A stretch of DNA of 64,000 nt, taken from NCBI RefSeq assembly GCF_014205225.1, contig NZ_JACHNB010000001.1, forward strand, positions 2,895,501 to 2,959,500, written 5' to 3'. The stretch's first letter is position 1. The number at the start of each line of letters is the position of its first letter. The notes under the pieces were generated by a model. The model ran no database searches. It was given only the letters and a program-made list of their open reading frames with translations, and was not told the DNA's origin. The DNA is from Actinoplanes octamycinicus. GTDB taxonomy: Bacteria; Actinomycetota; Actinomycetes; Mycobacteriales; Micromonosporaceae. Below are positions 1 through 64,000 of the stretch, piece by piece. The position numbers were made by a program, and so were the translations under genes.

Positions 1-2
1 TC

Positions 3-3000
3 GAGCTGTTCGAGGCGCACGGCACCGGCACCGCGGTCGGTGACCACACCGAGCTGTCCGCGCTCACCGAGGTGCTCGGCGCGGCCAGCGACGAGCGGCA
101 GTTCGCCGCGGTCGGCAGCGTGAAGAGCCAGATCGGGCACACCAAGGCCGCGGCCGGCGCCGCCGGTCTGATCAAGCTGTCGCTGGCGCTGCACCAGAAG
201 GTGCTCCCGCCGACCATCAACGTGCAGCGGCCCAACCCGGCCGCCAAGTTCGACGAGACCGGCCTCTACGTCAACAGCCGGACCCGGCCGTGGATCCGTC
301 ACCCGCGCCGCCCGGCCCGCCGCGCCGCGGTCTCGTCGTTCGGGTTCGGCGGCACCAACTTCCACGTGGTGCTGGAGGAGTACCACGGCGCGGAGCGCCC
401 GGTGGTGCTCGGCCCGACCGCCCGGGTGGCGTTCTGGCACGCCGCCGACCGGGACGCGCTGGCCGCCGCGGTGGCCGGGACCGACGCCGGGCAGCCGGGT
501 GGCGACGTGCCGGCCGGTGACGCCCGGATCGGTTTCGTCTACCGCACCGCCGACGAGTACGCGCAGTTGCGCGACCTGGCCGGCGCCCAGCTCCGGTCCC
601 GGACCGAGGACGCCTGGTCGCACCCGCGCGGCGTGGTCTACCGCCGGGCCGCGCTGCCGGCCGGTGCCAAGGTCGGCGCGCTCTTCGCCGGCCAGGGCAG
701 CCAGTACGTCGAGATGGGCGCCGCCGCGGCGCTCGCCGTGCCGCCGGTGCGGGCCGCCTTCGACCAGGCCAACGCGCACTTCGCCGACCAGGACGAGGTG
801 CTCTCCCGGGTGGTGTTCCCGCCGCCGGTCTTCGGCGACGACGCCCGGGCCGGGCAGGAGAGCGCGCTGCGGCGTACCGAATACGCGCAGCCCGCGATCG
901 GCGCGCTCGCGGCCGGCCAGTACCGCTGGCTGACCGAGCTGGGCCTGCGTCCGGACGCGGTGGCCGGGCACAGCTTCGGCGAGCTGACCGCGCTGTGGGC
1001 GGCCGGAGCGCTCGACGACGACGCGTTCTTCACGCTGGCCCGGGCACGTGGCCGGGCGATGGCCGCGCCGGCCGGGGGTGACGCCGGCGCGATGGCCGCG
1101 CTGACCGCTCCGGAGGCGACCGTGCGCAGCCTGCTCGCCGACCATCCCGGCGTCAGCGTGTGCAACCTGAACGCTCCCGACCAGATCGTCGTGGGTGGCG
1201 CCACCGACCAGGTGGACCGGCTCGTCGCCGACGCCGGGACGCGGGGCATCCGGGCCGCCCGGCTGCCGGTCGCGGCCGCCTTCCACACCAGCTTCGTCGG
1301 GCACGCGGTGGACGCCTTCCGGTCCGCGGTGCAGTCGGTCGAGATGTCCGCGCCGCGGCTTCCGGTCGAGGCCAACACACCCGGATTCGCGTACGGGGCG
1401 GACGTCGCGGCCAACCGCCAGATCCTGGTCGAGCAGCTGCGCCAGCCGGTCGCCTTCGCGGCGGCGGTGGAGCGGATGTACGCGGCCGGCGTCCGGGTGT
1501 TCTGCGAGTTCGGGCCGAAGTCGGTGCTCACCGGCCTGGTCCGCCGGATCCTCGGCGACCGTGACGCGGTGTGCGTGGCGACCGACGCCGGGCCCGGCAA
1601 GGACAGCGAGGTCGCGCTCAAGCGGGCGGCGCTGGAACTGGCCGTGCTCGGCCTGCCGATCAGCGGGATCGACCGGTACGACGCGCCGGCCTGGGTGGAG
1701 CCGGCCGGCAAGGGGATGGCGATCCCGCTGACCGGGATCAACTTCGTCTCGCCGGAGCGGCGGGCGGCGTACCGGGAACTGCTGGCCACACCCTACGAGC
1801 TGACCGGAACCGTTCCGGCGGCCCCGGCCGAGCCGGTGGTCGCGGCGGACCCGATCGTCGCGGCGGACCCGATCGTGGCGGCGGACCCGATCGTCGCCGC
1901 GGACCCGGTGGTCGCGGTGCAGCCGGTGGTCGCGGACCTCTCGGTGGCCGCGGTGGTCACGGCGCCGGACGCCGGTGCGGACCTTGAGGCGTACGCCGAG
2001 ATCAGGCGGTTCGCCGATGAGCAGCTCGCCCTGCACGGCGAATACCTGGAAGGCCAGGTGCGGGTCGCCGAGGCGGCGGCTGCCGCCCTGGCCGGGCGCA
2101 CCGATGACGCGTCGGAGGACCTGGTCCAGGCGCTGTCGCTGGTCCGTGGGTTCGGGGACGCGGTGGCTGACGCGCACGTGCGGGCCAGCCGGGTGCTGGT
2201 CGACTTCCTGGCCACCTATCAGCCGGGTACGGGTGCGCCGGTGCCGGCCCAGCGGGCGGTGCCGGAGCGGGAGCAGCTGCCGGTGGCCCCGGTGGCCGAG
2301 GTCCCCGTCCCGGTGGCGGAGACCGTCGTGGTGCCCGAAGTGATTCCGGTGCCGCCGCAGGTGACCGTCCCGGAGACGATCGTCGTTCCCGAGCCGGTGG
2401 CTGTCGTCGAACCCGTGGCTGTCGTCGAGCCGGTCGCTGTCCCCGCGCCGGTCGTTAGTGAGCCGGTCGCTGTCGTCCCGCCCGTTGCTGTTCCGGCGGG
2501 GCCGGTGTCACCGGTCGTGGACGAGGCGGCGGCGGGGCCGATCCGTGCCGCTCTGCTGGAGATCGTGGCGGAGAAGACCGGTTATCCGGCGGAGATGCTG
2601 GAGCCGGGGATGGATCTTGAGGCTGATCTGGGGATCGACTCGATCAAGCGGGTCGAGATCATGGGTGAGCTGCAGGAGCGCTTCCCGGGCACGGTGTCGG
2701 TCGAGCCGGATCAGATCGGTGAGCTGCCGACCCTGGATGCGATCGTCGCCTTCCTGGCGGGCAGTGGATCGGCGGGGGCTGTTGCACCCACGGTCGCTGC
2801 GCCGACGGCTGCTGTACCGGCGGTTCCTGCGCCGACGGCTGCTGCGCCCGCGGTTTCGGGGCCGGGTGCGGTCGTGCCGGTGACCGAGATTGCTCAGCCT
2901 TCGCCGGTTGCTCCGGTGGCTGAGGTTGCCGTCTCGGTGCCTGTCGCGTCTGCTCCGTCGGTTGTGGATGGTGGGGCGGTCGAGGAGATTCGGGGCGCTC

Positions 3001-6000
3001 TGCTGGAGATCGTGGCGGAGAAGACCGGTTATCCGGCGGAGATGCTGGAACCGGGGATGGACCTGGAAGCCGACCTGGGAATCGACTCGATCAAGCGGGT
3101 CGAGATCATGGGTGAGCTGCAGGAACGGTTCCCGGGGACGGTGTCGGTCGAGCCGGATCAGATCGGTGAGCTGCCGACGCTGGACGCGATCGTCACTTTC
3201 CTGGCGGGCAGCGGATCCACGGCTTCTGCGCCGACGGCTTCTGCACCTGTGATTCCCGCGGCGGCTCCGGTGGCCCAGCCCAACCTGGCCGCTGCTCCGG
3301 TGGCCGAGATTGCCCGGCCCGAGCCGGCCGTTGCTCCGGCGGCCCAGATTGCCCAGCCCGAGCCGGCCGTTGCCGCGGTGGCCGAGGTTGCCGTCTCGGT
3401 GCCGGTCGCGGCTGCGCCGTCGGTTGTGGATGGTGGGGTGGCCGAGGGGATTCGGGGCGCTCTGCTGGAGATCGTGGCGGAGAAGACCGGTTATCCGGCG
3501 GAGATGCTGGAACCCGGGATGGACTTGGAAGCCGACCTGGGGATCGACTCGATCAAGCGGGTCGAGATCATGGGTGAGCTGCAGGAACGGTTCCCGGGGA
3601 CGGTGTCGGTTGAGCCGGATCAGATCGGTGAGTTGCCGACGCTGGACGCGATCGTCGCCTTCCTGGCGGGCAGTGGGTCGGCGGGGGCTGTTGCACCCGC
3701 GGTCGCTGCGCCGACGGCTGCTGTACCGGCGGTTCCTGCGCCGGCGGCTGCTGCGCCCGCGGGTTCGGGGCCGGCTGCGGTCGTGCCGGTGACCGAGATT
3801 GCTCAGCCTTCGCCGGTTGCTCCGGTGGCTGAGGTTGCCGTCTCGGTGCCTGTCGCGTCTGCTCCGTCGGTTGTGGACGGCGCGGCGGTCGAGGAGATTC
3901 GGGGCGCTCTGCTGGAGATCGTGGCGGAGAAGACCGGTTATCCGGCGGAGATGCTGGAACCCGGGATGGACCTGGAAGCCGACCTGGGAATCGACTCGAT
4001 CAAGCGGGTCGAGATCATGGGTGAGCTGCAGGAACGCTTCCCGGGCACGGTGTCGGTCGAGCCCGACCAGATCGGTGAGCTGCCGACCCTGGACGCGATC
4101 GTCACCTTCCTGGCCGGAGGTGGAGCGGCCGGAGGCGGTGCCGCTGGTGGTGGAGCGGCTGGCGGTGTGACGGCTGCTGGTCCGAGTGTGGTGGCGGCTC
4201 CGCCGGCTCAGACGGTGAGTTATCCGGCGGAAGCCGGGATCGCTCGGACCCGCTACGTGCGGGTTGCGGTCGCGGCTCCGGACGTGCTGGTGAACGCCTA
4301 CGCGCCGGGCTCGGTCGCGGTCGTCGTCGACGACGGTGCGCCGATCACCGCGGCGGTGGTCGCCGCGCTGCGTGCCGACGGGGTGGACGTCCGGGTGATC
4401 GCTCTGCCCGGCGTGCGCAGCACCGCCACCGGCGCGCAGCAGCTCGACGACTGGTCCGCGCCGACCCTGCAGTCCCTCGTGGACGGTCTGGTCGCCGCTA
4501 CCGGCCGGCTGGATGTCGTGGTCCAGGTGGCCGCCGCGCCGGTGGCCGACGCCACCGCCGCGGTCCGCCGGCTGACCCACGCGCTGCTGGTGGCCAAGGT
4601 GACCCAGCGGTCGCTGCAGGCCACCGCGGGCACCGGGCGTAGCACCTACGCCGTGGTCAGCAGCCTGGACGGGGCCGGTGGCCTGGGTGGCGGACAGGGT
4701 CCGACCACGCTGCTCGGCGCTCTCGGCGGCCTGGTGAAGACGCTGGCCATCGAGGCTCCGGAGCTGTTCTGCCGGGCTGTCGACCTGGCGCCGGGCATCC
4801 GGGCCGCCCGGGCGGCCGAGCTGCTGCGCGCCGAGCTGTCCGACGTGGACCGCGCGGTGCGGGAGGCCGGCCTGGACGGCGCCACCCGGACCGTCCCGGG
4901 CCTCGCCCCGGCCGACTCCGCGGCCGCCGGCGGCGTGCCGAGCGGGCTCGCCACCGGCGCGGGGACCGGGTTCACCAGCGATGCGCCGAGCGGGCTCACC
5001 GCGGATGACCTGCTGGTGGTCACCGGCGGGGCTCGCGGGGTGACCGCGGAGTGCCTGACCGCGCTGGCCGCGAACTTCCCGTGCGGGCTGCTGCTGCTCG
5101 GCCGCACTCCGCTGGAGGACGAGCCGGACTGGGCGGTGGGGCAGACCGGCCCGGCGCTCAAGGCGGCGATCTTCGCCCGGCTGAAGGCGACCGGCGCGGC
5201 GCCGAGCCCGCGGGACGTGCAGCGGATCGGGCAGGGGATCGAGGCCGGCCGGGAGATCCGGGCGACCCTGCAGAAGGTGACCCGGTCCGGCGCCCGAGCC
5301 GAATACCTGGCGGTGGACGTGCTCGATCCGGCGGCCACCACGGCGGCGCTCAGCCCGTACCGGAATCGGGTGAGCGGTCTGGTGCACGGGGCCGGAGTCC
5401 TGGCCGACCGCCTGGTCGTGGAGAAGGATCCGGCGGCGGTCGAGCGGGTCCTGGCCACCAAGCTGCTCGGGCTGGACACCGTGCTCGGCGCGCTGGACGG
5501 CGACCGGCTGCGGCACGTGGTGCTGTTCTCCTCGGTGGCCGGCTTCTTCGGCAACCGCGGGCAGGCCGACTACGCGATCGCGAACGAGGGCCTGAACCGG
5601 ATCGCCACCGGCCTGCGGGCGGCCCGCCCGGGCACCCGGGTCACCTCGATCAACTGGGGGGCCTGGGACGGCGGGATGGTCACCGACCAGCTGCGGCAGA
5701 TGTTCGCGCAGCGAGGCGTGACGCTGGTACCGGCGGCCACCGGGGCCGGGATGTTCGCCGAGCAGTTCACCGCCGGCCGGGCGGCCGACACGGTGATCGT
5801 GATCGGGCCGGACACGCCGCTGTCGCAGCCGGCCACCGCGCCGGTCACCGGCGGCCTGGAGGTGGTCCGGTCGCTGGCGCCGATCGCCGGCGAGACCGCG
5901 CTCGCCGATCACACGGTGGGCACCGAGCGGCTGCTGCCGGCCACCTTCGCGGTGGGCGCGATCAGCCGGCTGGTCGAGCGGCACTGGGGCGCCGAGGTGA

Positions 6001-6698
6001 CCCAGCTGCGGGCGGTGCAGGTGTTCAAGGGGGTCACGGTGAACCCGGCGGCCCCGGGCACGCTGCGGCTGCAGGCGGCCGCGGCCGGGGACGGCCGGGT
6101 GCGGGCCACCCTGTTCGCCCGGGCCGACCAGGGGCCGGAACGGCCGAGCTACGGCGCCGAGCTGGTGCTCGGCCCGGCGCCGGCCCGGCCCGCGCCGGAT
6201 CCGGAGATCGCCCGGCTGGCGGCCGGCGGAGGCAGCGACGCCACCCGGCTCTACCGGGACGGCACGCTCTTCCACGGGCCGACGCTGAGCGGGATCCGGA
6301 CCGTGCTGGCCAGCGCGCCGGAACGGCTGGTGCTCCGCGGCCGGCTGGCCGACGCCACGGTGGCGGGCGGCTCGTACGCGACGGACCGGCACAGCCCGGT
6401 GCTGACCGACCTGCTGTTGCAGGCGGCCCTGGTCTGGGTCCGGCAGTTCCGGGCGGCGGCCAGCCTGCCGATGGCGATCGACGAGATCACCTCCTGGGAG
6501 GCGCTGCCGGACGACGGGGACTTCCTGATCGCCGTCGACGACGTGCAGCCCGGCCGGACCGCGGTCACCTGCACGGTCACCGCCTACGCGCCGGACGGGC
6601 GGGTGCTGCAGCGCTTCGCCGGGGTGCGGGTGGTGCTCAGCGACGAGTTGGACGAGCGGTTCGCCCAGTCCCGCGCCCTGGACACGGTCGCGGTCTGA
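3..6698 (+). CDS. PfaA-like polyunsaturated fatty acid synthase subunit (KS-AT-ACP x4-KR-DH), 5' end missing
   Basis: Iterative multidomain synthase that extends acyl chains on carrier domains. The reading frame is open from the first codon, so most of the ketosynthase lies outside the window; what remains is the HGTGT and SVKSQIGH histidine motifs. Counting from position 3, the acyltransferase spans about residues 225-530 (AGQGSQY at ~228, GHSFGE at ~321). After a Pro/Val/Ala-rich linker come four almost identical acyl carrier domains with the attachment serine in GIDSIK at nucleotides 2640, 3087, 3549 and 3996. A ketoreductase follows (VVTGGARG near nt 5015, YAIANEG near nt 5572), then a C-terminal hotdog-like dehydratase region. 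This order matches PfaA (Pfa2 of myxobacteria). It heads an operon with the other synthase genes. The product cannot be read from sequence; a true PUFA, another polyene or a reduced chain are all possible. Confidence 0.93.
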   Translation, partial: ELFEAHGTGTAVGDHTELSALTEVLGAASDERQFAAVGSVKSQIGHTKAAAGAAGLIKLSLALHQKVLPPTINVQRPNPAAKFDETGLYVNSRTRPWIRHPRRPARRAAVSSFGFGGTNFHVVLEEYHGAERPVVLGPTARVAFWHAADRDALAAAVAGTDAGQPGGDVPAGDARIGFVYRTADEYAQLRDLAGAQLRSRTEDAWSHPRGVVYRRAALPAGAKVGALFAGQGSQYVEMGAAAALAVPPVRAAFDQANAHFADQDEVLSRVVFPPPVFGDDARAGQESALRRTEYAQPAIGALAAGQYRWLTELGLRPDAVAGHSFGELTALWAAGALDDDAFFTLARARGRAMAAPAGGDAGAMAALTAPEATVRSLLADHPGVSVCNLNAPDQIVVGGATDQVDRLVADAGTRGIRAARLPVAAAFHTSFVGHAVDAFRSAVQSVEMSAPRLPVEANTPGFAYGADVAANRQILVEQLRQPVAFAAAVERMYAAGVRVFCEFGPKSVLTGLVRRILGDRDAVCVATDAGPGKDSEVALKRAALELAVLGLPISGIDRYDAPAWVEPAGKGMAIPLTGINFVSPERRAAYRELLATPYELTGTVPAAPAEPVVAADPIVAADPIVAADPIVAADPVVAVQPVVADLSVAAVVTAPDAGADLEAYAEIRRFADEQLALHGEYLEGQVRVAEAAAAALAGRTDDASEDLVQALSLVRGFGDAVADAHVRASRVLVDFLATYQPGTGAPVPAQRAVPEREQLPVAPVAEVPVPVAETVVVPEVIPVPPQVTVPETIVVPEPVAVVEPVAVVEPVAVPAPVVSEPVAVVPPVAVPAGPVSPVVDEAAAGPIRAALLEIVAEKTGYPAEMLEPGMDLEADLGIDSIKRVEIMGELQERFPGTVSVEPDQIGELPTLDAIVAFLAGSGSAGAVAPTVAAPTAAVPAVPAPTAAAPAVSGPGAVVPVTEIAQPSPVAPVAEVAVSVPVASAPSVVDGGAVEEIRGALLEIVAEKTGYPAEMLEPGMDLEADLGIDSIKRVEIMGELQERFPGTVSVEPDQIGELPTLDAIVTFLAGSGSTASAPTASAPVIPAAAPVAQPNLAAAPVAEIARPEPAVAPAAQIAQPEPAVAAVAEVAVSVPVAAAPSVVDGGVAEGIRGALLEIVAEKTGYPAEMLEPGMDLEADLGIDSIKRVEIMGELQERFPGTVSVEPDQIGELPTLDAIVAFLAGSGSAGAVAPAVAAPTAAVPAVPAPAAAAPAGSGPAAVVPVTEIAQPSPVAPVAEVAVSVPVASAPSVVDGAAVEEIRGALLEIVAEKTGYPAEMLEPGMDLEADLGIDSIKRVEIMGELQERFPGTVSVEPDQIGELPTLDAIVTFLAGGGAAGGGAAGGGAAGGVTAAGPSVVAAPPAQTVSYPAEAGIARTRYVRVAVAAPDVLVNAYAPGSVAVVVDDGAPITAAVVAALRADGVDVRVIALPGVRSTATGAQQLDDWSAPTLQSLVDGLVAATGRLDVVVQVAAAPVADATAAVRRLTHALLVAKVTQRSLQATAGTGRSTYAVVSSLDGAGGLGGGQGPTTLLGALGGLVKTLAIEAPELFCRAVDLAPGIRAARAAELLRAELSDVDRAVREAGLDGATRTVPGLAPADSAAAGGVPSGLATGAGTGFTSDAPSGLTADDLLVVTGGARGVTAECLTALAANFPCGLLLLGRTPLEDEPDWAVGQTGPALKAAIFARLKATGAAPSPRDVQRIGQGIEAGREIRATLQKVTRSGARAEYLAVDVLDPAATTAALSPYRNRVSGLVHGAGVLADRLVVEKDPAAVERVLATKLLGLDTVLGALDGDRLRHVVLFSSVAGFFGNRGQADYAIANEGLNRIATGLRAARPGTRVTSINWGAWDGGMVTDQLRQMFAQRGVTLVPAATGAGMFAEQFTAGRAADTVIVIGPDTPLSQPATAPVTGGLEVVRSLAPIAGETALADHTVGTERLLPATFAVGAISRLVERHWGAEVTQLRAVQVFKGVTVNPAAPGTLRLQAAAAGDGRVRATLFARADQGPERPSYGAELVLGPAPARPAPDPEIARLAAGGGSDATRLYRDGTLFHGPTLSGIRTVLASAPERLVLRGRLADATVAGGSYATDRHSPVLTDLLLQAALVWVRQFRAAASLPMAIDEITSWEALPDDGDFLIAVDDVQPGRTAVTCTVTAYAPDGRVLQRFAGVRVVLSDELDERFAQSRALDTVAV
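2520..4125 (+). repeat. Four tandem ACP modules with a duplicated two-ACP unit
   Basis: The four carrier domains are nearly identical in sequence. Serine codons at 2640 and 3549, and at 3087 and 3996, are each exactly 909 bp apart, and the Pro/Ala linkers after ACP1 and ACP3 are nearly the same, whereas the linker after ACP2 differs and is longer. This shows that an ACP-linker-ACP unit was duplicated as a block, not that four single ACPs were added one by one. Confidence 0.9.
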
Positions 6699-6708
6699 GC
6701 CGGCGGAG

Positions 6709-6742
6709 TCCGGTCAGGGCCGTCACGGCGGCCCTGACCGGA
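6709..6742 (+). other. Hairpin between the two large synthase genes
   Basis: Perfect 14-bp inverted repeat TCCGGTCAGGGCCG (6709-6722) with a 6-nt loop, lying in the only sizeable gap of the synthase operon. There is no T-run, so it is more likely an mRNA processing or stability element, or a partial attenuator, than a full terminator. The ribosome binding site GGAGAGAGG of the next gene lies just after it. Confidence 0.6.
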
Positions 6743-6762
6743 CCGGAGAGAGAGGCGTAGGC

Positions 6763-9700
6763 ATGGACAAGTTCGCCATCGTCGGCATGTCGTGTCTGTT
6801 CCCGGGCGCGTCGTCGCTCGGCGAGTTCTGGACCAACCTGGTGGGCGGCGTGGACAGCCGCACCGACGGCACTCCGGAGATCTTCGGGGCCGGCCGCGAG
6901 CCGGCCCCGGAGCCGGCCGGGGAGCACCGCGTCTACTGCACCCGCGGTGGCTTCGTCCGGGGCTTCACCTTCGACCCGGCGGGCTACCGCCTGCCCGCCG
7001 GCTACCTGTCCGGCCTGGACAAGGTCTTCCACTGGTCGCTGCACGTGGCCCGGGAGGCGCTGGCCGACGTGACGGCCGGCGCCGGCCGGGTCGGGGTGGT
7101 GCTGGGCAACTACCCGTTCCCCACGGTCGGCTCGACCCGGTCGGCCGGCCGCCCGTGGTGGAGCGCGGTGGGCGAGGGGCTGGACCGGGCCGGGTTCGCC
7201 GGGTTCGGCGGGCCGGAGCCGGCCGGCCCGGGGGACGCCGCCGAGGCGCACGACAACTGGCCGGGCGGCATGCCGGCCCGGGTGGTCGGCGCCGCGCTCG
7301 GCCTGGACGGCCCGGCCCTGGCGCTGGACGCGGCCTGCTCGTCGGCGCTCTACGCGGTCAAGCTGGCCTGCGACCAGCTGGCCGCCGGCCGGGCCGACGT
7401 GATGCTCGCCGGTGGGGTCTGCGCCCCCGACCCGACGCTGATCCACCTCTCCTTCGCCGACCTGCACGCCTACCCGGAGGACGGGTTCAGCCAGCCGTTC
7501 CACGCCCGGTCCGGTGGCATCCTGACCGGCCAGGGCGCCGGGATGGTGGCGGTCAAGCGGCTCGCCGACGCGGAGCGGGACGGCGACCGGATCTACGCGG
7601 TGATCGACGCGATCGCGCTGACCAACGACGGCGCCGGCCGGCATCTGCTGGCCCCGAACGTGCGCGGGCAGCTGGACGCGTACACCCGGGCGTACGCGGA
7701 GGCCGGCATCGCCCCGTCCGACGTGCAGTACCTGGAGTGCCACGCCACCGGCACGCCGCTGGGCGACAGCACCGAGCTGGCCGGCATCCGGCAGTTCTTC
7801 GGCGAGCGGGGCGGGCTGCCGTACTTCGGCTCGGTGAAGGCCAACATCGGCCACCTGCTCACCGTGGCCGGGCTGTCCAGCATGATCAAGGTGATCCTGG
7901 CGCTGCGGCACGGGACCATCCCGCCGACCATCGGCGTGGACGAGCCGCTGGACGGCGCGGACACGGCCGACCGGCTGGTCCGGGCCGCGCGACCGTGGCC
8001 GGCGGTGGACGGGCCGCGACGGGCGGCGGTGTCGGCGTTCGGCTTCGGCGGCACCAACGCGCACATCGTGCTGTCCCAGCCGGTGACCTCCGGCGCGGCG
8101 ACCCCGGCACCGGCGCCGAGCGCGCCGGCCCGCCTGGCGATCACCGGCCTGGGCGGGCATCTCGGCCCGTTCGCCGGCCGGGACGCGATCGAGCGGGCGG
8201 TGCACGACGGGCGGGACGGGTTCGGCCCGCTGCCGCCGCACCGCTGGCGCGGGTTCACCGCCGGGGACACCGGGGTGCCGCCGGTCGACGGCGGCTACCT
8301 GGACGGCTTCGACTTCGACGCGCTGCGCTACCGGATCCCGCCGCGCGACCTGGATCACTTCAACCAGCAGCAGCTGCTGATGCTGGGGGCCGCCGACGAC
8401 GCGCTGCGCGACGCCGGGTACCGGCCGCCGGCCACCGCCGACCGGTCCGGTCCGGGCCGCCGGGTGGCGGTCGTGGTGGCGATGGAGATGGAGCCGTCCG
8501 CGCACGGCCACCGGGTCCGCTACGCGGTCGGCGAACGGGTCCGCGCCGCCTGCGCGGACCGGGACCTGGCCGGCGACGCCGAGGCGGTGGCCGGCCTGGT
8601 CCGCGCCGCCCGGGACGGCATCCACGACGGCATCGAGCCGACCGAGGTGCTCAGCTACATCGGCAACATCGTGGCCAGCCGGATCTCCTCCACCTGGCAC
8701 CTGACCGGGCCGTCGTTCGCGCTCTGCGGGGACAGCGCCGGCGGGGTCGCCGCGCTGGACGTCGCCGCGCTGCTGCTGCGCGACGCGAGCGTGGAGGCGG
8801 TGCTGGTCGGCGCGGTCGACCTGGCCGGCGGCCCGGAGAACCAGGCGGCCCGGGCCCGGCTGGCGGCCGCCGCCGGCACCCGCGGGCTGTCCCTCGCGGA
8901 CGGTCCCGGCGAGGACGGCTGGCGGGTCGGCGAGGGCGCGATCGCGCTGCTGGTCACCCGGGCCCCGGCCACCGGCCGGGTGTACGCGACCGTCGACGCC
9001 CTGGCGATCCGCGGGTCCGGCACGGTCGAGCCGGCCGCCGACCCGGCGACGATCGCCGCGGTGGCCCGGCAGGCGCTGGACGCCGCCGGGGTCACCCCGG
9101 ACCAGGTGGAGCTGGTCGAGCTGCACGCCGGGGGGATCGCCGGGCAGGACCGGGCCGAGCTCGCGGCGCTGGCCGGGATCTGGTCGGCGGAGCGGACCGG
9201 CCCGGCGTCGGCCGCCCTCGGGTCGATCACCGCCGGTGTCGGGGACGCGCAGATCGCCGGGTCGCTGGCCGGCGTGGCCAAGGCCGCGCTCTGCCTCTAC
9301 CACGGCTACCTGCCGGCCGTGCCGGGCTGGACCGGGCCGGCCGCCGGGTACGCGGAGCTGCTCGACGCGTCCGGCTTCTACCTGCCCGCGAAGAGCCGGC
9401 CGTGGCTGCGCCGGCGCCGGGACGAGCCGCGCCGGGCCGCGGTCAGCGTGCTCGGCACCGGCGGCACGTACGCCCACCTGGTGCTGGCCGGCGCCGAGCC
9501 GCACGGCGCGCACGTCGCGACCGACTGGGACCGGGCGGCCGGCCCGCTGCTGCTGCCGGTGCAGGCGCCCGGCCCGGAGGCGCTGCGGGTGGCCGTCGAG
9601 GCGGTCCGCCAGGCCGTCGCGGACGGCGCCGACCTGGCCGCGCTGTGCCGCGAGGGGGCGGCCGGCCGCCGTCCGGACGGGTTGCGGGTGGTCTTCTGCG

Positions 9701-12700
9701 CCACCGACCGCGCCGCCCTGCTCCGCGAGTGCGACAGCGCGCTGGCCCAGCTGGACGCCGCGATCGCCGAGGGCCGGGAGTGGGCCACCCCGGCGGGCAG
9801 CTACTTCACGCCCCGCCCGATCGGCGCCGAGGGCAAGGTGGCGCTGGTCTACCCGGGCGCCTTCAACACCTACCTGGGCATGGGCGACGAGTTCTTCCGC
9901 TGCTTCCCGGGCCTGCTGCCGTGGTTCGAGGAGCAGGCCGAGCGGCCGGCCGACGTGCTGCGCAGCCGGATGCTCTACCCGCGTTCGGTCACCGCGCCGC
10001 AGCGGCGCGACCTGATGCGGGCCGAGGGGCGGCTGCTCGAGGACGTGCCGTTCATGCTGGCCACCGGGACCAGCTTCGCGCTGCTGCACACCGAGGCGCT
10101 GCGCCGCTCGCTGGGCGTCCGGGTGCACGGCGGGCTGGGCTACAGCCTGGGCGAGAGCAGCATGATGTTCGCCTTGGGCGGTTGGCGGCAGGGCGCCCGC
10201 AACGACGCCAAGATCGCCGCGACCCCGCTGTTCCGGGACCGGCTGTGCGGGCCGAAGCGGACCGTGCGCGAGCTCTGGGGCATCCCGGACGACGTGCCGG
10301 ACGCCCAGGTCTGGACCACCCTGGTGCTGCTGGCCGACGCCGAGGCGGTGCGCGCCGCGCTGCCCCGCTTCGACCGGGTCTTCCTCACCCACGTGAACAC
10401 GCCCCGCGAGGTGGTCGTGGCCGGCGCTCCGGAGCAGTGCGCGGAGCTGGTCCGGGAGCTGGGGTGCCGCAGCGCGCGGGCCCCGGCCAACCACGTCATG
10501 CACTGCCCGGTGGTGGACGGCGACGTGGCCGAGCTGGCCGACCTCAACCGGTACCCGACCCAGGCGGTCACCGACCTGGACCTGTTCAGCGCCGCGCACT
10601 ACGACCGGATCGCCCGGTTCGACCAGGACGGGATCGCCGCGGACATCGCGCAGACGCTGCGCTCCACGGTGGACTTCCCGCGGCTGGTGCGGGCCGCGTA
10701 CGACCGCGGCTACCGCTACTTCGTCGAGGTCGGCCCGGGCGGCACGTGCAGCCGGTGGATCCGCGAGACGCTCGGCGCCGCGGCGAGCGTGTGCGAGCCG
10801 GTGGCCCGGCGCGGGGCTCCGGACGCGGCCGGGTTCGCCCGGGTCGTCGCGCGGCTCGTCAGCCACGGCGTACCGGTGAATCTGGAAGCCCTGGCGCCGG
10901 CGGCCGTGACCGCCGCGCCCAGCCGGCGGGTGATGGTCGGCGGCGAATCCGTCGCCGACCTGGTCGCCGCGGCCGCCACCCCGATCGTGAGCCGGCTCCG
11001 GCCGGCGCCCGAACCCGAACCCGTTACCCACCGCTCGGAGACGGACCTGCCCATGAACAGCGATCCCGTGCCCGCGATCACCTTCGACGGCGAACCGGCC
11101 GGGCTGGTGCCCTACCCGGCCGCCGTCCCCGCCACCTCCTCAGTCCCCGTCGCTTCCGGGTCCGTCCCGGTGAACCTGCTGCCGCCGCCGGTGTCGGTCA
11201 CCGTCCCGGCCGGCGGCTCGCTGCCCGAGCTGGTGCGCGCCCTGCGCCAGCAGACGGTGGACGTGCACCGATCCGTCCTGACCGCCCAGCGTGAGCTGCA
11301 GGAACAGGTGGTCGGACTGTTGCGCGGACCGAGGCAGCCGAAGACCAAGCCGCCGGGTGTCATCTTCGACGCCGACGACCTGCTGGAGTTCGCCACCGGC
11401 AAGGTCGCCAACGTCTTCGGCGACCGGTACGCCCCGATCGACGAGGCCGGCCGCCGGGTCCGCCTGCCGGCGCCGCCCTACCACTTCGTCAGCCGGGTCA
11501 CCGCGCTGGAGGCCGAGCCGCTCAGGTTCGAGCCGGCCTTCATCCGGACCGAGTACGACGTCCCGCGCGGCGCCTGGTACCTGGTCGACGGCCAGGTCCC
11601 GCCGGCCGTCGCGATCGAGGCCGGCCAGTGCGACATGCTGCTCGCCGCCTACCTGGGGATCGACTTCGAGAACCGGGGCGAGCGGATCTACCGGCTGCTC
11701 GACTCGGCCCTGGAGTGGCACGGCAAGCTGCCGCGCGAGGGTCAGCGGCTGCGCTACGACATCTGGATCGACCGCTGGGTCAAGACGCCCGGACCGACGC
11801 TGTTCTTCTTCCGTTACCAGTGCTTCGCCGACGACGAGCTGATCCTGGAGCTGAAGAACGCCTGCGCCGGCTTCTTCACCGACGCCGAGCTGGCCGACTC
11901 GCAGGGCGTCAACCTGGCCGAGCTGTCCCGCAAGCAGCGCGACTACCCGCGGGACGGGCAGTTCAAGCCGCTGGCCCGGACCGCGCGGACCAGCCTGTCC
12001 GCCGCGGACATCGCCCGGCTGGGCCGGGGCGAGATCGCGGCGGTCTTCGGGCCGGCGTTCGACCAGGGCGGGCTGAACCCGTCGCTGCGGCTGCCCACCG
12101 GGGACCTGCTGATGGTCGACGAGGTCACCCGGCTGGACCGGACCGGTGGCCGGGCCGGGCTGGGCGCGGTCTCCGCGGTCAAGCGCCTGGTGCCGGACGG
12201 CTGGTACTTCACCAGCCACTTCCCGGACGACCCGGTGCTGGCCGGTTCGCTGGTCGCCGAGGGCGCGGTGCAGCTGCTGCAGACCTACGCGCTCGCCGTG
12301 GGGCTGCACCTGTGCCTGCCGGACAGCCGGTTCCAGCCGGTGCCCGGCCTGGAGACCGAGGTCAAGGTGCGCGGGCAGATCACCCCGCGGCACCGGGAGA
12401 TCCGGTACGAGGTGGAGATCGTCGACATCGGACTGCTGGAGCGGCCGTACCTGGTCGCCGACGTGCTCGTCTACCTGGGTGACAAGCCGGTCATCAGCAT
12501 CACCGGGCTGGGCATCCGGGTCGAGGAGAAGCCGGGCAGCCCGTACCGGCCCGGGGACGGCGGGGTGGTGGCCGAGGACCTGGGCCGGCGCAACGCCGCC
12601 GGGGAGCGAGCCATGCTCAGCGAGTTCCACATGGCGCACGCGGCCAAGGGTGACCTGGCCACCGCGATGGGGACCGAGTTCGAGATCTACCGGACGGTGC

Positions 12701-13737
12701 GGGCGCCGTACATCCCGAACGGCGACTTCCTCTACGTCGACCGGGTGATGGGCCTGTCCGGCGAGCGCGGCCGGCTCAAGCCGGGCGCGGTGATGGTCAC
12801 CGAGTACGACTCGCCGCCGGAGGCCTGGTACTACGCCGAGAACGGCGACCCGTTCATGCCGAACTTCGTCTACATGGAGTCCAGCCTGCAGGCGGCCATC
12901 CTGCTCGGCTACTACCTGGGCGCCACGCTCGGCCACCCGGACCGCGAGTACGCGATCCGCAACCTGGACGGCCACGCCACCCTGACCCGCCCGGTCGACC
13001 TGCGCGGCAAGACCATCCGGCAGACCTCGACGCTGCTCTCCAGCCAGGCGGTGCCGGGCGCGATCCTGCAGCGCTTCCGGTACGAGCTGGCCACCGACGG
13101 CGAGGTGTTCTACACCGGCGAGTCGCTGTTCGGCTACTTCACCGACCAGGCGCTGGCCACCCAGGTCGGCCTGGACGCCGGCAAGTTCGTGGCGCCCTGG
13201 CTGGACCAGCAGCAGCCGGCGCCGGCCGCGCTGCGCAGCGTCGACCTGGCCGCGGTGCGCGCCGAGACCACCGGCCCGCGGATGCCCGGTCAGCGGCTGG
13301 CGCTGCTGGACCGGCTGGACGTGGTGCCCGGCGGCGGCGTGCACGGCAAGGGCTACCTGCGGGCGCATCGGGCGATCTCGCCGGAGGACTGGTACTTCGA
13401 GCGGCACTTCTACCGGGACCCGGTGATGCCCGGCTCGCTCGGGGTCGAGGCGATCATCGAGGCGGTACGGGCGTACGTCAAGGAACTGGGTCTTGCCGAA
13501 GGCATCGCCGACCCGGTCTTCGCGCTGGCCCCGGGGGTCGAGCTGGCTTGGAAGTACCGCGGGCAGATCCTGCGCGGCGACCGGGAGATGGACGTCGAGC
13601 TGCACGTCAAGGAGGTGCGCACGGACGACGGCCGGCTGGTGCTGATCGGCGACGCCAGCCTGTGGAAGCCCGGCCTGCGCATCTACGAACTGGAGAACCT
13701 CGCCGTCGAGGTGCGGCCTGGAGGGGGCGCGGCATGA
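6763..13737 (+). CDS. PfaC-like synthase subunit (KS-CLF-AT-DH-DH)
   Basis: Second large subunit (2324 residues) of the Pfa-type synthase. Domains in order: an N-terminal ketosynthase (~1-440) with nucleophile C192 in DAACSSA and H327 (HATGTPLG) and H364 (NIGH); a chain-length-factor-like KS (~460-910) in which the nucleophile position reads CGDSAGG, so no active cysteine; an acyltransferase (~1020-1380) with the GYSLGE serine at ~1128, the tyrosine variant known from Pfa-type ATs; a Pro-rich and coiled linker; then four hotdog folds making two FabA-like dehydratases. The second and fourth hotdogs carry SHFPDDPV (H~1819) and RHFYRDPVMPG (H~2215); the first and third look non-catalytic. The order resembles myxobacterial Pfa3 and thraustochytrid subunit B. 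It starts 64 bp after the first subunit and overlaps the reductase gene by 4 bp. Confidence 0.93.
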   Translation: MDKFAIVGMSCLFPGASSLGEFWTNLVGGVDSRTDGTPEIFGAGREPAPEPAGEHRVYCTRGGFVRGFTFDPAGYRLPAGYLSGLDKVFHWSLHVAREALADVTAGAGRVGVVLGNYPFPTVGSTRSAGRPWWSAVGEGLDRAGFAGFGGPEPAGPGDAAEAHDNWPGGMPARVVGAALGLDGPALALDAACSSALYAVKLACDQLAAGRADVMLAGGVCAPDPTLIHLSFADLHAYPEDGFSQPFHARSGGILTGQGAGMVAVKRLADAERDGDRIYAVIDAIALTNDGAGRHLLAPNVRGQLDAYTRAYAEAGIAPSDVQYLECHATGTPLGDSTELAGIRQFFGERGGLPYFGSVKANIGHLLTVAGLSSMIKVILALRHGTIPPTIGVDEPLDGADTADRLVRAARPWPAVDGPRRAAVSAFGFGGTNAHIVLSQPVTSGAATPAPAPSAPARLAITGLGGHLGPFAGRDAIERAVHDGRDGFGPLPPHRWRGFTAGDTGVPPVDGGYLDGFDFDALRYRIPPRDLDHFNQQQLLMLGAADDALRDAGYRPPATADRSGPGRRVAVVVAMEMEPSAHGHRVRYAVGERVRAACADRDLAGDAEAVAGLVRAARDGIHDGIEPTEVLSYIGNIVASRISSTWHLTGPSFALCGDSAGGVAALDVAALLLRDASVEAVLVGAVDLAGGPENQAARARLAAAAGTRGLSLADGPGEDGWRVGEGAIALLVTRAPATGRVYATVDALAIRGSGTVEPAADPATIAAVARQALDAAGVTPDQVELVELHAGGIAGQDRAELAALAGIWSAERTGPASAALGSITAGVGDAQIAGSLAGVAKAALCLYHGYLPAVPGWTGPAAGYAELLDASGFYLPAKSRPWLRRRRDEPRRAAVSVLGTGGTYAHLVLAGAEPHGAHVATDWDRAAGPLLLPVQAPGPEALRVAVEAVRQAVADGADLAALCREGAAGRRPDGLRVVFCATDRAALLRECDSALAQLDAAIAEGREWATPAGSYFTPRPIGAEGKVALVYPGAFNTYLGMGDEFFRCFPGLLPWFEEQAERPADVLRSRMLYPRSVTAPQRRDLMRAEGRLLEDVPFMLATGTSFALLHTEALRRSLGVRVHGGLGYSLGESSMMFALGGWRQGARNDAKIAATPLFRDRLCGPKRTVRELWGIPDDVPDAQVWTTLVLLADAEAVRAALPRFDRVFLTHVNTPREVVVAGAPEQCAELVRELGCRSARAPANHVMHCPVVDGDVAELADLNRYPTQAVTDLDLFSAAHYDRIARFDQDGIAADIAQTLRSTVDFPRLVRAAYDRGYRYFVEVGPGGTCSRWIRETLGAAASVCEPVARRGAPDAAGFARVVARLVSHGVPVNLEALAPAAVTAAPSRRVMVGGESVADLVAAAATPIVSRLRPAPEPEPVTHRSETDLPMNSDPVPAITFDGEPAGLVPYPAAVPATSSVPVASGSVPVNLLPPPVSVTVPAGGSLPELVRALRQQTVDVHRSVLTAQRELQEQVVGLLRGPRQPKTKPPGVIFDADDLLEFATGKVANVFGDRYAPIDEAGRRVRLPAPPYHFVSRVTALEAEPLRFEPAFIRTEYDVPRGAWYLVDGQVPPAVAIEAGQCDMLLAAYLGIDFENRGERIYRLLDSALEWHGKLPREGQRLRYDIWIDRWVKTPGPTLFFFRYQCFADDELILELKNACAGFFTDAELADSQGVNLAELSRKQRDYPRDGQFKPLARTARTSLSAADIARLGRGEIAAVFGPAFDQGGLNPSLRLPTGDLLMVDEVTRLDRTGGRAGLGAVSAVKRLVPDGWYFTSHFPDDPVLAGSLVAEGAVQLLQTYALAVGLHLCLPDSRFQPVPGLETEVKVRGQITPRHREIRYEVEIVDIGLLERPYLVADVLVYLGDKPVISITGLGIRVEEKPGSPYRPGDGGVVAEDLGRRNAAGERAMLSEFHMAHAAKGDLATAMGTEFEIYRTVRAPYIPNGDFLYVDRVMGLSGERGRLKPGAVMVTEYDSPPEAWYYAENGDPFMPNFVYMESSLQAAILLGYYLGATLGHPDREYAIRNLDGHATLTRPVDLRGKTIRQTSTLLSSQAVPGAILQRFRYELATDGEVFYTGESLFGYFTDQALATQVGLDAGKFVAPWLDQQQPAPAALRSVDLAAVRAETTGPRMPGQRLALLDRLDVVPGGGVHGKGYLRAHRAISPEDWYFERHFYRDPVMPGSLGVEAIIEAVRAYVKELGLAEGIADPVFALAPGVELAWKYRGQILRGDREMDVELHVKEVRTDDGRLVLIGDASLWKPGLRIYELENLAVEVRPGGGAA

Positions 13738-15347
13738 GCGGGACGCTGTACTGGCACGGCTCGGACGTGCCCCGATTCGACTCCGCCGGCGCCCGGGAGG
13801 CGCTGGCCCGGCTGGACACCGCCTGCCACATCGTCCGCGACGCCCGCGGGACCGGTGTGGTGACCGGCGGATCGGCCGCCACCAGCGGCGACCTCGAACT
13901 GCTCGCGTCGGCGCCGCCGCTGCCGCCGGACCGGCTCGGCTCGCCGCAGTTCCGGGCCGCGCACGGGCTGCGCTACGCCTACATGGGCGGCGCGATGGCC
14001 GGCGGGATCGCCTCCGAGGAGATGGTCGTGGCGCTGGCCCGGGCCGGCATGCTCGGCTCGTTCGGGGCGGCCGGCCTGCTGCCCGAGCGGATCGAGAAGG
14101 CGCTGCAGTTCTTCGTCCGGGAGATCCCCGGCCTGCCGTACGCCTGCAACCTGATCCACAGCCCGAGCGAGGAGGCGCTGGAACGCAACGCGGTCTCGCT
14201 GTTCCTGCGCTACGGCGTGCCGTGCGTGGAGGCCTCGGCGTACCTCGACCTGAGCCCGCACATCGTGCGGTACCGGGCGGCCGGGCTGCGGCCCGGCCCG
14301 GACGGGCGGGTGCTGATCGGCAACCGGGTGATCGCCAAGGTGTCCCGGCCCGAGCTGGGCGAGCGGTTCCTGCGCCCGGCGCCGGAGCCGATCCTGGCCA
14401 AGCTGGTCGAGGACGGCTCGATCACCGCCGAGCAGGCCGAGCTGGCCCGCCGGGTGCCGGTCGCCGACGACCTGACCGCCGAGGGCGACTCCGGCGGGCA
14501 CACCGACCGGCGTCCGCTGGCCGCGCTGCTCTCCACCCTGCTGCGGGTGCGCGAGCAGGTCAGCCGCGACTACGGCTACCCGGACGCGCCGCGGATCGGG
14601 GCGGCCGGCGGGATCGGCACCCCGGAGGCCGCGGCGGCCGCGTTCGCGATGGGCGCGGCGTACATCGTCACCGGGTCGGTCAACCAGGCCTGCGTCGAGT
14701 CCGGCACCTCGCCGGCGGTGCGCGGCCTGCTGGCCCGGGCGGACATCGCCGACTGCCAGATGGCGCCCGCCGCCGACATGTTCGAGATGGGCGTGGAGCT
14801 GCAGGTCCTCAAGCGCGGCACGATGTTCGGGATGCGCGCCAAGCGCCTGTACGAGCTGTACCGCACCTACGACGGCCTGCACGCGCTGCCCGACGCCGAG
14901 CGGGAGAAGCTGGAACGGCAGGTCTTCCGCCGCCCGCTGGCCGACGTCTGGGCGGAGACCCGGGACTACTTCAACCGGCGGGACCCGGCCCAGGTGGAGC
15001 GGGCCGAGCAGAACCCGAAACGGCAGATGGCCCTGGTGTTCCGCTGGTACCTGGGGATGTCCTCGCGGTGGGCCAAGGTGGGCGAGGCCGACCGGCTGGC
15101 CGACTACCAGATCTGGTGCGGCCCGGCGATCGGCGCGTTCAACGACTGGACCCGGGGCAGCTACCTGGCCGCGCCGGAGAACCGCGGTGTCGTCGACGTG
15201 GCCGGCCAGTTGCTCACCGGGGCGGCGTTCCACCTGCGGGTGGCGCAGCTGCGCGCGGCCGGCGCCGACTTCGTGGCCGGCGCCACCGATTACCGTCCGG
15301 CCCTGGCGCAGGGTGAACAGGCGCCCGACCTGGCGCTGTTGCGATGA
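13734..15347 (+). CDS. pfaD: PfaD-type trans-acting enoyl reductase (nitronate-monooxygenase fold)
   Basis: 537-residue FMN-dependent TIM-barrel enzyme that reduces enoyl-ACP in trans for Pfa synthases. The sequence shows the family's opening glycine-rich strand (YMGGAMAGGIASEEMV), then the flavin/phosphate-binding pattern (AAGGIGTPEAAAAAFAMGA, ~285-305) followed by YIVTGSVNQACVESGTS, and a long C-terminal helical region (KRGTMFGMRAKRLYELY) typical of PfaD. The start is the ATG of an ATGA overlap with the preceding synthase gene; the frame is open for 186 bp upstream, but that part lies inside the synthase coding region. It supplies the reductase activity missing from the two multidomain proteins. 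The dehydrogenase gene downstream again overlaps by 4 bp, so all are translated together. Confidence 0.94.
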   Translation: MSGTLYWHGSDVPRFDSAGAREALARLDTACHIVRDARGTGVVTGGSAATSGDLELLASAPPLPPDRLGSPQFRAAHGLRYAYMGGAMAGGIASEEMVVALARAGMLGSFGAAGLLPERIEKALQFFVREIPGLPYACNLIHSPSEEALERNAVSLFLRYGVPCVEASAYLDLSPHIVRYRAAGLRPGPDGRVLIGNRVIAKVSRPELGERFLRPAPEPILAKLVEDGSITAEQAELARRVPVADDLTAEGDSGGHTDRRPLAALLSTLLRVREQVSRDYGYPDAPRIGAAGGIGTPEAAAAAFAMGAAYIVTGSVNQACVESGTSPAVRGLLARADIADCQMAPAADMFEMGVELQVLKRGTMFGMRAKRLYELYRTYDGLHALPDAEREKLERQVFRRPLADVWAETRDYFNRRDPAQVERAEQNPKRQMALVFRWYLGMSSRWAKVGEADRLADYQIWCGPAIGAFNDWTRGSYLAAPENRGVVDVAGQLLTGAAFHLRVAQLRAAGADFVAGATDYRPALAQGEQAPDLALLR

Positions 15348-17053
15348 GCGGCTACCCGGAGGTCACCGAGCTCGACGAGGCGCTCGGTGACCCGTGGCGG
15401 GACGACAATCCGTACGGGTTCGCCGCGGCGGTCGCCGCCGACACCGCGGCGCGGCCGAACACCGCGCTGGTCGAGCGGCTGCGCGAGCGCGACTTCCACC
15501 TGTGCTACGTGCCGGCCGCGCTCGGTGGCCGGCTGCGCGGGCTGGACGTCACGCACCTGCTGGTCCGGGCGGCCGCCCGGCGCGACCTGGCGGTCATGCC
15601 GGCCACCATGTTCAGCATCGCCGCGCTGACCGCCTGTCCCGAGGCGGCGGTCGCCGACCTGGTGGTGTCCGGCGGCACCGTCGCGTTCGCACTGTCCGAG
15701 GAGAACTCCGGCAGCGACGTGCTGGCCGGCGAGTGCCGGCTGGACCGCTCCTCCGACGAGGGCGGCGGCTACCGGCTCCATGGCCGCAAGTGGCTGGTCG
15801 GCCGGGGCGCCACCGCGGACGCGGTCTACCTGGTCGCCCGGACCGGCGGCCGGGGTCCGGCGGCGTTCACCGCGGTGCTGCTGGACTCCGCGGCGCTGGA
15901 CCACCCGGACACCGTCCGGCACGCGCCCACCCCGACCCTGGGGATGCGGGGCGTGGACTTCGCCGACCTGGAGTTCCGGGGCACGCCGGTGCCGGCGAGC
16001 GCGGTGCTCGGCGGGGTCGGGCGCGGGCTGGAGGCGGCGTTGCGGGCCCAGCAGGTGGTCCGGCTGATGAGCACGGCGGCCAGCGTGGCCGCCGCGGACA
16101 CCGGGTTGCGGGTGGCGTTCCGGGCCGGCCGGATGCCCGCGCCGGCCGCCACCGAACTGTTGATCATCGACGCGATGACGATCACCGCGAGCCGCGGGGT
16201 GCACGTCGCCCCGGCCCGGTTCGCGCTCTGGTCGCACACCGTCAAACGGGTCGCCCCGCTGCTCGCCGAGGACGCGCTGCGGCGCTGCGGCGACGCGCTG
16301 GGCGCCCGGGCGGTGCTCGCCGGGGGCCTGGGCGCGGTGCTGGACAAGGCCCGCCGGGACGCGTCCATCGTGCCGGTGATCGACACCAGCGTGCCGGGCA
16401 ACCTGCGGTCCGCGGCGATGCACGTGGCCCGCTACGCGGCTCCGGCGCCGCCGCTCGACCAGGACCGCCGGGATCGCCTGACGGCGACGTTCCGGCTGGG
16501 CACGGCCCTGCCGCCGCTCCGGGTGGCGGCCTTGGATCTGGGGGTACGCCCGGTGGACGACGTCACGCTCGGTTATGCCGGCCTGTTGCCCGAGCTGGTG
16601 GCGGCGGCCGGTCCGGACGCCGGCAAGCTGCTCACCGAGCTGGCCGAGCGGCTGCCCGAACTGGCCGCCGCCACCGCCGAGGCCCAGCGGGCCCTGTCCG
16701 CGGCGGCGACCGGGCACGCCGACCGGTGGTGCCTGCTGCACGCCGCGGCCGCCTGCGCGCTGCTCTGGTGGCACAACCGGGACGTGTCGCTCTACGGCAC
16801 GCCGCCCGGCGACACCGGCTGGCTGGTCGCCTGCCTGTCGTACCTGCTGCTGCGCGCCGACGGCCGGGACCCGGCCGGTGCCGACAGCGAGGCGGCGCTG
16901 GACGCGGTGCGGTCGCTGATCGGTGGCGGCGGGATGGTGACGGCCGCCGCTGTCCGGTCGGCCGGTGCTCGGGGGTCTTCAGTGGAGAGAGGCGGTGAGA
17001 CGGATGACCACACTGGCCGACGCGATGCGCAGCCTGGAGGAGTACCTCGGTGA
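15344..17053 (+). CDS. Acyl-CoA dehydrogenase-like flavoprotein 1
   Basis: 569-residue member of the acyl-CoA dehydrogenase superfamily, starting at the ATGA overlap with pfaD. The N-terminal helical part is followed by the beta-domain flavin-binding pattern FALSEENSGSDVLAG and W-L-V-G-R (residues ~117-155), then a C-terminal helical domain. Members of this family oxidise acyl thioesters at C2-C3, and secondary-metabolism relatives act on ACP-bound chains. Its position inside the synthase operon suggests it adds or moves a double bond in the Pfa product (inference). The last ~50 bp overlap the next gene, so the C-terminal tail (rich in G, R and D) is probably not structured. The catalytic base was not located with certainty, so an oxidase or non-catalytic partner of the next protein is possible. 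Confidence 0.85.
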   Translation: MSGYPEVTELDEALGDPWRDDNPYGFAAAVAADTAARPNTALVERLRERDFHLCYVPAALGGRLRGLDVTHLLVRAAARRDLAVMPATMFSIAALTACPEAAVADLVVSGGTVAFALSEENSGSDVLAGECRLDRSSDEGGGYRLHGRKWLVGRGATADAVYLVARTGGRGPAAFTAVLLDSAALDHPDTVRHAPTPTLGMRGVDFADLEFRGTPVPASAVLGGVGRGLEAALRAQQVVRLMSTAASVAAADTGLRVAFRAGRMPAPAATELLIIDAMTITASRGVHVAPARFALWSHTVKRVAPLLAEDALRRCGDALGARAVLAGGLGAVLDKARRDASIVPVIDTSVPGNLRSAAMHVARYAAPAPPLDQDRRDRLTATFRLGTALPPLRVAALDLGVRPVDDVTLGYAGLLPELVAAAGPDAGKLLTELAERLPELAAATAEAQRALSAAATGHADRWCLLHAAAACALLWWHNRDVSLYGTPPGDTGWLVACLSYLLLRADGRDPAGADSEAALDAVRSLIGGGGMVTAAAVRSAGARGSSVERGGETDDHTGRRDAQPGGVPR

Positions 17054-18755
17054 CCCGGCCGACCCGGGCAGCCGGATGCCCGCCGTCCGGGCGCTCCAGC
17101 TCGACGAGCGGGAGGAGTACCCGCACGAGTTCCTCGCCGCGCTGCGGACCTGGGGGCTGCAGGACTGGATCATCCCGGTCGCGCACGGCGGCAAGGCGGT
17201 GCACGTCGAGGACGGGCTCCACCTGATCCGCGCGGTGGCCCGCCGGGACGCCACGGCGGCGACCGCGATGTCGATCGCCTGCCTGAGCTTCATGCCGATC
17301 TGGATCGCCGGCACTCATCAGCAGGGGCAGTACCACAGCGACCTGCTGCGGGCCGGCGGGAAGATCGCCTGGGGCCTCTCCGAACGCGGGCACGGCAGCG
17401 ACGTGCTGGCCAACGAGACCCGGGCCCGCAAGGTCGACGGCGGCTGGGTGCTGGACGGCGAGAAGTGGCTGATCGGCAACTGCTCGCTGGCCGACGTGGT
17501 GTGCGTGCAGGCGCGGACCGACGACCGGCCCGGCCCCGGCGCGTACTCGATCTTCGCGGTGGAGAAGCGGCGGATCACCGGCGGCTCCTGGACCGACCTG
17601 CCGAACGAGCCGCTGCACGGGCTGCGCGGGCTGGACATGAGCGGCATCCGGATGGACGGCTGCCGGGTCGGCGACGACGCGCTGATCGGCCGGGTCGGCC
17701 AGGGGCTGGAGATCACCCTCAAGGCCAGCCAGCTGGTCCGGATCAACATCAACGGGCTGGCCATGGGCTGCGCCGACACCGCGCTGCGGACCACCCTCGA
17801 CTTCGCGGTCGAGCGGGAGATCTTCGGCGAGCGGGTGGCCGACATCCCGTACTCCCGGGGGCAGCTGGTCGAGTGCTTCGCCGAGCTGCTGATCGCCGAT
17901 GCGATGGCGGCCGGCGCGGTCCGGGCCCTGCAGGTGGCCCCCAAGCAGGTCAGCGTCTGGTCGTCGGCGGCCAAGTACCTGCTGCCCACGATGCTGGACC
18001 GCGCGGTCGGCCAGCTCGCCGTGGTGCTCGGCGCCCGGCACTACCTGCGGACCGGGCCGCACGCGCTGTTCCAGAAGATGGCCCGGGACCTGCCGGTGGC
18101 GAACTTCGCCGACGGCAACACCGTGGTCAACCTGAAGAACATCGTGGCCCAGCTCGGGCAGCTGCTGGACACCGCGGCCACGGCCGGCGACGAGCGGCGG
18201 GCGGCGGCCGCGGTGACCGCCCGGGAGCTGTTCGACCTGCGGCCGCCGGCCGCGGCGTACGAGCCGTGGACGCAGGAGCTGAACAACCGCGGGATCGACG
18301 ACGCGGTGCTGGCCCTGCCCGAGTCGGTGGCCGGGCTCCGGGACCGGGGCTGGACCGGGCCGGCCAAGCTCGGCGAGCAGTTCCTCGGCGAGCTGGACCG
18401 GATGCGGGCCGAGCTGACCGCGCTGCGGGCCGCCTGGGGCCGGGCCGCGCCGCGCCGGCCGGAGGCGTACGAGCTGGCGAAACGCTACTGCGTGGTGCTG
18501 GCCGCCGCCTCCTGCGTGCACCTGTTCCGCTTCGGCCGGGAGGTGATCGACCCGCGGCTGGCCGACCCGGCGGTGCTGCACGTCTGCCTGGCCCGGCTGT
18601 GGCAGGTGCTGCACCCGACCGCGCCGCTGGCCGAACCGGAGGCGGTGGAGCACACCGCGCGGGCGCTGCTGACCCTGCACCAGGAGGGCCGGTCGTTCGG
18701 GTTCCGGGCCTGGCCGTCGCGTTTCTGGCTCTCGGAGGGAGGACGGACGTCATGA
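17004..18755 (+). CDS. Acyl-CoA dehydrogenase-like flavoprotein 2
   Basis: 583 residues from the ATG at 17004; a GTG at 16995 lies closer to the ribosome binding site GGAGAGAGG (16984-16992) and would add three residues. The family signature is clear: IAWGLSERGHGSDVLANE, the conserved EKWLIGN strand, a central LRGLDMSGI loop, and a long helical C-terminus. It is only distantly like the preceding dehydrogenase; the two adjacent overlapping genes suggest a heteromeric pair, as occurs in steroid and natural-product dehydrogenases (inference). Expected substrate: an acyl-ACP or acyl-CoA from the Pfa-type synthase. The stop overlaps the phosphopantetheinyl transferase start by 4 bp. Confidence 0.86.
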   Translation: MTTLADAMRSLEEYLGDPADPGSRMPAVRALQLDEREEYPHEFLAALRTWGLQDWIIPVAHGGKAVHVEDGLHLIRAVARRDATAATAMSIACLSFMPIWIAGTHQQGQYHSDLLRAGGKIAWGLSERGHGSDVLANETRARKVDGGWVLDGEKWLIGNCSLADVVCVQARTDDRPGPGAYSIFAVEKRRITGGSWTDLPNEPLHGLRGLDMSGIRMDGCRVGDDALIGRVGQGLEITLKASQLVRININGLAMGCADTALRTTLDFAVEREIFGERVADIPYSRGQLVECFAELLIADAMAAGAVRALQVAPKQVSVWSSAAKYLLPTMLDRAVGQLAVVLGARHYLRTGPHALFQKMARDLPVANFADGNTVVNLKNIVAQLGQLLDTAATAGDERRAAAAVTARELFDLRPPAAAYEPWTQELNNRGIDDAVLALPESVAGLRDRGWTGPAKLGEQFLGELDRMRAELTALRAAWGRAAPRRPEAYELAKRYCVVLAAASCVHLFRFGREVIDPRLADPAVLHVCLARLWQVLHPTAPLAEPEAVEHTARALLTLHQEGRSFGFRAWPSRFWLSEGGRTS

Positions 18756-19600
18756 CCACGATGTGGCCGGTCGGCGTGAGCGCCGAGACCGAGGTCGCCG
18801 GCCTGCACGGCGCGGCCGACATCTGGCTGCTGGCCGAGTCCGCGGTGGCCGGGCTCGCCACCGTGCTCGACGCCGAGCTGCTGCTGACCGAGGAGGAACG
18901 ACGGCGCCGGGACCGGCTGGTGCGGCCGGACAGCCGGTTGCGGTTCCTCGGCGCCCGGATGCTGACCCGGTACGCCCTGTCCCGGTACGCCGGCCTGCCG
19001 CCGGACCGGTGGCGGTTCGGGGCCGGGCCGTACGGGCGGCCGGAGATCGTCGGCGGCAACCGGTGGGCGCTGGACTTCAACGTCAGCCACACCGACGGGC
19101 TGATCGCCTGCGTGGTGTCGCGCTACCGGCGGACCGGGGTGGACACCGAGCGGTGGCCGGCCCGGCCGGAGGCGGTCCGGCTGGCCGGCAAGGTGCTCAC
19201 CGCCCGCGAGCAGGCCCATTTGGGCGGGCTCGACGAGGGCGCGCGGCGGCGGACGTTCAGCGGGTACTGGGTGCTCAAGGAGGCCTACACCAAGGCGCTC
19301 GGGCTCGGCCTGCAACGGCGCTTCGACAGTTTCGAGGTGTACGACTCGCCGGCCGGCGTGCCGGTGCTCAGCGACCCGACGCTGGGCCCGGGCGGCGGGC
19401 TCTGGCAGCTCGGCCTGCTCGACGTGCCGCCGGCGCACCTGCTCGGGGTGGCCGTCCGGCGCGGCGAGGCGGAGCCGCCGATCCGGCTGCGGATCCGCGA
19501 CGCCGGCCGGGAGCTGATGCTTCCCGGCGACCCGCGGATCACCGGGCCGGCGATCCGCGCCGAGCGGCTGTCCGGGCTGACCGGCCTCGGGATCGTCTGA
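18752..19600 (+). CDS. Sfp-type 4'-phosphopantetheinyl transferase (PfaE role)
   Basis: 282-residue enzyme that attaches phosphopantetheine from coenzyme A to carrier-protein serines; here it should activate the four ACPs of the first gene. Family motifs are present: FNVSHTDGL (residues ~109-117), the metal-binding GVDTE with D131 and E133, and WVLKEAYTKALG with K176 and E177. The start is the ATG in an ATGA overlap with the dehydrogenase stop. It is the last gene before a hairpin, so it closes the synthase operon, matching the PfaE gene often found with Pfa clusters. Confidence 0.95.
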   Translation: MTTMWPVGVSAETEVAGLHGAADIWLLAESAVAGLATVLDAELLLTEEERRRRDRLVRPDSRLRFLGARMLTRYALSRYAGLPPDRWRFGAGPYGRPEIVGGNRWALDFNVSHTDGLIACVVSRYRRTGVDTERWPARPEAVRLAGKVLTAREQAHLGGLDEGARRRTFSGYWVLKEAYTKALGLGLQRRFDSFEVYDSPAGVPVLSDPTLGPGGGLWQLGLLDVPPAHLLGVAVRRGEAEPPIRLRIRDAGRELMLPGDPRITGPAIRAERLSGLTGLGIV

Positions 19601-19612
19601 GTCTCGCGTCGA

Positions 19613-19646
19613 GCCGGAGCCGGACGGGCACCCGTCCGGTTCCGGC
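19613..19646 (+). terminator. Hairpin ending the synthase operon
   Basis: 16-bp inverted repeat GCCGGAGCCGGACGGG with a 2-nt centre and one G-T wobble, 12 bp after the transferase stop. It lacks a U-tract, as is common for GC-rich actinomycete terminators. It separates the synthase operon from the methyltransferase/ligase operon. Confidence 0.7.
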
Positions 19647-19702
19647 CAGGCCGCCGGCGGCCAGCGGCACCCCGACCGGCGGCGGCGTCCGGCGGATCTT
19701 CT

Positions 19703-19728
19703 CTGGTGACTACATTCCACGTCACCAG
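19703..19728 (+). promoter_or_regulatory. Inverted repeat CTGGTGAC-N10-GTCACCAG, candidate operator
   Basis: Perfect 8-bp arms separated by 10 bp, immediately before the AGGGGAG ribosome binding site of the methyltransferase gene. The spacer contains TACATT, an acceptable -10 hexamer, so a repressor bound here would block initiation. Alternatively the repeat acts in RNA as a hairpin overlapping the ribosome binding site. It is the only clear control site for the ligase/peptide operon. Confidence 0.6.
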
Positions 19729-19738
19729 GGGAGTCGCT

Positions 19739-20545
19739 GTGACGACCGTGCTGCCGCCCTCGAATTTCCTGCACGACCGGCCGGACCTCTACGACCGGGT
19801 GATCCCGGAAGCCGGCGATGCCGCGCTGTCCCGCTTCGCCCGGGACATGGTGCTCGCGCACGCGCCCGGCAGAACCGTTCTCGACGTCGGCTGCGGCCTG
19901 GGGCGGGAGCTGGCCGCGCTGCGCGCCGGCGGGCTGGCCGCCGACGGCCTGGACGCCTCCCCGGCCATGGTCGCGGCGGCCCGCGCGGCCAGCCCGGGCA
20001 GCCGGGTCTGGACCGGCTCGATGACCGGCTTCGAGCTCGGGCAGACCTTCGCCGCGGTGCTCTGCCTGGGCAGCACCTTCCTCTACAACCACACCGTCGC
20101 GGACATCCGCGCCACGCTGGCCGCGTTCCACCGGCACCTGCAGCCGGACGGCCTGCTGGTGCTGGAGATGCGCAACGCCGCCCACTTCCTGACCCCGGAG
20201 GGGCAGCGGTTGCTGCGCCACGAGCGGGCCGACGACGTGCCGCTGGACCGCGGGCACCTGCGCTACACCACCCGCCTGGAGATCGACCCGGCGACGCAGC
20301 TGCTGGACCGCTACTACACCTGGCAGCCGCCGACCGGCCCGCCGGTGGTCGAGCACCTGCGGCACCGGCTGCTCTTCCCCCAGGAGCTCGCCGCCCACCT
20401 GGACCGGGCCGGCTTCACCGTGCTGGACATGTTCGACGACCCGGCGCCCGCGCTCGGCCGCTACGCCGGTCCCGGCCCGGTCAGCCGCACGCTGACCGGC
20501 CGGCGGCTGCACGTGCTGGCCCGGCGGACCGGGGCGGCGTCGTGA
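19739..20545 (+). CDS. SAM-dependent methyltransferase (class I)
   Basis: 268 residues from a GTG with AGGGGAG five bases upstream; a GTG 33 bp earlier lies inside the inverted repeat and is less likely. The SAM-binding motif I reads VLDVGCGLGRELAAL (residues ~40-54), followed by the acidic strand end DGLDASPAMVAAA and motif FAAVLCLGSTFLYN. This is the general Methyltransf_25 type; such enzymes methylate O, N or C of small molecules or peptides. First gene of an operon with an SbnA-like enzyme (GTGA overlap), ATP-grasp ligases and an exporter. The substrate is unknown; the amino-acid building block, the peptide or a carboxylate are all reasonable. Confidence 0.85.
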   Translation: MTTVLPPSNFLHDRPDLYDRVIPEAGDAALSRFARDMVLAHAPGRTVLDVGCGLGRELAALRAGGLAADGLDASPAMVAAARAASPGSRVWTGSMTGFELGQTFAAVLCLGSTFLYNHTVADIRATLAAFHRHLQPDGLLVLEMRNAAHFLTPEGQRLLRHERADDVPLDRGHLRYTTRLEIDPATQLLDRYYTWQPPTGPPVVEHLRHRLLFPQELAAHLDRAGFTVLDMFDDPAPALGRYAGPGPVSRTLTGRRLHVLARRTGAAS

Positions 20546-21690
20546 TCCGCGCCGCGGAGGCCACCGTCCTGGACGCGATCGGCGCCACCCCGCTCTTCGG
20601 GGTCCGCCGGATCACCGGGCCGGGCGACGCCGAGCTGCTGCTCAAATGGGAGCGGACCAACCCCGGCGGGAGCGTCAAGGACCGCCCGGCCCGGCACATC
20701 GTGGACGTGGCCGAGCGGCTCGGCCGGCTGCGCCCGGGCGGCACCATCATCGAGTCGTCCAGCGGCAACTTCGGCATCTCGCTGGCGATGATCGGCGCGG
20801 CCCGCGGCTACCGGGTGATCATCCTGATCGACCCGAAGACCACGCCGGCCAACCGCCGGGTCCTCGAGGCGTTCGGCGCGGACATCATCACGGTGACCGA
20901 GCAGGACGACACCGGCAGCTACCACAAGACCCGGATCGCGCTCGCCAACGACCTGGCCCGGCGGATCCCCGGGTCGTTCCGCCCGGACCAGTGCTTCAGC
21001 CTGCTCAACAGCCACGCGCACTACCTGCGTACCGGCGCGGAGCTGCTGGCCGGGTGCGAGGGACGGCTGGATGCGCTGGTCGGCGCGGTGAGCACCGGCG
21101 GGCAGCTCGGCGGCCTGTCCCGCTACCTGCGCCGGCACTCCCCGGTCACCCGGATCGTCGGCGCGGACGCGACCGGCTCCACGGTGTTCGGCGGGACGTC
21201 GCGGGCCTACCTGGTGCCCGGCGTCGGGCTGGGCTGGACCCCGGCCAACCTGGACCTGGACCTGATCGACGCGGCCTACCAGGTGTCGTCGGCCGACACG
21301 TTCTACGCCTGCCGGGCACTGGCCCGCAGCGAGGGGGTGCTGGCCGGGGCGTCCAGCGGCGCGGTGCTGCTGGCCGGGCTGCGCGAGGCGGAACGGCTGG
21401 GGCCGGGCGCCCGGGTGGTGTGCCTGCTGGCCGACGGCGGCGACCGCTACCTGGACACCGTCTACGACGACGGCTGGCTGGCCGCCCACGACATCGTCCT
21501 CGACGAGGTGAACGTCGCCGGGCTGCGCCGGCGGGCCGGGCGGCTGCACCCGATCGGCGAGGAGCGGCCGCTCACCCCGACCGTGGTGGCCGGGCTGGAG
21601 CAGCGGCTGCGGGTGCCGTCCAGCACCCACCAGCTGAACGACCTGGTCCAGCGGGACTGGGCCGCCGAGACGCTGGCGGAGACGTCATGA
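20542..21690 (+). CDS. SbnA-like PLP-dependent beta-replacement enzyme (cysteine synthase family)
   Basis: 382 residues, GTG start overlapping the methyltransferase stop. It carries the PLP lysine K46 in NPGGSVKDRPAR, the phosphate and substrate loop ESSSGNFGISLAMIG, DPKTTPANRRVLEAFGA, and the C-terminal DGGDRYLDTVYDDGWL. These segments match S. aureus SbnA, which makes N-(2-amino-2-carboxyethyl)-L-glutamate from O-phosphoserine and glutamate on the way to 2,3-diaminopropionate, better than housekeeping CysK. The partner dehydrogenase SbnB is absent from the window, so either the unsplit conjugate is used, the partner is elsewhere, or another nucleophile is added to the beta carbon. The ATP-grasp ligases that follow fit a non-protein amino acid, as in dapdiamide biosynthesis (analogy only). 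Confidence 0.85.
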   Translation: MIRAAEATVLDAIGATPLFGVRRITGPGDAELLLKWERTNPGGSVKDRPARHIVDVAERLGRLRPGGTIIESSSGNFGISLAMIGAARGYRVIILIDPKTTPANRRVLEAFGADIITVTEQDDTGSYHKTRIALANDLARRIPGSFRPDQCFSLLNSHAHYLRTGAELLAGCEGRLDALVGAVSTGGQLGGLSRYLRRHSPVTRIVGADATGSTVFGGTSRAYLVPGVGLGWTPANLDLDLIDAAYQVSSADTFYACRALARSEGVLAGASSGAVLLAGLREAERLGPGARVVCLLADGGDRYLDTVYDDGWLAAHDIVLDEVNVAGLRRRAGRLHPIGEERPLTPTVVAGLEQRLRVPSSTHQLNDLVQRDWAAETLAETS

Positions 21691-22916
21691 CCGGCTTCGA
21701 CGGCGCCCTGCTCATCCTCGTCGAGAGCAACGGGACGTACGGCCGGATGCTCGCCCAGCGCGCGCTGCGCGGCGGCGCCCAGGTCCGGCTGCTCACCCGC
21801 GACCCGCGGTGGTACGGCTACCTGGCCGAGGACGGCTACCCGGCGCTGCCGGTGAACACCCTCGACCCGGCGGCCGTGCTGGACGTGGTGGCCGGGCTGC
21901 GGGCGGCCCACCCGGGACCGGTCGCGGTCACCGCCGGGTACGAGCCCAGCCTGGCCACCGCCGCCACCGTGGCCCGGCGGCTCGGCCTGCCCGGCCCGGA
22001 CCCGGACGCGGTGGCCCGGGCGGCCGGCAAGGACCGGATGCGGGTGGCGCTGGCCGCCGCCGGGGTACGCACGCCGCGGTTCCGGATCGCCACCGACGCC
22101 GCGCAGGTGCGTGCCGCGGTGGCCGACCTGGGCGCCCCGGTGGTGGTCAAGCCGGTCAGCAGCGGCGGCAGCGTCGGCGTCCGCTGGTGCCCGGACGCCG
22201 CGACCGCGGCGGCCCACGCCGGCACGCTGCTCGGCGCCCTGGACGAGCGGGGCGCGGTGATGCCGCACCGGGTGCTGGTGGAGGAATACCTCACCGGGCG
22301 GGAGTACTCGGTGGAGCTGTTCGACGGGGTGGCGTACGGCGTCACCGGCAAGCACGTCACCGCGCCGCCGGTGTTCATCGAGACCGGCCACGACTTCCCG
22401 GTACGCCAGCCGGCCGCCGCGGCGCTGGCCGAACGGGCCGCCCGGGCGCTCGGCGTGACCTGGGGCCCGGCGCACCTCGAGGTCAAGGTCGACGACACCG
22501 GCCCGGCGATCATCGAGACGAACCCGCGGCTGGCCGGCGGCGGGCTCACCGAGCTGGTCGAGTGGTGCACCGACCACGACCTGTACGGCGCCACCCTGGC
22601 CCGGCTGCTCGGCCGGGACGGGCCCGGCGCGCCGCCGGCCCGCCGGGCCGGCGCGATCCGCTCGGCGGTCGCCCCGCATCCGCAGCGGGTGACGCGGATC
22701 GACGCGGCGACCGCCCGCCACCTGCCCCGGGTCCGGCAGGTCACCGTGCACGCCCGGCCCGGCGACCGGTGCGGCGGGTTCGGCGACGCCCGGGACCGGC
22801 TGGTCACCGTGGCCGCCGTCGCGCCGGGCGCGGCCGCGGCCGCGGTGGCCGCCCAGCGTGGGCTGGTCGCGGTCCGCGTCACCACCACCTCTCCCGAAGC
22901 CCTTCTCCCCACCTGA
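21687..22916 (+). CDS. ATP-grasp carboxylate-amine ligase 1
   Basis: 409-residue ATP-grasp enzyme, ATG in an ATGA overlap with the SbnA-like gene. Order: an N-terminal Rossmann-like preATP-grasp domain (LLILVESNGTYGRML), the ATP-binding strand VVVKPVSSGGSVGV, VLVEEYLTGREYSVEL (adenine/Mg site), and the Mg-binding IIETNPRLAGGGL. The family activates a carboxylate as acyl phosphate and couples it to an amine. Relatives occur in siderophore, dipeptide and dapdiamide-type pathways. It shares architecture but little sequence with the two ligases that follow, so the three probably catalyse successive, different couplings. Confidence 0.88.
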   Translation: MTGFDGALLILVESNGTYGRMLAQRALRGGAQVRLLTRDPRWYGYLAEDGYPALPVNTLDPAAVLDVVAGLRAAHPGPVAVTAGYEPSLATAATVARRLGLPGPDPDAVARAAGKDRMRVALAAAGVRTPRFRIATDAAQVRAAVADLGAPVVVKPVSSGGSVGVRWCPDAATAAAHAGTLLGALDERGAVMPHRVLVEEYLTGREYSVELFDGVAYGVTGKHVTAPPVFIETGHDFPVRQPAAAALAERAARALGVTWGPAHLEVKVDDTGPAIIETNPRLAGGGLTELVEWCTDHDLYGATLARLLGRDGPGAPPARRAGAIRSAVAPHPQRVTRIDAATARHLPRVRQVTVHARPGDRCGGFGDARDRLVTVAAVAPGAAAAAVAAQRGLVAVRVTTTSPEALLPT

Positions 22917-22925
22917 GGACGTGCC

Positions 22926-24155
22926 ATGGCCAAGATTCTCCTGCTCGGAAGCGGGCGCGACGTCTACCGCGAGTACCTGCTGGCCTCGGTGGCCGCCGAC
23001 CACGACGTGGTGCTGGTCCAGGACGGCCCGGTGACCTGGCAGCGCCGCCACCTGACCGCGGCGCACCACGTCGCCCCCGACGACCCGCAGGCGATCCTGC
23101 GGGTGGCCCGGGACGAGTCCGTCGACGGGGTGCTGACCTGGATGGAGTCGTGGGTGGAGAGCGCCGCGGCGGTGAGCACCGCGCTGCGCCTGCCCGGGCA
23201 TCCGGTGCTCTCCGCCCGGGCCAGCCGGGACAAGCACCGGATGCGCCAGGTGTGGGCGGCGGCCGGGGTGCCGTCGGCCCGATCGATCCTGGTCACCGAC
23301 GAGGCACAGGCCGGGCGGGCGGCCGCCGAGATCGGTTACCCGGTGGTGGTCAAGCCGCGGGCGCTGGCCGCCAGCGTCGGCGTGACGCTGGCCCGGTCAC
23401 CGGCCGAGCTGCGGCGGGCGTACGCGGTCGCGGCCGGCGCCGGCCTGGACCGGTTCGAGAACGCGGTGCCCGGCGTGCTGGTCGAGGAGTACCTGGACGG
23501 CCCGGAGATCAGCGTGGAGTCGGTGGTGGTCCGGGGCGGCCGGGTACGCCCGGTCGCGGTGACCGAGAAGCGCACCGGACTACCGCCCGGCTTCGAGGAG
23601 CTGGGCCATCTGGTGTCCGGGGCACGGCGGGCCGAGCAGCTGGCCTCGGTGCGGCGGGTGGTCGAGGCGGCGCACGACGCGCTCGGGCTGTGCGAGGGCA
23701 CCACCCACGCCGAGCTGCGGCTCACCGACCGGGGCCCGCGGCTGGTCGAGCTGGCCGCCCGGCTCGGCGGCGACCTGATCCCCCGGCTGGTCGGGCTGGC
23801 CACCGGCATCGACCTGGGCGCGGCCGCGGCGGCCGCGGCGCTGGGCGAGGACCCGCTGCTGACCGCCACCCGGCGGGACAGCGCCGGGATCGTCTTCCGC
23901 TACCCGGACCGGGCCGGCGAGGTGGCCCGGCTGGACCCGGTGCCGGTGCTGCCCGGCGTGGTGGAGGCGGCCTGGACCGCGCCGGTCGGCACCCGGGTGG
24001 CGCTGCCGCCGGACGGGTTCATCGGCCGGCTCGGGTACGCGATCGCGGTGGCCGGCGACGACGCCACCTGCCGCGAGCGGCTGGACCGGGCGCACGCCGC
24101 GCTGGTCCCGGTGCTCGCCGGGCAGCCGGAACTGGCCGGGGCGGGCTCCCGGTGA
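22926..24155 (+). CDS. ATP-grasp carboxylate-amine ligase 2
   Basis: 409 residues; ATG after a GAGGAC ribosome binding site, 9 bp beyond the previous stop. Motifs: preATP-grasp KILLLGSGRDVYREYLL, ATP site VVVKPRALAASVGVTLA, VLVEEYLDGPEISVES, and LVELAARLGGDLIPRL for metal binding. The ELAARLGGD form is typical of the biotin-carboxylase-like/carnosine-synthase branch of ATP-grasp ligases, which join amino acids into small peptides. It sits between two other ATP-grasp genes. The substrate cannot be predicted from sequence. Confidence 0.87.
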   Translation: MAKILLLGSGRDVYREYLLASVAADHDVVLVQDGPVTWQRRHLTAAHHVAPDDPQAILRVARDESVDGVLTWMESWVESAAAVSTALRLPGHPVLSARASRDKHRMRQVWAAAGVPSARSILVTDEAQAGRAAAEIGYPVVVKPRALAASVGVTLARSPAELRRAYAVAAGAGLDRFENAVPGVLVEEYLDGPEISVESVVVRGGRVRPVAVTEKRTGLPPGFEELGHLVSGARRAEQLASVRRVVEAAHDALGLCEGTTHAELRLTDRGPRLVELAARLGGDLIPRLVGLATGIDLGAAAAAAALGEDPLLTATRRDSAGIVFRYPDRAGEVARLDPVPVLPGVVEAAWTAPVGTRVALPPDGFIGRLGYAIAVAGDDATCRERLDRAHAALVPVLAGQPELAGAGSR

Positions 24156-25438
24156 GCCGCCCGCTGGTGGTCGTGGTCGGCTTGAACCGGCGGCTGCTGG
24201 CCGCCCTGGACCGGGCCGGGCGGTACGACGTCGTGCTGATCGAGGAGCCGGCGGTCAGCCGGGCGAAGCAGGCCCCGGCCGCGGTCGCCGGGCATCCCGC
24301 GGTGCTCCGCCTGATCACCGCCGGTTACCAGCAGTCGGACGAGTTCCTGCGCGACCCGGCGGTGCGGGCGCTGCGGCCGGTCGCGGTGGTGCCCGGGCAG
24401 GAGTACGCGGTCGAGGCGGCCGCCGCGCTGGCCGAGACGTGCCGGCTGCCCGGCGCCGGGGTCGCCGCGGCCGGGGTGCTGCGGGACAAGCTGCGGCTCC
24501 GGTCGGTCACCACGGCGGCCGGCCTGCGCGCCCCGGCCTGGCAGGAGATCCACGCCGCGGCGGACGTCGCCGGGTTCGCCGCCCGGCACCCCCGGCTGGT
24601 GCTGAAGCCGGCCAACCGGCAGGCCAGCGTCGGTGTGCAGCTGCTGGAGCCGGGTGCCGACCTGGACCGGGCGTGGCGGCGCTGCCGGGCGGCGGACGAG
24701 CCGGACCAGCTCGCCGACCGGCCGATGCGCTGGCGCTACCTGGCCGAGGAGCGGCTGGCCGGCGCCGAGTACAGCGTGGAGAGCCTGGTCGCGGCGGGCC
24801 GGGTGCGGTTCGCCAACGTGACCGCCAAGCACCTGGTGCCCGGGGCGTACCCGGTGGAGATCGGGCACGACGTGCCGGCCGCGGTGCCCGCGGCGGTGCG
24901 GGCCGAGCTGCTGGCCCAGGCCGAGCGGCTGATCGGGGCGGTCGGCTTCGGCACCGGGATCCTGCACTCGGAGTGGAAGCTCACCGAGGCCGGTGGCGAG
25001 CCGCGGGCGACGCTGGTGGAGTGCGCCGGGCGGACCCCGGGGGACAGCATCGTGCCGCTGATCGGGCACGCGTACGGCTTCGATCCGTACCTCGCCCTGG
25101 TCGACCTGCTCGCCGGCGTCGACCCGGAGCCGCCGCGGCAGCCGGTGCGCGGCGCGGCGATCCGCTTCCTCGCCGCCCGCCCCGGGCGCCTGCTGGCGGT
25201 CTCCGGGGTGCCGGCGGCGGCCCGGGTACCCGGGGTCACCGACGTCGCCGTGCTGGCCGAGGCGGGCGCCCGGTTCACCGGCGTGACCAGCTCGTGGGAC
25301 CGGGTGGCCCAGGTGATCGCGGTGGCCGACGACACGGCCGCGGCGGCCCGGGCGGCCGACCGGGCGATCGCCGAGCTGCAGATGATCGTCGACGACACCG
25401 CCGGGGTGCCGGCCGGCGCGGAGGCGCGCCATGGCTGA
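24152..25438 (+). CDS. ATP-grasp carboxylate-amine ligase 3
   Basis: 428 residues from a GTG that overlaps the stop of ligase 2 (GTGA). It shows the preATP-grasp strand PLVVVVGLNRRLL, the ATP site LVLKPANRQASVGVQLL, EERLAGAEYSVESLV and the metal site TLVECAGRTPGDSIVPL, the last resembling carnosine-synthase-like ligases. The C-terminal ~100 residues form the usual lid and extra domain. The third of three consecutive ligases; the MFS gene begins within its last 8 bp. Peptide-bond formation on an amino acid, on the acyl product or at the end of the 20-residue peptides are the options (inference). Confidence 0.86.
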   Translation: MSRPLVVVVGLNRRLLAALDRAGRYDVVLIEEPAVSRAKQAPAAVAGHPAVLRLITAGYQQSDEFLRDPAVRALRPVAVVPGQEYAVEAAAALAETCRLPGAGVAAAGVLRDKLRLRSVTTAAGLRAPAWQEIHAAADVAGFAARHPRLVLKPANRQASVGVQLLEPGADLDRAWRRCRAADEPDQLADRPMRWRYLAEERLAGAEYSVESLVAAGRVRFANVTAKHLVPGAYPVEIGHDVPAAVPAAVRAELLAQAERLIGAVGFGTGILHSEWKLTEAGGEPRATLVECAGRTPGDSIVPLIGHAYGFDPYLALVDLLAGVDPEPPRQPVRGAAIRFLAARPGRLLAVSGVPAAARVPGVTDVAVLAEAGARFTGVTSSWDRVAQVIAVADDTAAAARAADRAIAELQMIVDDTAGVPAGAEARHG

Positions 25439-26714
25439 GCGGGGTCGCGGCGCGATCGCCACGTTCGTCCTGGCGTCGCTGGTCGACGCGGTCGGCACCG
25501 GCTGCTTCCTGGGTGGCTCGGCGCTGTTCCTGACCCGGACGGCCGGTCTGGACGCGGCCCAGGTCGGCGCCGGGCTGTCCCTGGCGGCGGTGGCCGGCCT
25601 GCTGGTCACCGTCCCGGTGGGCCGGCTGGCCGACCGGCACGGCCCGAAACCGGTCCTGCTCACCCTGCTGCTGATCCGGGCCGGGGGCTTCGCCCTGTAC
25701 GCCCTGGTCGGCTCGTTCCCGGCCTTCCTCGCCGTCGCGGTGCTGCTCGGGATGGCCGAGAAGCCGACCAGCCCGGCCCAGCAGGCGCTGATCGCCGCGG
25801 TGGTCGGCGACGGCGAGCGGCAGCGCACGCTGGCCCTGACCCGGGCGGTGCGCAACGTCGGGTTCGGCGCCGGCGCCGGCCTGGCCGCGCTGCTCGTGCT
25901 GCCCGGCTCGCCGGTCGGCCTGCCCGGGGTGGTGCTGTGCAACGCCGTCTCGTTCCTGCTCTCCGGCCTGTTGCTGGCCCGGGTGCCGGCCGCCCGCCCG
26001 GCGCGTCCGGCCGGTCGGCCGCCGGCCCGGCCGCGGCTGCTGGCCGACCGTGGCTACCTGCGGCTCACCGCGCTCAACGGCCTGCTCACCCTGCACATGG
26101 CGCTGCTCTCGACCGGGATCCCGCTGTGGCTGCTGACCGCCACCGACCTGCCCGCCTTCTGGCTGCCGGTGCTGGTGGTGCTCAACACCGTGGTGGCCGC
26201 CCTGGCCCAGGTGCCGGTGGCGCAGCGGGTCCGGGACGCGGCCGGCGCGGTGTCGATGCTGCGGGTGGCCGGGCTGTCGCTGGGCGGCTGCTGCCTGCTG
26301 CTCGCCCTGCTGCCGGGGATGACCGGCGCGGCGGTGGCCGCCGGGATCGCGGTCACCGCGGTGCTGGCGCTGACCGTGGCGGAGCTGACCCAGGCCGCGG
26401 GCGGGTGGGACCTGTCGTTCCGGCGGGCCGACCCGGAGCGACAGGGCGCCTACCTGTCGGTGTTCAGCCTCGGCGTGACCACCCAGACGATCGCCGGGCC
26501 GGTGCTGCTGACCGCGCTGGTGCTGCCGGCCGGCGCGGCCGGGTGGGCGGTGCTCGCCGCACTGCTCGCGGTGGCCGGGCTGGCCGCCCCGATGCTGGTC
26601 CGGGAATCCTTTCGCGAAGCCATTTCTCCTGGTCGCGGCGATCATTCCGAAAAAGCTCCGGAATCGCTGTCCGGATGCCCGGCCGCCGCGCCTCTTAATG
26701 GTGTCTCCGGTTGA
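25431..26714 (+). CDS. MFS transporter, probable product exporter 1
   Basis: 427-residue membrane protein with about 12 hydrophobic segments and the MFS loop 2-3 signature GRLADRHGPKPVL (residues ~64-76). It overlaps the third ATP-grasp gene by 8 bp and ends 32 bp before the first peptide gene. Such carriers in biosynthetic operons normally export the product or confer self-resistance. The final ~30 residues are polar and come from a locally less GC-rich segment. Confidence 0.88.
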   Translation: MAERGRGAIATFVLASLVDAVGTGCFLGGSALFLTRTAGLDAAQVGAGLSLAAVAGLLVTVPVGRLADRHGPKPVLLTLLLIRAGGFALYALVGSFPAFLAVAVLLGMAEKPTSPAQQALIAAVVGDGERQRTLALTRAVRNVGFGAGAGLAALLVLPGSPVGLPGVVLCNAVSFLLSGLLLARVPAARPARPAGRPPARPRLLADRGYLRLTALNGLLTLHMALLSTGIPLWLLTATDLPAFWLPVLVVLNTVVAALAQVPVAQRVRDAAGAVSMLRVAGLSLGGCCLLLALLPGMTGAAVAAGIAVTAVLALTVAELTQAAGGWDLSFRRADPERQGAYLSVFSLGVTTQTIAGPVLLTALVLPAGAAGWAVLAALLAVAGLAAPMLVRESFREAISPGRGDHSEKAPESLSGCPAAAPLNGVSG

Positions 26715-26746
26715 CACGGAGGGCGTAGCGAAAGGAGGTGGTTCGC

Positions 26747-26809
26747 ATGTCGTTCGAGATCGTGATCGTCGAGGAGCAGTCCGAGCTGCTGCATCACCCG
26801 ACCCTCTGA
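26747..26809 (+). CDS. 20-residue peptide, copy 1 (candidate ribosomal precursor or scaffold)
   Basis: Encodes MSFEIVIVEEQSELLHHPTL. The ribosome binding site AAAGGAGG (26731-26738) sits 8 bases before the ATG and is the strongest seen in this window. The same 20 residues are encoded twice more within the next 230 bp, differing only at synonymous codons, which argues for a translated product under purifying selection. The N-terminal half is acidic and hydrophobic like a short leader; the C-terminal half LLHHPTL carries two histidines, proline and threonine. Downstream enzymes (SagB type, cupin oxygenase) and upstream ATP-grasp ligases make it a likely substrate or scaffold. I do not recognise the family. 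Confidence 0.85.
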   Translation: MSFEIVIVEEQSELLHHPTL

Positions 26810-26858
26810 TCGGGTCTGCCCGCAGGACCCGTCACTGTTCGGTGAGGAGGTGATCCGC

Positions 26859-26921
26859 ATGTCGTTCGAGATCGTCATCGTCGAGGAGCAGTCCGAGCTG
26901 CTGCACCACCCGACCCTCTGA
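26859..26921 (+). CDS. 20-residue peptide, copy 2
   Basis: Identical protein to copy 1, with GAGGAGG eight bases before the ATG. Its start is 112 bp after that of copy 1. Synonymous changes at the second valine codon (GTC for GTG) and the first histidine codon (CAC for CAT) distinguish it from copy 1. The spacer between the copies differs, so what is kept is the ribosome binding site plus the coding part. Confidence 0.86.
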   Translation: MSFEIVIVEEQSELLHHPTL

Positions 26922-26972
26922 CCGGGTCTGGCACCTGGATGCCGGGATTCGTTCAGTGAGGAGGTGATTCGC

Positions 26973-27035
26973 ATGTCGTTCGAGATCGTGATCGTCGAGG
27001 AGCAGTCCGAGCTGCTGCACCACCCGACCCTCTGA
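26973..27035 (+). CDS. 20-residue peptide, copy 3
   Basis: Third identical 20-residue product, GAGGAGG nine bases before the ATG, start 114 bp after copy 2. From here to the terminator at 27247 there is no further convincing gene. Three equal copies raise peptide dosage, as is seen for several ribosomal peptide precursors. Confidence 0.86.
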   Translation: MSFEIVIVEEQSELLHHPTL

Positions 27036-27246
27036 TCGCCGCTGACGTCGTCGGCGACACCCCGGAGCGCACTTTCCGTCGCGGCCGAGTTCCCAGCAAT
27101 GGCAGACCCGGCCTCGCCCCTAGATGTCCCGGTCGGCACTTCGGTGCCGCGAACCGGTCCGTGCGTAGGGGTGTCGTCAACGCATCACGGCCGGACCCCA
27201 GCGGATCAGCGATGAGCACACCGGTCTGACCGTTGGAATCCCCGGA

Positions 27247-27298
27247 GAACGGGGGTGGCTCGTGAAAACGAGCCACCCCCGTTCTTTTTTGTGTTTTT
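27247..27298 (+). terminator. Strong intrinsic terminator after the peptide genes
   Basis: Perfect 16-bp stem GAACGGGGGTGGCTCG, loop TGAAAA, then TTTTTTGTGTTTTT (27285-27298). It is the only textbook U-tract terminator of the locus. It lies between the peptide genes and the SagB gene, so it either ends the ligase/peptide transcript or attenuates read-through so that peptide mRNA greatly exceeds enzyme mRNA. The 210 bp between copy 3 and this hairpin contain no gene I can support. Confidence 0.95.
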
Positions 27299-27328
27299 CG
27301 TACGCCGAAGTTCCGAGCGGAGGATCTG

Positions 27329-28453
27329 ATGAAAGTACGTCGCCACCGCCATCTCGTCTGCCGGTGGGAGGAGGACGGACTGCTGGTCGGGGTGCCCGAT
27401 CAGCGGCGCTGGGTCAAGGCGACCCCCGGCCTGCGCGCCCTGCTCGACGCCGCGGACCAGTGGATCGACGTGGACGACCTGGTCGAGGGCCTCGGCGAGT
27501 CGCCCGGGGTCCGCGACGCGGTGGACGCGCTGCGGAAGATGAACCTGCTGACCGACGACGACACCGACACCGGCGACGGGTCCGACGAGCTGCGGGCGCC
27601 GTGGGGCTGGTGGGGGATGACCGCGCAGCGGTTCCACACCGACGCGCGGGACGCCAACTACCTGGTCAACTCGCCGCACCGGGACGAGACCGCGGCCGCG
27701 ATCGCCGCCGACGGCAACGGGCCGCCGGCCTTCAAGGACTATCCGGACCGCCCGGTGGTGATGCTGCCGCGCCGGCCGCTGCCGCTGCACGCCCCGGTGG
27801 ACGAGGTGTTCGCCGCCCGGCGCACGCACCGCTGCTTCACCGCCGAGCCGGTCACCCTGGACCAGCTCTCGACGGTGCTGTTCTACACGTTCGCGCCGCA
27901 GCGGTTCCTGGACGGCGGCCTGTTCGGCGTGCTGCAGGGCCGGGTGTCGGCCTCGGCGGGCGCCCGGCACGAGGCCGAGTGCTACGTCGTGGTCTTCAAC
28001 GTCGTCGGCGTCACGCCTGGGCTCTACCACTACTCGACCCGGCAGCACGCGCTGGAGCTGCTCCGGGCCGACGTCACCCGGGACGAGCTGGCCGAGCTGA
28101 CCTACCACCAGGGCCCGTCGTACGAGGGCGCCTTCACCTGCCTGACCACCGCGGTGGCCAACCGGCTGGCCTGGAAGTACCGGCATCCCCGGGCGTACCG
28201 GCTGTGGATGTACGACGCCGGCCACTACGCGCAGACCTTCGCACTGACCTGCACCGCGCTCGGCCTCGGCCCGTTCCAGACGGTGGCCTTCGCCGACACC
28301 GAGCTGGAGACCTTCCTGGGCGTCGACGGCGACCAGGAGTTCGCCGTCTACCTGCTGGCCGCCGGCGTGCCGGACGGCGCCCCGGCGAGCCCCAGCGGCA
28401 CGCCCAGCCTGCCCGTCGACTTCCGTTATCCCGCGCCCACCGTGCTCTGGTGA
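27329..28453 (+). CDS. SagB-type peptide dehydrogenase (nitroreductase fold)
   Basis: 374-residue FMN enzyme; ATG 4 bases after GGAGGA. Residues ~1-85 form a small N-terminal domain rich in W, D and R, of the kind fused to SagB proteins; ~150-350 are the nitroreductase-like core with RRTHRCFTAEPVTLDQLS and the family pattern TPGLYHYSTRQHALELLR, ending in GLGPFQTVAF. Classical SagB enzymes oxidise azolines to azoles after a YcaO cyclodehydratase. No YcaO or E1-like protein is encoded in the window, and the 20-residue peptides contain no cysteine, so it probably performs another dehydrogenation. It is the first gene after the peptide terminator, followed 23 bp later by the cupin oxygenase. Confidence 0.87.
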   Translation: MKVRRHRHLVCRWEEDGLLVGVPDQRRWVKATPGLRALLDAADQWIDVDDLVEGLGESPGVRDAVDALRKMNLLTDDDTDTGDGSDELRAPWGWWGMTAQRFHTDARDANYLVNSPHRDETAAAIAADGNGPPAFKDYPDRPVVMLPRRPLPLHAPVDEVFAARRTHRCFTAEPVTLDQLSTVLFYTFAPQRFLDGGLFGVLQGRVSASAGARHEAECYVVVFNVVGVTPGLYHYSTRQHALELLRADVTRDELAELTYHQGPSYEGAFTCLTTAVANRLAWKYRHPRAYRLWMYDAGHYAQTFALTCTALGLGPFQTVAFADTELETFLGVDGDQEFAVYLLAAGVPDGAPASPSGTPSLPVDFRYPAPTVLW

Positions 28454-28476
28454 GCGACCACCCCCGGAGGGTTGCC

Positions 28477-29640
28477 ATGACCACGACCGACTTCTCCACC
28501 CTCGTCGAGGACGTGCCGCGGTTCCTCGACGACTCCTGGACCCGCGAGCCGCTGCTGCGCCGGGCCGCCTCGCCGAACGGCTTCGCCGACGTGCTGACCG
28601 TGGCCGAGGTGGGCCGGCTGCTGAGCTCGCCGACCCTGCGGCTGCCGTTCGTCCGGCTGGTCAAGGGCGGCGAGTCGGTGCCGGAGAGTGCCTACACCAC
28701 CACCCGGCGGTTCGGCCACGGCACGGTCACCGACGCGGTCGACCGGGACCGGGTGCTGACCTACTTCCGGTCCGGCGCGACGATCGTGCTGGACGCGGTC
28801 GAGGCGTACGCCCCCGGGGTGGCCCGGATGTGCGCCGAGGCGGCCGCGACCCTGGGCTGCCCGGCCGACGCGGTGGCCTTCCTGACCCCGCCGGCGCGCA
28901 AGGGCCTGTCCCCGCACATCGACGACGAGGACGTCTTCGTCCTGCAGATCTCCGGCACCAAGCGCTGGCTGGTCCATCCGCAGCTGCGCCCGGTGCCGCT
29001 GACCCCGCGCACCCTGCTCGGCCAGGACCTCGGCGCGCCGCTGCTGGACGTGGTGCTCGGCCCCGGTGACGCGCTCTACGTCCCGCGCGGCACGCCGCAC
29101 GAGGCCGCCTCGGTCGGCGGGCACTCGCTGCACGTGTCGCTGGCCGCGCGCCGGCCCACCCTGGACACGCTGGTCCAGGACGTGGTGCGGGAGGCGCTGG
29201 CGGCGGTGCCCGGGGACGCCGACGTCGACGCCGGCGTGCACCCGGAGTCGGTCGCCGTGCCGCTGGGCCGGCGGTTGGAGGCGGTGCGGGCACGCCTCGG
29301 GCAGCTCGGTGTCGCGGCGGTCCGGGCGCCCGGCGGCGCGTCCGCGGCACCGTCCGCCTCGATCGAGTCGATCCTGTCCGGCATGGACGGCCTGGCCGAC
29401 GAGAACAGCCGGATCCGGGTGCCCGGCACGCTCCGGGTGGAACCGGCCGGCGACCAGGTGGCCGCCGACTTCGGCGGGTTCCGGGCGATGTTCCCGGCCC
29501 CGCTGGCGGCCGGCCTGATCCGGCTGGCCGGCGGCGAGTCGGTGACCCTGCGGGAGCTGGCCGCCGGTGGGGACGTGGCGAGTGTCCGGGCCGCGGCCAG
29601 CCAGCTGGTGCTGCGCGGCGCGTTCGTGCTGGCCGCCTGA
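28477..29640 (+). CDS. JmjC/cupin_4 Fe(II) 2-oxoglutarate-dependent oxygenase
   Basis: 387 residues, ATG after CGGAGG. The metal-binding facial triad is visible as H147 and D149 in SPHIDDEDVFVLQISG and H208 in PRGTPHEA; KRW follows at ~160. This arrangement, with a C-terminal dimerisation and winged-helix-like region (~245-387), matches the cupin_4 family, whose bacterial member YcfD hydroxylates arginine of ribosomal protein L16 and whose human relatives MINA53 and NO66 hydroxylate histidine of ribosomal proteins. Next to a SagB enzyme and His-His-Pro peptides, hydroxylation of the small peptide is a natural guess (inference). Its stop overlaps the start of the MFS gene by one base. Confidence 0.88.
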   Translation: MTTTDFSTLVEDVPRFLDDSWTREPLLRRAASPNGFADVLTVAEVGRLLSSPTLRLPFVRLVKGGESVPESAYTTTRRFGHGTVTDAVDRDRVLTYFRSGATIVLDAVEAYAPGVARMCAEAAATLGCPADAVAFLTPPARKGLSPHIDDEDVFVLQISGTKRWLVHPQLRPVPLTPRTLLGQDLGAPLLDVVLGPGDALYVPRGTPHEAASVGGHSLHVSLAARRPTLDTLVQDVVREALAAVPGDADVDAGVHPESVAVPLGRRLEAVRARLGQLGVAAVRAPGGASAAPSASIESILSGMDGLADENSRIRVPGTLRVEPAGDQVAADFGGFRAMFPAPLAAGLIRLAGGESVTLRELAAGGDVASVRAAASQLVLRGAFVLAA

Positions 29641-30731
29641 TGGGCGGGATCGGCGCGATGGCGCCGGAGCGAACGGACCGGACCGGCGGGATCTGGCGGC
29701 GCCGGTCGTTCGTCCAGCTGTGGGCGGGGCAGTCGGCCGGGTCGGTCAGCGACCAGCTGCTGCCGATCGCGCTGAGCCTCTACGTGGTCCAGCGCGGCGG
29801 CGGGGTGGCCGACGTCAGCCTGCTGCTCGGCGGTCGCGCGGTGGCCCTGGTGCTGTGCCTGCTGATCGGCGGGGTGCTGGCCGACCGGGTGCCGCGGATC
29901 CGGCTGCTGATCACCGCGGACGTGTTCCGGGCCGCGGTGCTGCTCGCCGCCGTGGCGGCGCTGCCGCACCTGGCGCTGGGCGCGCTGGCCGTGGTGACCG
30001 TGCTGGTCACCGCCACCGGGCCGCGGGCCGCGCTGCTGGTGGCCGCGGCGCTGTTCCTGATCGGGGCGGCGGTGACCGCCGGGGTCCCCGGCGGCGAGCC
30101 GGTCGCCCGGCGCGGCGCCTCGGTGCTCACCGACGTCGCCGACGGGTTCCGGGCGATCCGCGACCGGCCCTGGATCTACGCCGTGATGGGCACCGTCTGC
30201 CTGCACCTGATGGCCGGCACGGCGGTCGCGCTGACCCTGCTGCCCGTGGTGGCGGCCCGCGACCTGGGCGGCGCCGGCGTCTACGGGGCGGCGGTAGCCG
30301 CGATGGCGGCCGGGGCGCTGCCCGCGGTGGTGGTGGCCGCCCGGTACCGCCCGGCCCGGCCCGGCCGGGCGGCGATGCTGGCCCTGGTCGGCTATGCCCT
30401 GCCGGTGCTGAGCCTGGCGCTGCCGGTGGGCGCGGCCGGGGTGATCGCGGCCTTCGCGGCCGGCGGCTTCGTCGTGGAGTTCTTCTTCGTGTACTGGGTG
30501 GCGGCGCTGCAGCGCAACGTGCCGCGGGAGCTGCTCGGCAAGGTGTTCGCGCTGGACCAGCTCGGCGCGTACGCCCTGCTGCCGGTCGGCTACGCGCTGG
30601 TCGGGCCGGTGGTGGCCGGGATCGGCGAGCGACCGGCGCTGATCGGCGGGGCGGTGCTGGTGGCGGTCTCCAGCGTGCTGGTGCTGGCCGTGCCGCGGGT
30701 CGCCGGGTTCGGTGACGCCCCGGCGGCCTGA
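29640..30731 (+). CDS. MFS transporter, probable product exporter 2
   Basis: 363-residue, about 10-12 membrane segments; starts in TGATG overlap with the oxygenase stop (a second ATG lies 18 bp downstream). The loop signature GGVLADRVPRIRLL is present near residue 80. It resembles the MFS_3/enterobactin-exporter-like branch and is a little short for the family (usually ~400). It ends 11 bp from the convergent sigma factor gene, which marks the end of this operon. Confidence 0.85.
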   Translation: MGGIGAMAPERTDRTGGIWRRRSFVQLWAGQSAGSVSDQLLPIALSLYVVQRGGGVADVSLLLGGRAVALVLCLLIGGVLADRVPRIRLLITADVFRAAVLLAAVAALPHLALGALAVVTVLVTATGPRAALLVAAALFLIGAAVTAGVPGGEPVARRGASVLTDVADGFRAIRDRPWIYAVMGTVCLHLMAGTAVALTLLPVVAARDLGGAGVYGAAVAAMAAGALPAVVVAARYRPARPGRAAMLALVGYALPVLSLALPVGAAGVIAAFAAGGFVVEFFFVYWVAALQRNVPRELLGKVFALDQLGAYALLPVGYALVGPVVAGIGERPALIGGAVLVAVSSVLVLAVPRVAGFGDAPAA

Positions 30732-30742
30732 GCGGCGCGGGG

Positions 30743-31327
30743 TCAGGCCGCCAGCGCCTCGCGCAGCCGGCGCAGGCAGCGGGTCCGGATCGGGCCGATC
30801 GAGCTGGCCGACAACGCGAGGCGTTCGGCCGCCTCCTCGTAGCTGGCCGGCGGGTCGGTCAGCATCAGTTCGAGCAGCGCCTGGCACTGCGGCGACAGGC
30901 AGTGCAGGGCGGCCCGCAGCCGGGCGTGCAGCTCGGCCCGCAGCACCTCGTCCTCGGGCTGGGCGACCTGCGGGTCGGCCCGCTCGAAGAGTTCGATCTT
31001 GTCGCTGACCACCGTCCGCGAGCTCCGGTTGAGCTGCTTGAGCGACTCGTTGCGGGCCACCGTGGCCAGCCAGTCGCCGAGGCGCTCCGGGTCGCGGATG
31101 GTGTCGACCTTCTGCACCAGCTTGCTCCAGGTCGCCTGGCAGACGTCCTCGCACTCGGTGTGGCTGAGCCGGTGCCGGAAGGCCACCGACCAGATCAGGC
31201 CGGCGAACCGGTCCACCACTTGTTGCCAGGCGCCCTGGTCGCCGCCGCGGCAGGCGGTCAGGAGTTCGGCGTTCGACGGGCCCCGGTGCTGGTAGGTACG
31301 GACGGCGGGAGGTGCCACAGCAATCAC
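30743..31327 (-). CDS. ECF-type RNA polymerase sigma factor
   Basis: 194 residues with sigma region 2 (AFRHRLSHTECEDVCQATWSKL, residues ~49-70) and region 4 (SYEEAAERLALSASSIGPIRTRCLRRLREAL, split by a linker from region 2). It has no SnoaL or other C-terminal extension and no adjacent anti-sigma gene. It faces the end of the peptide operon and is divergent from the ACP gene. A role in controlling the neighbouring biosynthetic genes is possible but not shown by any recognised promoter pair. Confidence 0.9.
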   Translation of the reverse strand: MIAVAPPAVRTYQHRGPSNAELLTACRGGDQGAWQQVVDRFAGLIWSVAFRHRLSHTECEDVCQATWSKLVQKVDTIRDPERLGDWLATVARNESLKQLNRSSRTVVSDKIELFERADPQVAQPEDEVLRAELHARLRAALHCLSPQCQALLELMLTDPPASYEEAAERLALSASSIGPIRTRCLRRLREALAA

Positions 31328-31414
31328 CTACATCGAAGTTGGTCGATCTTTGAGGGCCGAAGCGGCCGGTGCGGCCGGGACGGGTGGAGGGGACACGGCG
31401 CGCTCGGAGCGCGG

Positions 31415-31447
31415 CCGGGTGAGTTCGGGGCCCCGGAACTCACCCGG
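31415..31447. promoter_or_regulatory. 33-bp palindrome in the sigma factor/ACP divergent gap
   Basis: Arms CCGGGTGAGTTC and GAACTCACCCGG flank a self-complementary GGGGCCCC centre, about 90 bp upstream of the sigma factor start and 200 bp upstream of the ACP gene. It could bind a dimeric regulator or be a small transcript terminator. The remaining 320 bp of this gap (31328-31647) show no gene. Confidence 0.55.
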
Positions 31448-31647
31448 TTTCGCCGTGCGTCGCGCTCGGTCGAAACCTGCGCTACTTCGGTTGTAATCGC
31501 TGCTCAGGCCGCTCTCAAGGGAGCTGCCGTGGCCGCATCCTGCCGTGTCCGGACCTGGACGGCTCGGGCTGCGCCGCCCGGGGGTGTCCGGTCGCGGCCA
31601 GTTCCGGGATCTGAAGGGGGAAGCGGTCGAGAAGAAGGAGGGCCGTC

Positions 31648-32067
31648 ATGGAGCCGAACGTCATCCAGGTGATCCGCGAAGCCGTCGCCGAGACGCTGGA
31701 CTGCGAGACCGATGCCGTGCCGCTGCACGCCGCCGTGGTGGCCGATCTGGGCGCCGAGTCGATCGAGCTGGTGGACGTGTTGTTCCGGGTGGAGTGCGCG
31801 CTCGGCGTCCAGCTGGCCATCGACGACATCGGCACGCTGCTGCAGGGCGGCCTCGCCGACCACCAGTTCGTCGACGCCCGCGGCACGCTGACCGGCGCCG
31901 GCCGGGCCCAGCTCGCCTCGATCCTGACCGTGCCCACCGGCGTCCGGCTGGCCACCGGCCTGCGCCCGGACCAGGTCTCCGCGCTGCTCACCGTGGAGGA
32001 TCTGGCGGCGCTGCTGAGCCCGCTGCTGACCACCACGGACGGATCCCGGCCGTGTCTGGTCCGCTAG
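31648..32067 (+). CDS. Acyl carrier protein-like protein with C-terminal extension
   Basis: 139 residues. Residues ~1-75 are a carrier domain with the attachment serine in DLGAESIELVDVLFRVE (~35-50); the remaining ~65 residues contain a second, serine-less half similar to the end of an ACP fold (LRPDQVSALLTVEDLAALL). An AGAAGAAGGAGGG region precedes the ATG. It is followed by an AcpS-like gene, an aldehyde dehydrogenase and a DUF4188 gene, suggesting an acyl-ACP-derived aldehyde or fatty acid side pathway separate from the four-ACP synthase. Confidence 0.85.
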   Translation: MEPNVIQVIREAVAETLDCETDAVPLHAAVVADLGAESIELVDVLFRVECALGVQLAIDDIGTLLQGGLADHQFVDARGTLTGAGRAQLASILTVPTGVRLATGLRPDQVSALLTVEDLAALLSPLLTTTDGSRPCLVR

Positions 32068-32075
32068 GAGCCGGC

Positions 32076-32501
32076 GTGATCGGCGCCTGGTCGCTGGAGT
32101 CGTCCCGGGCGCTGGCCGTGCTGGGCCGCAGCCCCCGGGTGACGGCCGCGGTGTTCACCGGCGCCGAGCTGGAGAGCCTGCTGCGCGAGCCGTTCAACCC
32201 GCTGGCCTGCGCGGTGCACTGGACCGTCAAGGAGGCCACGCTGCGGGCGCTGGCCCTGCCGCCCCGGCTGTGGAGCCGGTGGCGGGACGTCCGGGTGGAG
32301 GGCTCCGGCAGCCGGCCGCGGGTCCGGCTGCACGGCGAGGTGGCGGCCTACGCCGCGGCCCGCGGCGTCCGCCGGGTCGACGTCACCGTCCGCCACCAGG
32401 ACAGCCGGCTGATCGCCACGGTGGTGGCCGGCGGCGGCGCCGCGCGCGCCGTGCGGATGATGCCCAGTTTTCCCGGAGCAGTGCGAGGAGAGTCCCGATG
32501 A
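32076..32501 (+). CDS. AcpS-like 4'-phosphopantetheinyl transferase
   Basis: 141 residues from a GTG with TAGGAG six bases upstream; an in-frame GTG at 32052 is an alternative that would overlap the ACP gene. The diagnostic helix VHWTVKEATLRAL (metal-binding glutamate in KEA) and a preceding AAVFTGAELESLL (compare FTxxE of AcpS) support a holo-ACP synthase fold. The usual N-terminal GxDxV metal motif is degenerate (GAWSLESSR), so activity is not certain. It is probably dedicated to the ACP directly upstream. Confidence 0.75.
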   Translation: MIGAWSLESSRALAVLGRSPRVTAAVFTGAELESLLREPFNPLACAVHWTVKEATLRALALPPRLWSRWRDVRVEGSGSRPRVRLHGEVAAYAAARGVRRVDVTVRHQDSRLIATVVAGGGAARAVRMMPSFPGAVRGESR

Positions 32502-33913
32502 CCGACATCCTGACCGCCGCCGAAGTGGTCAGCCGCGAGCCGGCCACCGGCGAGATCCTGGGCCGCTATCCGGTCGCGGACGCCGCCGCGGTGGCCGACG
32601 CCACCGGCCGGGCGGCGGCCGCCCAGCCCGGGTGGGCGGCGCTGCCCGGCGCGGCCCGCGCCGGCATTCTGCGCCGGGCCGCCGAGGTGCTCACCCGGCG
32701 CGCCGGCGAGCTGGCGCCGCTGCTGATCCGGGAGTCCGGCTCGATCCCCGGCAAGGCCGAGGCCGAGCTGGGCGGCGGGGCCGGCGAGCTGCTGTCCGCC
32801 GCCGCGCTGGCCGAGCAGGACCTGGGCCGCGAGCTGGCGACCCGGGAACCGGACCGGACGGCGCGCTCGGTCCGGGTGCCGGTCGGCGTGGTCGCGGTGA
32901 TCACCCCGTGGAACTTCCCGGTGGTGCTCGCCCTGCGCTCGGTCGCGCCCGCGCTGGCCCTGGGCAACACCGTGGTGCTCAAGCCGGACCCGAACACCCC
33001 CGGGATCGGCGGCGCGGCGCTGGCCGCGGTGCTGGCCGAGGCGGGCCTGCCGGACGGTGTGCTGCAGGTGGTGCACGGCGACTCGGAGACCGGCCGGGCG
33101 CTGGTCACCGACGAGCGGGTGGACCTGGTCAGCTTCACCGGCTCGGTGGCGGCCGGCCGGTCGGTCGGCGCGGCCGCGGCGATCCGGCTCAAGCGCGCGG
33201 TCCTCGAACTCGGCGGCAACAACCCGTTCCTGGTGCTCGACGACGCCGACGTGGCCGCGGCCGCCTCGGCCGGGGCCTGGGGCGGGTTCCTGCACCAGGG
33301 GCAGATCTGCATGGCGGCGCGGCGGCACCTGGTGCACCGGTCGGTCCTCGGGGCCTACACCGAGGCGCTGGTGGCGAAGGCCCGGCGGCTGCGGGCCGGC
33401 GACCCGTACCGGGACCCGGGCGTGCAGCTCGGGCCGCTGATCAGCGAGGCGCAGCGGGACCGGGTGGTGGCCGCGCTGGACGACGCGGTCGGCGAGGGCG
33501 CGGTGGTGGCGGCCGGCGGCACCGTGGACGGGCTGTACGTGGCGCCGACCGTGCTCACCGGGGTGCGCCCGGACATGCGGATCTTCCAGGCCGAGACGTT
33601 CGGGCCGGTGGTCACGATCACCGCCTTCGACGACGACGACGAGGCGGTGGCGCTCGCCAACGGCACCCCGTACGGCCTGGCCGCCGCGGTCTACACGCCG
33701 GACGCCGAGCGGGGCGCCGCGCTGGCCGGCCGGCTGCGGGCCGGTGCCGTGCACATCGGCGACCAGACCGTCCAGCACGACCCGCGGTGGCCGTTCGCCG
33801 GGCTGGGCATCTCCGGCAACGGCGACGGCTTCGGCGGCGCCGCGAGTGTCACCACGTTCACCCAGGAGCGGTGCGTGACGGTGTCCCGGCCGGCGCGTAC
33901 CTACCCGTTCTGA
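32498..33913 (+). CDS. NAD(P)-dependent aldehyde dehydrogenase
   Basis: 471 residues; ATG overlaps the AcpS-like stop (ATGA). Rossmann and catalytic motifs: VITPWNFPVVLALR, FTGSVAAGRSVG, VLELGGNNPFLVL with the general-base glutamate, and GQICMAARRHLVH with the nucleophilic cysteine (~position 270). It most resembles benzaldehyde/vanillin-type dehydrogenases. Linked with an ACP and a DUF4188 protein it may oxidise a long-chain or aromatic aldehyde (inference). Confidence 0.92.
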   Translation: MTDILTAAEVVSREPATGEILGRYPVADAAAVADATGRAAAAQPGWAALPGAARAGILRRAAEVLTRRAGELAPLLIRESGSIPGKAEAELGGGAGELLSAAALAEQDLGRELATREPDRTARSVRVPVGVVAVITPWNFPVVLALRSVAPALALGNTVVLKPDPNTPGIGGAALAAVLAEAGLPDGVLQVVHGDSETGRALVTDERVDLVSFTGSVAAGRSVGAAAAIRLKRAVLELGGNNPFLVLDDADVAAAASAGAWGGFLHQGQICMAARRHLVHRSVLGAYTEALVAKARRLRAGDPYRDPGVQLGPLISEAQRDRVVAALDDAVGEGAVVAAGGTVDGLYVAPTVLTGVRPDMRIFQAETFGPVVTITAFDDDDEAVALANGTPYGLAAAVYTPDAERGAALAGRLRAGAVHIGDQTVQHDPRWPFAGLGISGNGDGFGGAASVTTFTQERCVTVSRPARTYPF

Positions 33914-33940
33914 CCGAACTCTGCGAACAGGAGACAGACC

Positions 33941-34462
33941 ATGGTGGACATCCTGCGCGGCCGGCACACCGCCGAGCCTCCGGAGGGCACGGTGACCCTG
34001 CTCATCGGCACCCGGATCAACACCCTCTGGAAGGTGCACCGCTGGCTGCCGTTCTTCACCAGCATGGTGCGGATGCTCAAGGAGCTGCTCACCGACAAGG
34101 AGCGGCACGGCTTCCTCGGCTACCACGTCTGGTTCGGGCGGACCACGCTGGTGGTCCAGTACTGGCGCAGCATGGACGACCTGCTCGCCTACTCCCGGGC
34201 GCAGCCGATGGAGCACGTGCCGACCTGGCGCCTGTTCAACCGGACCAGCGAGGGCGAGCTGGGTGTCTTCCACGAGGCGTACACGGTGACCCGCCGCGGG
34301 CACCACGTGATCTACCGGGACATGCCGGCCGCGTTCGGGCTGGGCGGGGCGACCAGCATGGTGCCGGCCCGCAGCCACCCGGGCACCAGCCCGGCCGAGT
34401 GGAGCGACAAGGACCGGGCGGACGCCGAGCACTGGGGTGAGGTGCGCGCCTCGGCCTCCTGA
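33941..34462 (+). CDS. DUF4188 family protein
   Basis: 173-residue protein with the DUF4188 pattern: GTVTLLIGTRINTLWKVHRW, LGYHVWFGRTTLVVQYWRS and a C-terminal HHVIYRDMPAAFGL. These proteins are annotated as monooxygenase-like, dimeric alpha/beta barrel relatives without proven reaction. GGAGACAG precedes the ATG, 27 bp after the aldehyde dehydrogenase. It is the last gene of the ACP group. Confidence 0.8.
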   Translation: MVDILRGRHTAEPPEGTVTLLIGTRINTLWKVHRWLPFFTSMVRMLKELLTDKERHGFLGYHVWFGRTTLVVQYWRSMDDLLAYSRAQPMEHVPTWRLFNRTSEGELGVFHEAYTVTRRGHHVIYRDMPAAFGLGGATSMVPARSHPGTSPAEWSDKDRADAEHWGEVRASAS

Positions 34463-34487
34463 CCAGGCAGGAAGTCCCCCTGAGACG

Positions 34488-34535
34488 ACGCGGCCCGATC
34501 CGCCACCTTCCCCCGGTGGCCGGATCGGGCCGCGT
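34488..34535 (+). terminator. Hairpin after the DUF4188 gene
   Basis: Arms ACGCGGCCCGATCC and GGATCGGGCCGCGT, extended inward by GCCACC/GGTGGC with one bulged base, 7-nt loop TTCCCCC-like. It closes the ACP-to-DUF4188 operon; no long T-run follows. Confidence 0.75.
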
Positions 34536-34686
34536 TGTCACCCCGTGTCCAGGACCGGTCAGGCCCGGAGCGGACATATCCAAACCCTGTTCTGATCATC
34601 GTCGATGTTCTTTTATCTAAATAACACCGGAGCCGGCACCGGGAAATCACTCGACAGGCAGAATTCAATTCAGGGGGAATGAAGAA

Positions 34687-34821
34687 ATGCGCAAGCTCTT
34701 CGTCGCGAGTGTTCTCGGTCTGATCATGGCATTCAGCGGAGCCGCTGCCCAGCAGCTCGGCGAGCCCGGCTCGACCGCTATTAACGCCGACCCCGGTTCG
34801 GTCTGCGCCTCCTGCTGGTAA
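34687..34821 (+). CDS. 44-residue secreted-looking peptide ending in CASCW
   Basis: Begins MRKLFVASVLGLIMAFSGAA, a short signal sequence (basic n-region, 14 hydrophobic residues, AAA-Q near 21), and ends with SVCASCW. GGGGGA lies ten bases before the ATG. The upstream 100 bp are markedly AT-richer (TTTTATCTAAATAA around 34611-34624), consistent with a strong promoter. It has its own hairpin downstream and precedes a LuxR-like regulator. The processed C-terminal peptide of about 20 residues with two cysteines may be a signal or small bioactive peptide (inference); no family recognised. Confidence 0.72.
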   Translation: MRKLFVASVLGLIMAFSGAAAQQLGEPGSTAINADPGSVCASCW

Positions 34822-34877
34822 TTCCGGCGATCCGGCTGGTCCACGGCCTCCCGGACCGAGCTGACAAGGACTTTCGA

Positions 34878-34929
34878 GCGGGCCGCCGGCCAGATGATCG
34901 CAATGTCGATCATCCGGCCGGCGGCCCGC
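34878..34929 (+). terminator. Long hairpin between the CASCW peptide and the regulator
   Basis: 23-bp arms (left from GCGGGCCGCCGGCC, right ending GGCCGGCGGCCCGC) with a single mismatch and loop CAATGT. It probably terminates the short peptide transcript and isolates it from the regulator gene. Confidence 0.8.
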
Positions 34930-35011
34930 CTCGCGTGCTCGCTTTGCATGTGTGGACCCCCGGTTTTAGGCTGGCCCATGACAACGTCGCCCGGCCGGGG
35001 GGATCGGATAG

Positions 35012-36049
35012 GTGCCTTTTCAAGATCTGACAGCGGAATCCGAGAAATCAGCGTCCGACGAGGACGACACACGACTGTCCGATGACGACATAAAAATTTA
35101 CGAGTTCTTCACACGGCCGACCTGCTCGCTGGACGACTACTGTCGCGAGCACGGGGCCGCGGCCCGGCCGGACCGGGTCGCCCGGCTGATCCGGCTGGGG
35201 TTGCTCCGCGGTGATCTGCGCGACCCGGCGATCCTGCACGCGGCCAGTCCCGGCCTCGCGGCAGCCGATCTGGCCATGCCGATGGAGGAGCAGGCCCGGG
35301 GTCTCGCCGAGCAGTCCGAGCGGATCCGCCGGGAGTTCGTCTCGCTCACCCCGCTCTACGAGAAGGCGGCCGCCGCCGGCGCGGCGCTCTCCAGCACCGA
35401 GGTGCTCACCGACGTCCGGGAGATCCGGATCCGCCTCGCGCAGCTGACCAACCGGGTCCGGCACACCACGATCGCCGCCCATCCCAACCTGCCCGACCCG
35501 GAGGGCATGCGGGCCGGCCTGGAGCTCGACGAGCAGTTGCTGCGCCGCGGGGTGGAGGTGCGCGGCCTGTTCACCCACACGGTCCGCCGCTACCACGTGG
35601 CGGTCGAGCACCTGCGCGCCTTCGCCGCGCTGGGGGCCCAGGTGCGCACCACGTCGATGGTGCCGGCCCGGATGGTGGTCTTCGACAACGAGGTGGCGGT
35701 CATCCCGCGCAGCCACGAGGGCCAGGTCGGCGCGGCCATCCTGCACGAGCCGCCGGTGATCTCGTTCCTGGTCCGGTTGTTCGAGCACATGTGGGGCCGC
35801 TCGACCGAGCTGGTCGAGGACGAGGCGCAGACCGTGGTGGAGCAGATCGAGCTGGAGATCCTGCGCGAGCTGACCCAGGGGCGGACCGACGAGAGCGTGG
35901 CCCGGCGCCTCGGCATCTCGACCCGGACGCTGCGCCGTTACACCACGTCACTGTGCGACCGGCTGGGCGCCGGTTCCCGCTTCCAGCTCGCCGTGCAGGC
36001 GATGCGCGCCGGGCTGATCAGCGGCGCGCCGGAGCCGGTCGACGACTGA
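35012..36049 (+). CDS. LuxR/TrmB-like transcriptional regulator
   Basis: 345 residues, GTG start 7 bases after GGGGGG. Residues ~25-75 look like a TrmB-type winged helix (IKIYEFF...YCREHG); ~140-260 form an effector domain similar to phospholipase-D-like sensor regions (ELLRRGVEVRGLFTH, VVFDNEVAVIPR); the C-terminus is a LuxR-type helix-turn-helix (LRELTQGRTDESVARRLGISTRTLRRY). Such TrmB-PLD-LuxR regulators are common in actinomycetes. The adjacency to a secreted-type peptide suggests a peptide-sensing pair (inference). The first codons are AT-rich, unlike the rest of the gene. Confidence 0.87.
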   Translation: MPFQDLTAESEKSASDEDDTRLSDDDIKIYEFFTRPTCSLDDYCREHGAAARPDRVARLIRLGLLRGDLRDPAILHAASPGLAAADLAMPMEEQARGLAEQSERIRREFVSLTPLYEKAAAAGAALSSTEVLTDVREIRIRLAQLTNRVRHTTIAAHPNLPDPEGMRAGLELDEQLLRRGVEVRGLFTHTVRRYHVAVEHLRAFAALGAQVRTTSMVPARMVVFDNEVAVIPRSHEGQVGAAILHEPPVISFLVRLFEHMWGRSTELVEDEAQTVVEQIELEILRELTQGRTDESVARRLGISTRTLRRYTTSLCDRLGAGSRFQLAVQAMRAGLISGAPEPVDD

Positions 36050-36063
36050 TCCGCCGCGAGGAG

Positions 36064-36243
36064 CTAGTCCTCGACCGGCACGTCGTCCGGAGCGACCCAG
36101 TACGGCACCGCGGTCCCGTCCTCCCAGCGCGTCCGGATGTCACCGGTGGCCGGGTCGCCGGGCTCGGCGGGACGCGACGGATCGCCGTCGCGCTCCGGGG
36201 GCACGGCCTCGTCGCCGGGCTCCCGGTTGTTCGTCGCTCGCAT
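36064..36243 (-). CDS. 59-residue acidic protein with YWVAPDDV motif
   Basis: Start chosen at 36243 because AGGAGA lies 6 bases before this ATG; the frame is open further upstream but without a better site. Rich in D, E, P and R with no hydrophobic core, so probably unstructured. Its C-terminus PYWVAPDDVPVED matches the AYWLVTDDV segment of the 54-residue protein at 37030. Function unknown; it could be a precursor-like or partner peptide for the aspartokinase-like enzyme. Confidence 0.6.
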   Translation of the reverse strand: MRATNNREPGDEAVPPERDGDPSRPAEPGDPATGDIRTRWEDGTAVPYWVAPDDVPVED

Positions 36244-36357
36244 GTGTTTCTCCTGATGCCAGCCCGTGTCGAGGAAGGACGGCCGGACCAGCCCGGCCGT
36301 GGTGGAAGCGGACCGCAGCCCGTCCACCTTCTCCTTCAGATCCGCGAACCGTTCTGT

Positions 36358-36381
36358 TCGGACACTTTCTCGGACACTTTC
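36358..36381. promoter_or_regulatory. Two perfect tandem 12-bp repeats TCGGACACTTTC
   Basis: Back-to-back copies at 36358-36369 and 36370-36381, with a partial third (GCCGGACA) after them, in the gap between the divergent 59-residue gene and the MarR gene. The spacing near one helical turn suggests cooperative binding of a regulator, plausibly the MarR protein encoded next door. Confidence 0.65.
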
Positions 36382-36465
36382 GCCGGACAGTAGTCTCTCC
36401 TCGGCCATGCCGGATAGATACCCGGCACGCTGTCCGATCACGCCGCCCGGCGGATCCAGAAGGAC

Positions 36466-36891
36466 ATGACGAGCGGCGTACCCGCGGCGGACGAGCGGGG
36501 CTGGGCGGATCTCGCCGATCTGGTGCTGGCGCTCGGCCAGCGGGTCGGCGCCCGTGGGCATCCCGGGCTGACCGGCCCGGAGCGGGCGATCCTGCGCCAC
36601 CTGGCGCACCGGGCCCCGGCCACCCCCAGCCGGATCGCCGCGGCCACCGGCCTGCAGCGCGCCAACGTCTCCGCGGCCCTGGGCCGCCTGCAGGCCCGCG
36701 GGTTCATCCGGCGGCAGGCCGACCCGGCCGACGGTCGCGGCGTGACGGTCCGCCTCACCGGGCCCGGCCGGGCCGCCCACCAGCTGGTCCGCCGGGAGTG
36801 TGCCGGGCTGCTGGCCGCGGCCGCCGCCGACGACGCCACCGGGCTGGACGCCGCGCTCGGCCTGCTCGGCCGGCTCCGGGACGGCCTCTGA
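36466..36891 (+). CDS. MarR family transcriptional regulator
   Basis: 141 residues with a winged helix-turn-helix: TGPERAILRHLAHRAPATPSR, then the recognition helix TGLQRANVSAALGRLQARGF and the wing RQADPADGRGVTVRLT (residues ~35-105). MarR proteins bind short inverted or direct repeats near their own gene and respond to small molecules. It is divergent from the 59-residue gene and upstream of the 54-residue/aspartokinase-like pair. The ATG start lacks a strong ribosome binding site. Confidence 0.88.
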   Translation: MTSGVPAADERGWADLADLVLALGQRVGARGHPGLTGPERAILRHLAHRAPATPSRIAAATGLQRANVSAALGRLQARGFIRRQADPADGRGVTVRLTGPGRAAHQLVRRECAGLLAAAAADDATGLDAALGLLGRLRDGL

Positions 36892-37029
36892 CCCGGCCAC
36901 CGCCGAGCAGCCGCGCCGGCCGGTGACCAGCACCGGCGACCGCGCTGTCCGGTTGGCCGGCCCGCCGGGATCTGCATCGATGTGCCGTCGTGGCGCAAGC
37001 ACCGGCAGGAGAACCGGAAGGGAACGCAG

Positions 37030-37194
37030 ATGACGACTCGTCAGGAATCCCGCAAGATCTCGGCCACCGCGCACCCGGACCCGCAGGACCCGCGCCGGGT
37101 GGCGTACTGGCTGGTCACCGACGACGTGCGGATCGGCGCCGCGCGCAACGGCATCCAGGTCGCCGAGGAACTGCACGACCGGGGCACGCTGTGA
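37030..37194 (+). CDS. 54-residue protein with AYWLVTDDV motif, coupled to aspartokinase-like gene
   Basis: ATG preceded by GGAAGGGAA; the stop TGA overlaps the next gene's GTG (GTGA). Polar N-terminus then RRVAYWLVTDDVRIGAARNG and EELHDRGTL. The YW-x3-DDV block recurs in the 59-residue protein on the other strand at 36064, so the two are probably paralogues. Translational coupling to a small amino-acid kinase suggests they act together. No family recognised. Confidence 0.65.
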   Translation: MTTRQESRKISATAHPDPQDPRRVAYWLVTDDVRIGAARNGIQVAEELHDRGTL

Positions 37195-38279
37195 GCCGGG
37201 TGTCGGTGCTCAAGTTCGCGGCCGGCACGTTCGCCCGGCCGGAGGCGTACCGGGAGATCGCCGGGGTGCTGACCCGGCGGGTCGACGCCGGGGACAAGGT
37301 GGCCGTGGTGGTCGGCGCCCGGCCGGGGGAGACCGAACGGCTGCGCGACGACGCCTACGCGGTGGACCCGGCGCCGGGCGCCGCCGCGCTGGACGGGCTG
37401 GTGCAGCACGCCGGCACGGTCAGCGCCGCCCTGCTGCGCGTCGCCTGCGAACGACGTGGCCTGTTCGCCACCGTGCTGGCCGGGCGGGGCACCGGGTTCG
37501 TCAGCGACTCCACCTTCGGCAACGCCCGGCTGCTCGGTTACGGCGGCCGGGAGATGAGCGCGGCGCTGGCCCGCTACGACGTGATCGTGGTGGCCGGCGG
37601 CCAGGCCACCGACGTCACCGGGCGGCCCACCTACCTGGGCGAGCACACCGCCGACCTGTCCGCGGTGGCGGTGGCCGTCGGGCTCGGCGCGGACCGGGTG
37701 GAGATCTGCTCGGACGTGCCGGGTGTCTACGACGCCGACCCGAACCTGCTGGCCGGGGCCCGGCCGCTGGCGGCGCTGGACTACGACAGCGCCCTGCGGC
37801 TCGCCTCGCTGGGCGCCCGGGTGCTGCATCCGCGGGCGGTCCGGCTGGCCCGTGCCCGCGGCGTGACCATCGAGTGCCGGCTGAACCGGGAGCCGTACCC
37901 GGTGGGCACCACGATCGGCGCGGGCGGGTCGCTGCCCTACGCGGTCGTGGTGGCCGGCGACGCGGTGGTGGTGCGCTGCCCCGACCCGGACGCGCTGACC
38001 CGGGCCGCCGACGCGCTCACCGCCCGCGGCGTCGAGCCGCTGCTGCTGCCGCACGACCTGGTCGTGGCCGTGCCGGGCGGCGCGACCGGCGTCGCCCCGA
38101 TCCTCGCCGCGGCCGGGGCGCCCGGCCGGGTGACCGGCGAGAAGCTGCTCTCGGTGATCCGCGACGGCCAGGTGGTCACCACCGTCGAGCCGGCTCTGGA
38201 AGCCGCGGTCCGCCGCGGTCAGCAGCTGCTCGACGCGCGCCCGGCCACCCTCGCGGAGCCGCTGCTGGTCGCCGCCTGA
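37191..38279 (+). CDS. Aspartokinase-like amino acid kinase
   Basis: 362 residues from the GTG that overlaps the preceding stop. Amino-acid-kinase fold motifs are visible: VLKFAAGTFARPEAY at the N-terminus (in place of the canonical VxKFGGTS), VVAGGQATDVTGRPTYLG, ADRVEICSDVPGVYDADP and GARVLHPRAVRLA, followed by a short C-terminal region that resembles a single ACT-like domain. It is shorter than housekeeping aspartokinases (~420) and the first glycine loop is altered, so it is likely a specialised paralogue supplying a phosphorylated amino acid or acting with the small proteins nearby. Confidence 0.83.
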   Translation: MSRVSVLKFAAGTFARPEAYREIAGVLTRRVDAGDKVAVVVGARPGETERLRDDAYAVDPAPGAAALDGLVQHAGTVSAALLRVACERRGLFATVLAGRGTGFVSDSTFGNARLLGYGGREMSAALARYDVIVVAGGQATDVTGRPTYLGEHTADLSAVAVAVGLGADRVEICSDVPGVYDADPNLLAGARPLAALDYDSALRLASLGARVLHPRAVRLARARGVTIECRLNREPYPVGTTIGAGGSLPYAVVVAGDAVVVRCPDPDALTRAADALTARGVEPLLLPHDLVVAVPGGATGVAPILAAAGAPGRVTGEKLLSVIRDGQVVTTVEPALEAAVRRGQQLLDARPATLAEPLLVAA

Positions 38280-38308
38280 CGGTCCGGCCGGCACGCGTCT
38301 CCCTGAAG

Positions 38309-38384
38309 AACCGGTTTCCGGTACGCCCTCAGCACCACCCCGCCCGTCGCGGCGGAGCGGAGGGCGTACCGGAAACCGGTTTTT
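38309..38384 (+). terminator. Terminator after the aspartokinase-like gene
   Basis: Perfect 22-bp inverted repeat (left begins AACCGGTTTCCGGTACG at 38309, right ends CCGGAAACCGGTT at 38381) with a 29-nt loop and a short T-run TTTTT. It contains the motif TTCCGGTACG that also starts the long palindrome at 41622 and the repeat tract near 60593. Confidence 0.85.
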
Positions 38385-38524
38385 GGTCTGGGGTGTTGTC
38401 GGGGTTACCGATCGTGAACGAGCCCGCGATTCTGGTGAGGGTCCCGGAACGCATGATGAGCTTGCGGTCACCGTGAGTGATGTGATGACTTGTACTGTGA
38501 CAGCGGTCATGCGGGACGTTAAGC

Positions 38525-38536
38525 TACTCGCGAGTA
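38525..38536. promoter_or_regulatory. Palindrome TACTCGCGAGTA upstream of pntA
   Basis: Perfect 12-bp palindrome about 110 bp before the pntA start, typical of a TetR-family operator; no regulator gene for it is visible nearby. The rest of the 38385-38646 gap has lower GC content, as expected for a promoter region, and no gene. Confidence 0.45.
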
Positions 38537-38646
38537 ACAAGCTCATTCCTTGAACGCGTTCATGGTCGGCATACGTGGAGACACTCACCTTCACGTTTTC
38601 CGCCGTAGGTCCGGCAACGTCGCTAGAACTGCACGGGAGTCGATTG

Positions 38647-40176
38647 ATGATCATTGGTGTTCTCGGGGAGTCCCGCCCCGGTGAGACTCGGGTGGCGGCG
38701 ACACCCGCGACCGTGGGCCAGTTGCTCAAGCTCGGATATGAGGTCGTGGTGGAGCCCGGGGCGGGGCGGCGGTCGTCGTTCGCCGACGAGGCCTACGCCG
38801 AGGCCGGCGCGACGCTCGGCGATCCCTACCAGGCCGACATCCTCTTCACGATCAACGCGCCGGAGCCGGCCCGGCTGGACCGGCTGCGGCCAGGGGCGAC
38901 GCTGATCGGCGTCTTCAACCCGCGGCTCGACGAGGACCTGGTCCGCGAGTTCGCCCGGCGGCCGATCACCGTGCTGTCGATGGACGCGGTGCCGCGGATC
39001 TCCCGGGCGCAGTCGCTGGACGTGCTCTCCTCGATGGCGAACATCGCCGGTTACCGCGCGGTGATCGAGGCGGCGCACGCGTTCGGGCGGTTCTTCACCG
39101 GCCAGGTGACCGCGGCCGGCAAGGTTCCGCCGGCGAAGGTGCTGGTGGCCGGCGTCGGCGTGGCCGGGCTCGCGGCGATCGGCGCGGCCGGCAGCCTGGG
39201 CGCGATCGTCCGGGCCACCGACCCCCGGCCCGAGGTGGCCGACCAGGTCAAGTCGCTCGGCGGGGAGTACCTCGCGGTGCAGGCGGCGGACGTCGAGGTC
39301 TCCTCGACCGGGTACGCCAAGGAGATGTCCGACGACTACAACGAGCGGGCCGCCCGGCTCTACGCCGAGCAGTGCACCGACGTGGACATCGTGATCACCA
39401 CCGCGCTGATCCCCGGCCGGCCGGCTCCCCGGCTGATCACCGAGCGGATGGTGGCCAGCATGAAACCGGGCAGCGTGATCGTCGACATGGCCGCCGCCAA
39501 CGGCGGGAACGTCGAAGGCACCGTCCCCGGCGAGGCGGTCACCACCGCGAACGGCGTGACCATCATCGGGTACACCGACCTGGCCGGCCGGCTGCCCGCG
39601 CAGGCGTCCCAGCTCTACGGCACCAACCTGGTGAACCTGATGAAGCTGATGACGCCGGAACGCGACGGCACCCTGGTGCTCGACTTCGAGGACACCGTGC
39701 AGCGCTCGATCACCGTCGTCCGCGACGGCGAACTGACCTGGCCGCCGCCTCCCGTGGCGGTCTCGGCGGCCCCGGCTCCGGCCCCGGCGGCTCCCGCGGC
39801 GGTGGCCGCGCCGAAGGCTTCGTCGTCCGCGGCGCCGCGCCGGGACCTGGTGTTCGTCGGCGCCGGCGCGGCCGTGCTGTTCGTGCTGGCGGCGCTCGCG
39901 CCGCCGACGCTGCGCGGCCACCTCACGGTCTTCGCGCTGGCCATCGTGATCGGTTACTACGTCATCGGGCACGTGCACCACGCGCTGCACACGCCGCTGA
40001 TGTCGGTGACCAACGCGATCTCCGGGATCATCGTGGTCGGCGCGCTGCTCCAGCTCGGGCACGGCGGCCCGGTGGTGACCGCGCTGTCGTTCATCGCCAT
40101 CCTGCTGGCCAGCATCAACGTCTTCGGTGGCTTCGCGGTGACCCGCCGCATGCTCGCCATGTTCACCAGGAGCTGA
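38647..40176 (+). CDS. pntA: NAD(P) transhydrogenase alpha subunit
   Basis: 509 residues, the size of E. coli PntA; start at the ATG beginning [17 protein letters not shown], the conserved N-terminus, though the frame is open upstream. NAD-binding domain I shows [22 protein letters not shown] (~170-190) and [14 protein letters not shown]; after a Pro/Ala linker (~375-400) three or four membrane segments form part of the proton channel ([18 protein letters not shown]). Couples proton flow to hydride transfer from NADH to NADP, supplying NADPH, which the reductive synthase upstream also uses. Operon with pntB, 4 bp apart. Confidence 0.97.
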
Positions 40177-40180
40177 CCGG

Positions 40181-41599
40181 ATGACCATCGAAACCGCGGC
40201 CCAGGCGGCGTATCTCGTCGCGGCCCTGCTCTTCATCCTGGCGCTGGCCGGCCTGTCCCGGCACGAGAGCGCCCGGTTCGGCAACCTCTTCGGCATCCTC
40301 GGCATGGCGCTGGCGCTGGTCGCGACCGTGGCGCTGGCCGTGGTCGGCGACCTGAGCGGCACCGGCCTGGCCCTGCTGCTGGTGGCCACCGGCATCGGCG
40401 CCACGATCGGCCTGTACCGGGCCGGCAAGGTCGAGATGACCGGGATGCCGGAACTCATCGCGCTGCTGCACAGCTTCGTCGGCCTGGCCGCGGTGCTGGT
40501 CGGCTGGAACGGATACCTGCACGTCGAGGCCGACCCGGACGGCGCCGAGGCGACCGCGCTGGCCGCCGGAAAACTGCTCGGGATCCACAGCGCCGAGGTG
40601 TTCATCGGGGTGTTCATCGGCGCGGTCACCTTCACCGGGTCGATCGTCGCCTTCCTCAAACTGTCCGCCCGGATGAAGTCGCGGCCGCTGATGCTGCCCG
40701 GCAAGAACCTGCTCAACGTGGGCGCGCTGGTCGCCTTCGGGGCGCTGACCGTCTGGTTCGTGATCGACCCGTCGCTGTGGCTGCTGATCGCGGTGACCGG
40801 GATCGCGCTGCTGCTCGGCTGGCACCTGGTCGCCTCGATCGGCGGCGGCGACATGCCGGTCGTGGTGTCCATGCTGAACAGTTACTCCGGGTGGGCGGCG
40901 GCGGCCTCCGGCTTCCTGCTCTCCAACGACCTGCTGATCGTGACCGGGGCGCTGGTCGGGTCGTCCGGCGCCTACCTGTCGTACATCATGTGCAAGGCGA
41001 TGAACCGGTCGTTCCTGTCGGTGATCGCCGGCGGTTTCGGCATCGAGGCCGGCCCGTCCGACGACACCGACTACGGCGAACACCGGGAGGTGCAGGCGGA
41101 CGAGGTCGCCAAGATGCTCGCCACCGCCGAATCGGTGATCATCACGCCGGGCTACGGGATGGCTGTCGCCCAGGCGCAGTACGGCGTCGCCGAGCTCACC
41201 CGCAAGCTCCGGGACAAGGGCGTCGACGTCCGGTTCGGCATCCACCCGGTCGCCGGCCGGCTGCCCGGGCACATGAACGTGCTGCTCGCCGAGGCGAAGG
41301 TGCCGTACGACGTGGTCCTGGAGATGGACGAGATCAACGACGACTTCGCCCGGACCGCGGTGGTGCTGGTGATCGGCGCCAACGACACGGTCAACCCGGC
41401 GGCCACCGAGGACCCGGCCAGCCCGATCGCCGGCATGCCGGTGCTGAAGGTCTGGGAGGCCGGCGAGGTGATCATCTTCAAGCGGTCGATGGCGTCCGGC
41501 TACGCCGGCGTGCAGAACCCGCTCTTCTTCCGGGAGAACAGCGCGATGCTCTTCGGCGACGCCAAGGAGCGGGTGAACGACATCCTGCGCTCCTTCTGA
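40181..41599 (+). CDS. pntB: NAD(P) transhydrogenase beta subunit
   Basis: 472 residues. About nine membrane segments (~1-260) are followed by the NADP-binding domain III with the signature [21 protein letters not shown] and [24 protein letters not shown], ending in [16 protein letters not shown]. Complete by comparison with E. coli PntB (462). Forms the membrane heterotetramer with PntA. Confidence 0.97.
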
Positions 41600-41621
41600 C
41601 CACCATCCCCACGGATCATTC

Positions 41622-41858
41622 TTCGGTACGACTCCGGCTCCCGTGGTGGTCGGCTCGCGAGGCCCGGCCCCCACCGGGCCGCCACGCGGCTCGTGCGGGC
41701 TCGCTGTCCCTTCCGGGTGCACCCGGGCCGCGTTCCGGAATCCGCTGACACCCGGCCGGATTCCGGAACGCGCAGCGGACCCGCACGAGCCGCGCAGCGG
41801 TCGTGCGGGAGGCGGGCCTCGCGAGCCGGCTGCCACGGGAGCCGGAGTCGTACCGGAA
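41622..41858. repeat. 237-bp imperfect palindrome after pntB
   Basis: Outer arms of about 45 bp starting TTCGGTACGACTCCGGCTCC and its near-perfect reverse complement ending at 41858; an inner perfect 15-bp pair GCGTTCCGGAATCCG (41730-41744) and CGGATTCCGGAACGC (41757-41771) surrounds a 12-nt loop; middle segments pair as well (CGGCTCGTGCGGG with CCCGCACGAGCCG). The whole gap folds into one long hairpin. It may terminate pntAB transcription or be a palindromic mobile element. No gene in this 336-bp gap. Confidence 0.85.
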
Positions 41859-41935
41859 AAGGAACCGGAAACGGGCGAGTGACGCCGCGGCAGCGAGGAT
41901 GGTTCGCGGCCGCGCGGACCGGTAGCGTGCCGGGC

Positions 41936-42991
41936 ATGCAGCCCGTGACCAAGCTGGAGCGCCGGGTGGTGAAGGCTGCCGAGGAGGCCCTGGCGCGGCA
42001 GCGTTACGTGAGCCCGCTGGATGTGCTGACCGGGATGGGGTGGGTGCCGGGCGGGCGGGTGACGGACTGGCGGCAGGGACGGGCGGCATGCCTGGAGGCG
42101 GTCGCGGCGGTGTCACCCGATCGGCTGGCCGACGCGCTGGAGGTCTTCCATCGGTGGGTGGCGAGCCAGGGCCTGGTGTCCAGCGAGGTGGATCACCTGG
42201 CGGCCACCCGGGACCGGCGGGTGTTGCGGTTCACCGAGGCCGGTGATCCGGCGGTGGAGTCGGCGTACCGGACGCACTGGACGGCGGCCGACCTGCCGGA
42301 GCGGCAGCGGGAGCGGATCACCACCCGGCAGAGCAAGCCGCCGGACCTGGTGGTGGTGCTGCCCCTGAAGGACTTCGTCTGCGCCGGCTGCGGCACCACC
42401 GGCGGCGACATGCTGATCATGGAAGACGCCGGGCCGATCTGTCTCGTCTGCGCGGACTTCGATCACCTGCTGTTCCTGCCGGCCGGCGACGCGACGCTGA
42501 CCCGGCGGGCGAAAAAGGCCAGCCGGCTCTCCGCGGTGGTGGTGCGGTTCAGTCGTACCCGTAAGCGGTATGAACGGCAGGGGCTGCTGGTCGAGCAGGC
42601 CGCGGTGGAGCAGGCCGAGCAGCAGTGCCTGTCCGACGAGGAGGCCCGGGCCCGGCGCCGGGAGCGGGACCGGGAGCGGCGTGAGGCGGCCGACGAGGTG
42701 TTCCAGCAGAAGCTGGCCGAGGAGATCGGCCGGCTGTTCCCGGGCTGTCCGCCGGCCCGGGCGGCGGCGATCGGCCGGCACGCCGGCGCCCGGAGCAGTG
42801 GCCGGGTCGGCCGCAGCGCCGCCGGCCAGGCGCTCGATCCGGACGCGGTGACCCGGGCCGTGGTGGCCTCGGTGCGGCACGAGGACACGCCGTACGACGA
42901 GCTGCTGATGGCCGGGGTGCCCCGCGAGGAGGCCCGGGCCCGGATCCGCCACGACATCGACGTGGTCCTCGACCGCTGGCGAGCGGGATAG
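41936..42991 (+). CDS. DUF2293 domain protein
   Basis: 351 residues from the ATG at 41936 (MQPVTKLERRVVKAAEEAL); upstream the frame is open but runs into the palindrome. Central CAGCGTTGGDMLIM...CLVC zinc-ribbon-like cysteines (~142-175), a highly charged helix (~210-265), then the C-terminal DUF2293 region beginning LFPGCPPARAAAIGRHA. Function unproven; the family is linked to nucleic-acid-binding roles by its basic character (inference). Confidence 0.85.
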   Translation: MQPVTKLERRVVKAAEEALARQRYVSPLDVLTGMGWVPGGRVTDWRQGRAACLEAVAAVSPDRLADALEVFHRWVASQGLVSSEVDHLAATRDRRVLRFTEAGDPAVESAYRTHWTAADLPERQRERITTRQSKPPDLVVVLPLKDFVCAGCGTTGGDMLIMEDAGPICLVCADFDHLLFLPAGDATLTRRAKKASRLSAVVVRFSRTRKRYERQGLLVEQAAVEQAEQQCLSDEEARARRRERDRERREAADEVFQQKLAEEIGRLFPGCPPARAAAIGRHAGARSSGRVGRSAAGQALDPDAVTRAVVASVRHEDTPYDELLMAGVPREEARARIRHDIDVVLDRWRAG

Positions 42992-43025
42992 ATAACGATC
43001 TCTCAGTTCGGACAGAATCGCGGCC

Positions 43026-44243
43026 ATGAGCGATCACGCCGCGACAGTGCGCGACTACGACCTGTTCACCCCCGAGGCGATGACCGACCCGGACGGCTTC
43101 CTGCACCGGGTGCGTGCCGAGAGCCCGCTCGCCTGGCTGCCCCAGCTCGACGCCTACCTGCTCACCCGGTACGCCGACGTCAACGCCGCGCTCCGGGACA
43201 AGCGGATGGACAGCGCCAACATGGCCCGCGTCCTGCAGCGCCTGACCCCCGCCGAGCAGGAGGAGCTGGCCCCGGTCCGGCGCTCCATCGAGATGTGGAT
43301 GGGGCACACCGTCCCGGCCGACCACGTCCGCTTCCAGCAGCTGCTCAAGCGGTACTTCACCCCGGCCATGGTGGACCGGCTGCGCCCCCGGGTCCGCGAG
43401 TTCACCCACGAGCTGCTCGACGCGGTCGCCCCGAAGGGCCGGATGGACGTGGTCCGCGACCTGGCCTACCCCCTCCCGGCGAACGTGATCGCCGAGCTGC
43501 TCGGCATGCCGGTCAGTGACCGCGAGCAGCTGCAGGCGTGGTCCCGCGACATCGTCCCGGTCTTCGGCAACGGTGACGTGCAGCAGCTCCGGGCGGCCCA
43601 GCGCAGCATGCTGGAGATGCACGACTACCTGCGGGTCATCGCGGCGGACCGGCGCCGGGAGCCGCGCGAGGACGTGCTCAGCATGTTCGTCGCCGCCGAG
43701 GCCGAGGGCATCGTCACCGAGGACGAGGCGGTCGCCAACTGCGTGCTGCTGCTCTTCGCCGGCCACGAGACCACCGCGAACCTGATCGCGAACGGGCTGG
43801 TGCTGCTCTTCGACCACCCGGACCAGCTGGCCGAGCTGCGGGCCGACCCGGACCTGACCCCGCGCGCCGTCGAGGAGATGCTGCGCTGCGACGGCCCGGC
43901 CGGGGTGATCGGCCGGGTCGCCACCGAGCCGGTCCAGCTGGCCGGGCACACCGTGCCGGCCGGGAAACACATCTACCTGGCGCTGATGGCGGCGAACCGG
44001 GACCCGGCCGTCTTCCCCGACCCGGACGTCTTCGACATCACCCGGGAACGCAACCGGCACCTCAGCTTCGGGATGGGCACCTACTACTGCCTGGGCGCGG
44101 CGCTGGCCCGGATGGAGACCGACGAGTGCCTGCGGATCCTGCTCGACCGGTGCCCCGGCCTGCGGCCCGACTACGAGGTGCCGGACTGGCAGCCGAGCAT
44201 GCCGATCGGCCACCGGCTGGCCTCCCTCCCGGTCACCTTCTAG
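43026..44243 (+). CDS. Cytochrome P450
   Basis: 405-residue soluble bacterial P450. Motifs: I-helix FAGHETTANL (~245-254), E-x-x-R region EEMLRCDGP, and the haem-binding loop SFGMGTYYCLGAALARME with ligand C355. The usual histidine two residues before the cysteine (GxHxCxG) is tyrosine here. It most resembles CYP107-like macrolide or small-molecule hydroxylases. It is a single gene; no ferredoxin gene adjoins it. Confidence 0.95.
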   Translation: MSDHAATVRDYDLFTPEAMTDPDGFLHRVRAESPLAWLPQLDAYLLTRYADVNAALRDKRMDSANMARVLQRLTPAEQEELAPVRRSIEMWMGHTVPADHVRFQQLLKRYFTPAMVDRLRPRVREFTHELLDAVAPKGRMDVVRDLAYPLPANVIAELLGMPVSDREQLQAWSRDIVPVFGNGDVQQLRAAQRSMLEMHDYLRVIAADRRREPREDVLSMFVAAEAEGIVTEDEAVANCVLLLFAGHETTANLIANGLVLLFDHPDQLAELRADPDLTPRAVEEMLRCDGPAGVIGRVATEPVQLAGHTVPAGKHIYLALMAANRDPAVFPDPDVFDITRERNRHLSFGMGTYYCLGAALARMETDECLRILLDRCPGLRPDYEVPDWQPSMPIGHRLASLPVTF

Positions 44244-44298
44244 CCCGGCCGGTCGCCTTCCGGCCGGGCCGGTTGCCGTGGGTCGGCATCATGGGCGG

Positions 44299-45168
44299 AT
44301 GTCTGTCGGCGGAGGGTGGCTCGCGTCCGGGCGGGGCCAGGGTGCGGTGCTCGCGGCGCTGCTGGTGGTGACGCTGGCCGGGGTGCTGATCGTGCGGCAC
44401 GACCCGGCGGACGACGACTTCCCGCGGCCGGTCGATCCCTGGGGTTCCGCCGGGATCACCGACCCGGTGATCACGGTGTGGGCCGAGCACGGCCGGACCC
44501 GTGTCGACGTCGACGTGAGCACCCGCCTCCCGCTCGGCGGCCCGGGTGACCGGAGCGGGTTCGGCCGCCGGGTCGCGAAAATCGCCTGGCGGGTCCACCG
44601 CGGACCGATGGATCTGCTGGTGGTGGGCGGCGCGAAGTGGGAGCGGGCGCAGCTGGAGCACGCCTTCGGCGCCCGGCCGGCCGGGCTGGACCAGGGGCAG
44701 GCGCCGCCCGGCCCGCCGGTCGCCGCCCGCGACGGCGCGTTCCACGACTTCCCGGCCCGGGACGTGGCCGCCGCCGAGGAATGGCAGCGGCGGCTGCTCA
44801 CCGAGATCGGCCGGGACCACCTCGGGGTGCCGGCCACGGTGGCCCGCGCCGAGGACCCGGCCGGCTGCTACGACGGGCTGTTCGGCGGCATCTTCGGCGA
44901 GAGCGCGACCGGTCAGTTCCAGGTGCGCGTCGAGTTGGACCTGACCCTGCCCGGCGACGACGGCCCCGAGGCCCGGCTGCCGCGGCTCGCCGACCACCTG
45001 GCCGGGCTGGGCCTGCGGGTCCGCACCGACTCGCTGGACACCGGCCTGCCGGACGTGTGGGCCCGGTTCGGCGAGGAGGGCCGGATGAGCGTGACGGTCA
45101 CCGACGCGGCCCCGGGCATGCCGCCGCACCTCCTGATCGGAACGAGCAGCGACTGCGTCGACCGGTGA
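44299..45168 (+). CDS. Membrane-anchored protein of unknown function
   Basis: 289 residues, one N-terminal transmembrane segment (GAVLAALLVVTLAGVLIV, ~18-35) and a large outside domain. No catalytic motif recognised; repeated PARLG/FGARPAG-like segments and a WERAQLEHAFG helix. The start is the ATG giving MSVGGGWLASGRGQG; an earlier ATG adds seven residues. It is monocistronic; the next gene is convergent. Confidence 0.7.
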   Translation: MSVGGGWLASGRGQGAVLAALLVVTLAGVLIVRHDPADDDFPRPVDPWGSAGITDPVITVWAEHGRTRVDVDVSTRLPLGGPGDRSGFGRRVAKIAWRVHRGPMDLLVVGGAKWERAQLEHAFGARPAGLDQGQAPPGPPVAARDGAFHDFPARDVAAAEEWQRRLLTEIGRDHLGVPATVARAEDPAGCYDGLFGGIFGESATGQFQVRVELDLTLPGDDGPEARLPRLADHLAGLGLRVRTDSLDTGLPDVWARFGEEGRMSVTVTDAAPGMPPHLLIGTSSDCVDR

Positions 45169-45238
45169 GCGGCGCGGGCTGCTCGGGCCGGTCGCGACGG
45201 TGCTCACCGCGTACCCCAACGGGGTTGTGATCGGGGTC

Positions 45239-46045
45239 TCAGGGCAGGTCGAACGGGAGCTTGATGCCCTGCAAGGCGTCCTTGCACGGACAGGCGCGCT
45301 CGGCCGGCAGCCTGGTGACCGCGTCCAGCAGCACGTCGCGGAGGCGGGCGGTGTTCTCCGCGAAGACTCCGAAGACCTCCTCCTGGGTGACGCCGTGGTC
45401 GCCCTCGACGCCCGCGTCCAGGTCGGTCACCAGGGCGATGGTGGTGTAGCAGAGGGCCAGCTCGCGGGCCAGGACCGCTTCCGGGTGACCGGTCATGTTC
45501 ACGATCGTGCCGCCGATCGAGGTGAACCAGCGGGACTCGGCGCGGGTGGAGAAGCGCGGGCCCTCGACGACGACCATGGTGCCGCCGTCGACCGCGTTCA
45601 CCCGGGCGGCGGAATTCAGCACCGCGGCGCGGCCGTCCGGACAGTACGGATCGGCGAACGACACGTGCACCGCGCCGGTGTCGTAGAACGTCTGCTCCCG
45701 GCCGCTGGTCCGGTCGATCAGCTGGTCCGGCACCACGAACGTGCCCGGCCCCAGCTCGGGCCGCAGGCCGCCGACCGCGCACGGCGCGATGATCTGCCGC
45801 ACCCCGAGGGAGCGCAGCGCCCACAGGTTCGCCCGATAGGGGATCTTGTGCGGCGGAAAGCGGTGATCACGCCCGTGCCGGGGCAGGAAGGCGACCCGGC
45901 GCCCGGAAACCGACGCCACCGTGATCTTGTCGGATGGCGGACCGTACGGCGTCGCCACCTCGTGTTCAATGGCGCCGTCCAGGAGTGCGTACAGCCCGGA
46001 TCCGCCGATGACGCCGATCTCTGCTGCCGGGGGTGACGGGTTCAT
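45239..46045 (-). CDS. mtnP: S-methyl-5'-thioadenosine phosphorylase
   Basis: 268 residues of the PNP/MTAP family: IGVIGGSGLYALL at the N-terminus, FLPRHGRDHRFPPHKIPYRAN phosphate/substrate region, VVVEGPRFSTRAESRW and NMTGHPEAVLARELALCY. Cleaves methylthioadenosine from polyamine and SAM metabolism to adenine and methylthioribose-1-phosphate. Divergent from the YqgE gene. Confidence 0.95.
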   Translation of the reverse strand: MNPSPPAAEIGVIGGSGLYALLDGAIEHEVATPYGPPSDKITVASVSGRRVAFLPRHGRDHRFPPHKIPYRANLWALRSLGVRQIIAPCAVGGLRPELGPGTFVVPDQLIDRTSGREQTFYDTGAVHVSFADPYCPDGRAAVLNSAARVNAVDGGTMVVVEGPRFSTRAESRWFTSIGGTIVNMTGHPEAVLARELALCYTTIALVTDLDAGVEGDHGVTQEEVFGVFAENTARLRDVLLDAVTRLPAERACPCKDALQGIKLPFDLP

Positions 46046-46161
46046 GTGCAGACCTTATCGGTGGCCGGAAAGTCGGGCTAATGTGCTGAGCATGGCGTTG
46101 ACGTCGAACGGACGGCAGGTGTCTCGTGTTCGGTGAGGGACAGCGGATCGGAGGCCGGTCG

Positions 46162-46719
46162 GTGGAGTCGATGACCGGTCAGCTGCTGGTTGCCACGCCG
46201 ACCCTCAAAGACCCCAACTTCGACCGGACCGTCGTGCTGCTCGTCGCCCACGAGCAGGGCGGCGCGCTGGGTGTGGTGCTGAACCGGGCCACCGAGGTCC
46301 CGGTCGCCGAGGTGCTGGGCAACTGGGGTGAGCTGGCCGGCGACCCGGCGGTGCTCTTCGAGGGCGGCCCGGTGCAGCCCGAGTCGGCCATCTGCCTGGC
46401 CCGCACCCGCCCCGAGGTGAAAAGGCGGGTGACCGGTTTTCATCCGGTCGCCGGCTCGCTCGGCACCCTCGACCTGTCCGCCGACCCGGAGCGCCTGCGC
46501 GACAACGTGGCCGGCATCCGCGTCTTCGCGGGCTACTCCGGCTGGTCGGCGGGCCAGCTGGAGGAGGAGATCGCGGCCGGCTCCTGGTTCGTCTTCGACG
46601 CCCTGCCCGGCGACCCGTTCGTCGAGCGCCCGGACGACCTGTGGGCCATGGTCCTGCGCCGCCAGGGCGACATCCTGGCCGCCGTCGCCCACTTCCCCCC
46701 GGACGTCTCGCTGAACTGA
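46162..46719 (+). CDS. YqgE/AlgH family protein (DUF179)
   Basis: 185 residues from GTG 46162, chosen because GGAGG lies 7 bases before it and the length equals that of the family; an earlier in-frame GTG (46126) has no ribosome binding site. Family pattern: MTGQLLVATPTLKDPNFDRTVVLL, EQGGALGVVLNRAT and a C-terminal PGDPFVERPDDLW. Function is not firmly known. It precedes the tRNA gene. Confidence 0.93.
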   Translation: MESMTGQLLVATPTLKDPNFDRTVVLLVAHEQGGALGVVLNRATEVPVAEVLGNWGELAGDPAVLFEGGPVQPESAICLARTRPEVKRRVTGFHPVAGSLGTLDLSADPERLRDNVAGIRVFAGYSGWSAGQLEEEIAAGSWFVFDALPGDPFVERPDDLWAMVLRRQGDILAAVAHFPPDVSLN

Positions 46720-46808
46720 GGGGGTGCTGCGAGGGCCCCCGGAGGGGTGTGTAGTATTTCCAGCGTGCCCGGGGGAAACGCCGGGGACACCGGAAAGATG
46801 CAGTGCAA

Positions 46809-46881
46809 GGGGCTGTGGCGCAGCTGGTAGCGCACCACACTGGCAGTGTGGGGGTCAGGGGTTCGAGTCCCCTCAGCTCCA
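46809..46881 (+). tRNA. tRNA-Ala (anticodon GGC)
   Basis: 73-nt cloverleaf: acceptor GGGGCTG/CAGCTCC (one G-U), D-arm GCGCAGCTGGTAGCGC, anticodon stem CACAC/GTGTG with loop TGGCAGT giving anticodon GGC, T-arm with GGTTCGAGTCC, discriminator A. No CCA is encoded; CCC follows instead. Confidence 0.97.
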
Positions 46882-46890
46882 CCCTTGATA

Positions 46891-46920
46891 AACGCCCGGA
46901 CTTCGGTCCGGGCGTTCTTG
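46891..46920 (+). terminator. Intrinsic terminator of the tRNA gene
   Basis: Perfect stem AACGCCCGGAC/GTCCGGGCGTT around a stable TTCG tetraloop, then CTTG and TTTG. The same stem with TCCG as loop ends the xylanase gene at 48582. Confidence 0.93.
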
Positions 46921-48517
<1,597 letters not shown>

Positions 48518-48581
48518 CCGGCTTCTGGATCGAGTTCTCACCAGCAGCCGGCCTGAGTGGCCACCGGCCACCATGCCGCGG

Positions 48582-48609
48582 GAACGCCCGGACTCCGGTC
48601 CGGGCGTTC
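48582..48609 (+). terminator. Terminator of the xylanase gene
   Basis: Stem GAACGCCCGGAC/GTCCGGGCGTTC with loop TCCG, followed by CTGTTC. Nearly identical to the tRNA terminator at 46891. Confidence 0.88.
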
Positions 48610-48722
48610 CTGTTCGTCCGGGATCGCCTGGGCCGCTCGCCGGCTCACCCGGCGGGTGAGCGGTCGGCGACGAACCAGGCCCCTCGGGTCGGCGACGCGG
48701 GGGAAGGCGGTCCGGACCGCCG

Positions 48723-49109
48723 TCAGGCGGCCGGGTGGCGGCGGCTGATCAGCTCCTGCAGCTCGGTGACCAGCTGCCGCGGGGAGAGCGGCTTGGACAG
48801 GTAGCCGTCCGCGCCGGAGATCAGGCCGGCGTCCACGTCGTAGGCGTGGTTGTTGCCGGAGACCATCAGGATCGCCATGTCCTTGATCGCCGGGTTGCTG
48901 CGGGCCAGCTGGCACAGCTCCATGCCGTTCATGGCCGGCATCCGGACGTCGGTGATCATGCCGATCGGCTTGGCGACGGTGAGGATCCGGGCGGCGGTGT
49001 GCCCGTCCTTGGCGCCGAGCGCCCGGAAACCGGCCGCCTCCAGGCTGACGGTGAGCATGTCGCGCACGTCGGCGTCATCGTCGGCGATCAGGATCAGGTT
49101 CTCGTTCAT
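48723..49109 (-). CDS. CheY-like single-domain response regulator
   Basis: 128-residue receiver without an output domain. Acidic pocket DDD at the N-terminus (ILIADDDADVRD), phosphoacceptor aspartate in GMITDVRMPAMNG (~54), the conserved threonine/serine in LMVSGN and lysine in LSKPLSP (~105). Such stand-alone receivers act in motility or as phosphotransfer intermediates. Convergent with nothing; upstream gap to the oxidoreductase is 140 bp. Confidence 0.93.
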   Translation of the reverse strand: MNENLILIADDDADVRDMLTVSLEAAGFRALGAKDGHTAARILTVAKPIGMITDVRMPAMNGMELCQLARSNPAIKDMAILMVSGNNHAYDVDAGLISGADGYLSKPLSPRQLVTELQELISRRHPAA

Positions 49110-49249
49110 GGCACTCCTCCTCCGCGTGGACCTTCCTGATCGGCAGCCCGGCGCGCGACGGCAGAACTCTCCGGTTGCGGTCCCGGAGCGGCCTCTGCCC
49201 TGCGCAGAAGAATGCGGCAGTCATCGCCGTCACTGGGCAGAATCCGGCA

Positions 49250-50092
49250 ATGGTCACCTTTTCCCTGCAGGCGAAGCCCGACGACGCGGCCGGCTGGCTC
49301 GACCTGGCCCGCCGTGCCGAGGCCGCCGGATTCCACACCCTCTACACCCCCGACCACCCGGGCAGCTGCACCTCGCCGTTCGTGGCCCTGGCCGCGGCCG
49401 CCGCGGTGACCAGCACCCTGCGCCTCGGGTCGTACGTGGTGAACGCCGGCGTCCGCGAGCCGATCCTGATCGCCGCCGACGTGGCCACCCTGGACGTGGT
49501 CTCCGGGGGCCGGGCGGTCTTCGGGGTCGGGGCCGGGCACACCCCGGCCGAGTGGGCCGCCGTCGGGCGGGAACGCCCGGGCGTCAAGGAGCGGGTGGAC
49601 CACTGCATCGCGGTGGCCGAGGCGACCATGCGGCTGCTGGCCGGCGACGGCATGACGTCGCCGCGCCCGGTGCAGGAGCGGGTGCCGCTGCTCTTCGGCG
49701 GCGGCAACACCCGGCTGCTGCGCTGGGCCGCCGGACAGGCCGACCTGATCGGGCTCTCCGGGCTGGGCCGCACCCTCGCCGACGGGCACGAGCACACCGC
49801 GCGGTTCCACCCGGAGCAGGTGGACCGGCAGGTGGAGCTGGCCGGCGGGACACCGGTCGAGGTGCTGGCCCATTACGTCGAGGTGACCGCGGACGCCGGG
49901 GCGACGTACGCGAAATGGGCCGTGGACGCCGAGATCTCCGAGGCGGAGATGGCGGTGACGCCGTATGCGCTGGCCGGCACCGAGAGTGAGATCCGGGCGA
50001 AGCTTGCGGAGAGCGAACGCCGGTGGGGGATCACCCGGTACGCGGTGCGCCGCCCGGCCTTCGACATCGCGGCCACGCTGATGGCGGCATGA
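49250..50092 (+). CDS. Luciferase-like (LLM class) flavin-dependent oxidoreductase
   Basis: 280 residues with TIM-barrel strand pattern: AGWLDLARRAEAAGFHTLYTPDH, VTSTLRLGSYVVNAGVREPI, LDVVSGGRAVFGVGAGHTPAEW and VPLLFGGGNTRLLRWAA. Probably F420- or FMN-dependent; the family includes many oxidoreductases of unknown substrate in actinomycetes. ATG at 49250 has a weak ribosome binding site. Confidence 0.9.
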   Translation: MVTFSLQAKPDDAAGWLDLARRAEAAGFHTLYTPDHPGSCTSPFVALAAAAAVTSTLRLGSYVVNAGVREPILIAADVATLDVVSGGRAVFGVGAGHTPAEWAAVGRERPGVKERVDHCIAVAEATMRLLAGDGMTSPRPVQERVPLLFGGGNTRLLRWAAGQADLIGLSGLGRTLADGHEHTARFHPEQVDRQVELAGGTPVEVLAHYVEVTADAGATYAKWAVDAEISEAEMAVTPYALAGTESEIRAKLAESERRWGITRYAVRRPAFDIAATLMAA

Positions 50093-50094
50093 GT

Positions 50095-50127
50095 CCGGCC
50101 GGGCCGCCGGACGGGCGGCCCGGCCGG
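50095..50127. terminator. Bidirectional terminator between the oxidoreductase and pil genes
   Basis: Perfect 14-bp arms CCGGCCGGGCCGCC / GGCGGCCCGGCCGG with a 5-nt loop in a 42-bp gap between convergent genes. Confidence 0.85.
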
Positions 50128-50134
50128 TGCCGGT

Positions 50135-50713
50135 TCACTGGGTGGTGGTGACCACCGTGCTGGTCGTGGTGGTCTTGCGGAAGGCGACCAGGGTGAGCGA
50201 CAGCTCCGCGGTGCCGTCGTCGGCGTAGTTCAGGCCGGCCGACTGGATCAGCACCGCCCGCGGCTGGGTGTTCTGCAGCTGCTGCACGAACGTGCTGATC
50301 CGCTCGACCTTGCCGGTGGCGCTGAGCGTGATCGGCAGCTCCTCGACCGTGCCGACGGTGTCCGACTTGGAGCGGCCGGAGGCGGTGTACGCGCTGACGT
50401 CCACCTCCAGGTTCGAGCCGAGGCTCTGCAACTGGCGCAGGAAGGCCGGGATGCCGTCCTCGGTGGGCAGCGCCGCCTCGAACCGCGCCTTGTCGGCCTG
50501 GTACTCGGCCAGGTTCTCGTTGTCCACCTTCAGGTCGGCCAGCCGCTTGCGCAGCTGGGCGAGCTGGGCGGTGGTGTCCTCGACCTGGCCGCGCATGTCG
50601 GAGGCCTCGGCGTACTTGGGCTTGATCATGAGGAACCAGCCGGCCACGATCAGCACGACGATCAGGGCCAGACCGCCGAAGAGCCAGATGCGGTCGGAGC
50701 GGAGCCCGCTCAT
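50135..50713 (-). CDS. pilO: PilO-like type IV pilus inner membrane protein
   Basis: 192 residues: one N-terminal membrane helix (FGGLALIVVLIVAGWFLMI), then a coiled-coil (residues ~35-75) and a ferredoxin-like domain. It forms a heterodimer with PilN that connects the pilus motor to the pilin machinery. Last gene of the minus-strand operon, overlapping pilN by one base; the C-terminus is Thr/Val-rich and ends VVTTTQ. Confidence 0.85.
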   Translation of the reverse strand: MSGLRSDRIWLFGGLALIVVLIVAGWFLMIKPKYAEASDMRGQVEDTTAQLAQLRKRLADLKVDNENLAEYQADKARFEAALPTEDGIPAFLRQLQSLGSNLEVDVSAYTASGRSKSDTVGTVEELPITLSATGKVERISTFVQQLQNTQPRAVLIQSAGLNYADDGTAELSLTLVAFRKTTTTSTVVTTTQ

Positions 50714-51435
50714 CAGTTACCTCCGGACGTGCAGTCGGTCTCGCCCCACTGGCCGCAGAACGCCTTGTCGGTGATCGAGAGGTTCAGGCTGAAGGTGACA
50801 CCCTTGTCGGTGCTGGTGCCCTTCTCGTCGTCGGAGCCGGAGACGCTCGAGACGAACGGGTCGGCGAGACCCTTCTTCTCCAGCTTGAGCAGGCCCTCGA
50901 TGTACTTGGCGACCGCCTTCTTGTCCTTCGCGGTGCCGCTGACCGAGAGCTGACCGACGGCGCCGTCGCTGGTCGCCGCGCCGGTCTGCCCACTGGCCCC
51001 GGCCAGCATGCCGCTGATCTCGGTGACCTCCGCGCCGGCGTCCTCGCCGGTGGTCCGCACCAGGTCGAGCACGCCCTGCCAGGACAGGTCGCTGGCCATC
51101 AGCTTGGCCAGCTCGCCGGAGAACACCGTGTTGGCGTTCTTGGTCTGGTTCAGCTCGGTGTACTTGGTCTGCTGCTTCTGCACCGTGGCGACCTGCCGGG
51201 TGACGTCCTCGAAGTCCGCCTCGGCGGTCTTCTTCAACGAGGCCGCCTGCCAGTACCAGCCGCTGAGCGCGCCGACCACCAGCAGCGCGGTGATGATCAC
51301 GGCGGTCCGGGTGCGCCGGGCCCGCCGGCCGTCGGTGATCTCCTGCGGCAGCAGGTTGGCGCGGATGCCGAGCACCCGGGTGGCCTGCTGCGGGGAGACC
51401 GACGGGTCCAGCGGCATCAGGGCGGTGGTGCTCAT
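50713..51435 (-). CDS. pilN: PilN-like type IV pilus inner membrane protein
   Basis: 240 residues: short cytoplasmic N-terminus with the NLLP motif (RANLLPQEI) that in other systems inserts into PilM, one membrane helix (IITALLVVGALSGWYW), a coiled-coil and an extracytoplasmic domain with two C-terminal cysteines (FCGQWGETDC). Partner of PilO and PilM. Confidence 0.88.
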   Translation of the reverse strand: MSTTALMPLDPSVSPQQATRVLGIRANLLPQEITDGRRARRTRTAVIITALLVVGALSGWYWQAASLKKTAEADFEDVTRQVATVQKQQTKYTELNQTKNANTVFSGELAKLMASDLSWQGVLDLVRTTGEDAGAEVTEISGMLAGASGQTGAATSDGAVGQLSVSGTAKDKKAVAKYIEGLLKLEKKGLADPFVSSVSGSDDEKGTSTDKGVTFSLNLSITDKAFCGQWGETDCTSGGN

Positions 51436-51508
51436 CGCGCCACCTCCGCTGCGCTCCGGCGGCGCGATGAGCTCGAAACTGTACTCATCGATTCGCTCGC
51501 AAGCTCGC

Positions 51509-52534
51509 TCATCGGCCCGCTCCCAGGGTGAGGCCGATCGACACGGCAGCCGACGGCACGAAACTGTCGAACCCGCGCTCCCGGGCCCGGCGGGTGTCGC
51601 GCAGGCGGGAAGTGCTGTCCGCGTACATCACCGCGATGCCGAGCTGCTCCTGCAGGTGCTCGGCGAGGCCGGGCATCAGCGCGCCGCCGCCGGACAGCGA
51701 CAGGCGGGTGACCTGCTTCTGCCGTTCGCCGGAGGCCAGGTAGGTGAACGAGCTGCGCAGTTCGCTGGCGAGCGGGCGGACCGCGTCGGTGAGCGCGGCC
51801 ACGCTGTCCGGGGTGCCGTCGCCGTGCAGGCCGTACCGGCACTTGAGCTCCTCGGCCTGGGCGGCCGGGATGCCGAGCCGGGTGGCGATGCTGTCGGTGA
51901 TCTCCGAGCCGCCGCGCGGCAGGGTCCGGACGAACAGCGGCTCACCGTCGGCGTGCACCACCACGCTGGTGATGTCGGCGCCGATGTCGACGATCGCCTC
52001 GACCTGGGCGTCCAGCCGGGAGGCGGCGCGCAGCAGGGCGAACGAGGCCAGGTCGACGCCGGTCACGTGCAGGCCGGCCTTCTCCACCGCCTGCACCAGG
52101 TCGACCACCGCGTCCCTGGGCATGGCGATCAGCAGGCCGCGGACGGTCGGGTTGTTGCCCGGCTGCTCCAGCGGGTAGAAGTCGAGCAGCGCCCGCTCGA
52201 CGGCCAGCGGCAGCTGGTCCTTGACCTGGAAGGGCAGCGCCTGACGCATCTGCGCGGCCGGCAGGTTGGCGATCGACATCTCGCGGACCACCAGCTGCGG
52301 GTTGGTCACCCCGAGGTGCACCCGCTTGGTGCCGAACCGGGACGCCGCCCAGAGCTGCTTGAGCGAGCTGGTCACGGTCAGCGGGTCCTGCACCACGCCG
52401 CCGTGCACGGTGCCCGGGGCGAGCGGGATCTGCCCGAAGTTGGTCAGCGTGTAGTCATCCTTGGTGCGGCGGACCTCCACGGCCCGGATCGAGGACGAGC
52501 CGATGTCCAGCCCGATCGGTGTTGCGCCAGCCAT
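51509..52534 (-). CDS. pilM: PilM-like actin-fold pilus assembly protein
   Basis: 341 residues, cytoplasmic ATP-binding actin-like protein: GLDIGSSSIRAVEV phosphate-1, EAIVDIGADITSVVV phosphate-2 and LSLSGGGALMPGLAEHL adenosine motif. Binds the PilN N-terminus. A 73-bp gap separates it from pilN, unusually large for this operon. Confidence 0.93.
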   Translation of the reverse strand: MAGATPIGLDIGSSSIRAVEVRRTKDDYTLTNFGQIPLAPGTVHGGVVQDPLTVTSSLKQLWAASRFGTKRVHLGVTNPQLVVREMSIANLPAAQMRQALPFQVKDQLPLAVERALLDFYPLEQPGNNPTVRGLLIAMPRDAVVDLVQAVEKAGLHVTGVDLASFALLRAASRLDAQVEAIVDIGADITSVVVHADGEPLFVRTLPRGGSEITDSIATRLGIPAAQAEELKCRYGLHGDGTPDSVAALTDAVRPLASELRSSFTYLASGERQKQVTRLSLSGGGALMPGLAEHLQEQLGIAVMYADSTSRLRDTRRARERGFDSFVPSAAVSIGLTLGAGR

Positions 52535-52576
52535 CGGTCTTTCCTTTCTGTCCGGGGACGTCTCTACGGCTATCGG

Positions 52577-53362
52577 TCAGTACGGGGCGGAGGTGAGCAG
52601 GTTGGCGTACCAGTCGCCGATCGGCGCCGCGGCGAACACCGCGAGGAACGCGCCGGCCAGCATGTACGGCCCGAACGGGACCCGGCTCTTGCGTCCGGCG
52701 GCCCGGGTCAGCAGCAGCGCGGCGCCGGCCAGGCCGCCGAGCAGGAAACCGCCGAACGCGCCGATCGCCACCGCGCTCCAGCCCAGCCAGCCGAGGTAGA
52801 AGCCGAGCAGTGGGGCGAGCTTGACGTCGCCGCCGCCCATTCCCCAGAGCGCCAGCAGGCGGTAGAGCAGGTAGAGCAGGGCCGCGGCGAGCGCGCCGCG
52901 GAGCAGGGCGGCCGGGTCGCCGGCCAGCAGGGCGGCCGGGACCAGCAGGGCGGCGGCCACCGCGTACGAGGGAAGGACGATCTTGTCGGGGAGCCGCATC
53001 ACGTCCAGGTCGATCAGCGCCAGGGCGATCGCGACGGCGGCCAGGTAGAGGTATCCGGGCAGCGCCCAGGACCAGCCGAACCGGGCGGCCACCGCGACGA
53101 ACAGGGCGGCGGTGCCGGCCTCGACGAGCGGGTAGCGGGCGCTGATCGGGGTGGCGCAGTCGGCGCACCGGCCGCGCAACATCAGCCAGCCGAGGACCGG
53201 GACGTTGTGCCGGCTGCGGACCGCGTGCCCGCAGTTCGGGCAGTGCGAGCCGGGGTGGACCAGCGACTCGTCGCGGGGCACCCGGTGGATCACCACGTTC
53301 AGGAACGAGCCGATGGCGAGCCCGAGCACGCCGACGACGACCAGCAGCGGGAGAAGTGGCAT
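52577..53362 (-). CDS. pilD: Prepilin peptidase
   Basis: 261 residues, about eight membrane segments. Two CxxC pairs in the first loop (CPNCGH, CADCAT) form the N-terminal zinc region; the catalytic aspartates lie in LIDLDVMRLPDK and GGGDVKLAPLLG. Cleaves the leader of PilA and may methylate the new N-terminus. Confidence 0.95.
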   Translation of the reverse strand: MPLLPLLVVVGVLGLAIGSFLNVVIHRVPRDESLVHPGSHCPNCGHAVRSRHNVPVLGWLMLRGRCADCATPISARYPLVEAGTAALFVAVAARFGWSWALPGYLYLAAVAIALALIDLDVMRLPDKIVLPSYAVAAALLVPAALLAGDPAALLRGALAAALLYLLYRLLALWGMGGGDVKLAPLLGFYLGWLGWSAVAIGAFGGFLLGGLAGAALLLTRAAGRKSRVPFGPYMLAGAFLAVFAAAPIGDWYANLLTSAPY

Positions 53363-53388
53363 GTCGGGCTCCTTTCCTCACGTGGAGC

Positions 53389-53416
53389 GGGTGGCGCCAC
53401 CGAGGTGGCGCCACCC
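53389..53416 (-). terminator. Hairpin between pilA and the peptidase gene
   Basis: 13-bp perfect arms GGGTGGCGCCACC / GGTGGCGCCACCC with a 2-nt centre just after pilA (minus strand). Probably stabilises or terminates the abundant pilin mRNA and lowers expression of the genes behind it. Confidence 0.7.
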
Positions 53417-53446
53417 GTCATGGTGTTGCGGTGACCGTTATCCGGT

Positions 53447-53965
53447 TCAGCAGCCGGTCGAGGTGGGGTTGACGCCGCTGGTCGCGGTCTGCACCGAGCC
53501 GCCGTCCTTGCTGCGGTAGACGTAGATCTTGCCGCTGCCGCCGGTGTTCTTGGCGCAGATGGTGTAGTCGCTGGCCGAGTTCAGGACGTAGGTCAGCTGG
53601 GTCTTGTCGGAGACGGTGATCGAGCCGACCTTGTTGTTGCCGCTGTCCTTCAGGTCGATCGACGAGACGGTGGTGGCCGCCGAGCCGGTGCCGCTGATGC
53701 TGCTGAGCGCGCCGGACGGGTAGGTGTTGCCGTTGCTCGTGTAGAACTGCTCGATCGCGCTGATCGCGCCACGGACGTCGGACTGCGCCGACTTGTCGGC
53801 CGCGCCCTGACGGTAGTTCAGGTAGACCGGCACGGCGATCGCGACCAGGACGCCGATGATGACCACCACGACCAGGAGCTCGATCAGGGTGAAGCCCTTG
53901 TCGTCGTCCTTCTTGGCGAGGATGTCGTCGCGCTTGACGGTCAGGCGGTCGATGACGTTCTGCAT
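53447..53965 (-). CDS. pilA: Type IV pilin (major pilin)
   Basis: 172 residues; start at the ATG with GGAGG seven bases upstream. The 24-residue charged leader ends in KG, with cleavage before FTLIE (F at +1, glutamate at +5), followed by the hydrophobic helix LLVVVVIIGVLVAIAV. Two C-terminal cysteines (TICAKN and the final TGC) can form the D-region disulfide. The pilin is Ser/Thr/Gly-rich outside the helix. Confidence 0.95.
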   Translation of the reverse strand: MQNVIDRLTVKRDDILAKKDDDKGFTLIELLVVVVIIGVLVAIAVPVYLNYRQGAADKSAQSDVRGAISAIEQFYTSNGNTYPSGALSSISGTGSAATTVSSIDLKDSGNNKVGSITVSDKTQLTYVLNSASDYTICAKNTGGSGKIYVYRSKDGGSVQTATSGVNPTSTGC

Positions 53966-54080
53966 GGGGATTGCCTCCATAGGCATACAGGGGTGGAGCG
54001 GGGAAGGGAGAGCCGGCAGTCGGGAGCGGCCGGGTGGTGCGGTGCGTGCCGCGTCGCACGCCAGGGAGGAGCAGATTCGG

Positions 54081-55313
54081 TCAGCTCGACTGGATGTTCT
54101 GGTAGACCGTGAACATCGGCAGGTAGAGGCAGACGACCATGCCACCGACGACCGCGCCCATGATGAGCACCATGATCGGTTCGATCGAGGCGGCCAGGGA
54201 CTCGGCGGCGGAGTCGACTTCCCTGTCGTAGAAGTCGGCAACCTTGTCGAGCATCTGACTGATCTGACCGCTCTCTTCCCCGACCTCGATCATCTGGTTG
54301 ACCATCTCGGGGAAAATCTTGTGGTGCCGCATCGCCGTGGACATCGGCTGGCCGTCCCGGACGGTGGCCTGGATGTCCTGCATGGCGATGTTGATCACCT
54401 CGTTGCCGGTGGTCTCGCCGACCACCGCGAGGGCCTGCATGACCGGCACGCCGACGTTCAGCAGCAGGCCGAGGTTCCGGGAGAACCGGCTCATCGCCAG
54501 CTTCTGGAACAGCGAACCGAAGACCGGCATCCGCAGCTTGACCTTGTCCACCTTGAGGCGGAAGTCGGCGCTGCTGCGGAGCTGCCGCTTGTAGCCGAAC
54601 GCCGTGCCGAAGCCGGCGACCAGCGCCAGCGGCCCGATCCACCACATGTTGTGGCTGGTGGTGACCAGGAACTGGGTGATCCCGGGCAGCTCGCCGCCGA
54701 GGCTCTTGAACATCCCCTCAAAGATCGGGACGATGAAGATCAACATCGCCGCGATCAGGACGAAGGTGAAGCCCAGAACGATCGCCGGGTAGGTCAGCGC
54801 ACTCTTGATCTTGCCGCGGAGCGCGGTGTCCTTCTCCAAGCTGTCGGCGATCTGCTCGAGAGCCCGGTCGATCATGCCGCCGGTCTCGCCGGCCCGGATC
54901 ATCGCGACCATCAGCCGCGGGAAGACCCGGTCGTGCTTGGCCATCGACGCCGACAACCCGCCGCCGGCCGCCACGTCGGTGCGTACCTCGCCGATCGCCT
55001 TCTTCAGCGGCGGCGACGAGGTCTGCTCCTCCATGATCGAGAGCGAGCGCAGCAGCGACATGCCGGACGAGGTCATGGTGGCGAACTGGCGGGCGAAGAC
55101 CGCCAGGTCCTTGAGCTTGACCCGGTTGCCCAGGCCGGGGATCTTCAGCTCGCGCTGCAGACCCTGACCGGCCTCGACCAGGCCGAGCGGCACCTCGCCA
55201 CGCTGCTTGAGCATGTGCGTGGCGGCTGCCTCGTTCGGGGCCTCGATGGTCCCCTTCGACTTCTTGCCCGAGGCGTCGATGGTGTTGTAGGTGAAAGTCT
55301 TGTTCGCGCTCAC
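54081..55313 (-). CDS. pilC: Type IV pilus inner membrane platform protein
   Basis: 410 residues, GTG start. Two homologous T2SF domains, each with the pattern FARQFATMTSSGMSLLRSL and FSRNLGLLLNVGVPVMQAL, and three membrane helices (ALTYPAIVLGFTFVLIAAML, WIGPLALVAGFGTAFGY, PIMVLIMGAVVGGMVVCLYLP). Anchors the assembly ATPase. Separated from pilT by 2 bp. Confidence 0.95.
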   Translation of the reverse strand: MSANKTFTYNTIDASGKKSKGTIEAPNEAAATHMLKQRGEVPLGLVEAGQGLQRELKIPGLGNRVKLKDLAVFARQFATMTSSGMSLLRSLSIMEEQTSSPPLKKAIGEVRTDVAAGGGLSASMAKHDRVFPRLMVAMIRAGETGGMIDRALEQIADSLEKDTALRGKIKSALTYPAIVLGFTFVLIAAMLIFIVPIFEGMFKSLGGELPGITQFLVTTSHNMWWIGPLALVAGFGTAFGYKRQLRSSADFRLKVDKVKLRMPVFGSLFQKLAMSRFSRNLGLLLNVGVPVMQALAVVGETTGNEVINIAMQDIQATVRDGQPMSTAMRHHKIFPEMVNQMIEVGEESGQISQMLDKVADFYDREVDSAAESLAASIEPIMVLIMGAVVGGMVVCLYLPMFTVYQNIQSS

Positions 55314-55315
55314 GG

Positions 55316-56437
55316 TCAGCTCCGTCCGACGAGCCGTTTGAGCTCCTCCGGAGAGTGGCTGATCTCCAGAGCGGTCTGCATGGTGATCACGCCTTCGCGC
55401 ACTTTCTCGGCCAGGTGCTGGTCGAAGGCGAGCATGCCCTCGTTGCTGCCGGCCTGCATGAAGGACGGGATCTGGTGCGACTTGCCCTCCCGGATGAGGC
55501 TCCGGATGGCCGGTGTCGCGCTGAGGATCTCGCAGATCACCGCTCGGCCCTTGCCGTCCGCGCGGGGCGCCAGCGCCTGGGTGACCACACCCTGGAGACT
55601 GGCCGCCAGCTGCGCGCGGATCTGCAACTGCTGGTGCGGCGGGAAGATGTCGATGATCCGGTCGATGGTCTGGGTGGCGCTCTGCGTGTGCAGCGTCGCC
55701 ATCACCAGGTGGCCGGTCTCGGCGGCGGTCAGCGCCGTCGCCGTGGTGGTCAGGTCACGCAGCTCGCCGACCAGGATGATGTCCGGGTCCTGGCGCAGCG
55801 CGTGCTTGAGCGCGCTGGCGAAGGTCTCGGTGTCGGCGCCCACCTCCCGCTGGTTCACGATGCTGCGCTTGTGCGGGTGGAGGAACTCGATCGGGTCCTC
55901 GATGGTGATGATGTGGTCGGCGCGGCTGCGGTTGGCCAGGTCGAGCAGCGAGGCCAGGGTGGTGGTCTTGCCGGACCCGGTCGGGCCGGTGACCAGCACC
56001 AGGCCGCGCGGCAGGTGGGCGAACCGGCCCACCGACTCCGGCATGCCCAGCTCGTCCAGCGGCTTGATCTTGTGCGGGATGGCCCGGAAGACCGCGCCGC
56101 ACGAGGTGCGCTGCCGGTAGAGGTTGCCGCGGAACCGGGAGACCCCGACGATGCTGTGCGCGAAGTCCATCTCCTGCTCGCGCTCGAACGCCTCCCACTG
56201 CAGCGGGGTGACCGCCGCGCGGGCGAGCAGCTCGGTGTCCGAGGCGTTCAGCTTGCCGTACCCGGGGACCGGCCGCAGCGACCCGTCGACCCGCATCATC
56301 GGCGGGGAGCCCACCGTCAGGTGCAGGTCCGAGCCGCGCGATTCGACCAGCGTGATCAGCAACTGGTCGAGCACGGCGAGGTCATCCGCGGTGGCGGCCG
56401 TCGCCGGCTGCCGCACCTCGTGCTCGATCGTGTTCAC
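55316..56437 (-). CDS. pilT: Type IV pilus retraction ATPase
   Basis: 373 residues, GTG start. Walker A GPTGSGKTTTLASLL (~145-160), Asp box EDPIEF, Walker B-like GELRDLTTTATALTAAETGHL and the His box LHTQSATQTIDRIID; the AIRSLIREGK segment near the C-terminus is typical of PilT. Powers pilus retraction, hence twitching motility or DNA uptake. Confidence 0.95.
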   Translation of the reverse strand: MNTIEHEVRQPATAATADDLAVLDQLLITLVESRGSDLHLTVGSPPMMRVDGSLRPVPGYGKLNASDTELLARAAVTPLQWEAFEREQEMDFAHSIVGVSRFRGNLYRQRTSCGAVFRAIPHKIKPLDELGMPESVGRFAHLPRGLVLVTGPTGSGKTTTLASLLDLANRSRADHIITIEDPIEFLHPHKRSIVNQREVGADTETFASALKHALRQDPDIILVGELRDLTTTATALTAAETGHLVMATLHTQSATQTIDRIIDIFPPHQQLQIRAQLAASLQGVVTQALAPRADGKGRAVICEILSATPAIRSLIREGKSHQIPSFMQAGSNEGMLAFDQHLAEKVREGVITMQTALEISHSPEELKRLVGRS

Positions 56438-56518
56438 TGTTCCGGCCCTCTCGTTCGCGTTCCGACGCTTGTTGATTCGGCACCGCGGGGACCGGGTTTA
56501 GTAGCGATACGGGTGCCG

Positions 56519-58186
56519 TCAGACTGCTACTCGGGACACCTCGCGCACCGAGGTCAGCCCGCCCGCCGCCTTGGCCAGGCCGTCGGCCCGCAGCTCGTAC
56601 ATCCCCTGGGCGAGCGCGACCTCGCGGATCTCGCCGGCCGCGGCCCGCTGGATGCACAGCGACTCGATCTCCGGGCTGATCGGCATCACCTCGTGCAGCG
56701 CGATCCGGCCCTTGTACCCGGTGTTCGCGCAGTTGCGGCAGCCCACCGGCCGGTACAGCACCTGTGGGAAGGCGAGGTCCTGCAGCGGCCAGCGGGCGCC
56801 CAGCACCTCCTCCTCGGTCGGCTGGTACGCCTCCTTGCACCAGTCGCAGAGCCGCCGCGCCAGCCGCTGGGCCAGCACGCAGTCCAGCGACGAGCCGACC
56901 AGGAACGGCTCGATGCCCATCTCGGTGAGCCGGGTGACCGCGCCCGGCGCGTCGTTGGTGTGCAGCGTGGAGAGCAGCAGGTGACCGGTGAGCGCCGCCT
57001 CGACGGCGATCTGCGCGGTGGTGCCGTCCCGGATCTCGCCGATCAGCACCACGTCCGGGTCGGACCGCAGGATGGCCGGCAGCACCGCGGCGAAGGTCAG
57101 CCCGGCCTTGGCGTTCACCTGCACCTGGTTGATCCCGCGCAGCCGGTACTCGACCGGGTCCTCGATGGTGATCACGTTGACTTCCGGCTTGCTGATCCGG
57201 CCGAGCGTGGCGTAGAGCGTGGTCGACTTGCCGGACCCGGTCGGGCCGGTGACCAGCACCATCCCGTGCGGCTTGCTGAACGACTCCTCGAACCGGCGCA
57301 GGTTGTGCTCGGTGAACCCGAGTTTGCGCAGGTCCAGGTCGATGCCGCCGGTGTCGAGCACGCGCAGCACGATCTTCTCGCCCCACACCGTGGGCAGCGT
57401 GGCGGTACGCAGGTCCACCGTCCGGTCCCGGATCAGCGCGGTGATCCGGCCGTTCTGCGGTACCCGCTTCTCGGTGATGTCGACGCCCGACATGATCTTG
57501 ATGCGGGAGGTGAGCGCGGCCATCACGCCGCGCGGGACGATGTCCACCTCGTGCAGCACGCCGTCGATCCGGTACCGCACCCGCATGTCCTCCTCGGTCG
57601 GCTCCAGGTGCAGGTCCGAGGCGCGGTTCATCACCGCCTGCTCGATCAGGCTGTTCACGTACCGGACGATCGGGGCGTCGTCGGTGCTGGTCTGCTGCGC
57701 GGCCATGCCGGCCGAGTCGCCGGTCGCGGCGTCCGCCAGGTCGCCGAGGTCGCTGTCCTCACGCTGCAGCTTCTCGATGATCCGGCGGACCTCGCTGCGG
57801 GCCACCACCACCGGGCGTACCGTCATCCCGGTCGCCGCCCGGACGTCGTCCAGCGCCACCACGTCGGCCGGGTCGGTCACGCCGACCACCAGCTCGCCGT
57901 CGGTGATCGCCAGGCCGAGCACCCGGTGCCGGAGCACCACCGGCAGCGGGATCCGCTTCAGCGCGGTCGGGTCCGGGGTGAAGCCGACCAGGTCCAGGGT
58001 GTTGATCCCGAACGCCGCCGCGGCCGCCTGGGTCAGCTGCTCCTCGGTGACCACCTGATCGTTGATCAGCACCGCGCGCACCGGCCGGCCGCTGCGCTGT
58101 GCCTCCTCGGCCGCGGCATCGACCGCGTGCGGGTCGATCCCGATCTGCTTCAGGGCATCGAGCAGAGGCCGGAAGGTCTGGTCCAT
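56519..58186 (-). CDS. pilB: Type IV pilus assembly ATPase
   Basis: 555 residues from the ATG giving MDQTFRPLLDALK; the frame is open upstream. N-terminal MshEN-like domain (~1-150), Walker A GPTGSGKSTTLYATLG, EDPVEYRLRGINQVQVN, GEIRDGTTAQIAVEAALTGHL, and a tetracysteine zinc site (CDWC and CRNC). First gene of the minus-strand pil operon; drives pilus extension. Confidence 0.95.
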   Translation of the reverse strand: MDQTFRPLLDALKQIGIDPHAVDAAAEEAQRSGRPVRAVLINDQVVTEEQLTQAAAAAFGINTLDLVGFTPDPTALKRIPLPVVLRHRVLGLAITDGELVVGVTDPADVVALDDVRAATGMTVRPVVVARSEVRRIIEKLQREDSDLGDLADAATGDSAGMAAQQTSTDDAPIVRYVNSLIEQAVMNRASDLHLEPTEEDMRVRYRIDGVLHEVDIVPRGVMAALTSRIKIMSGVDITEKRVPQNGRITALIRDRTVDLRTATLPTVWGEKIVLRVLDTGGIDLDLRKLGFTEHNLRRFEESFSKPHGMVLVTGPTGSGKSTTLYATLGRISKPEVNVITIEDPVEYRLRGINQVQVNAKAGLTFAAVLPAILRSDPDVVLIGEIRDGTTAQIAVEAALTGHLLLSTLHTNDAPGAVTRLTEMGIEPFLVGSSLDCVLAQRLARRLCDWCKEAYQPTEEEVLGARWPLQDLAFPQVLYRPVGCRNCANTGYKGRIALHEVMPISPEIESLCIQRAAAGEIREVALAQGMYELRADGLAKAAGGLTSVREVSRVAV

Positions 58187-58224
58187 GAAGTCCTCAAGTG
58201 CGGCGGCACAGGGTATACACCCCT

Positions 58225-58252
58225 CCATCGGACATCCCGGCCCAAAACTTAG
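58225..58252 (-). promoter_or_regulatory. Candidate FliA/WhiG-type promoter before pilB
   Basis: On the minus strand CTAAG is followed after 15 bp by TCCGATGG; the consensus of FliA/WhiG-type sigma factors is TAAA-N15-GCCGATAA. It lies 39-66 bp before the pilB start, overlapping the end of the AraC-type gene. Two bases of the -10 differ from consensus. Confidence 0.45.
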
Positions 58253-59217
58253 TGGCGAAAGGTCCGGCGATACGCCGACGGCGCCACCCCGATGGTGGCG
58301 TGCAGGTGCTGCCGCAGCGCGGTGGCGCTGCCCAGCCCGGCCCGCCGGGCCACCACGTCCACGCCCAGGTCGGTCGACTCGAGCAGCAGCCGGGCGTGCT
58401 CCACCCGCTGCCGCAGCAGCCACTGGCGCGGGCTCGACCCGGTCTCGTCGCGGAACCGGCGGGTGAAGGTGCGCACGCTCATCCGGGCGTGCCCGGCCAT
58501 CTCCTCCAGGGTGACCGGCTCGCTCAGCCGGTCCAGGACCCAGGCCCGGGTCGGCTCGGTGCCGGTCCCGGCGGCGGCCGGGACCGGGCGCTCGATGTAC
58601 TGCGCCTGACCGCCGTCCCGCCACGGCGGCACCACGCACCGGCGGGCCGCCCGGTTGGCCACCTCGGCGCCGTGATCGGAGCGGACCAGGTGCAGGCAGA
58701 GGTCCACCCCGGCGCCGACCCCGGCCGAGGTGAGCACGTCGCCGTCGTCGACGAAGAGCACGTCGAAATCCCAGTCGACCCGGGGATAGAGCCCACCGAT
58801 CCGCTTCGCCCAGGCCCAGTGGGTGGCGGCCGGGCGGCCGTCGAGCAGGCCGGCCGCGGCGAGCACCGAGGCGCCGGTGCAGATCGACACGATCCGGGCG
58901 CCGCGCGCGGCCGCGGCGAGCAGCACCTCGCGGACCGGCTCGGGCAGCGTGCCGTCGGTGACCGGGCCGCCGGTGTGGATGCCGGGCACCAGCACGGTGT
59001 CCGCCCGGGCCACCGCGGCGAGGTCGTGGTCCGGCGTCACCGTGAAGCCGGCCTCGGTGCGCACCGGGCCCTCGCCGCAGAACAGCAGCTCGTAGAGCCG
59101 GTTCCGGTCGGGGTCGCGGGAGGCGCCGAACACCTGGGCGGGGACGCCCAGATCGAACGGGACGACACCGTCGAGGACGAGGACCGCGATGACATGCATG
59201 GCTCGATTCTTGCGCAT
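58249..59217 (-). CDS. GlxA-like transcriptional regulator (DJ-1/PfpI domain plus AraC HTH)
   Basis: 322 residues; GGGAGG lies six bases before the ATG. N-terminal DJ-1/PfpI amidase-like domain (~1-190) with nucleophile-elbow sequence IVSICTGASVLAAAG, then a C-terminal AraC double helix-turn-helix (~220-322: LEEMAGHARMSVRTFTRRF and ATALRQHLHATIGVAPSAYR). It is divergent from the MFS gene over a 53-bp gap, so it likely controls that carrier. Confidence 0.93.
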   Translation of the reverse strand: MRKNRAMHVIAVLVLDGVVPFDLGVPAQVFGASRDPDRNRLYELLFCGEGPVRTEAGFTVTPDHDLAAVARADTVLVPGIHTGGPVTDGTLPEPVREVLLAAAARGARIVSICTGASVLAAAGLLDGRPAATHWAWAKRIGGLYPRVDWDFDVLFVDDGDVLTSAGVGAGVDLCLHLVRSDHGAEVANRAARRCVVPPWRDGGQAQYIERPVPAAAGTGTEPTRAWVLDRLSEPVTLEEMAGHARMSVRTFTRRFRDETGSSPRQWLLRQRVEHARLLLESTDLGVDVVARRAGLGSATALRQHLHATIGVAPSAYRRTFRH

Positions 59218-59270
59218 GATGGCCTCCCGGCCACTCGCCCGGACGGCCCGGACTGCCGAGAATCGATCAC

Positions 59271-60554
59271 GTGAAGATGCGCATCCACCCCGCCTGGTCG
59301 GTCGCCGCGGTCGCGTTCATCGCGCTGATCGGCGCGGCCGGCTTCCGCTCCACGCCGTCGGTCATGCTCCAGCCGCTGCACGCCGAGTTCGGCTGGTCGC
59401 TCGGCACCATCTCCGCCGCCGTCTCGGTGAACCTGCTGCTCTACGGCCTGACCGCGCCGTTCGCCGCGGCCCTGATGGCGAAGTTCGGGATCCGCCGGGT
59501 GGCCGCCGCCGCGCTGCTGCTGGTCGCGCTCGGCTCCGGGCTGACCGTGTTCATGCACCAGAGCTGGCAGCTGATGCTCTGCTGGGGTGTGCTGGTCGGG
59601 CTGGGCACCGGCTCGCTCGCGCTGGGCTTCGTGGCCACCATCACCGGCCGCTGGTTCGTCAAGCACCGCGGCCTGGTCACCGGGGTGCTCACGGCCGGCG
59701 GCGCGACCGGCAACCTGATCTTCCTGCCGGTGCTGTCCAGGATCACCGAGTCGCACGGCTGGCGGACCGCGGCACTCACCGTCTCGGTGGTGGCGCTGCT
59801 CGTCGTACCGCTAATTCTCTGGCGCCTCCGCGACCACCCGCAGGACCTCGGGGTGACCGCTCTCGGTGGGGTCACCGAGCCACCGGCGAAGCCGGTCGGC
59901 AATGCCGCCAAGGCCGCGCTGACCGCCCTCCGCGACGCCGCGCGGACCCGGGCCTTCTGGCTGCTCGCCGGCGGGTTCGCGATCTGCGGGGCGACCACCA
60001 ACGGGCTGGTCGGCACACACTTCATCCCGGCCGCGCACGACCACGGCATGCCGAACACCACCGCGGCGAGCCTGCTCGCGCTGGTCGGCCTCTTCGACAT
60101 CGTCGGCACGATCGCCTCCGGCTGGCTCACCGACCGGGTCGACAGCCGCGTCCTGCTCGGCGCCTACTACGCGCTGCGCGGCCTGTCCCTGCTGGTCCTG
60201 CCGTCGATCCTGGCCGCCACCGCGCACCCGAGCATGCTGGTCTTCATCCTCTTCTACGGCCTCGACTGGGTCGCCACCGTGCCACCCACGGTCACCCTGT
60301 GCCGCGAATACTTCGGCGCCGCCGGCCCGGTCGTCTTCGGCTGGGTCTTCGCCTCCCACCAGTTCGGCGCCGCCATCGCCGCCACCGCGGCCGGCCTGGT
60401 CCGCGACCAGCTGGGCGCCTACACCTGGGCCTGGTACGGCGCCGGCGCCCTGGCCCTGCTGGCCTCGATCCTGAGCCTGATGCTCTTCGCCGGCAAACAC
60501 CTCAAACCGGTCGCGCCCGGCCTCGGCCTCGCGGTCCCGGCCGCCAAGGCCTGA
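59271..60554 (+). CDS. MFS transporter (monocarboxylate/OFA-like)
   Basis: 427 residues, GTG start, 12 membrane segments; LMAKFGIRRVAAAALLL and GRWFVKHRGLVTGVLTAGG resemble OFA and monocarboxylate carriers. Divergent from the GlxA-like regulator, whose effector may be its substrate. Substrate unknown. Confidence 0.88.
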   Translation: MKMRIHPAWSVAAVAFIALIGAAGFRSTPSVMLQPLHAEFGWSLGTISAAVSVNLLLYGLTAPFAAALMAKFGIRRVAAAALLLVALGSGLTVFMHQSWQLMLCWGVLVGLGTGSLALGFVATITGRWFVKHRGLVTGVLTAGGATGNLIFLPVLSRITESHGWRTAALTVSVVALLVVPLILWRLRDHPQDLGVTALGGVTEPPAKPVGNAAKAALTALRDAARTRAFWLLAGGFAICGATTNGLVGTHFIPAAHDHGMPNTTAASLLALVGLFDIVGTIASGWLTDRVDSRVLLGAYYALRGLSLLVLPSILAATAHPSMLVFILFYGLDWVATVPPTVTLCREYFGAAGPVVFGWVFASHQFGAAIAATAAGLVRDQLGAYTWAWYGAGALALLASILSLMLFAGKHLKPVAPGLGLAVPAAKA

Positions 60555-60690
60555 CCGGCACGGTCCGCCGGGCTCCCGCTCACCCCATTTTCCGGTACGA
60601 CCGGGAGCACCGTGGCGGCCCCGCCGCGACACCCACACCATCCCCGGACCGCTCAGCGGCCTACGGTCCGCTTCGCTTGCGGCGGCTGCG

Positions 60691-60990
60691 GTCCCTGGCG
60701 TTGTCGTGGTCGGTGGTTCGTGTCGGTCGTGGCGGCCGTGGTCCGTGGCGTTGTCGTGGTCGGTGGTTCGTGTCGGTCGTGGCGGCCGTGGTCCGTGGCG
60801 TTGTCGTGGTCGGTGGTCCGTGCCGGTCGTGGCGGCCGTGGTCCGTGGCGTTGTCGTGGTCCGTGGTCCGTGCCGGTCGAGGCGGCCGTGGTCCGTCGTG
60901 GCGTCGTGGTCCGCGGTTCCTGCCAGTCGTGGCGGCCGCGGTCCGTCGTGGCGTCGTGGTCCGCGGTCCGTGCCGCTCGTCGCGGCCGCT
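60691..60990. repeat. Six 50-bp tandem repeats (minisatellite)
   Basis: Units start at 60691, 60741, 60791, 60841, 60891 and 60941 with GTCC[GC]TGGCGTTGTCGTGG or a derivative; period exactly 50 bp. The last two units diverge together (GTCCGTCGTGGCGTCGTGG), so they were copied as a pair. All frames read through, but the products are biased R/V/G or T/D/H repeats without a start signal, so it is probably non-coding. Confidence 0.9.
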
Positions 60991-61132
60991 GCAACCGCGA
61001 ACCCGTTCGCCCAGCGCGAGGTGCCGCCGCGCACTCCGGTCGTCGTCCACAATTTCGCGTTGTCCACAGACTGCCCGCCCGGCCCCGCCGCTTCCTGCCA
61101 CACTGACCGGCGGGGGAGCCCCCTTGGGAGGG

Positions 61133-61210
61133 CGGGCTGTGGGAGCGGGCTGTGGGAGCGGGCTGTGGGAGCGGGCTGTGGGAGCGGGCTGTGGGAGCGG
61201 GTTATGCGAG
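61133..61210. repeat. Six 13-bp tandem repeats CGGGCTGTGGGAG
   Basis: Five perfect units and a diverged sixth (CGGGTTATGCGAG). It follows the 50-bp minisatellite; together they fill the gap 60555-61252, which has no supported gene. A GTACCG/CGGTACG motif lies at each end of the gap (60594 and 61232). Confidence 0.9.
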
Positions 61211-61252
61211 CGGGCGAACGTGCACCCACCCCGTACCGAAAACGGGTATGAC

Positions 61253-61567
61253 TTAAGGGGTGACCTGGACCACCTCAAGCAGGCCGCTGAGCACCAGGAT
61301 CTGCCGCACGTTGTCGCTGGGCCGCGAGAGTGAGAAGGGGATCGCCTGGTCACGGGCCCGCTGGAAGCCGGAGATCAGCGCGCCCAGCCCGGTCGAGTCG
61401 ATGAACGCCACGTCCGCCATGTCCACCACGATCCGGCCGGGCCGGCCGGCGACCGCCTCGCCGAGGGCCACCCGGACCTGCTCGACGGTCAGCACGTCGA
61501 TCTCGCCGCGCAGCGAGACGGTGGTGGTGCCGCCGGCGGTATCCAGCGTTGTCACTTCTTCGATCAC
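61253..61567 (-). CDS. STAS-domain anti-sigma factor antagonist
   Basis: 104 residues, one STAS domain; phosphoacceptor serine in VAFIDSTGLGALI (~58). Members release a sigma factor by binding its anti-sigma kinase when unphosphorylated. No kinase gene is adjacent. Head-to-head with the TPR gene. Confidence 0.93.
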   Translation of the reverse strand: MIEEVTTLDTAGGTTTVSLRGEIDVLTVEQVRVALGEAVAGRPGRIVVDMADVAFIDSTGLGALISGFQRARDQAIPFSLSRPSDNVRQILVLSGLLEVVQVTP

Positions 61568-61662
61568 CGGGGGCCTTCCGTCTCACCGGGCGTGTGCCCG
61601 CTTTGCTGTGGCGGGGGTTCCACGTACGGTAATCGGCATCACCAAGACGTGAGGAGCACGGT

Positions 61663-64000
61663 GTGCCGATCCGTGGCGGTCTGCCGCCGCGCAACCCCCG
61701 TTTCGTGGGCCGTGAAGACTTACTGTCCCGCGTGCGGGTCCTGCTCGGCAACGGTCCGGTGGTGTTGCTGCCGAGTCCGGACCATCAACTCGGCGGAACT
61801 GGACGTACCCAGTTGGCGGTGGAATATGCCTATCGGCACGCCGACGCCTACGACCTGGTCTGGTGGATCCCGGCGGAGCAGAACGCCGGGATGCGCGCCG
61901 CCCTGGCCGGCCTGGCGCAGCGGCTCGGCCTGCCGGAGGCGCGCGATCTGAACCGCACACTCGGCGCGGTCCGCGACGCGCTGAGCCGGGGCGAGCCCTA
62001 TCGGCACTGGCTGGTCGTCTTCGAGGGGGCGAACCGGCCTGAGGACATCATGCCGTACCTGCCGTCCGGCGCCGGGCACGTGCTGGTGACCAGCCGCAAT
62101 CCGCGCTGGACCGCCGAGGTGGCGCAGGTGCTGCCGGTGCCGGTGTTCGACCGGACGGACGCCGTCGACCTGCTCCGGGCCCGCGCTCCGGAGCTGTCCG
62201 CGGCCGACGCCGACCGGCTGGCCGCCCGCCTCGGTGACGTGCCGATCGCGCTCGACCTGGCCGCCGCGGTCCGGTCCGCGACCGGCTGGCCGGTGCCGGA
62301 GTACCTGGACCGCTACGACCGCCGGGCCGCCGAGCTGGCCTTTCCCACCCCGCTGCGGGTCACCTGGGGTCTGGCCGCCGAGGCGCTCGGCGCCGCCGCC
62401 CCGGCCGACCGGGTGCTGCTCGAGCTGTGCACCTTCCTGGCCAGCGCGCCGATCTCCTGGCAGCTGCTCTGGGCGGCGCGCACCCTGCCGCTGGACCCGG
62501 AGATGGCCCGCACGGTGCGGGTGGAGCGCCGGCTGCGGGCCGCGATGCGCCGGATCGCGCGGTACGGCCTGGCCGGCCTGGACCCGTCCGGCGAGCGACT
62601 CACCGTGCATCCGCTGATCCGTGGCATGTTCGGCCAGGAGCTGAGCTCGGAGCGGCACGCCGAGCTGCTGCGCACGGTGCGCGGCATGCTGTCCGCGGCC
62701 GACCCGGGCGATCCGGACAACCCGGCCGGCTGGTACCGGTACGCCGAGCTGGCCCCGCACCTGATCCACTCCGACCTGCTCGGTGGCGAGGCCGAGGAGG
62801 TCCGCCAGCTGGTGATCAACTGCATCCGGTTCCACTTCGCCCGGGGTGACTACGACTCCAGCCGGGAGCTGGCCGGCGCCGCGGTGGCCCGCTGGCGCGA
62901 CGCCCTGGGCGAGTCCGCCGAGCAGACCCTGCTCGCCTCGTTCCACCTGGCCAACGCGCTGCGGGCGGTGGGCCGGACCACCGACGCCCGGACCCTGAAC
63001 CTGCAGACGCTGCGCACCCAGCGGGAGGTGTTCGGCGCCGACGACGAGGCCACCCTGGCCACCGCGAACAGCGTCGGCGGCGATCTGCGCATGCAGGGGC
63101 ACTTCGGGCAGGCCCGGCAGCTGGACGCGGACAACCTGGTGCGCTACCGCCGGCTGTTCGGGGAGAGCTTCCCGACCGCGCTGCGCTGCGCCAACAACCT
63201 CGGCATCGACCTGCGGCTGATCGGCGACTTCCGGGGTGCCCGGTCGCTGGACGAGCAGACCCTGCGGCACCGGCAGGCAATCTTTGTGGACGGCCACCCG
63301 GAGACCCTGGCGTCCCGGGCCGCGCTGGCCTACGACCTGTTCGGCCTGGGCGACTACGCCGGGGTGGCGACCGTGCTGGGCGGGCACGCCGAGCAGGTGG
63401 CCGAGGATCACCCGTTCGCGCTCTGGGCCGGCCGGCTGACCGCGATGGCCGCGCACCGGCGGGGCCGGCCGGAGGCCCGGGAACTGGCCACCGCCAACTT
63501 CGCCGCGTGCCGGCAGCGGTTCGGCGATCTGAACGTGGACACCCTGGCCACCGCGGTCTCGCTGGCCAACTGTGTGCGCGCCGCCGGCGACCTGACCGGC
63601 GCGCACGAGCTGCTGGAGCGCGCGGTGATCCGGTTCCACGCGGTGCTCGGCGACGAGCACCCGTTCACCCTGGCCGCGTCGGCCGGGCTGGCCGGGGTGG
63701 TGCGGGCGGCCGGCCGGCACGCCGAGGCCCGGACCATCGACGAGGAGGTGCTCGGCGGCCTGCGGCGCAGCGTGGGCGCCGACCACCCGTTCACGCTGAG
63801 CTGTGCGAACGGGCTGGCCGCCGACCTGTTCGCGGCCGGTGAGGCGCAGCCGGGCCGGGAGCTGGCCGCGGACACGCTGCGCCGGTCAAGGGTGGTGCGC
63901 GGCGCCGACCATCCGGACACGGTGGCCTGCGCGTGGAACCTGGCGCTCGCCGATCAGGACGAGGCCGCCCAGCAGCAGGCCCTCGCGGCGCTGACCAAGG
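61663..64000 (+). CDS. NB-ARC-like/TPR protein (FxsT-like), 3' end beyond the window
   Basis: At least 779 residues, GTG start with GAGGAG seven bases upstream; no stop before the window end. N-terminus RNPRFVGREDLLSRVRVLL is typical of FxSxx-COOH-system TPR proteins and AfsR-like NTPases. The P-loop is degenerate (LGGTGRTQLAVEYA, arginine for lysine, first glycines lost), then WWIPAEQNAGMRAALAGLAQRLG. From about residue 380 come tetratricopeptide repeats (TRQVFGADHEDTLA-type units) to the edge. Contains a TTA leucine codon at 61720, rare here. No FxS peptide is seen in this window. Confidence 0.85.
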   Translation, partial: MPIRGGLPPRNPRFVGREDLLSRVRVLLGNGPVVLLPSPDHQLGGTGRTQLAVEYAYRHADAYDLVWWIPAEQNAGMRAALAGLAQRLGLPEARDLNRTLGAVRDALSRGEPYRHWLVVFEGANRPEDIMPYLPSGAGHVLVTSRNPRWTAEVAQVLPVPVFDRTDAVDLLRARAPELSAADADRLAARLGDVPIALDLAAAVRSATGWPVPEYLDRYDRRAAELAFPTPLRVTWGLAAEALGAAAPADRVLLELCTFLASAPISWQLLWAARTLPLDPEMARTVRVERRLRAAMRRIARYGLAGLDPSGERLTVHPLIRGMFGQELSSERHAELLRTVRGMLSAADPGDPDNPAGWYRYAELAPHLIHSDLLGGEAEEVRQLVINCIRFHFARGDYDSSRELAGAAVARWRDALGESAEQTLLASFHLANALRAVGRTTDARTLNLQTLRTQREVFGADDEATLATANSVGGDLRMQGHFGQARQLDADNLVRYRRLFGESFPTALRCANNLGIDLRLIGDFRGARSLDEQTLRHRQAIFVDGHPETLASRAALAYDLFGLGDYAGVATVLGGHAEQVAEDHPFALWAGRLTAMAAHRRGRPEARELATANFAACRQRFGDLNVDTLATAVSLANCVRAAGDLTGAHELLERAVIRFHAVLGDEHPFTLAASAGLAGVVRAAGRHAEARTIDEEVLGGLRRSVGADHPFTLSCANGLAADLFAAGEAQPGRELAADTLRRSRVVRGADHPDTVACAWNLALADQDEAAQQQALAALTK

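Follow-up and report, generated by a model that had tools for sequence, protein, structure and literature searches.

The stretch of Actinoplanes octamycinicus DNA analysed here (64,000 nucleotides, referred to as the window) carries three tandem genes for one short peptide, which is probably the precursor of a RiPP: its N-terminal strand would dock on a predicted RiPP recognition element (RRE) of the neighbouring SagB-type dehydrogenase, and its C-terminal core, HHPTL, would be oxidised. The peptide product most likely belongs to an uncharacterised RiPP class, and may be a hybrid with a lipid in this host. The features concerned are collected in Table 1.

Table 1. Position and character of the window features discussed in the text
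Feature	Position	Strand	Remarks
PfaA-like PUFA-synthase subunit	72..6698	+	Cut by window start; KS end, AT, four ACP repeats, KR
PfaB/C-like subunit	6763..13737	+	Two KS, two FabA-type dehydratase domains
PfaD-like trans enoyl reductase	13734..15347	+	Lipid block
Two acyl-CoA dehydrogenase-like genes	15344..18755 (15344-17053, 17004-18755)	+	Lipid block
Phosphopantetheinyl transferase	18752..19600	+	Lipid block
SbnA-like gene; three ATP-grasp ligases	20542..25438 (20542-21690; 21687-22916, 22926-24155, 24152-25438)	+	Window-only genes
MFS transporter directly 5' of array	25431..26714	+	No match in 20 other close loci
Precursor gene, copy 1	26747..26809	+	MSFEIVIVEEQSELLHHPTL; AGGAGGT ribosome site 26733-26739
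Precursor gene, copy 2	26859..26921	+	Protein as copy 1; 2 synonymous differences from copy 1
Precursor gene, copy 3	26973..27035	+	Protein as copies 1 and 2
Terminator-like hairpin between array and sagB	27244..27297	+	20 bp stem, T tail
SagB N-terminal domain (residues 1-88), predicted RRE	27329..27592	+	Structure model, VIA-align
sagB-type flavin dehydrogenase	27329..28453	+	PF00881, TIGR03605 above cut-off; K283-Y284 invariant 14/14
JmjC-type 2OG/Fe oxygenase (PF08007), predicted NO66/MINA53-like fold	28477..29640	+	H147, D149, H208, K162 invariant 15/15 (subtype A)
Cassette MFS transporter	29640..30731	+	Homologue in 21/21 close loci
Aldehyde dehydrogenase (32498-33913), af470-like monooxygenase (33941-34462)	32498..34462	+	Lipid block, far side of cassette

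A triplicated gene for a 20-residue peptide

The three tandem ORFs all encode the same 20 residues, MSFEIVIVEEQSELLHHPTL, as the initial annotation had claimed, and two further statements made there about the array hold as well, namely that each copy has its own ribosome binding site and that the coding parts are kept as the spacers diverge. Indeed, GGAGGTG stands 6 nt 5' of the ATG in each ORF, and the 63-bp coding parts show no more than two differing sites, each a synonymous third position. Of the 51 columns in the alignment of the two spacers, by comparison, 38 are identical (18 of 29 without the ribosome-site block). TRF reports the array with a period of 112, 2.7 copies and 90% match. 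Two degenerate DNA patterns for the core gave three matches each in the 10.28-Mb host genome, all of them at the array, with no control matches. NCBIfam returned no match up to E 10 for three 20-mers tested, and a plasmid DNA search produced 13 records, whose matches were short and chance-like. A structured-RNA reading of the array was rejected, as the fold of 26680-27100 has a z of 0.75 against shuffles and the two Rfam matches both lie far under the gathering scores.

Relatives of the locus and their precursor peptides

A scan with the neighbouring SagB, covering one genome per species, yielded 15 loci. Thirteen of these are at 58-63% identity, and each of the 13 has an ORF of 18-20 residues 5' of sagB (for example MDIVIIEDREVVAHHPSL, MALDIEIIEDGQVLLHHPST and MFEIEIVEDDVTLLNHPTL). 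Searches with SagB profiles, which matched 2 of 394, 12 of 354 and 18 of 394 genomes (query genomes counted in, thresholds differing), added seven distinct close loci. Five of these are from the host's family, four with a MAFDIVIVETNEEVLNHGAV-type peptide and one with an HHP peptide; the two from the Streptomyces family encode MSFEIRIVKDSKKLIHHPGR and MEEIIIVVEEGPLLDHPGR. After removal of duplicates (L026/L037, equal to L014; L048, equal to L008; L049, equal to L007), and with L017 and L018 (33-34%) kept outside the count of close loci, a peptide gene is present in 21 of 21 distinct close SagB loci, the window included. Because a related short ORF occupies the same place in every one of them, the window ORFs are not a chance occurrence.

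The close-clade peptides share a common leader pattern and an invariant core His; in a 19-row alignment, Ile7 and His17 are the only invariant residues. A second precursor copy in L008 (8579-8635) reads HHQGL, not HHPSL; in every other copy seen in the close clade, the core His is followed by Pro or Gly.

Further out, 23 divergent SagB loci were inspected. In 20 of them there is a short ORF with its own ribosome site that could be a precursor gene, these being leads without a chance control; L081, L082 and L084 gave no convincing candidate. Beside SagB relatives at 35-48% identity to the enzyme of the window or of L007, the candidate precursors end in ...LLNNHG, ...VLHDPTR (with a JmjC gene), ...VLHSA, ...SVYYGK, ...MLACKAS, ...NNAC or ...WQWRWRWVGT, and the candidate core of L072, which also has a JmjC gene, contains neither His nor Pro. 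The candidate in L036/L047, MKRKLQATVTAVAKSRVDVAYSPAASVAYAPSVSVAYAPSAK, repeats VAYxPS-like units. As leads, the sequences suggest a large SagB-centred group with cores specific to each clade.

Selection on the peptide

The initial annotation had further held that selection keeps the peptide, and had proposed codon-position conservation as a check. Part of this stands. Within ten groups of near relatives, 22/18/35 variable sites fall on codon positions 1, 2 and 3, a third-position share of 0.47 (binomial p 0.011, sites uncorrected for relatedness) that weakly favours the claim, and pN/pS is 0 for the window copies (n=3), 0.13 for the Streptomyces 18-mers, 0.22 for the NHGA group and 0.18 for the L005/L006 pair. 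Furthermore, every length difference among the close-clade peptide genes is of whole codons. On the other side, pN/pS reaches 1.59 in the L007/L009/L015 group and 1.28 when all 20-mers are pooled, codons with an amino-acid change (36) outnumber those with synonymous changes only (21), and a control on identity with shifted frames gives the true frame no advantage (0.517 against 0.561, 0.506 and 0.484). The codon-level evidence is thus modest and in part negative, and these sequences argue only moderately for selection keeping the peptide.

The SagB dehydrogenase and its predicted recognition domain

The SagB of the window scores 101.5 bits with TIGR03605 (cut-off 78.4) and 55.6 with PF00881 (cut-off 23.5); with TIGR04511, the peptide maturation dehydrogenase model, it reaches 123.7 bits, under the cut-off of 240. 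In the structure model, the catalytic domain is not resolved with confidence, pLDDT being below 50 nearly throughout from residue 81. On plasmids, SagB found one match, at 38%.

A gene-encoded precursor with leader-like and core parts lies beside modifying-enzyme genes in all 21 close loci, judging by the genes alone, and the leader-binding domain of a RiPP system is represented by the predicted RRE of SagB. Support for the earlier suggestion of a new ribosomal precursor comes from the conservation of the peptide gene, from the predicted RRE in SagB, and from the genes for oxidising enzymes and the MFS gene. That the peptide instead serves as a signal or regulator in its unmodified form, SagB having some other substrate, would agree with the very short ORFs and with the fact that no modified form has been seen; yet the peptide type shifts with the SagB clade, and the predicted RRE is a fold with precursor peptides as known partners, so that we regard this alternative as highly improbable.

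SagB enzymes are helpers that finish the azole rings made by YcaO, and the azoline dehydrogenases SagB, McbC and ThcOx serve azole RiPPs such as streptolysin S and microcin B17. Unlike the systems of these azole RiPPs and the cyanobactins, the host genome has no YcaO match, and the last five residues contain no Cys, Ser or Thr in six close loci (L066, L067 and the four NHGA loci); the window core, HHPTL, has one Thr. For these two reasons azoline oxidation is unlikely, and azole chemistry was rejected as unlikely for the host. YcaO is likewise absent from G745 and G1031, and the remaining 11 of 14 genomes have some matches. In G642, two YcaO genes share the contig of sagB at a distance of about 7.5 kb; we tentatively assign them to a separate cluster.

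SagB is constant in all close loci and must, therefore, act without JmjC in seven of them. From the aligned peptides, the conserved [HND]-H would be its obvious site of action.

The JmjC oxygenase

The JmjC protein has the HxD...H and 2OG-binding Lys of the NO66/MINA53 fold. A JmjC gene is present in 14 of the 21 close loci (in two copies in L008, L011 and L013) and absent from L010, L016, L038-L041 and L066. Its presence follows the core: where Pro succeeds the core His, 14 of 17 loci have it, the exceptions being the HHP-core loci L010, L016 and L066, against none of four without this Pro (p 0.006, relatedness uncorrected).

NO66 is described as recognising NHxH and hydroxylating the first His (PMC4556315), which makes an appealing parallel, and its Tyr328 and Ser421 are described as gripping the target His (PMC4556315, PMC9994133). 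In the JmjC proteins examined here, with positions mapped by hand count, Tyr328 corresponds to Phe135 in 15 of 15 and Ser421 to position 223, which is Ala in 13 and Gly in two of the 15. Since both His-contact residues are replaced, in contrast to NO66 and MINA53, His need not be the residue hydroxylated; the target would be the His-Pro stretch as far as the data reach, and we do not claim His hydroxylation. The present enzyme differs, moreover, in being bacterial and part of a gene cluster, and its substrate would be an 18-20-mer.

Homologues of PF08007 have been noted in RiPP-like contexts in PMC12710340, which is also the only item in the literature searched where RiPP, SagB and JmjC occurred together. 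A precedent for JmjC in RiPPs is BipG, described as acting on ornithine, with PbsQ related to it (PMC12707348, PMC12257519). The biphenomycin pathway resembles the present one in being a RiPP cluster with a JmjC hydroxylase (BipG) and an MFS gene; it differs in that it is centred on an MNIO and a B12 radical SAM enzyme, that ornithine is hydroxylated and that the accessible text of these two sources names no SagB (PMC12707348, PMC12257519).

Cassette layout and the hairpin before sagB

The set that recurs in the close loci, all of them actinomycete, is peptide, SagB and MFS (21 of 21), joined by JmjC in the loci given above, and the MFS gene lies downstream of sagB or of the JmjC gene in all 21. 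Besides SagB, MFS and JmjC, no gene is common to more than four of the first 14 loci, and hence a common protease is not apparent. Convergent to the cassette MFS gene, 30743-31327 on the minus strand encodes an ECF-type sigma factor.

A stable hairpin occurs in the spacer between peptide gene and sagB in all 14 loci folded. Per locus, 0-8 out of 60 stretches taken at random from its sequence were equally stable (18 of 21 loci scored, with L007, L038 and L041 left out and the stretch scored in L008 and L013 including the second peptide copy). The short ORFs could on this basis be attenuator leader peptides, with ribosome pausing at the His-His-Pro codons controlling the hairpin: an HHP-type short ORF and then a hairpin precede sagB in those 14 loci, and that of the window is terminator-like. 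However, the window has three full tandem copies, each with its own ribosome site, and its hairpin starts 208 nt past the last peptide stop codon. The N-terminal half of the peptide, which attenuation would not need, is conserved, the candidate cores of divergent loci have Tyr, Cys or Trp, and SagB bears a predicted peptide-binding RRE. We therefore hold attenuation to be very unlikely.

Genes upstream of the array found in the window only

The initial annotation had also considered a scaffold peptide on which amino acids are built, and this idea fared poorly. It would have the C-terminus extended with amino acids by PEARL-type enzymes or by ATP-grasp ligases, and three ATP-grasp genes do lie upstream in the same direction, with matches to the L-amino-acid-ligase C-terminal domain, that of the first being 0.1 bit under the model cut-off. 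Against this, tblastn (E 1e-8) with the three ATP-grasp genes and the SbnA-like gene matched nothing in the stretches from the 20 other close loci. A graspetide would call for a conserved ATP-grasp partner, and those of the window are unmatched in 20 of 20; an upstream methyltransferase is also unmatched there. PF04738 (LanB/PEARL-type, our proxy for a peptide-aminoacyl-tRNA ligase) has no match in the host genome; 12 of 14 genomes do have some matches, away from the locus. A scaffold role is, in our estimation, extremely unlikely. Within the third ATP-grasp gene, ARAGORN places a tRNA-Ser(gct) at 24165-24254 on the coding strand; this call is probably spurious.

A lipid-synthase block around the cassette

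By its PfaA, PfaBC and PfaD domain content, the window holds a block that we take to belong to the family of PUFA synthases and secondary-lipid Pfa synthases, with the difference that it adjoins a SagB peptide cassette. The cassette sits inside this block, since the aldehyde dehydrogenase (ALDH) and af470-like genes lie past it. Two relations between block and cassette have to be weighed. They may be two separate, adjoining pathways, with a peptide product free of lipid, which is quite possible and falls only a little short of an even chance. The other, which we put forward tentatively, is a lipid-RiPP hybrid class in which a triplicate 20-residue precursor would have its His-His-Pro tail oxidised by an RRE-bearing SagB without YcaO and by a NO66-like JmjC, and would be joined to a PUFA-type chain; it would stand within a wider SagB-centred RiPP family in which very small precursors have cores that differ between clades (HHP, NHG, Tyr-, Cys- and Trp-containing).

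For linkage speaks the recurrence of the arrangement. In G943, the genome of L067, PfaA, PfaBC, PfaD, the two acyl-CoA dehydrogenases, phosphopantetheinyl transferase, ALDH and af470 follow in this order beside the cassette, and all of these genes adjoin it in the window also. In both G748 and G1031 this gene set is spread over two contigs, with the breaks falling within PfaBC and PfaA; we infer that the contigs abut. Among the 20 other close loci, PfaA and PfaBC matches were found in L008, L011, L013 and L067, L011 having PfaA alone in the stretch examined. The block accompanies all five loci with JmjC subtype A and none of 11 others (Fisher 2.3e-4, relatedness uncorrected).

For separate pathways speaks the absence of Pfa genes from the stretches examined of 16 loci, nine where the other JmjC subtype is the sole one and seven that lack JmjC. 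Across the whole genomes of 11 of these loci (10 genomes), no PfaD lies near sagB: the nearest is about 149 kb away in G827, about 307 kb away in G662 and on other contigs in G747, with none at all elsewhere. For L006, L009, L010, L015 and L016, the Pfa search covered the locus stretch only. The distant block of G662 (L107/L108) is related and of PUFA type; it includes genes for a TE and an FAD oxidase, and has no such peptide by pattern search and no SagB cassette. Finally, cassette and lipid block are transcribed divergently in the Streptomyces-type loci, which counts against coupling.

L093/L094, L008, L011 and L013 carry three further genes between PfaA and the peptide gene, none of which has a match in the window: one for an FAD oxidase that by eye resembles amine oxidases, one thioesterase-like, and one small and conserved. 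Downstream of the window cassette, 38575-41599 is a gene pair resembling NAD(P) transhydrogenase subunits by eye, whose homologues in L013 start 6.5 kb past the sagB start; it possibly supplies NADPH to the lipid synthase.

Discussion

We propose that the N-terminal strand of the peptide docks on the predicted RRE of the adjacent SagB, which would dehydrogenate the conserved His or a residue next to it. The JmjC oxygenase, where present, would hydroxylate the His-Pro stretch, and the core would be released by a protease encoded outside the cassette and then exported by the MFS protein. Three copies followed by a terminator before sagB would raise the peptide dose above the enzyme dose. With less confidence, the core in the window may be joined to, or work with, a lipid from the PUFA-synthase block. 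Several observations given above count against the proposal: the low pLDDT of the SagB catalytic domain, the replaced His-contact residues of JmjC, the HHP-core loci that lack JmjC, the HHQGL copy of L008, the candidate core of L072, the partly negative codon-level results and the absence of a common protease.

Goadvionins and lipolanthines are lipid-RiPP hybrids and share the idea of a fatty acyl chain on a ribosomal peptide; they are lanthipeptides, whereas SagB and JmjC stand here with a PUFA-type synthase. We recognised no paper on SagB with such a precursor in the literature searched, most subscription journals being outside its scope.

If the proposed reading is correct, a SagB with its own predicted RRE, as the one constant modifying enzyme for a precursor of 18-20 residues, would represent a new role for SagB, and the SagB family would become a genome-mining tag for genes too short for annotation. 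NO66-like oxygenases with a tiny bacterial substrate would be handy for studies of JmjC specificity, and the link to a PUFA-type synthase would offer a new route to lipopeptides. The peptide-derived product, possibly lipid-joined in this genome, would then be an undescribed class of bacterial molecule.
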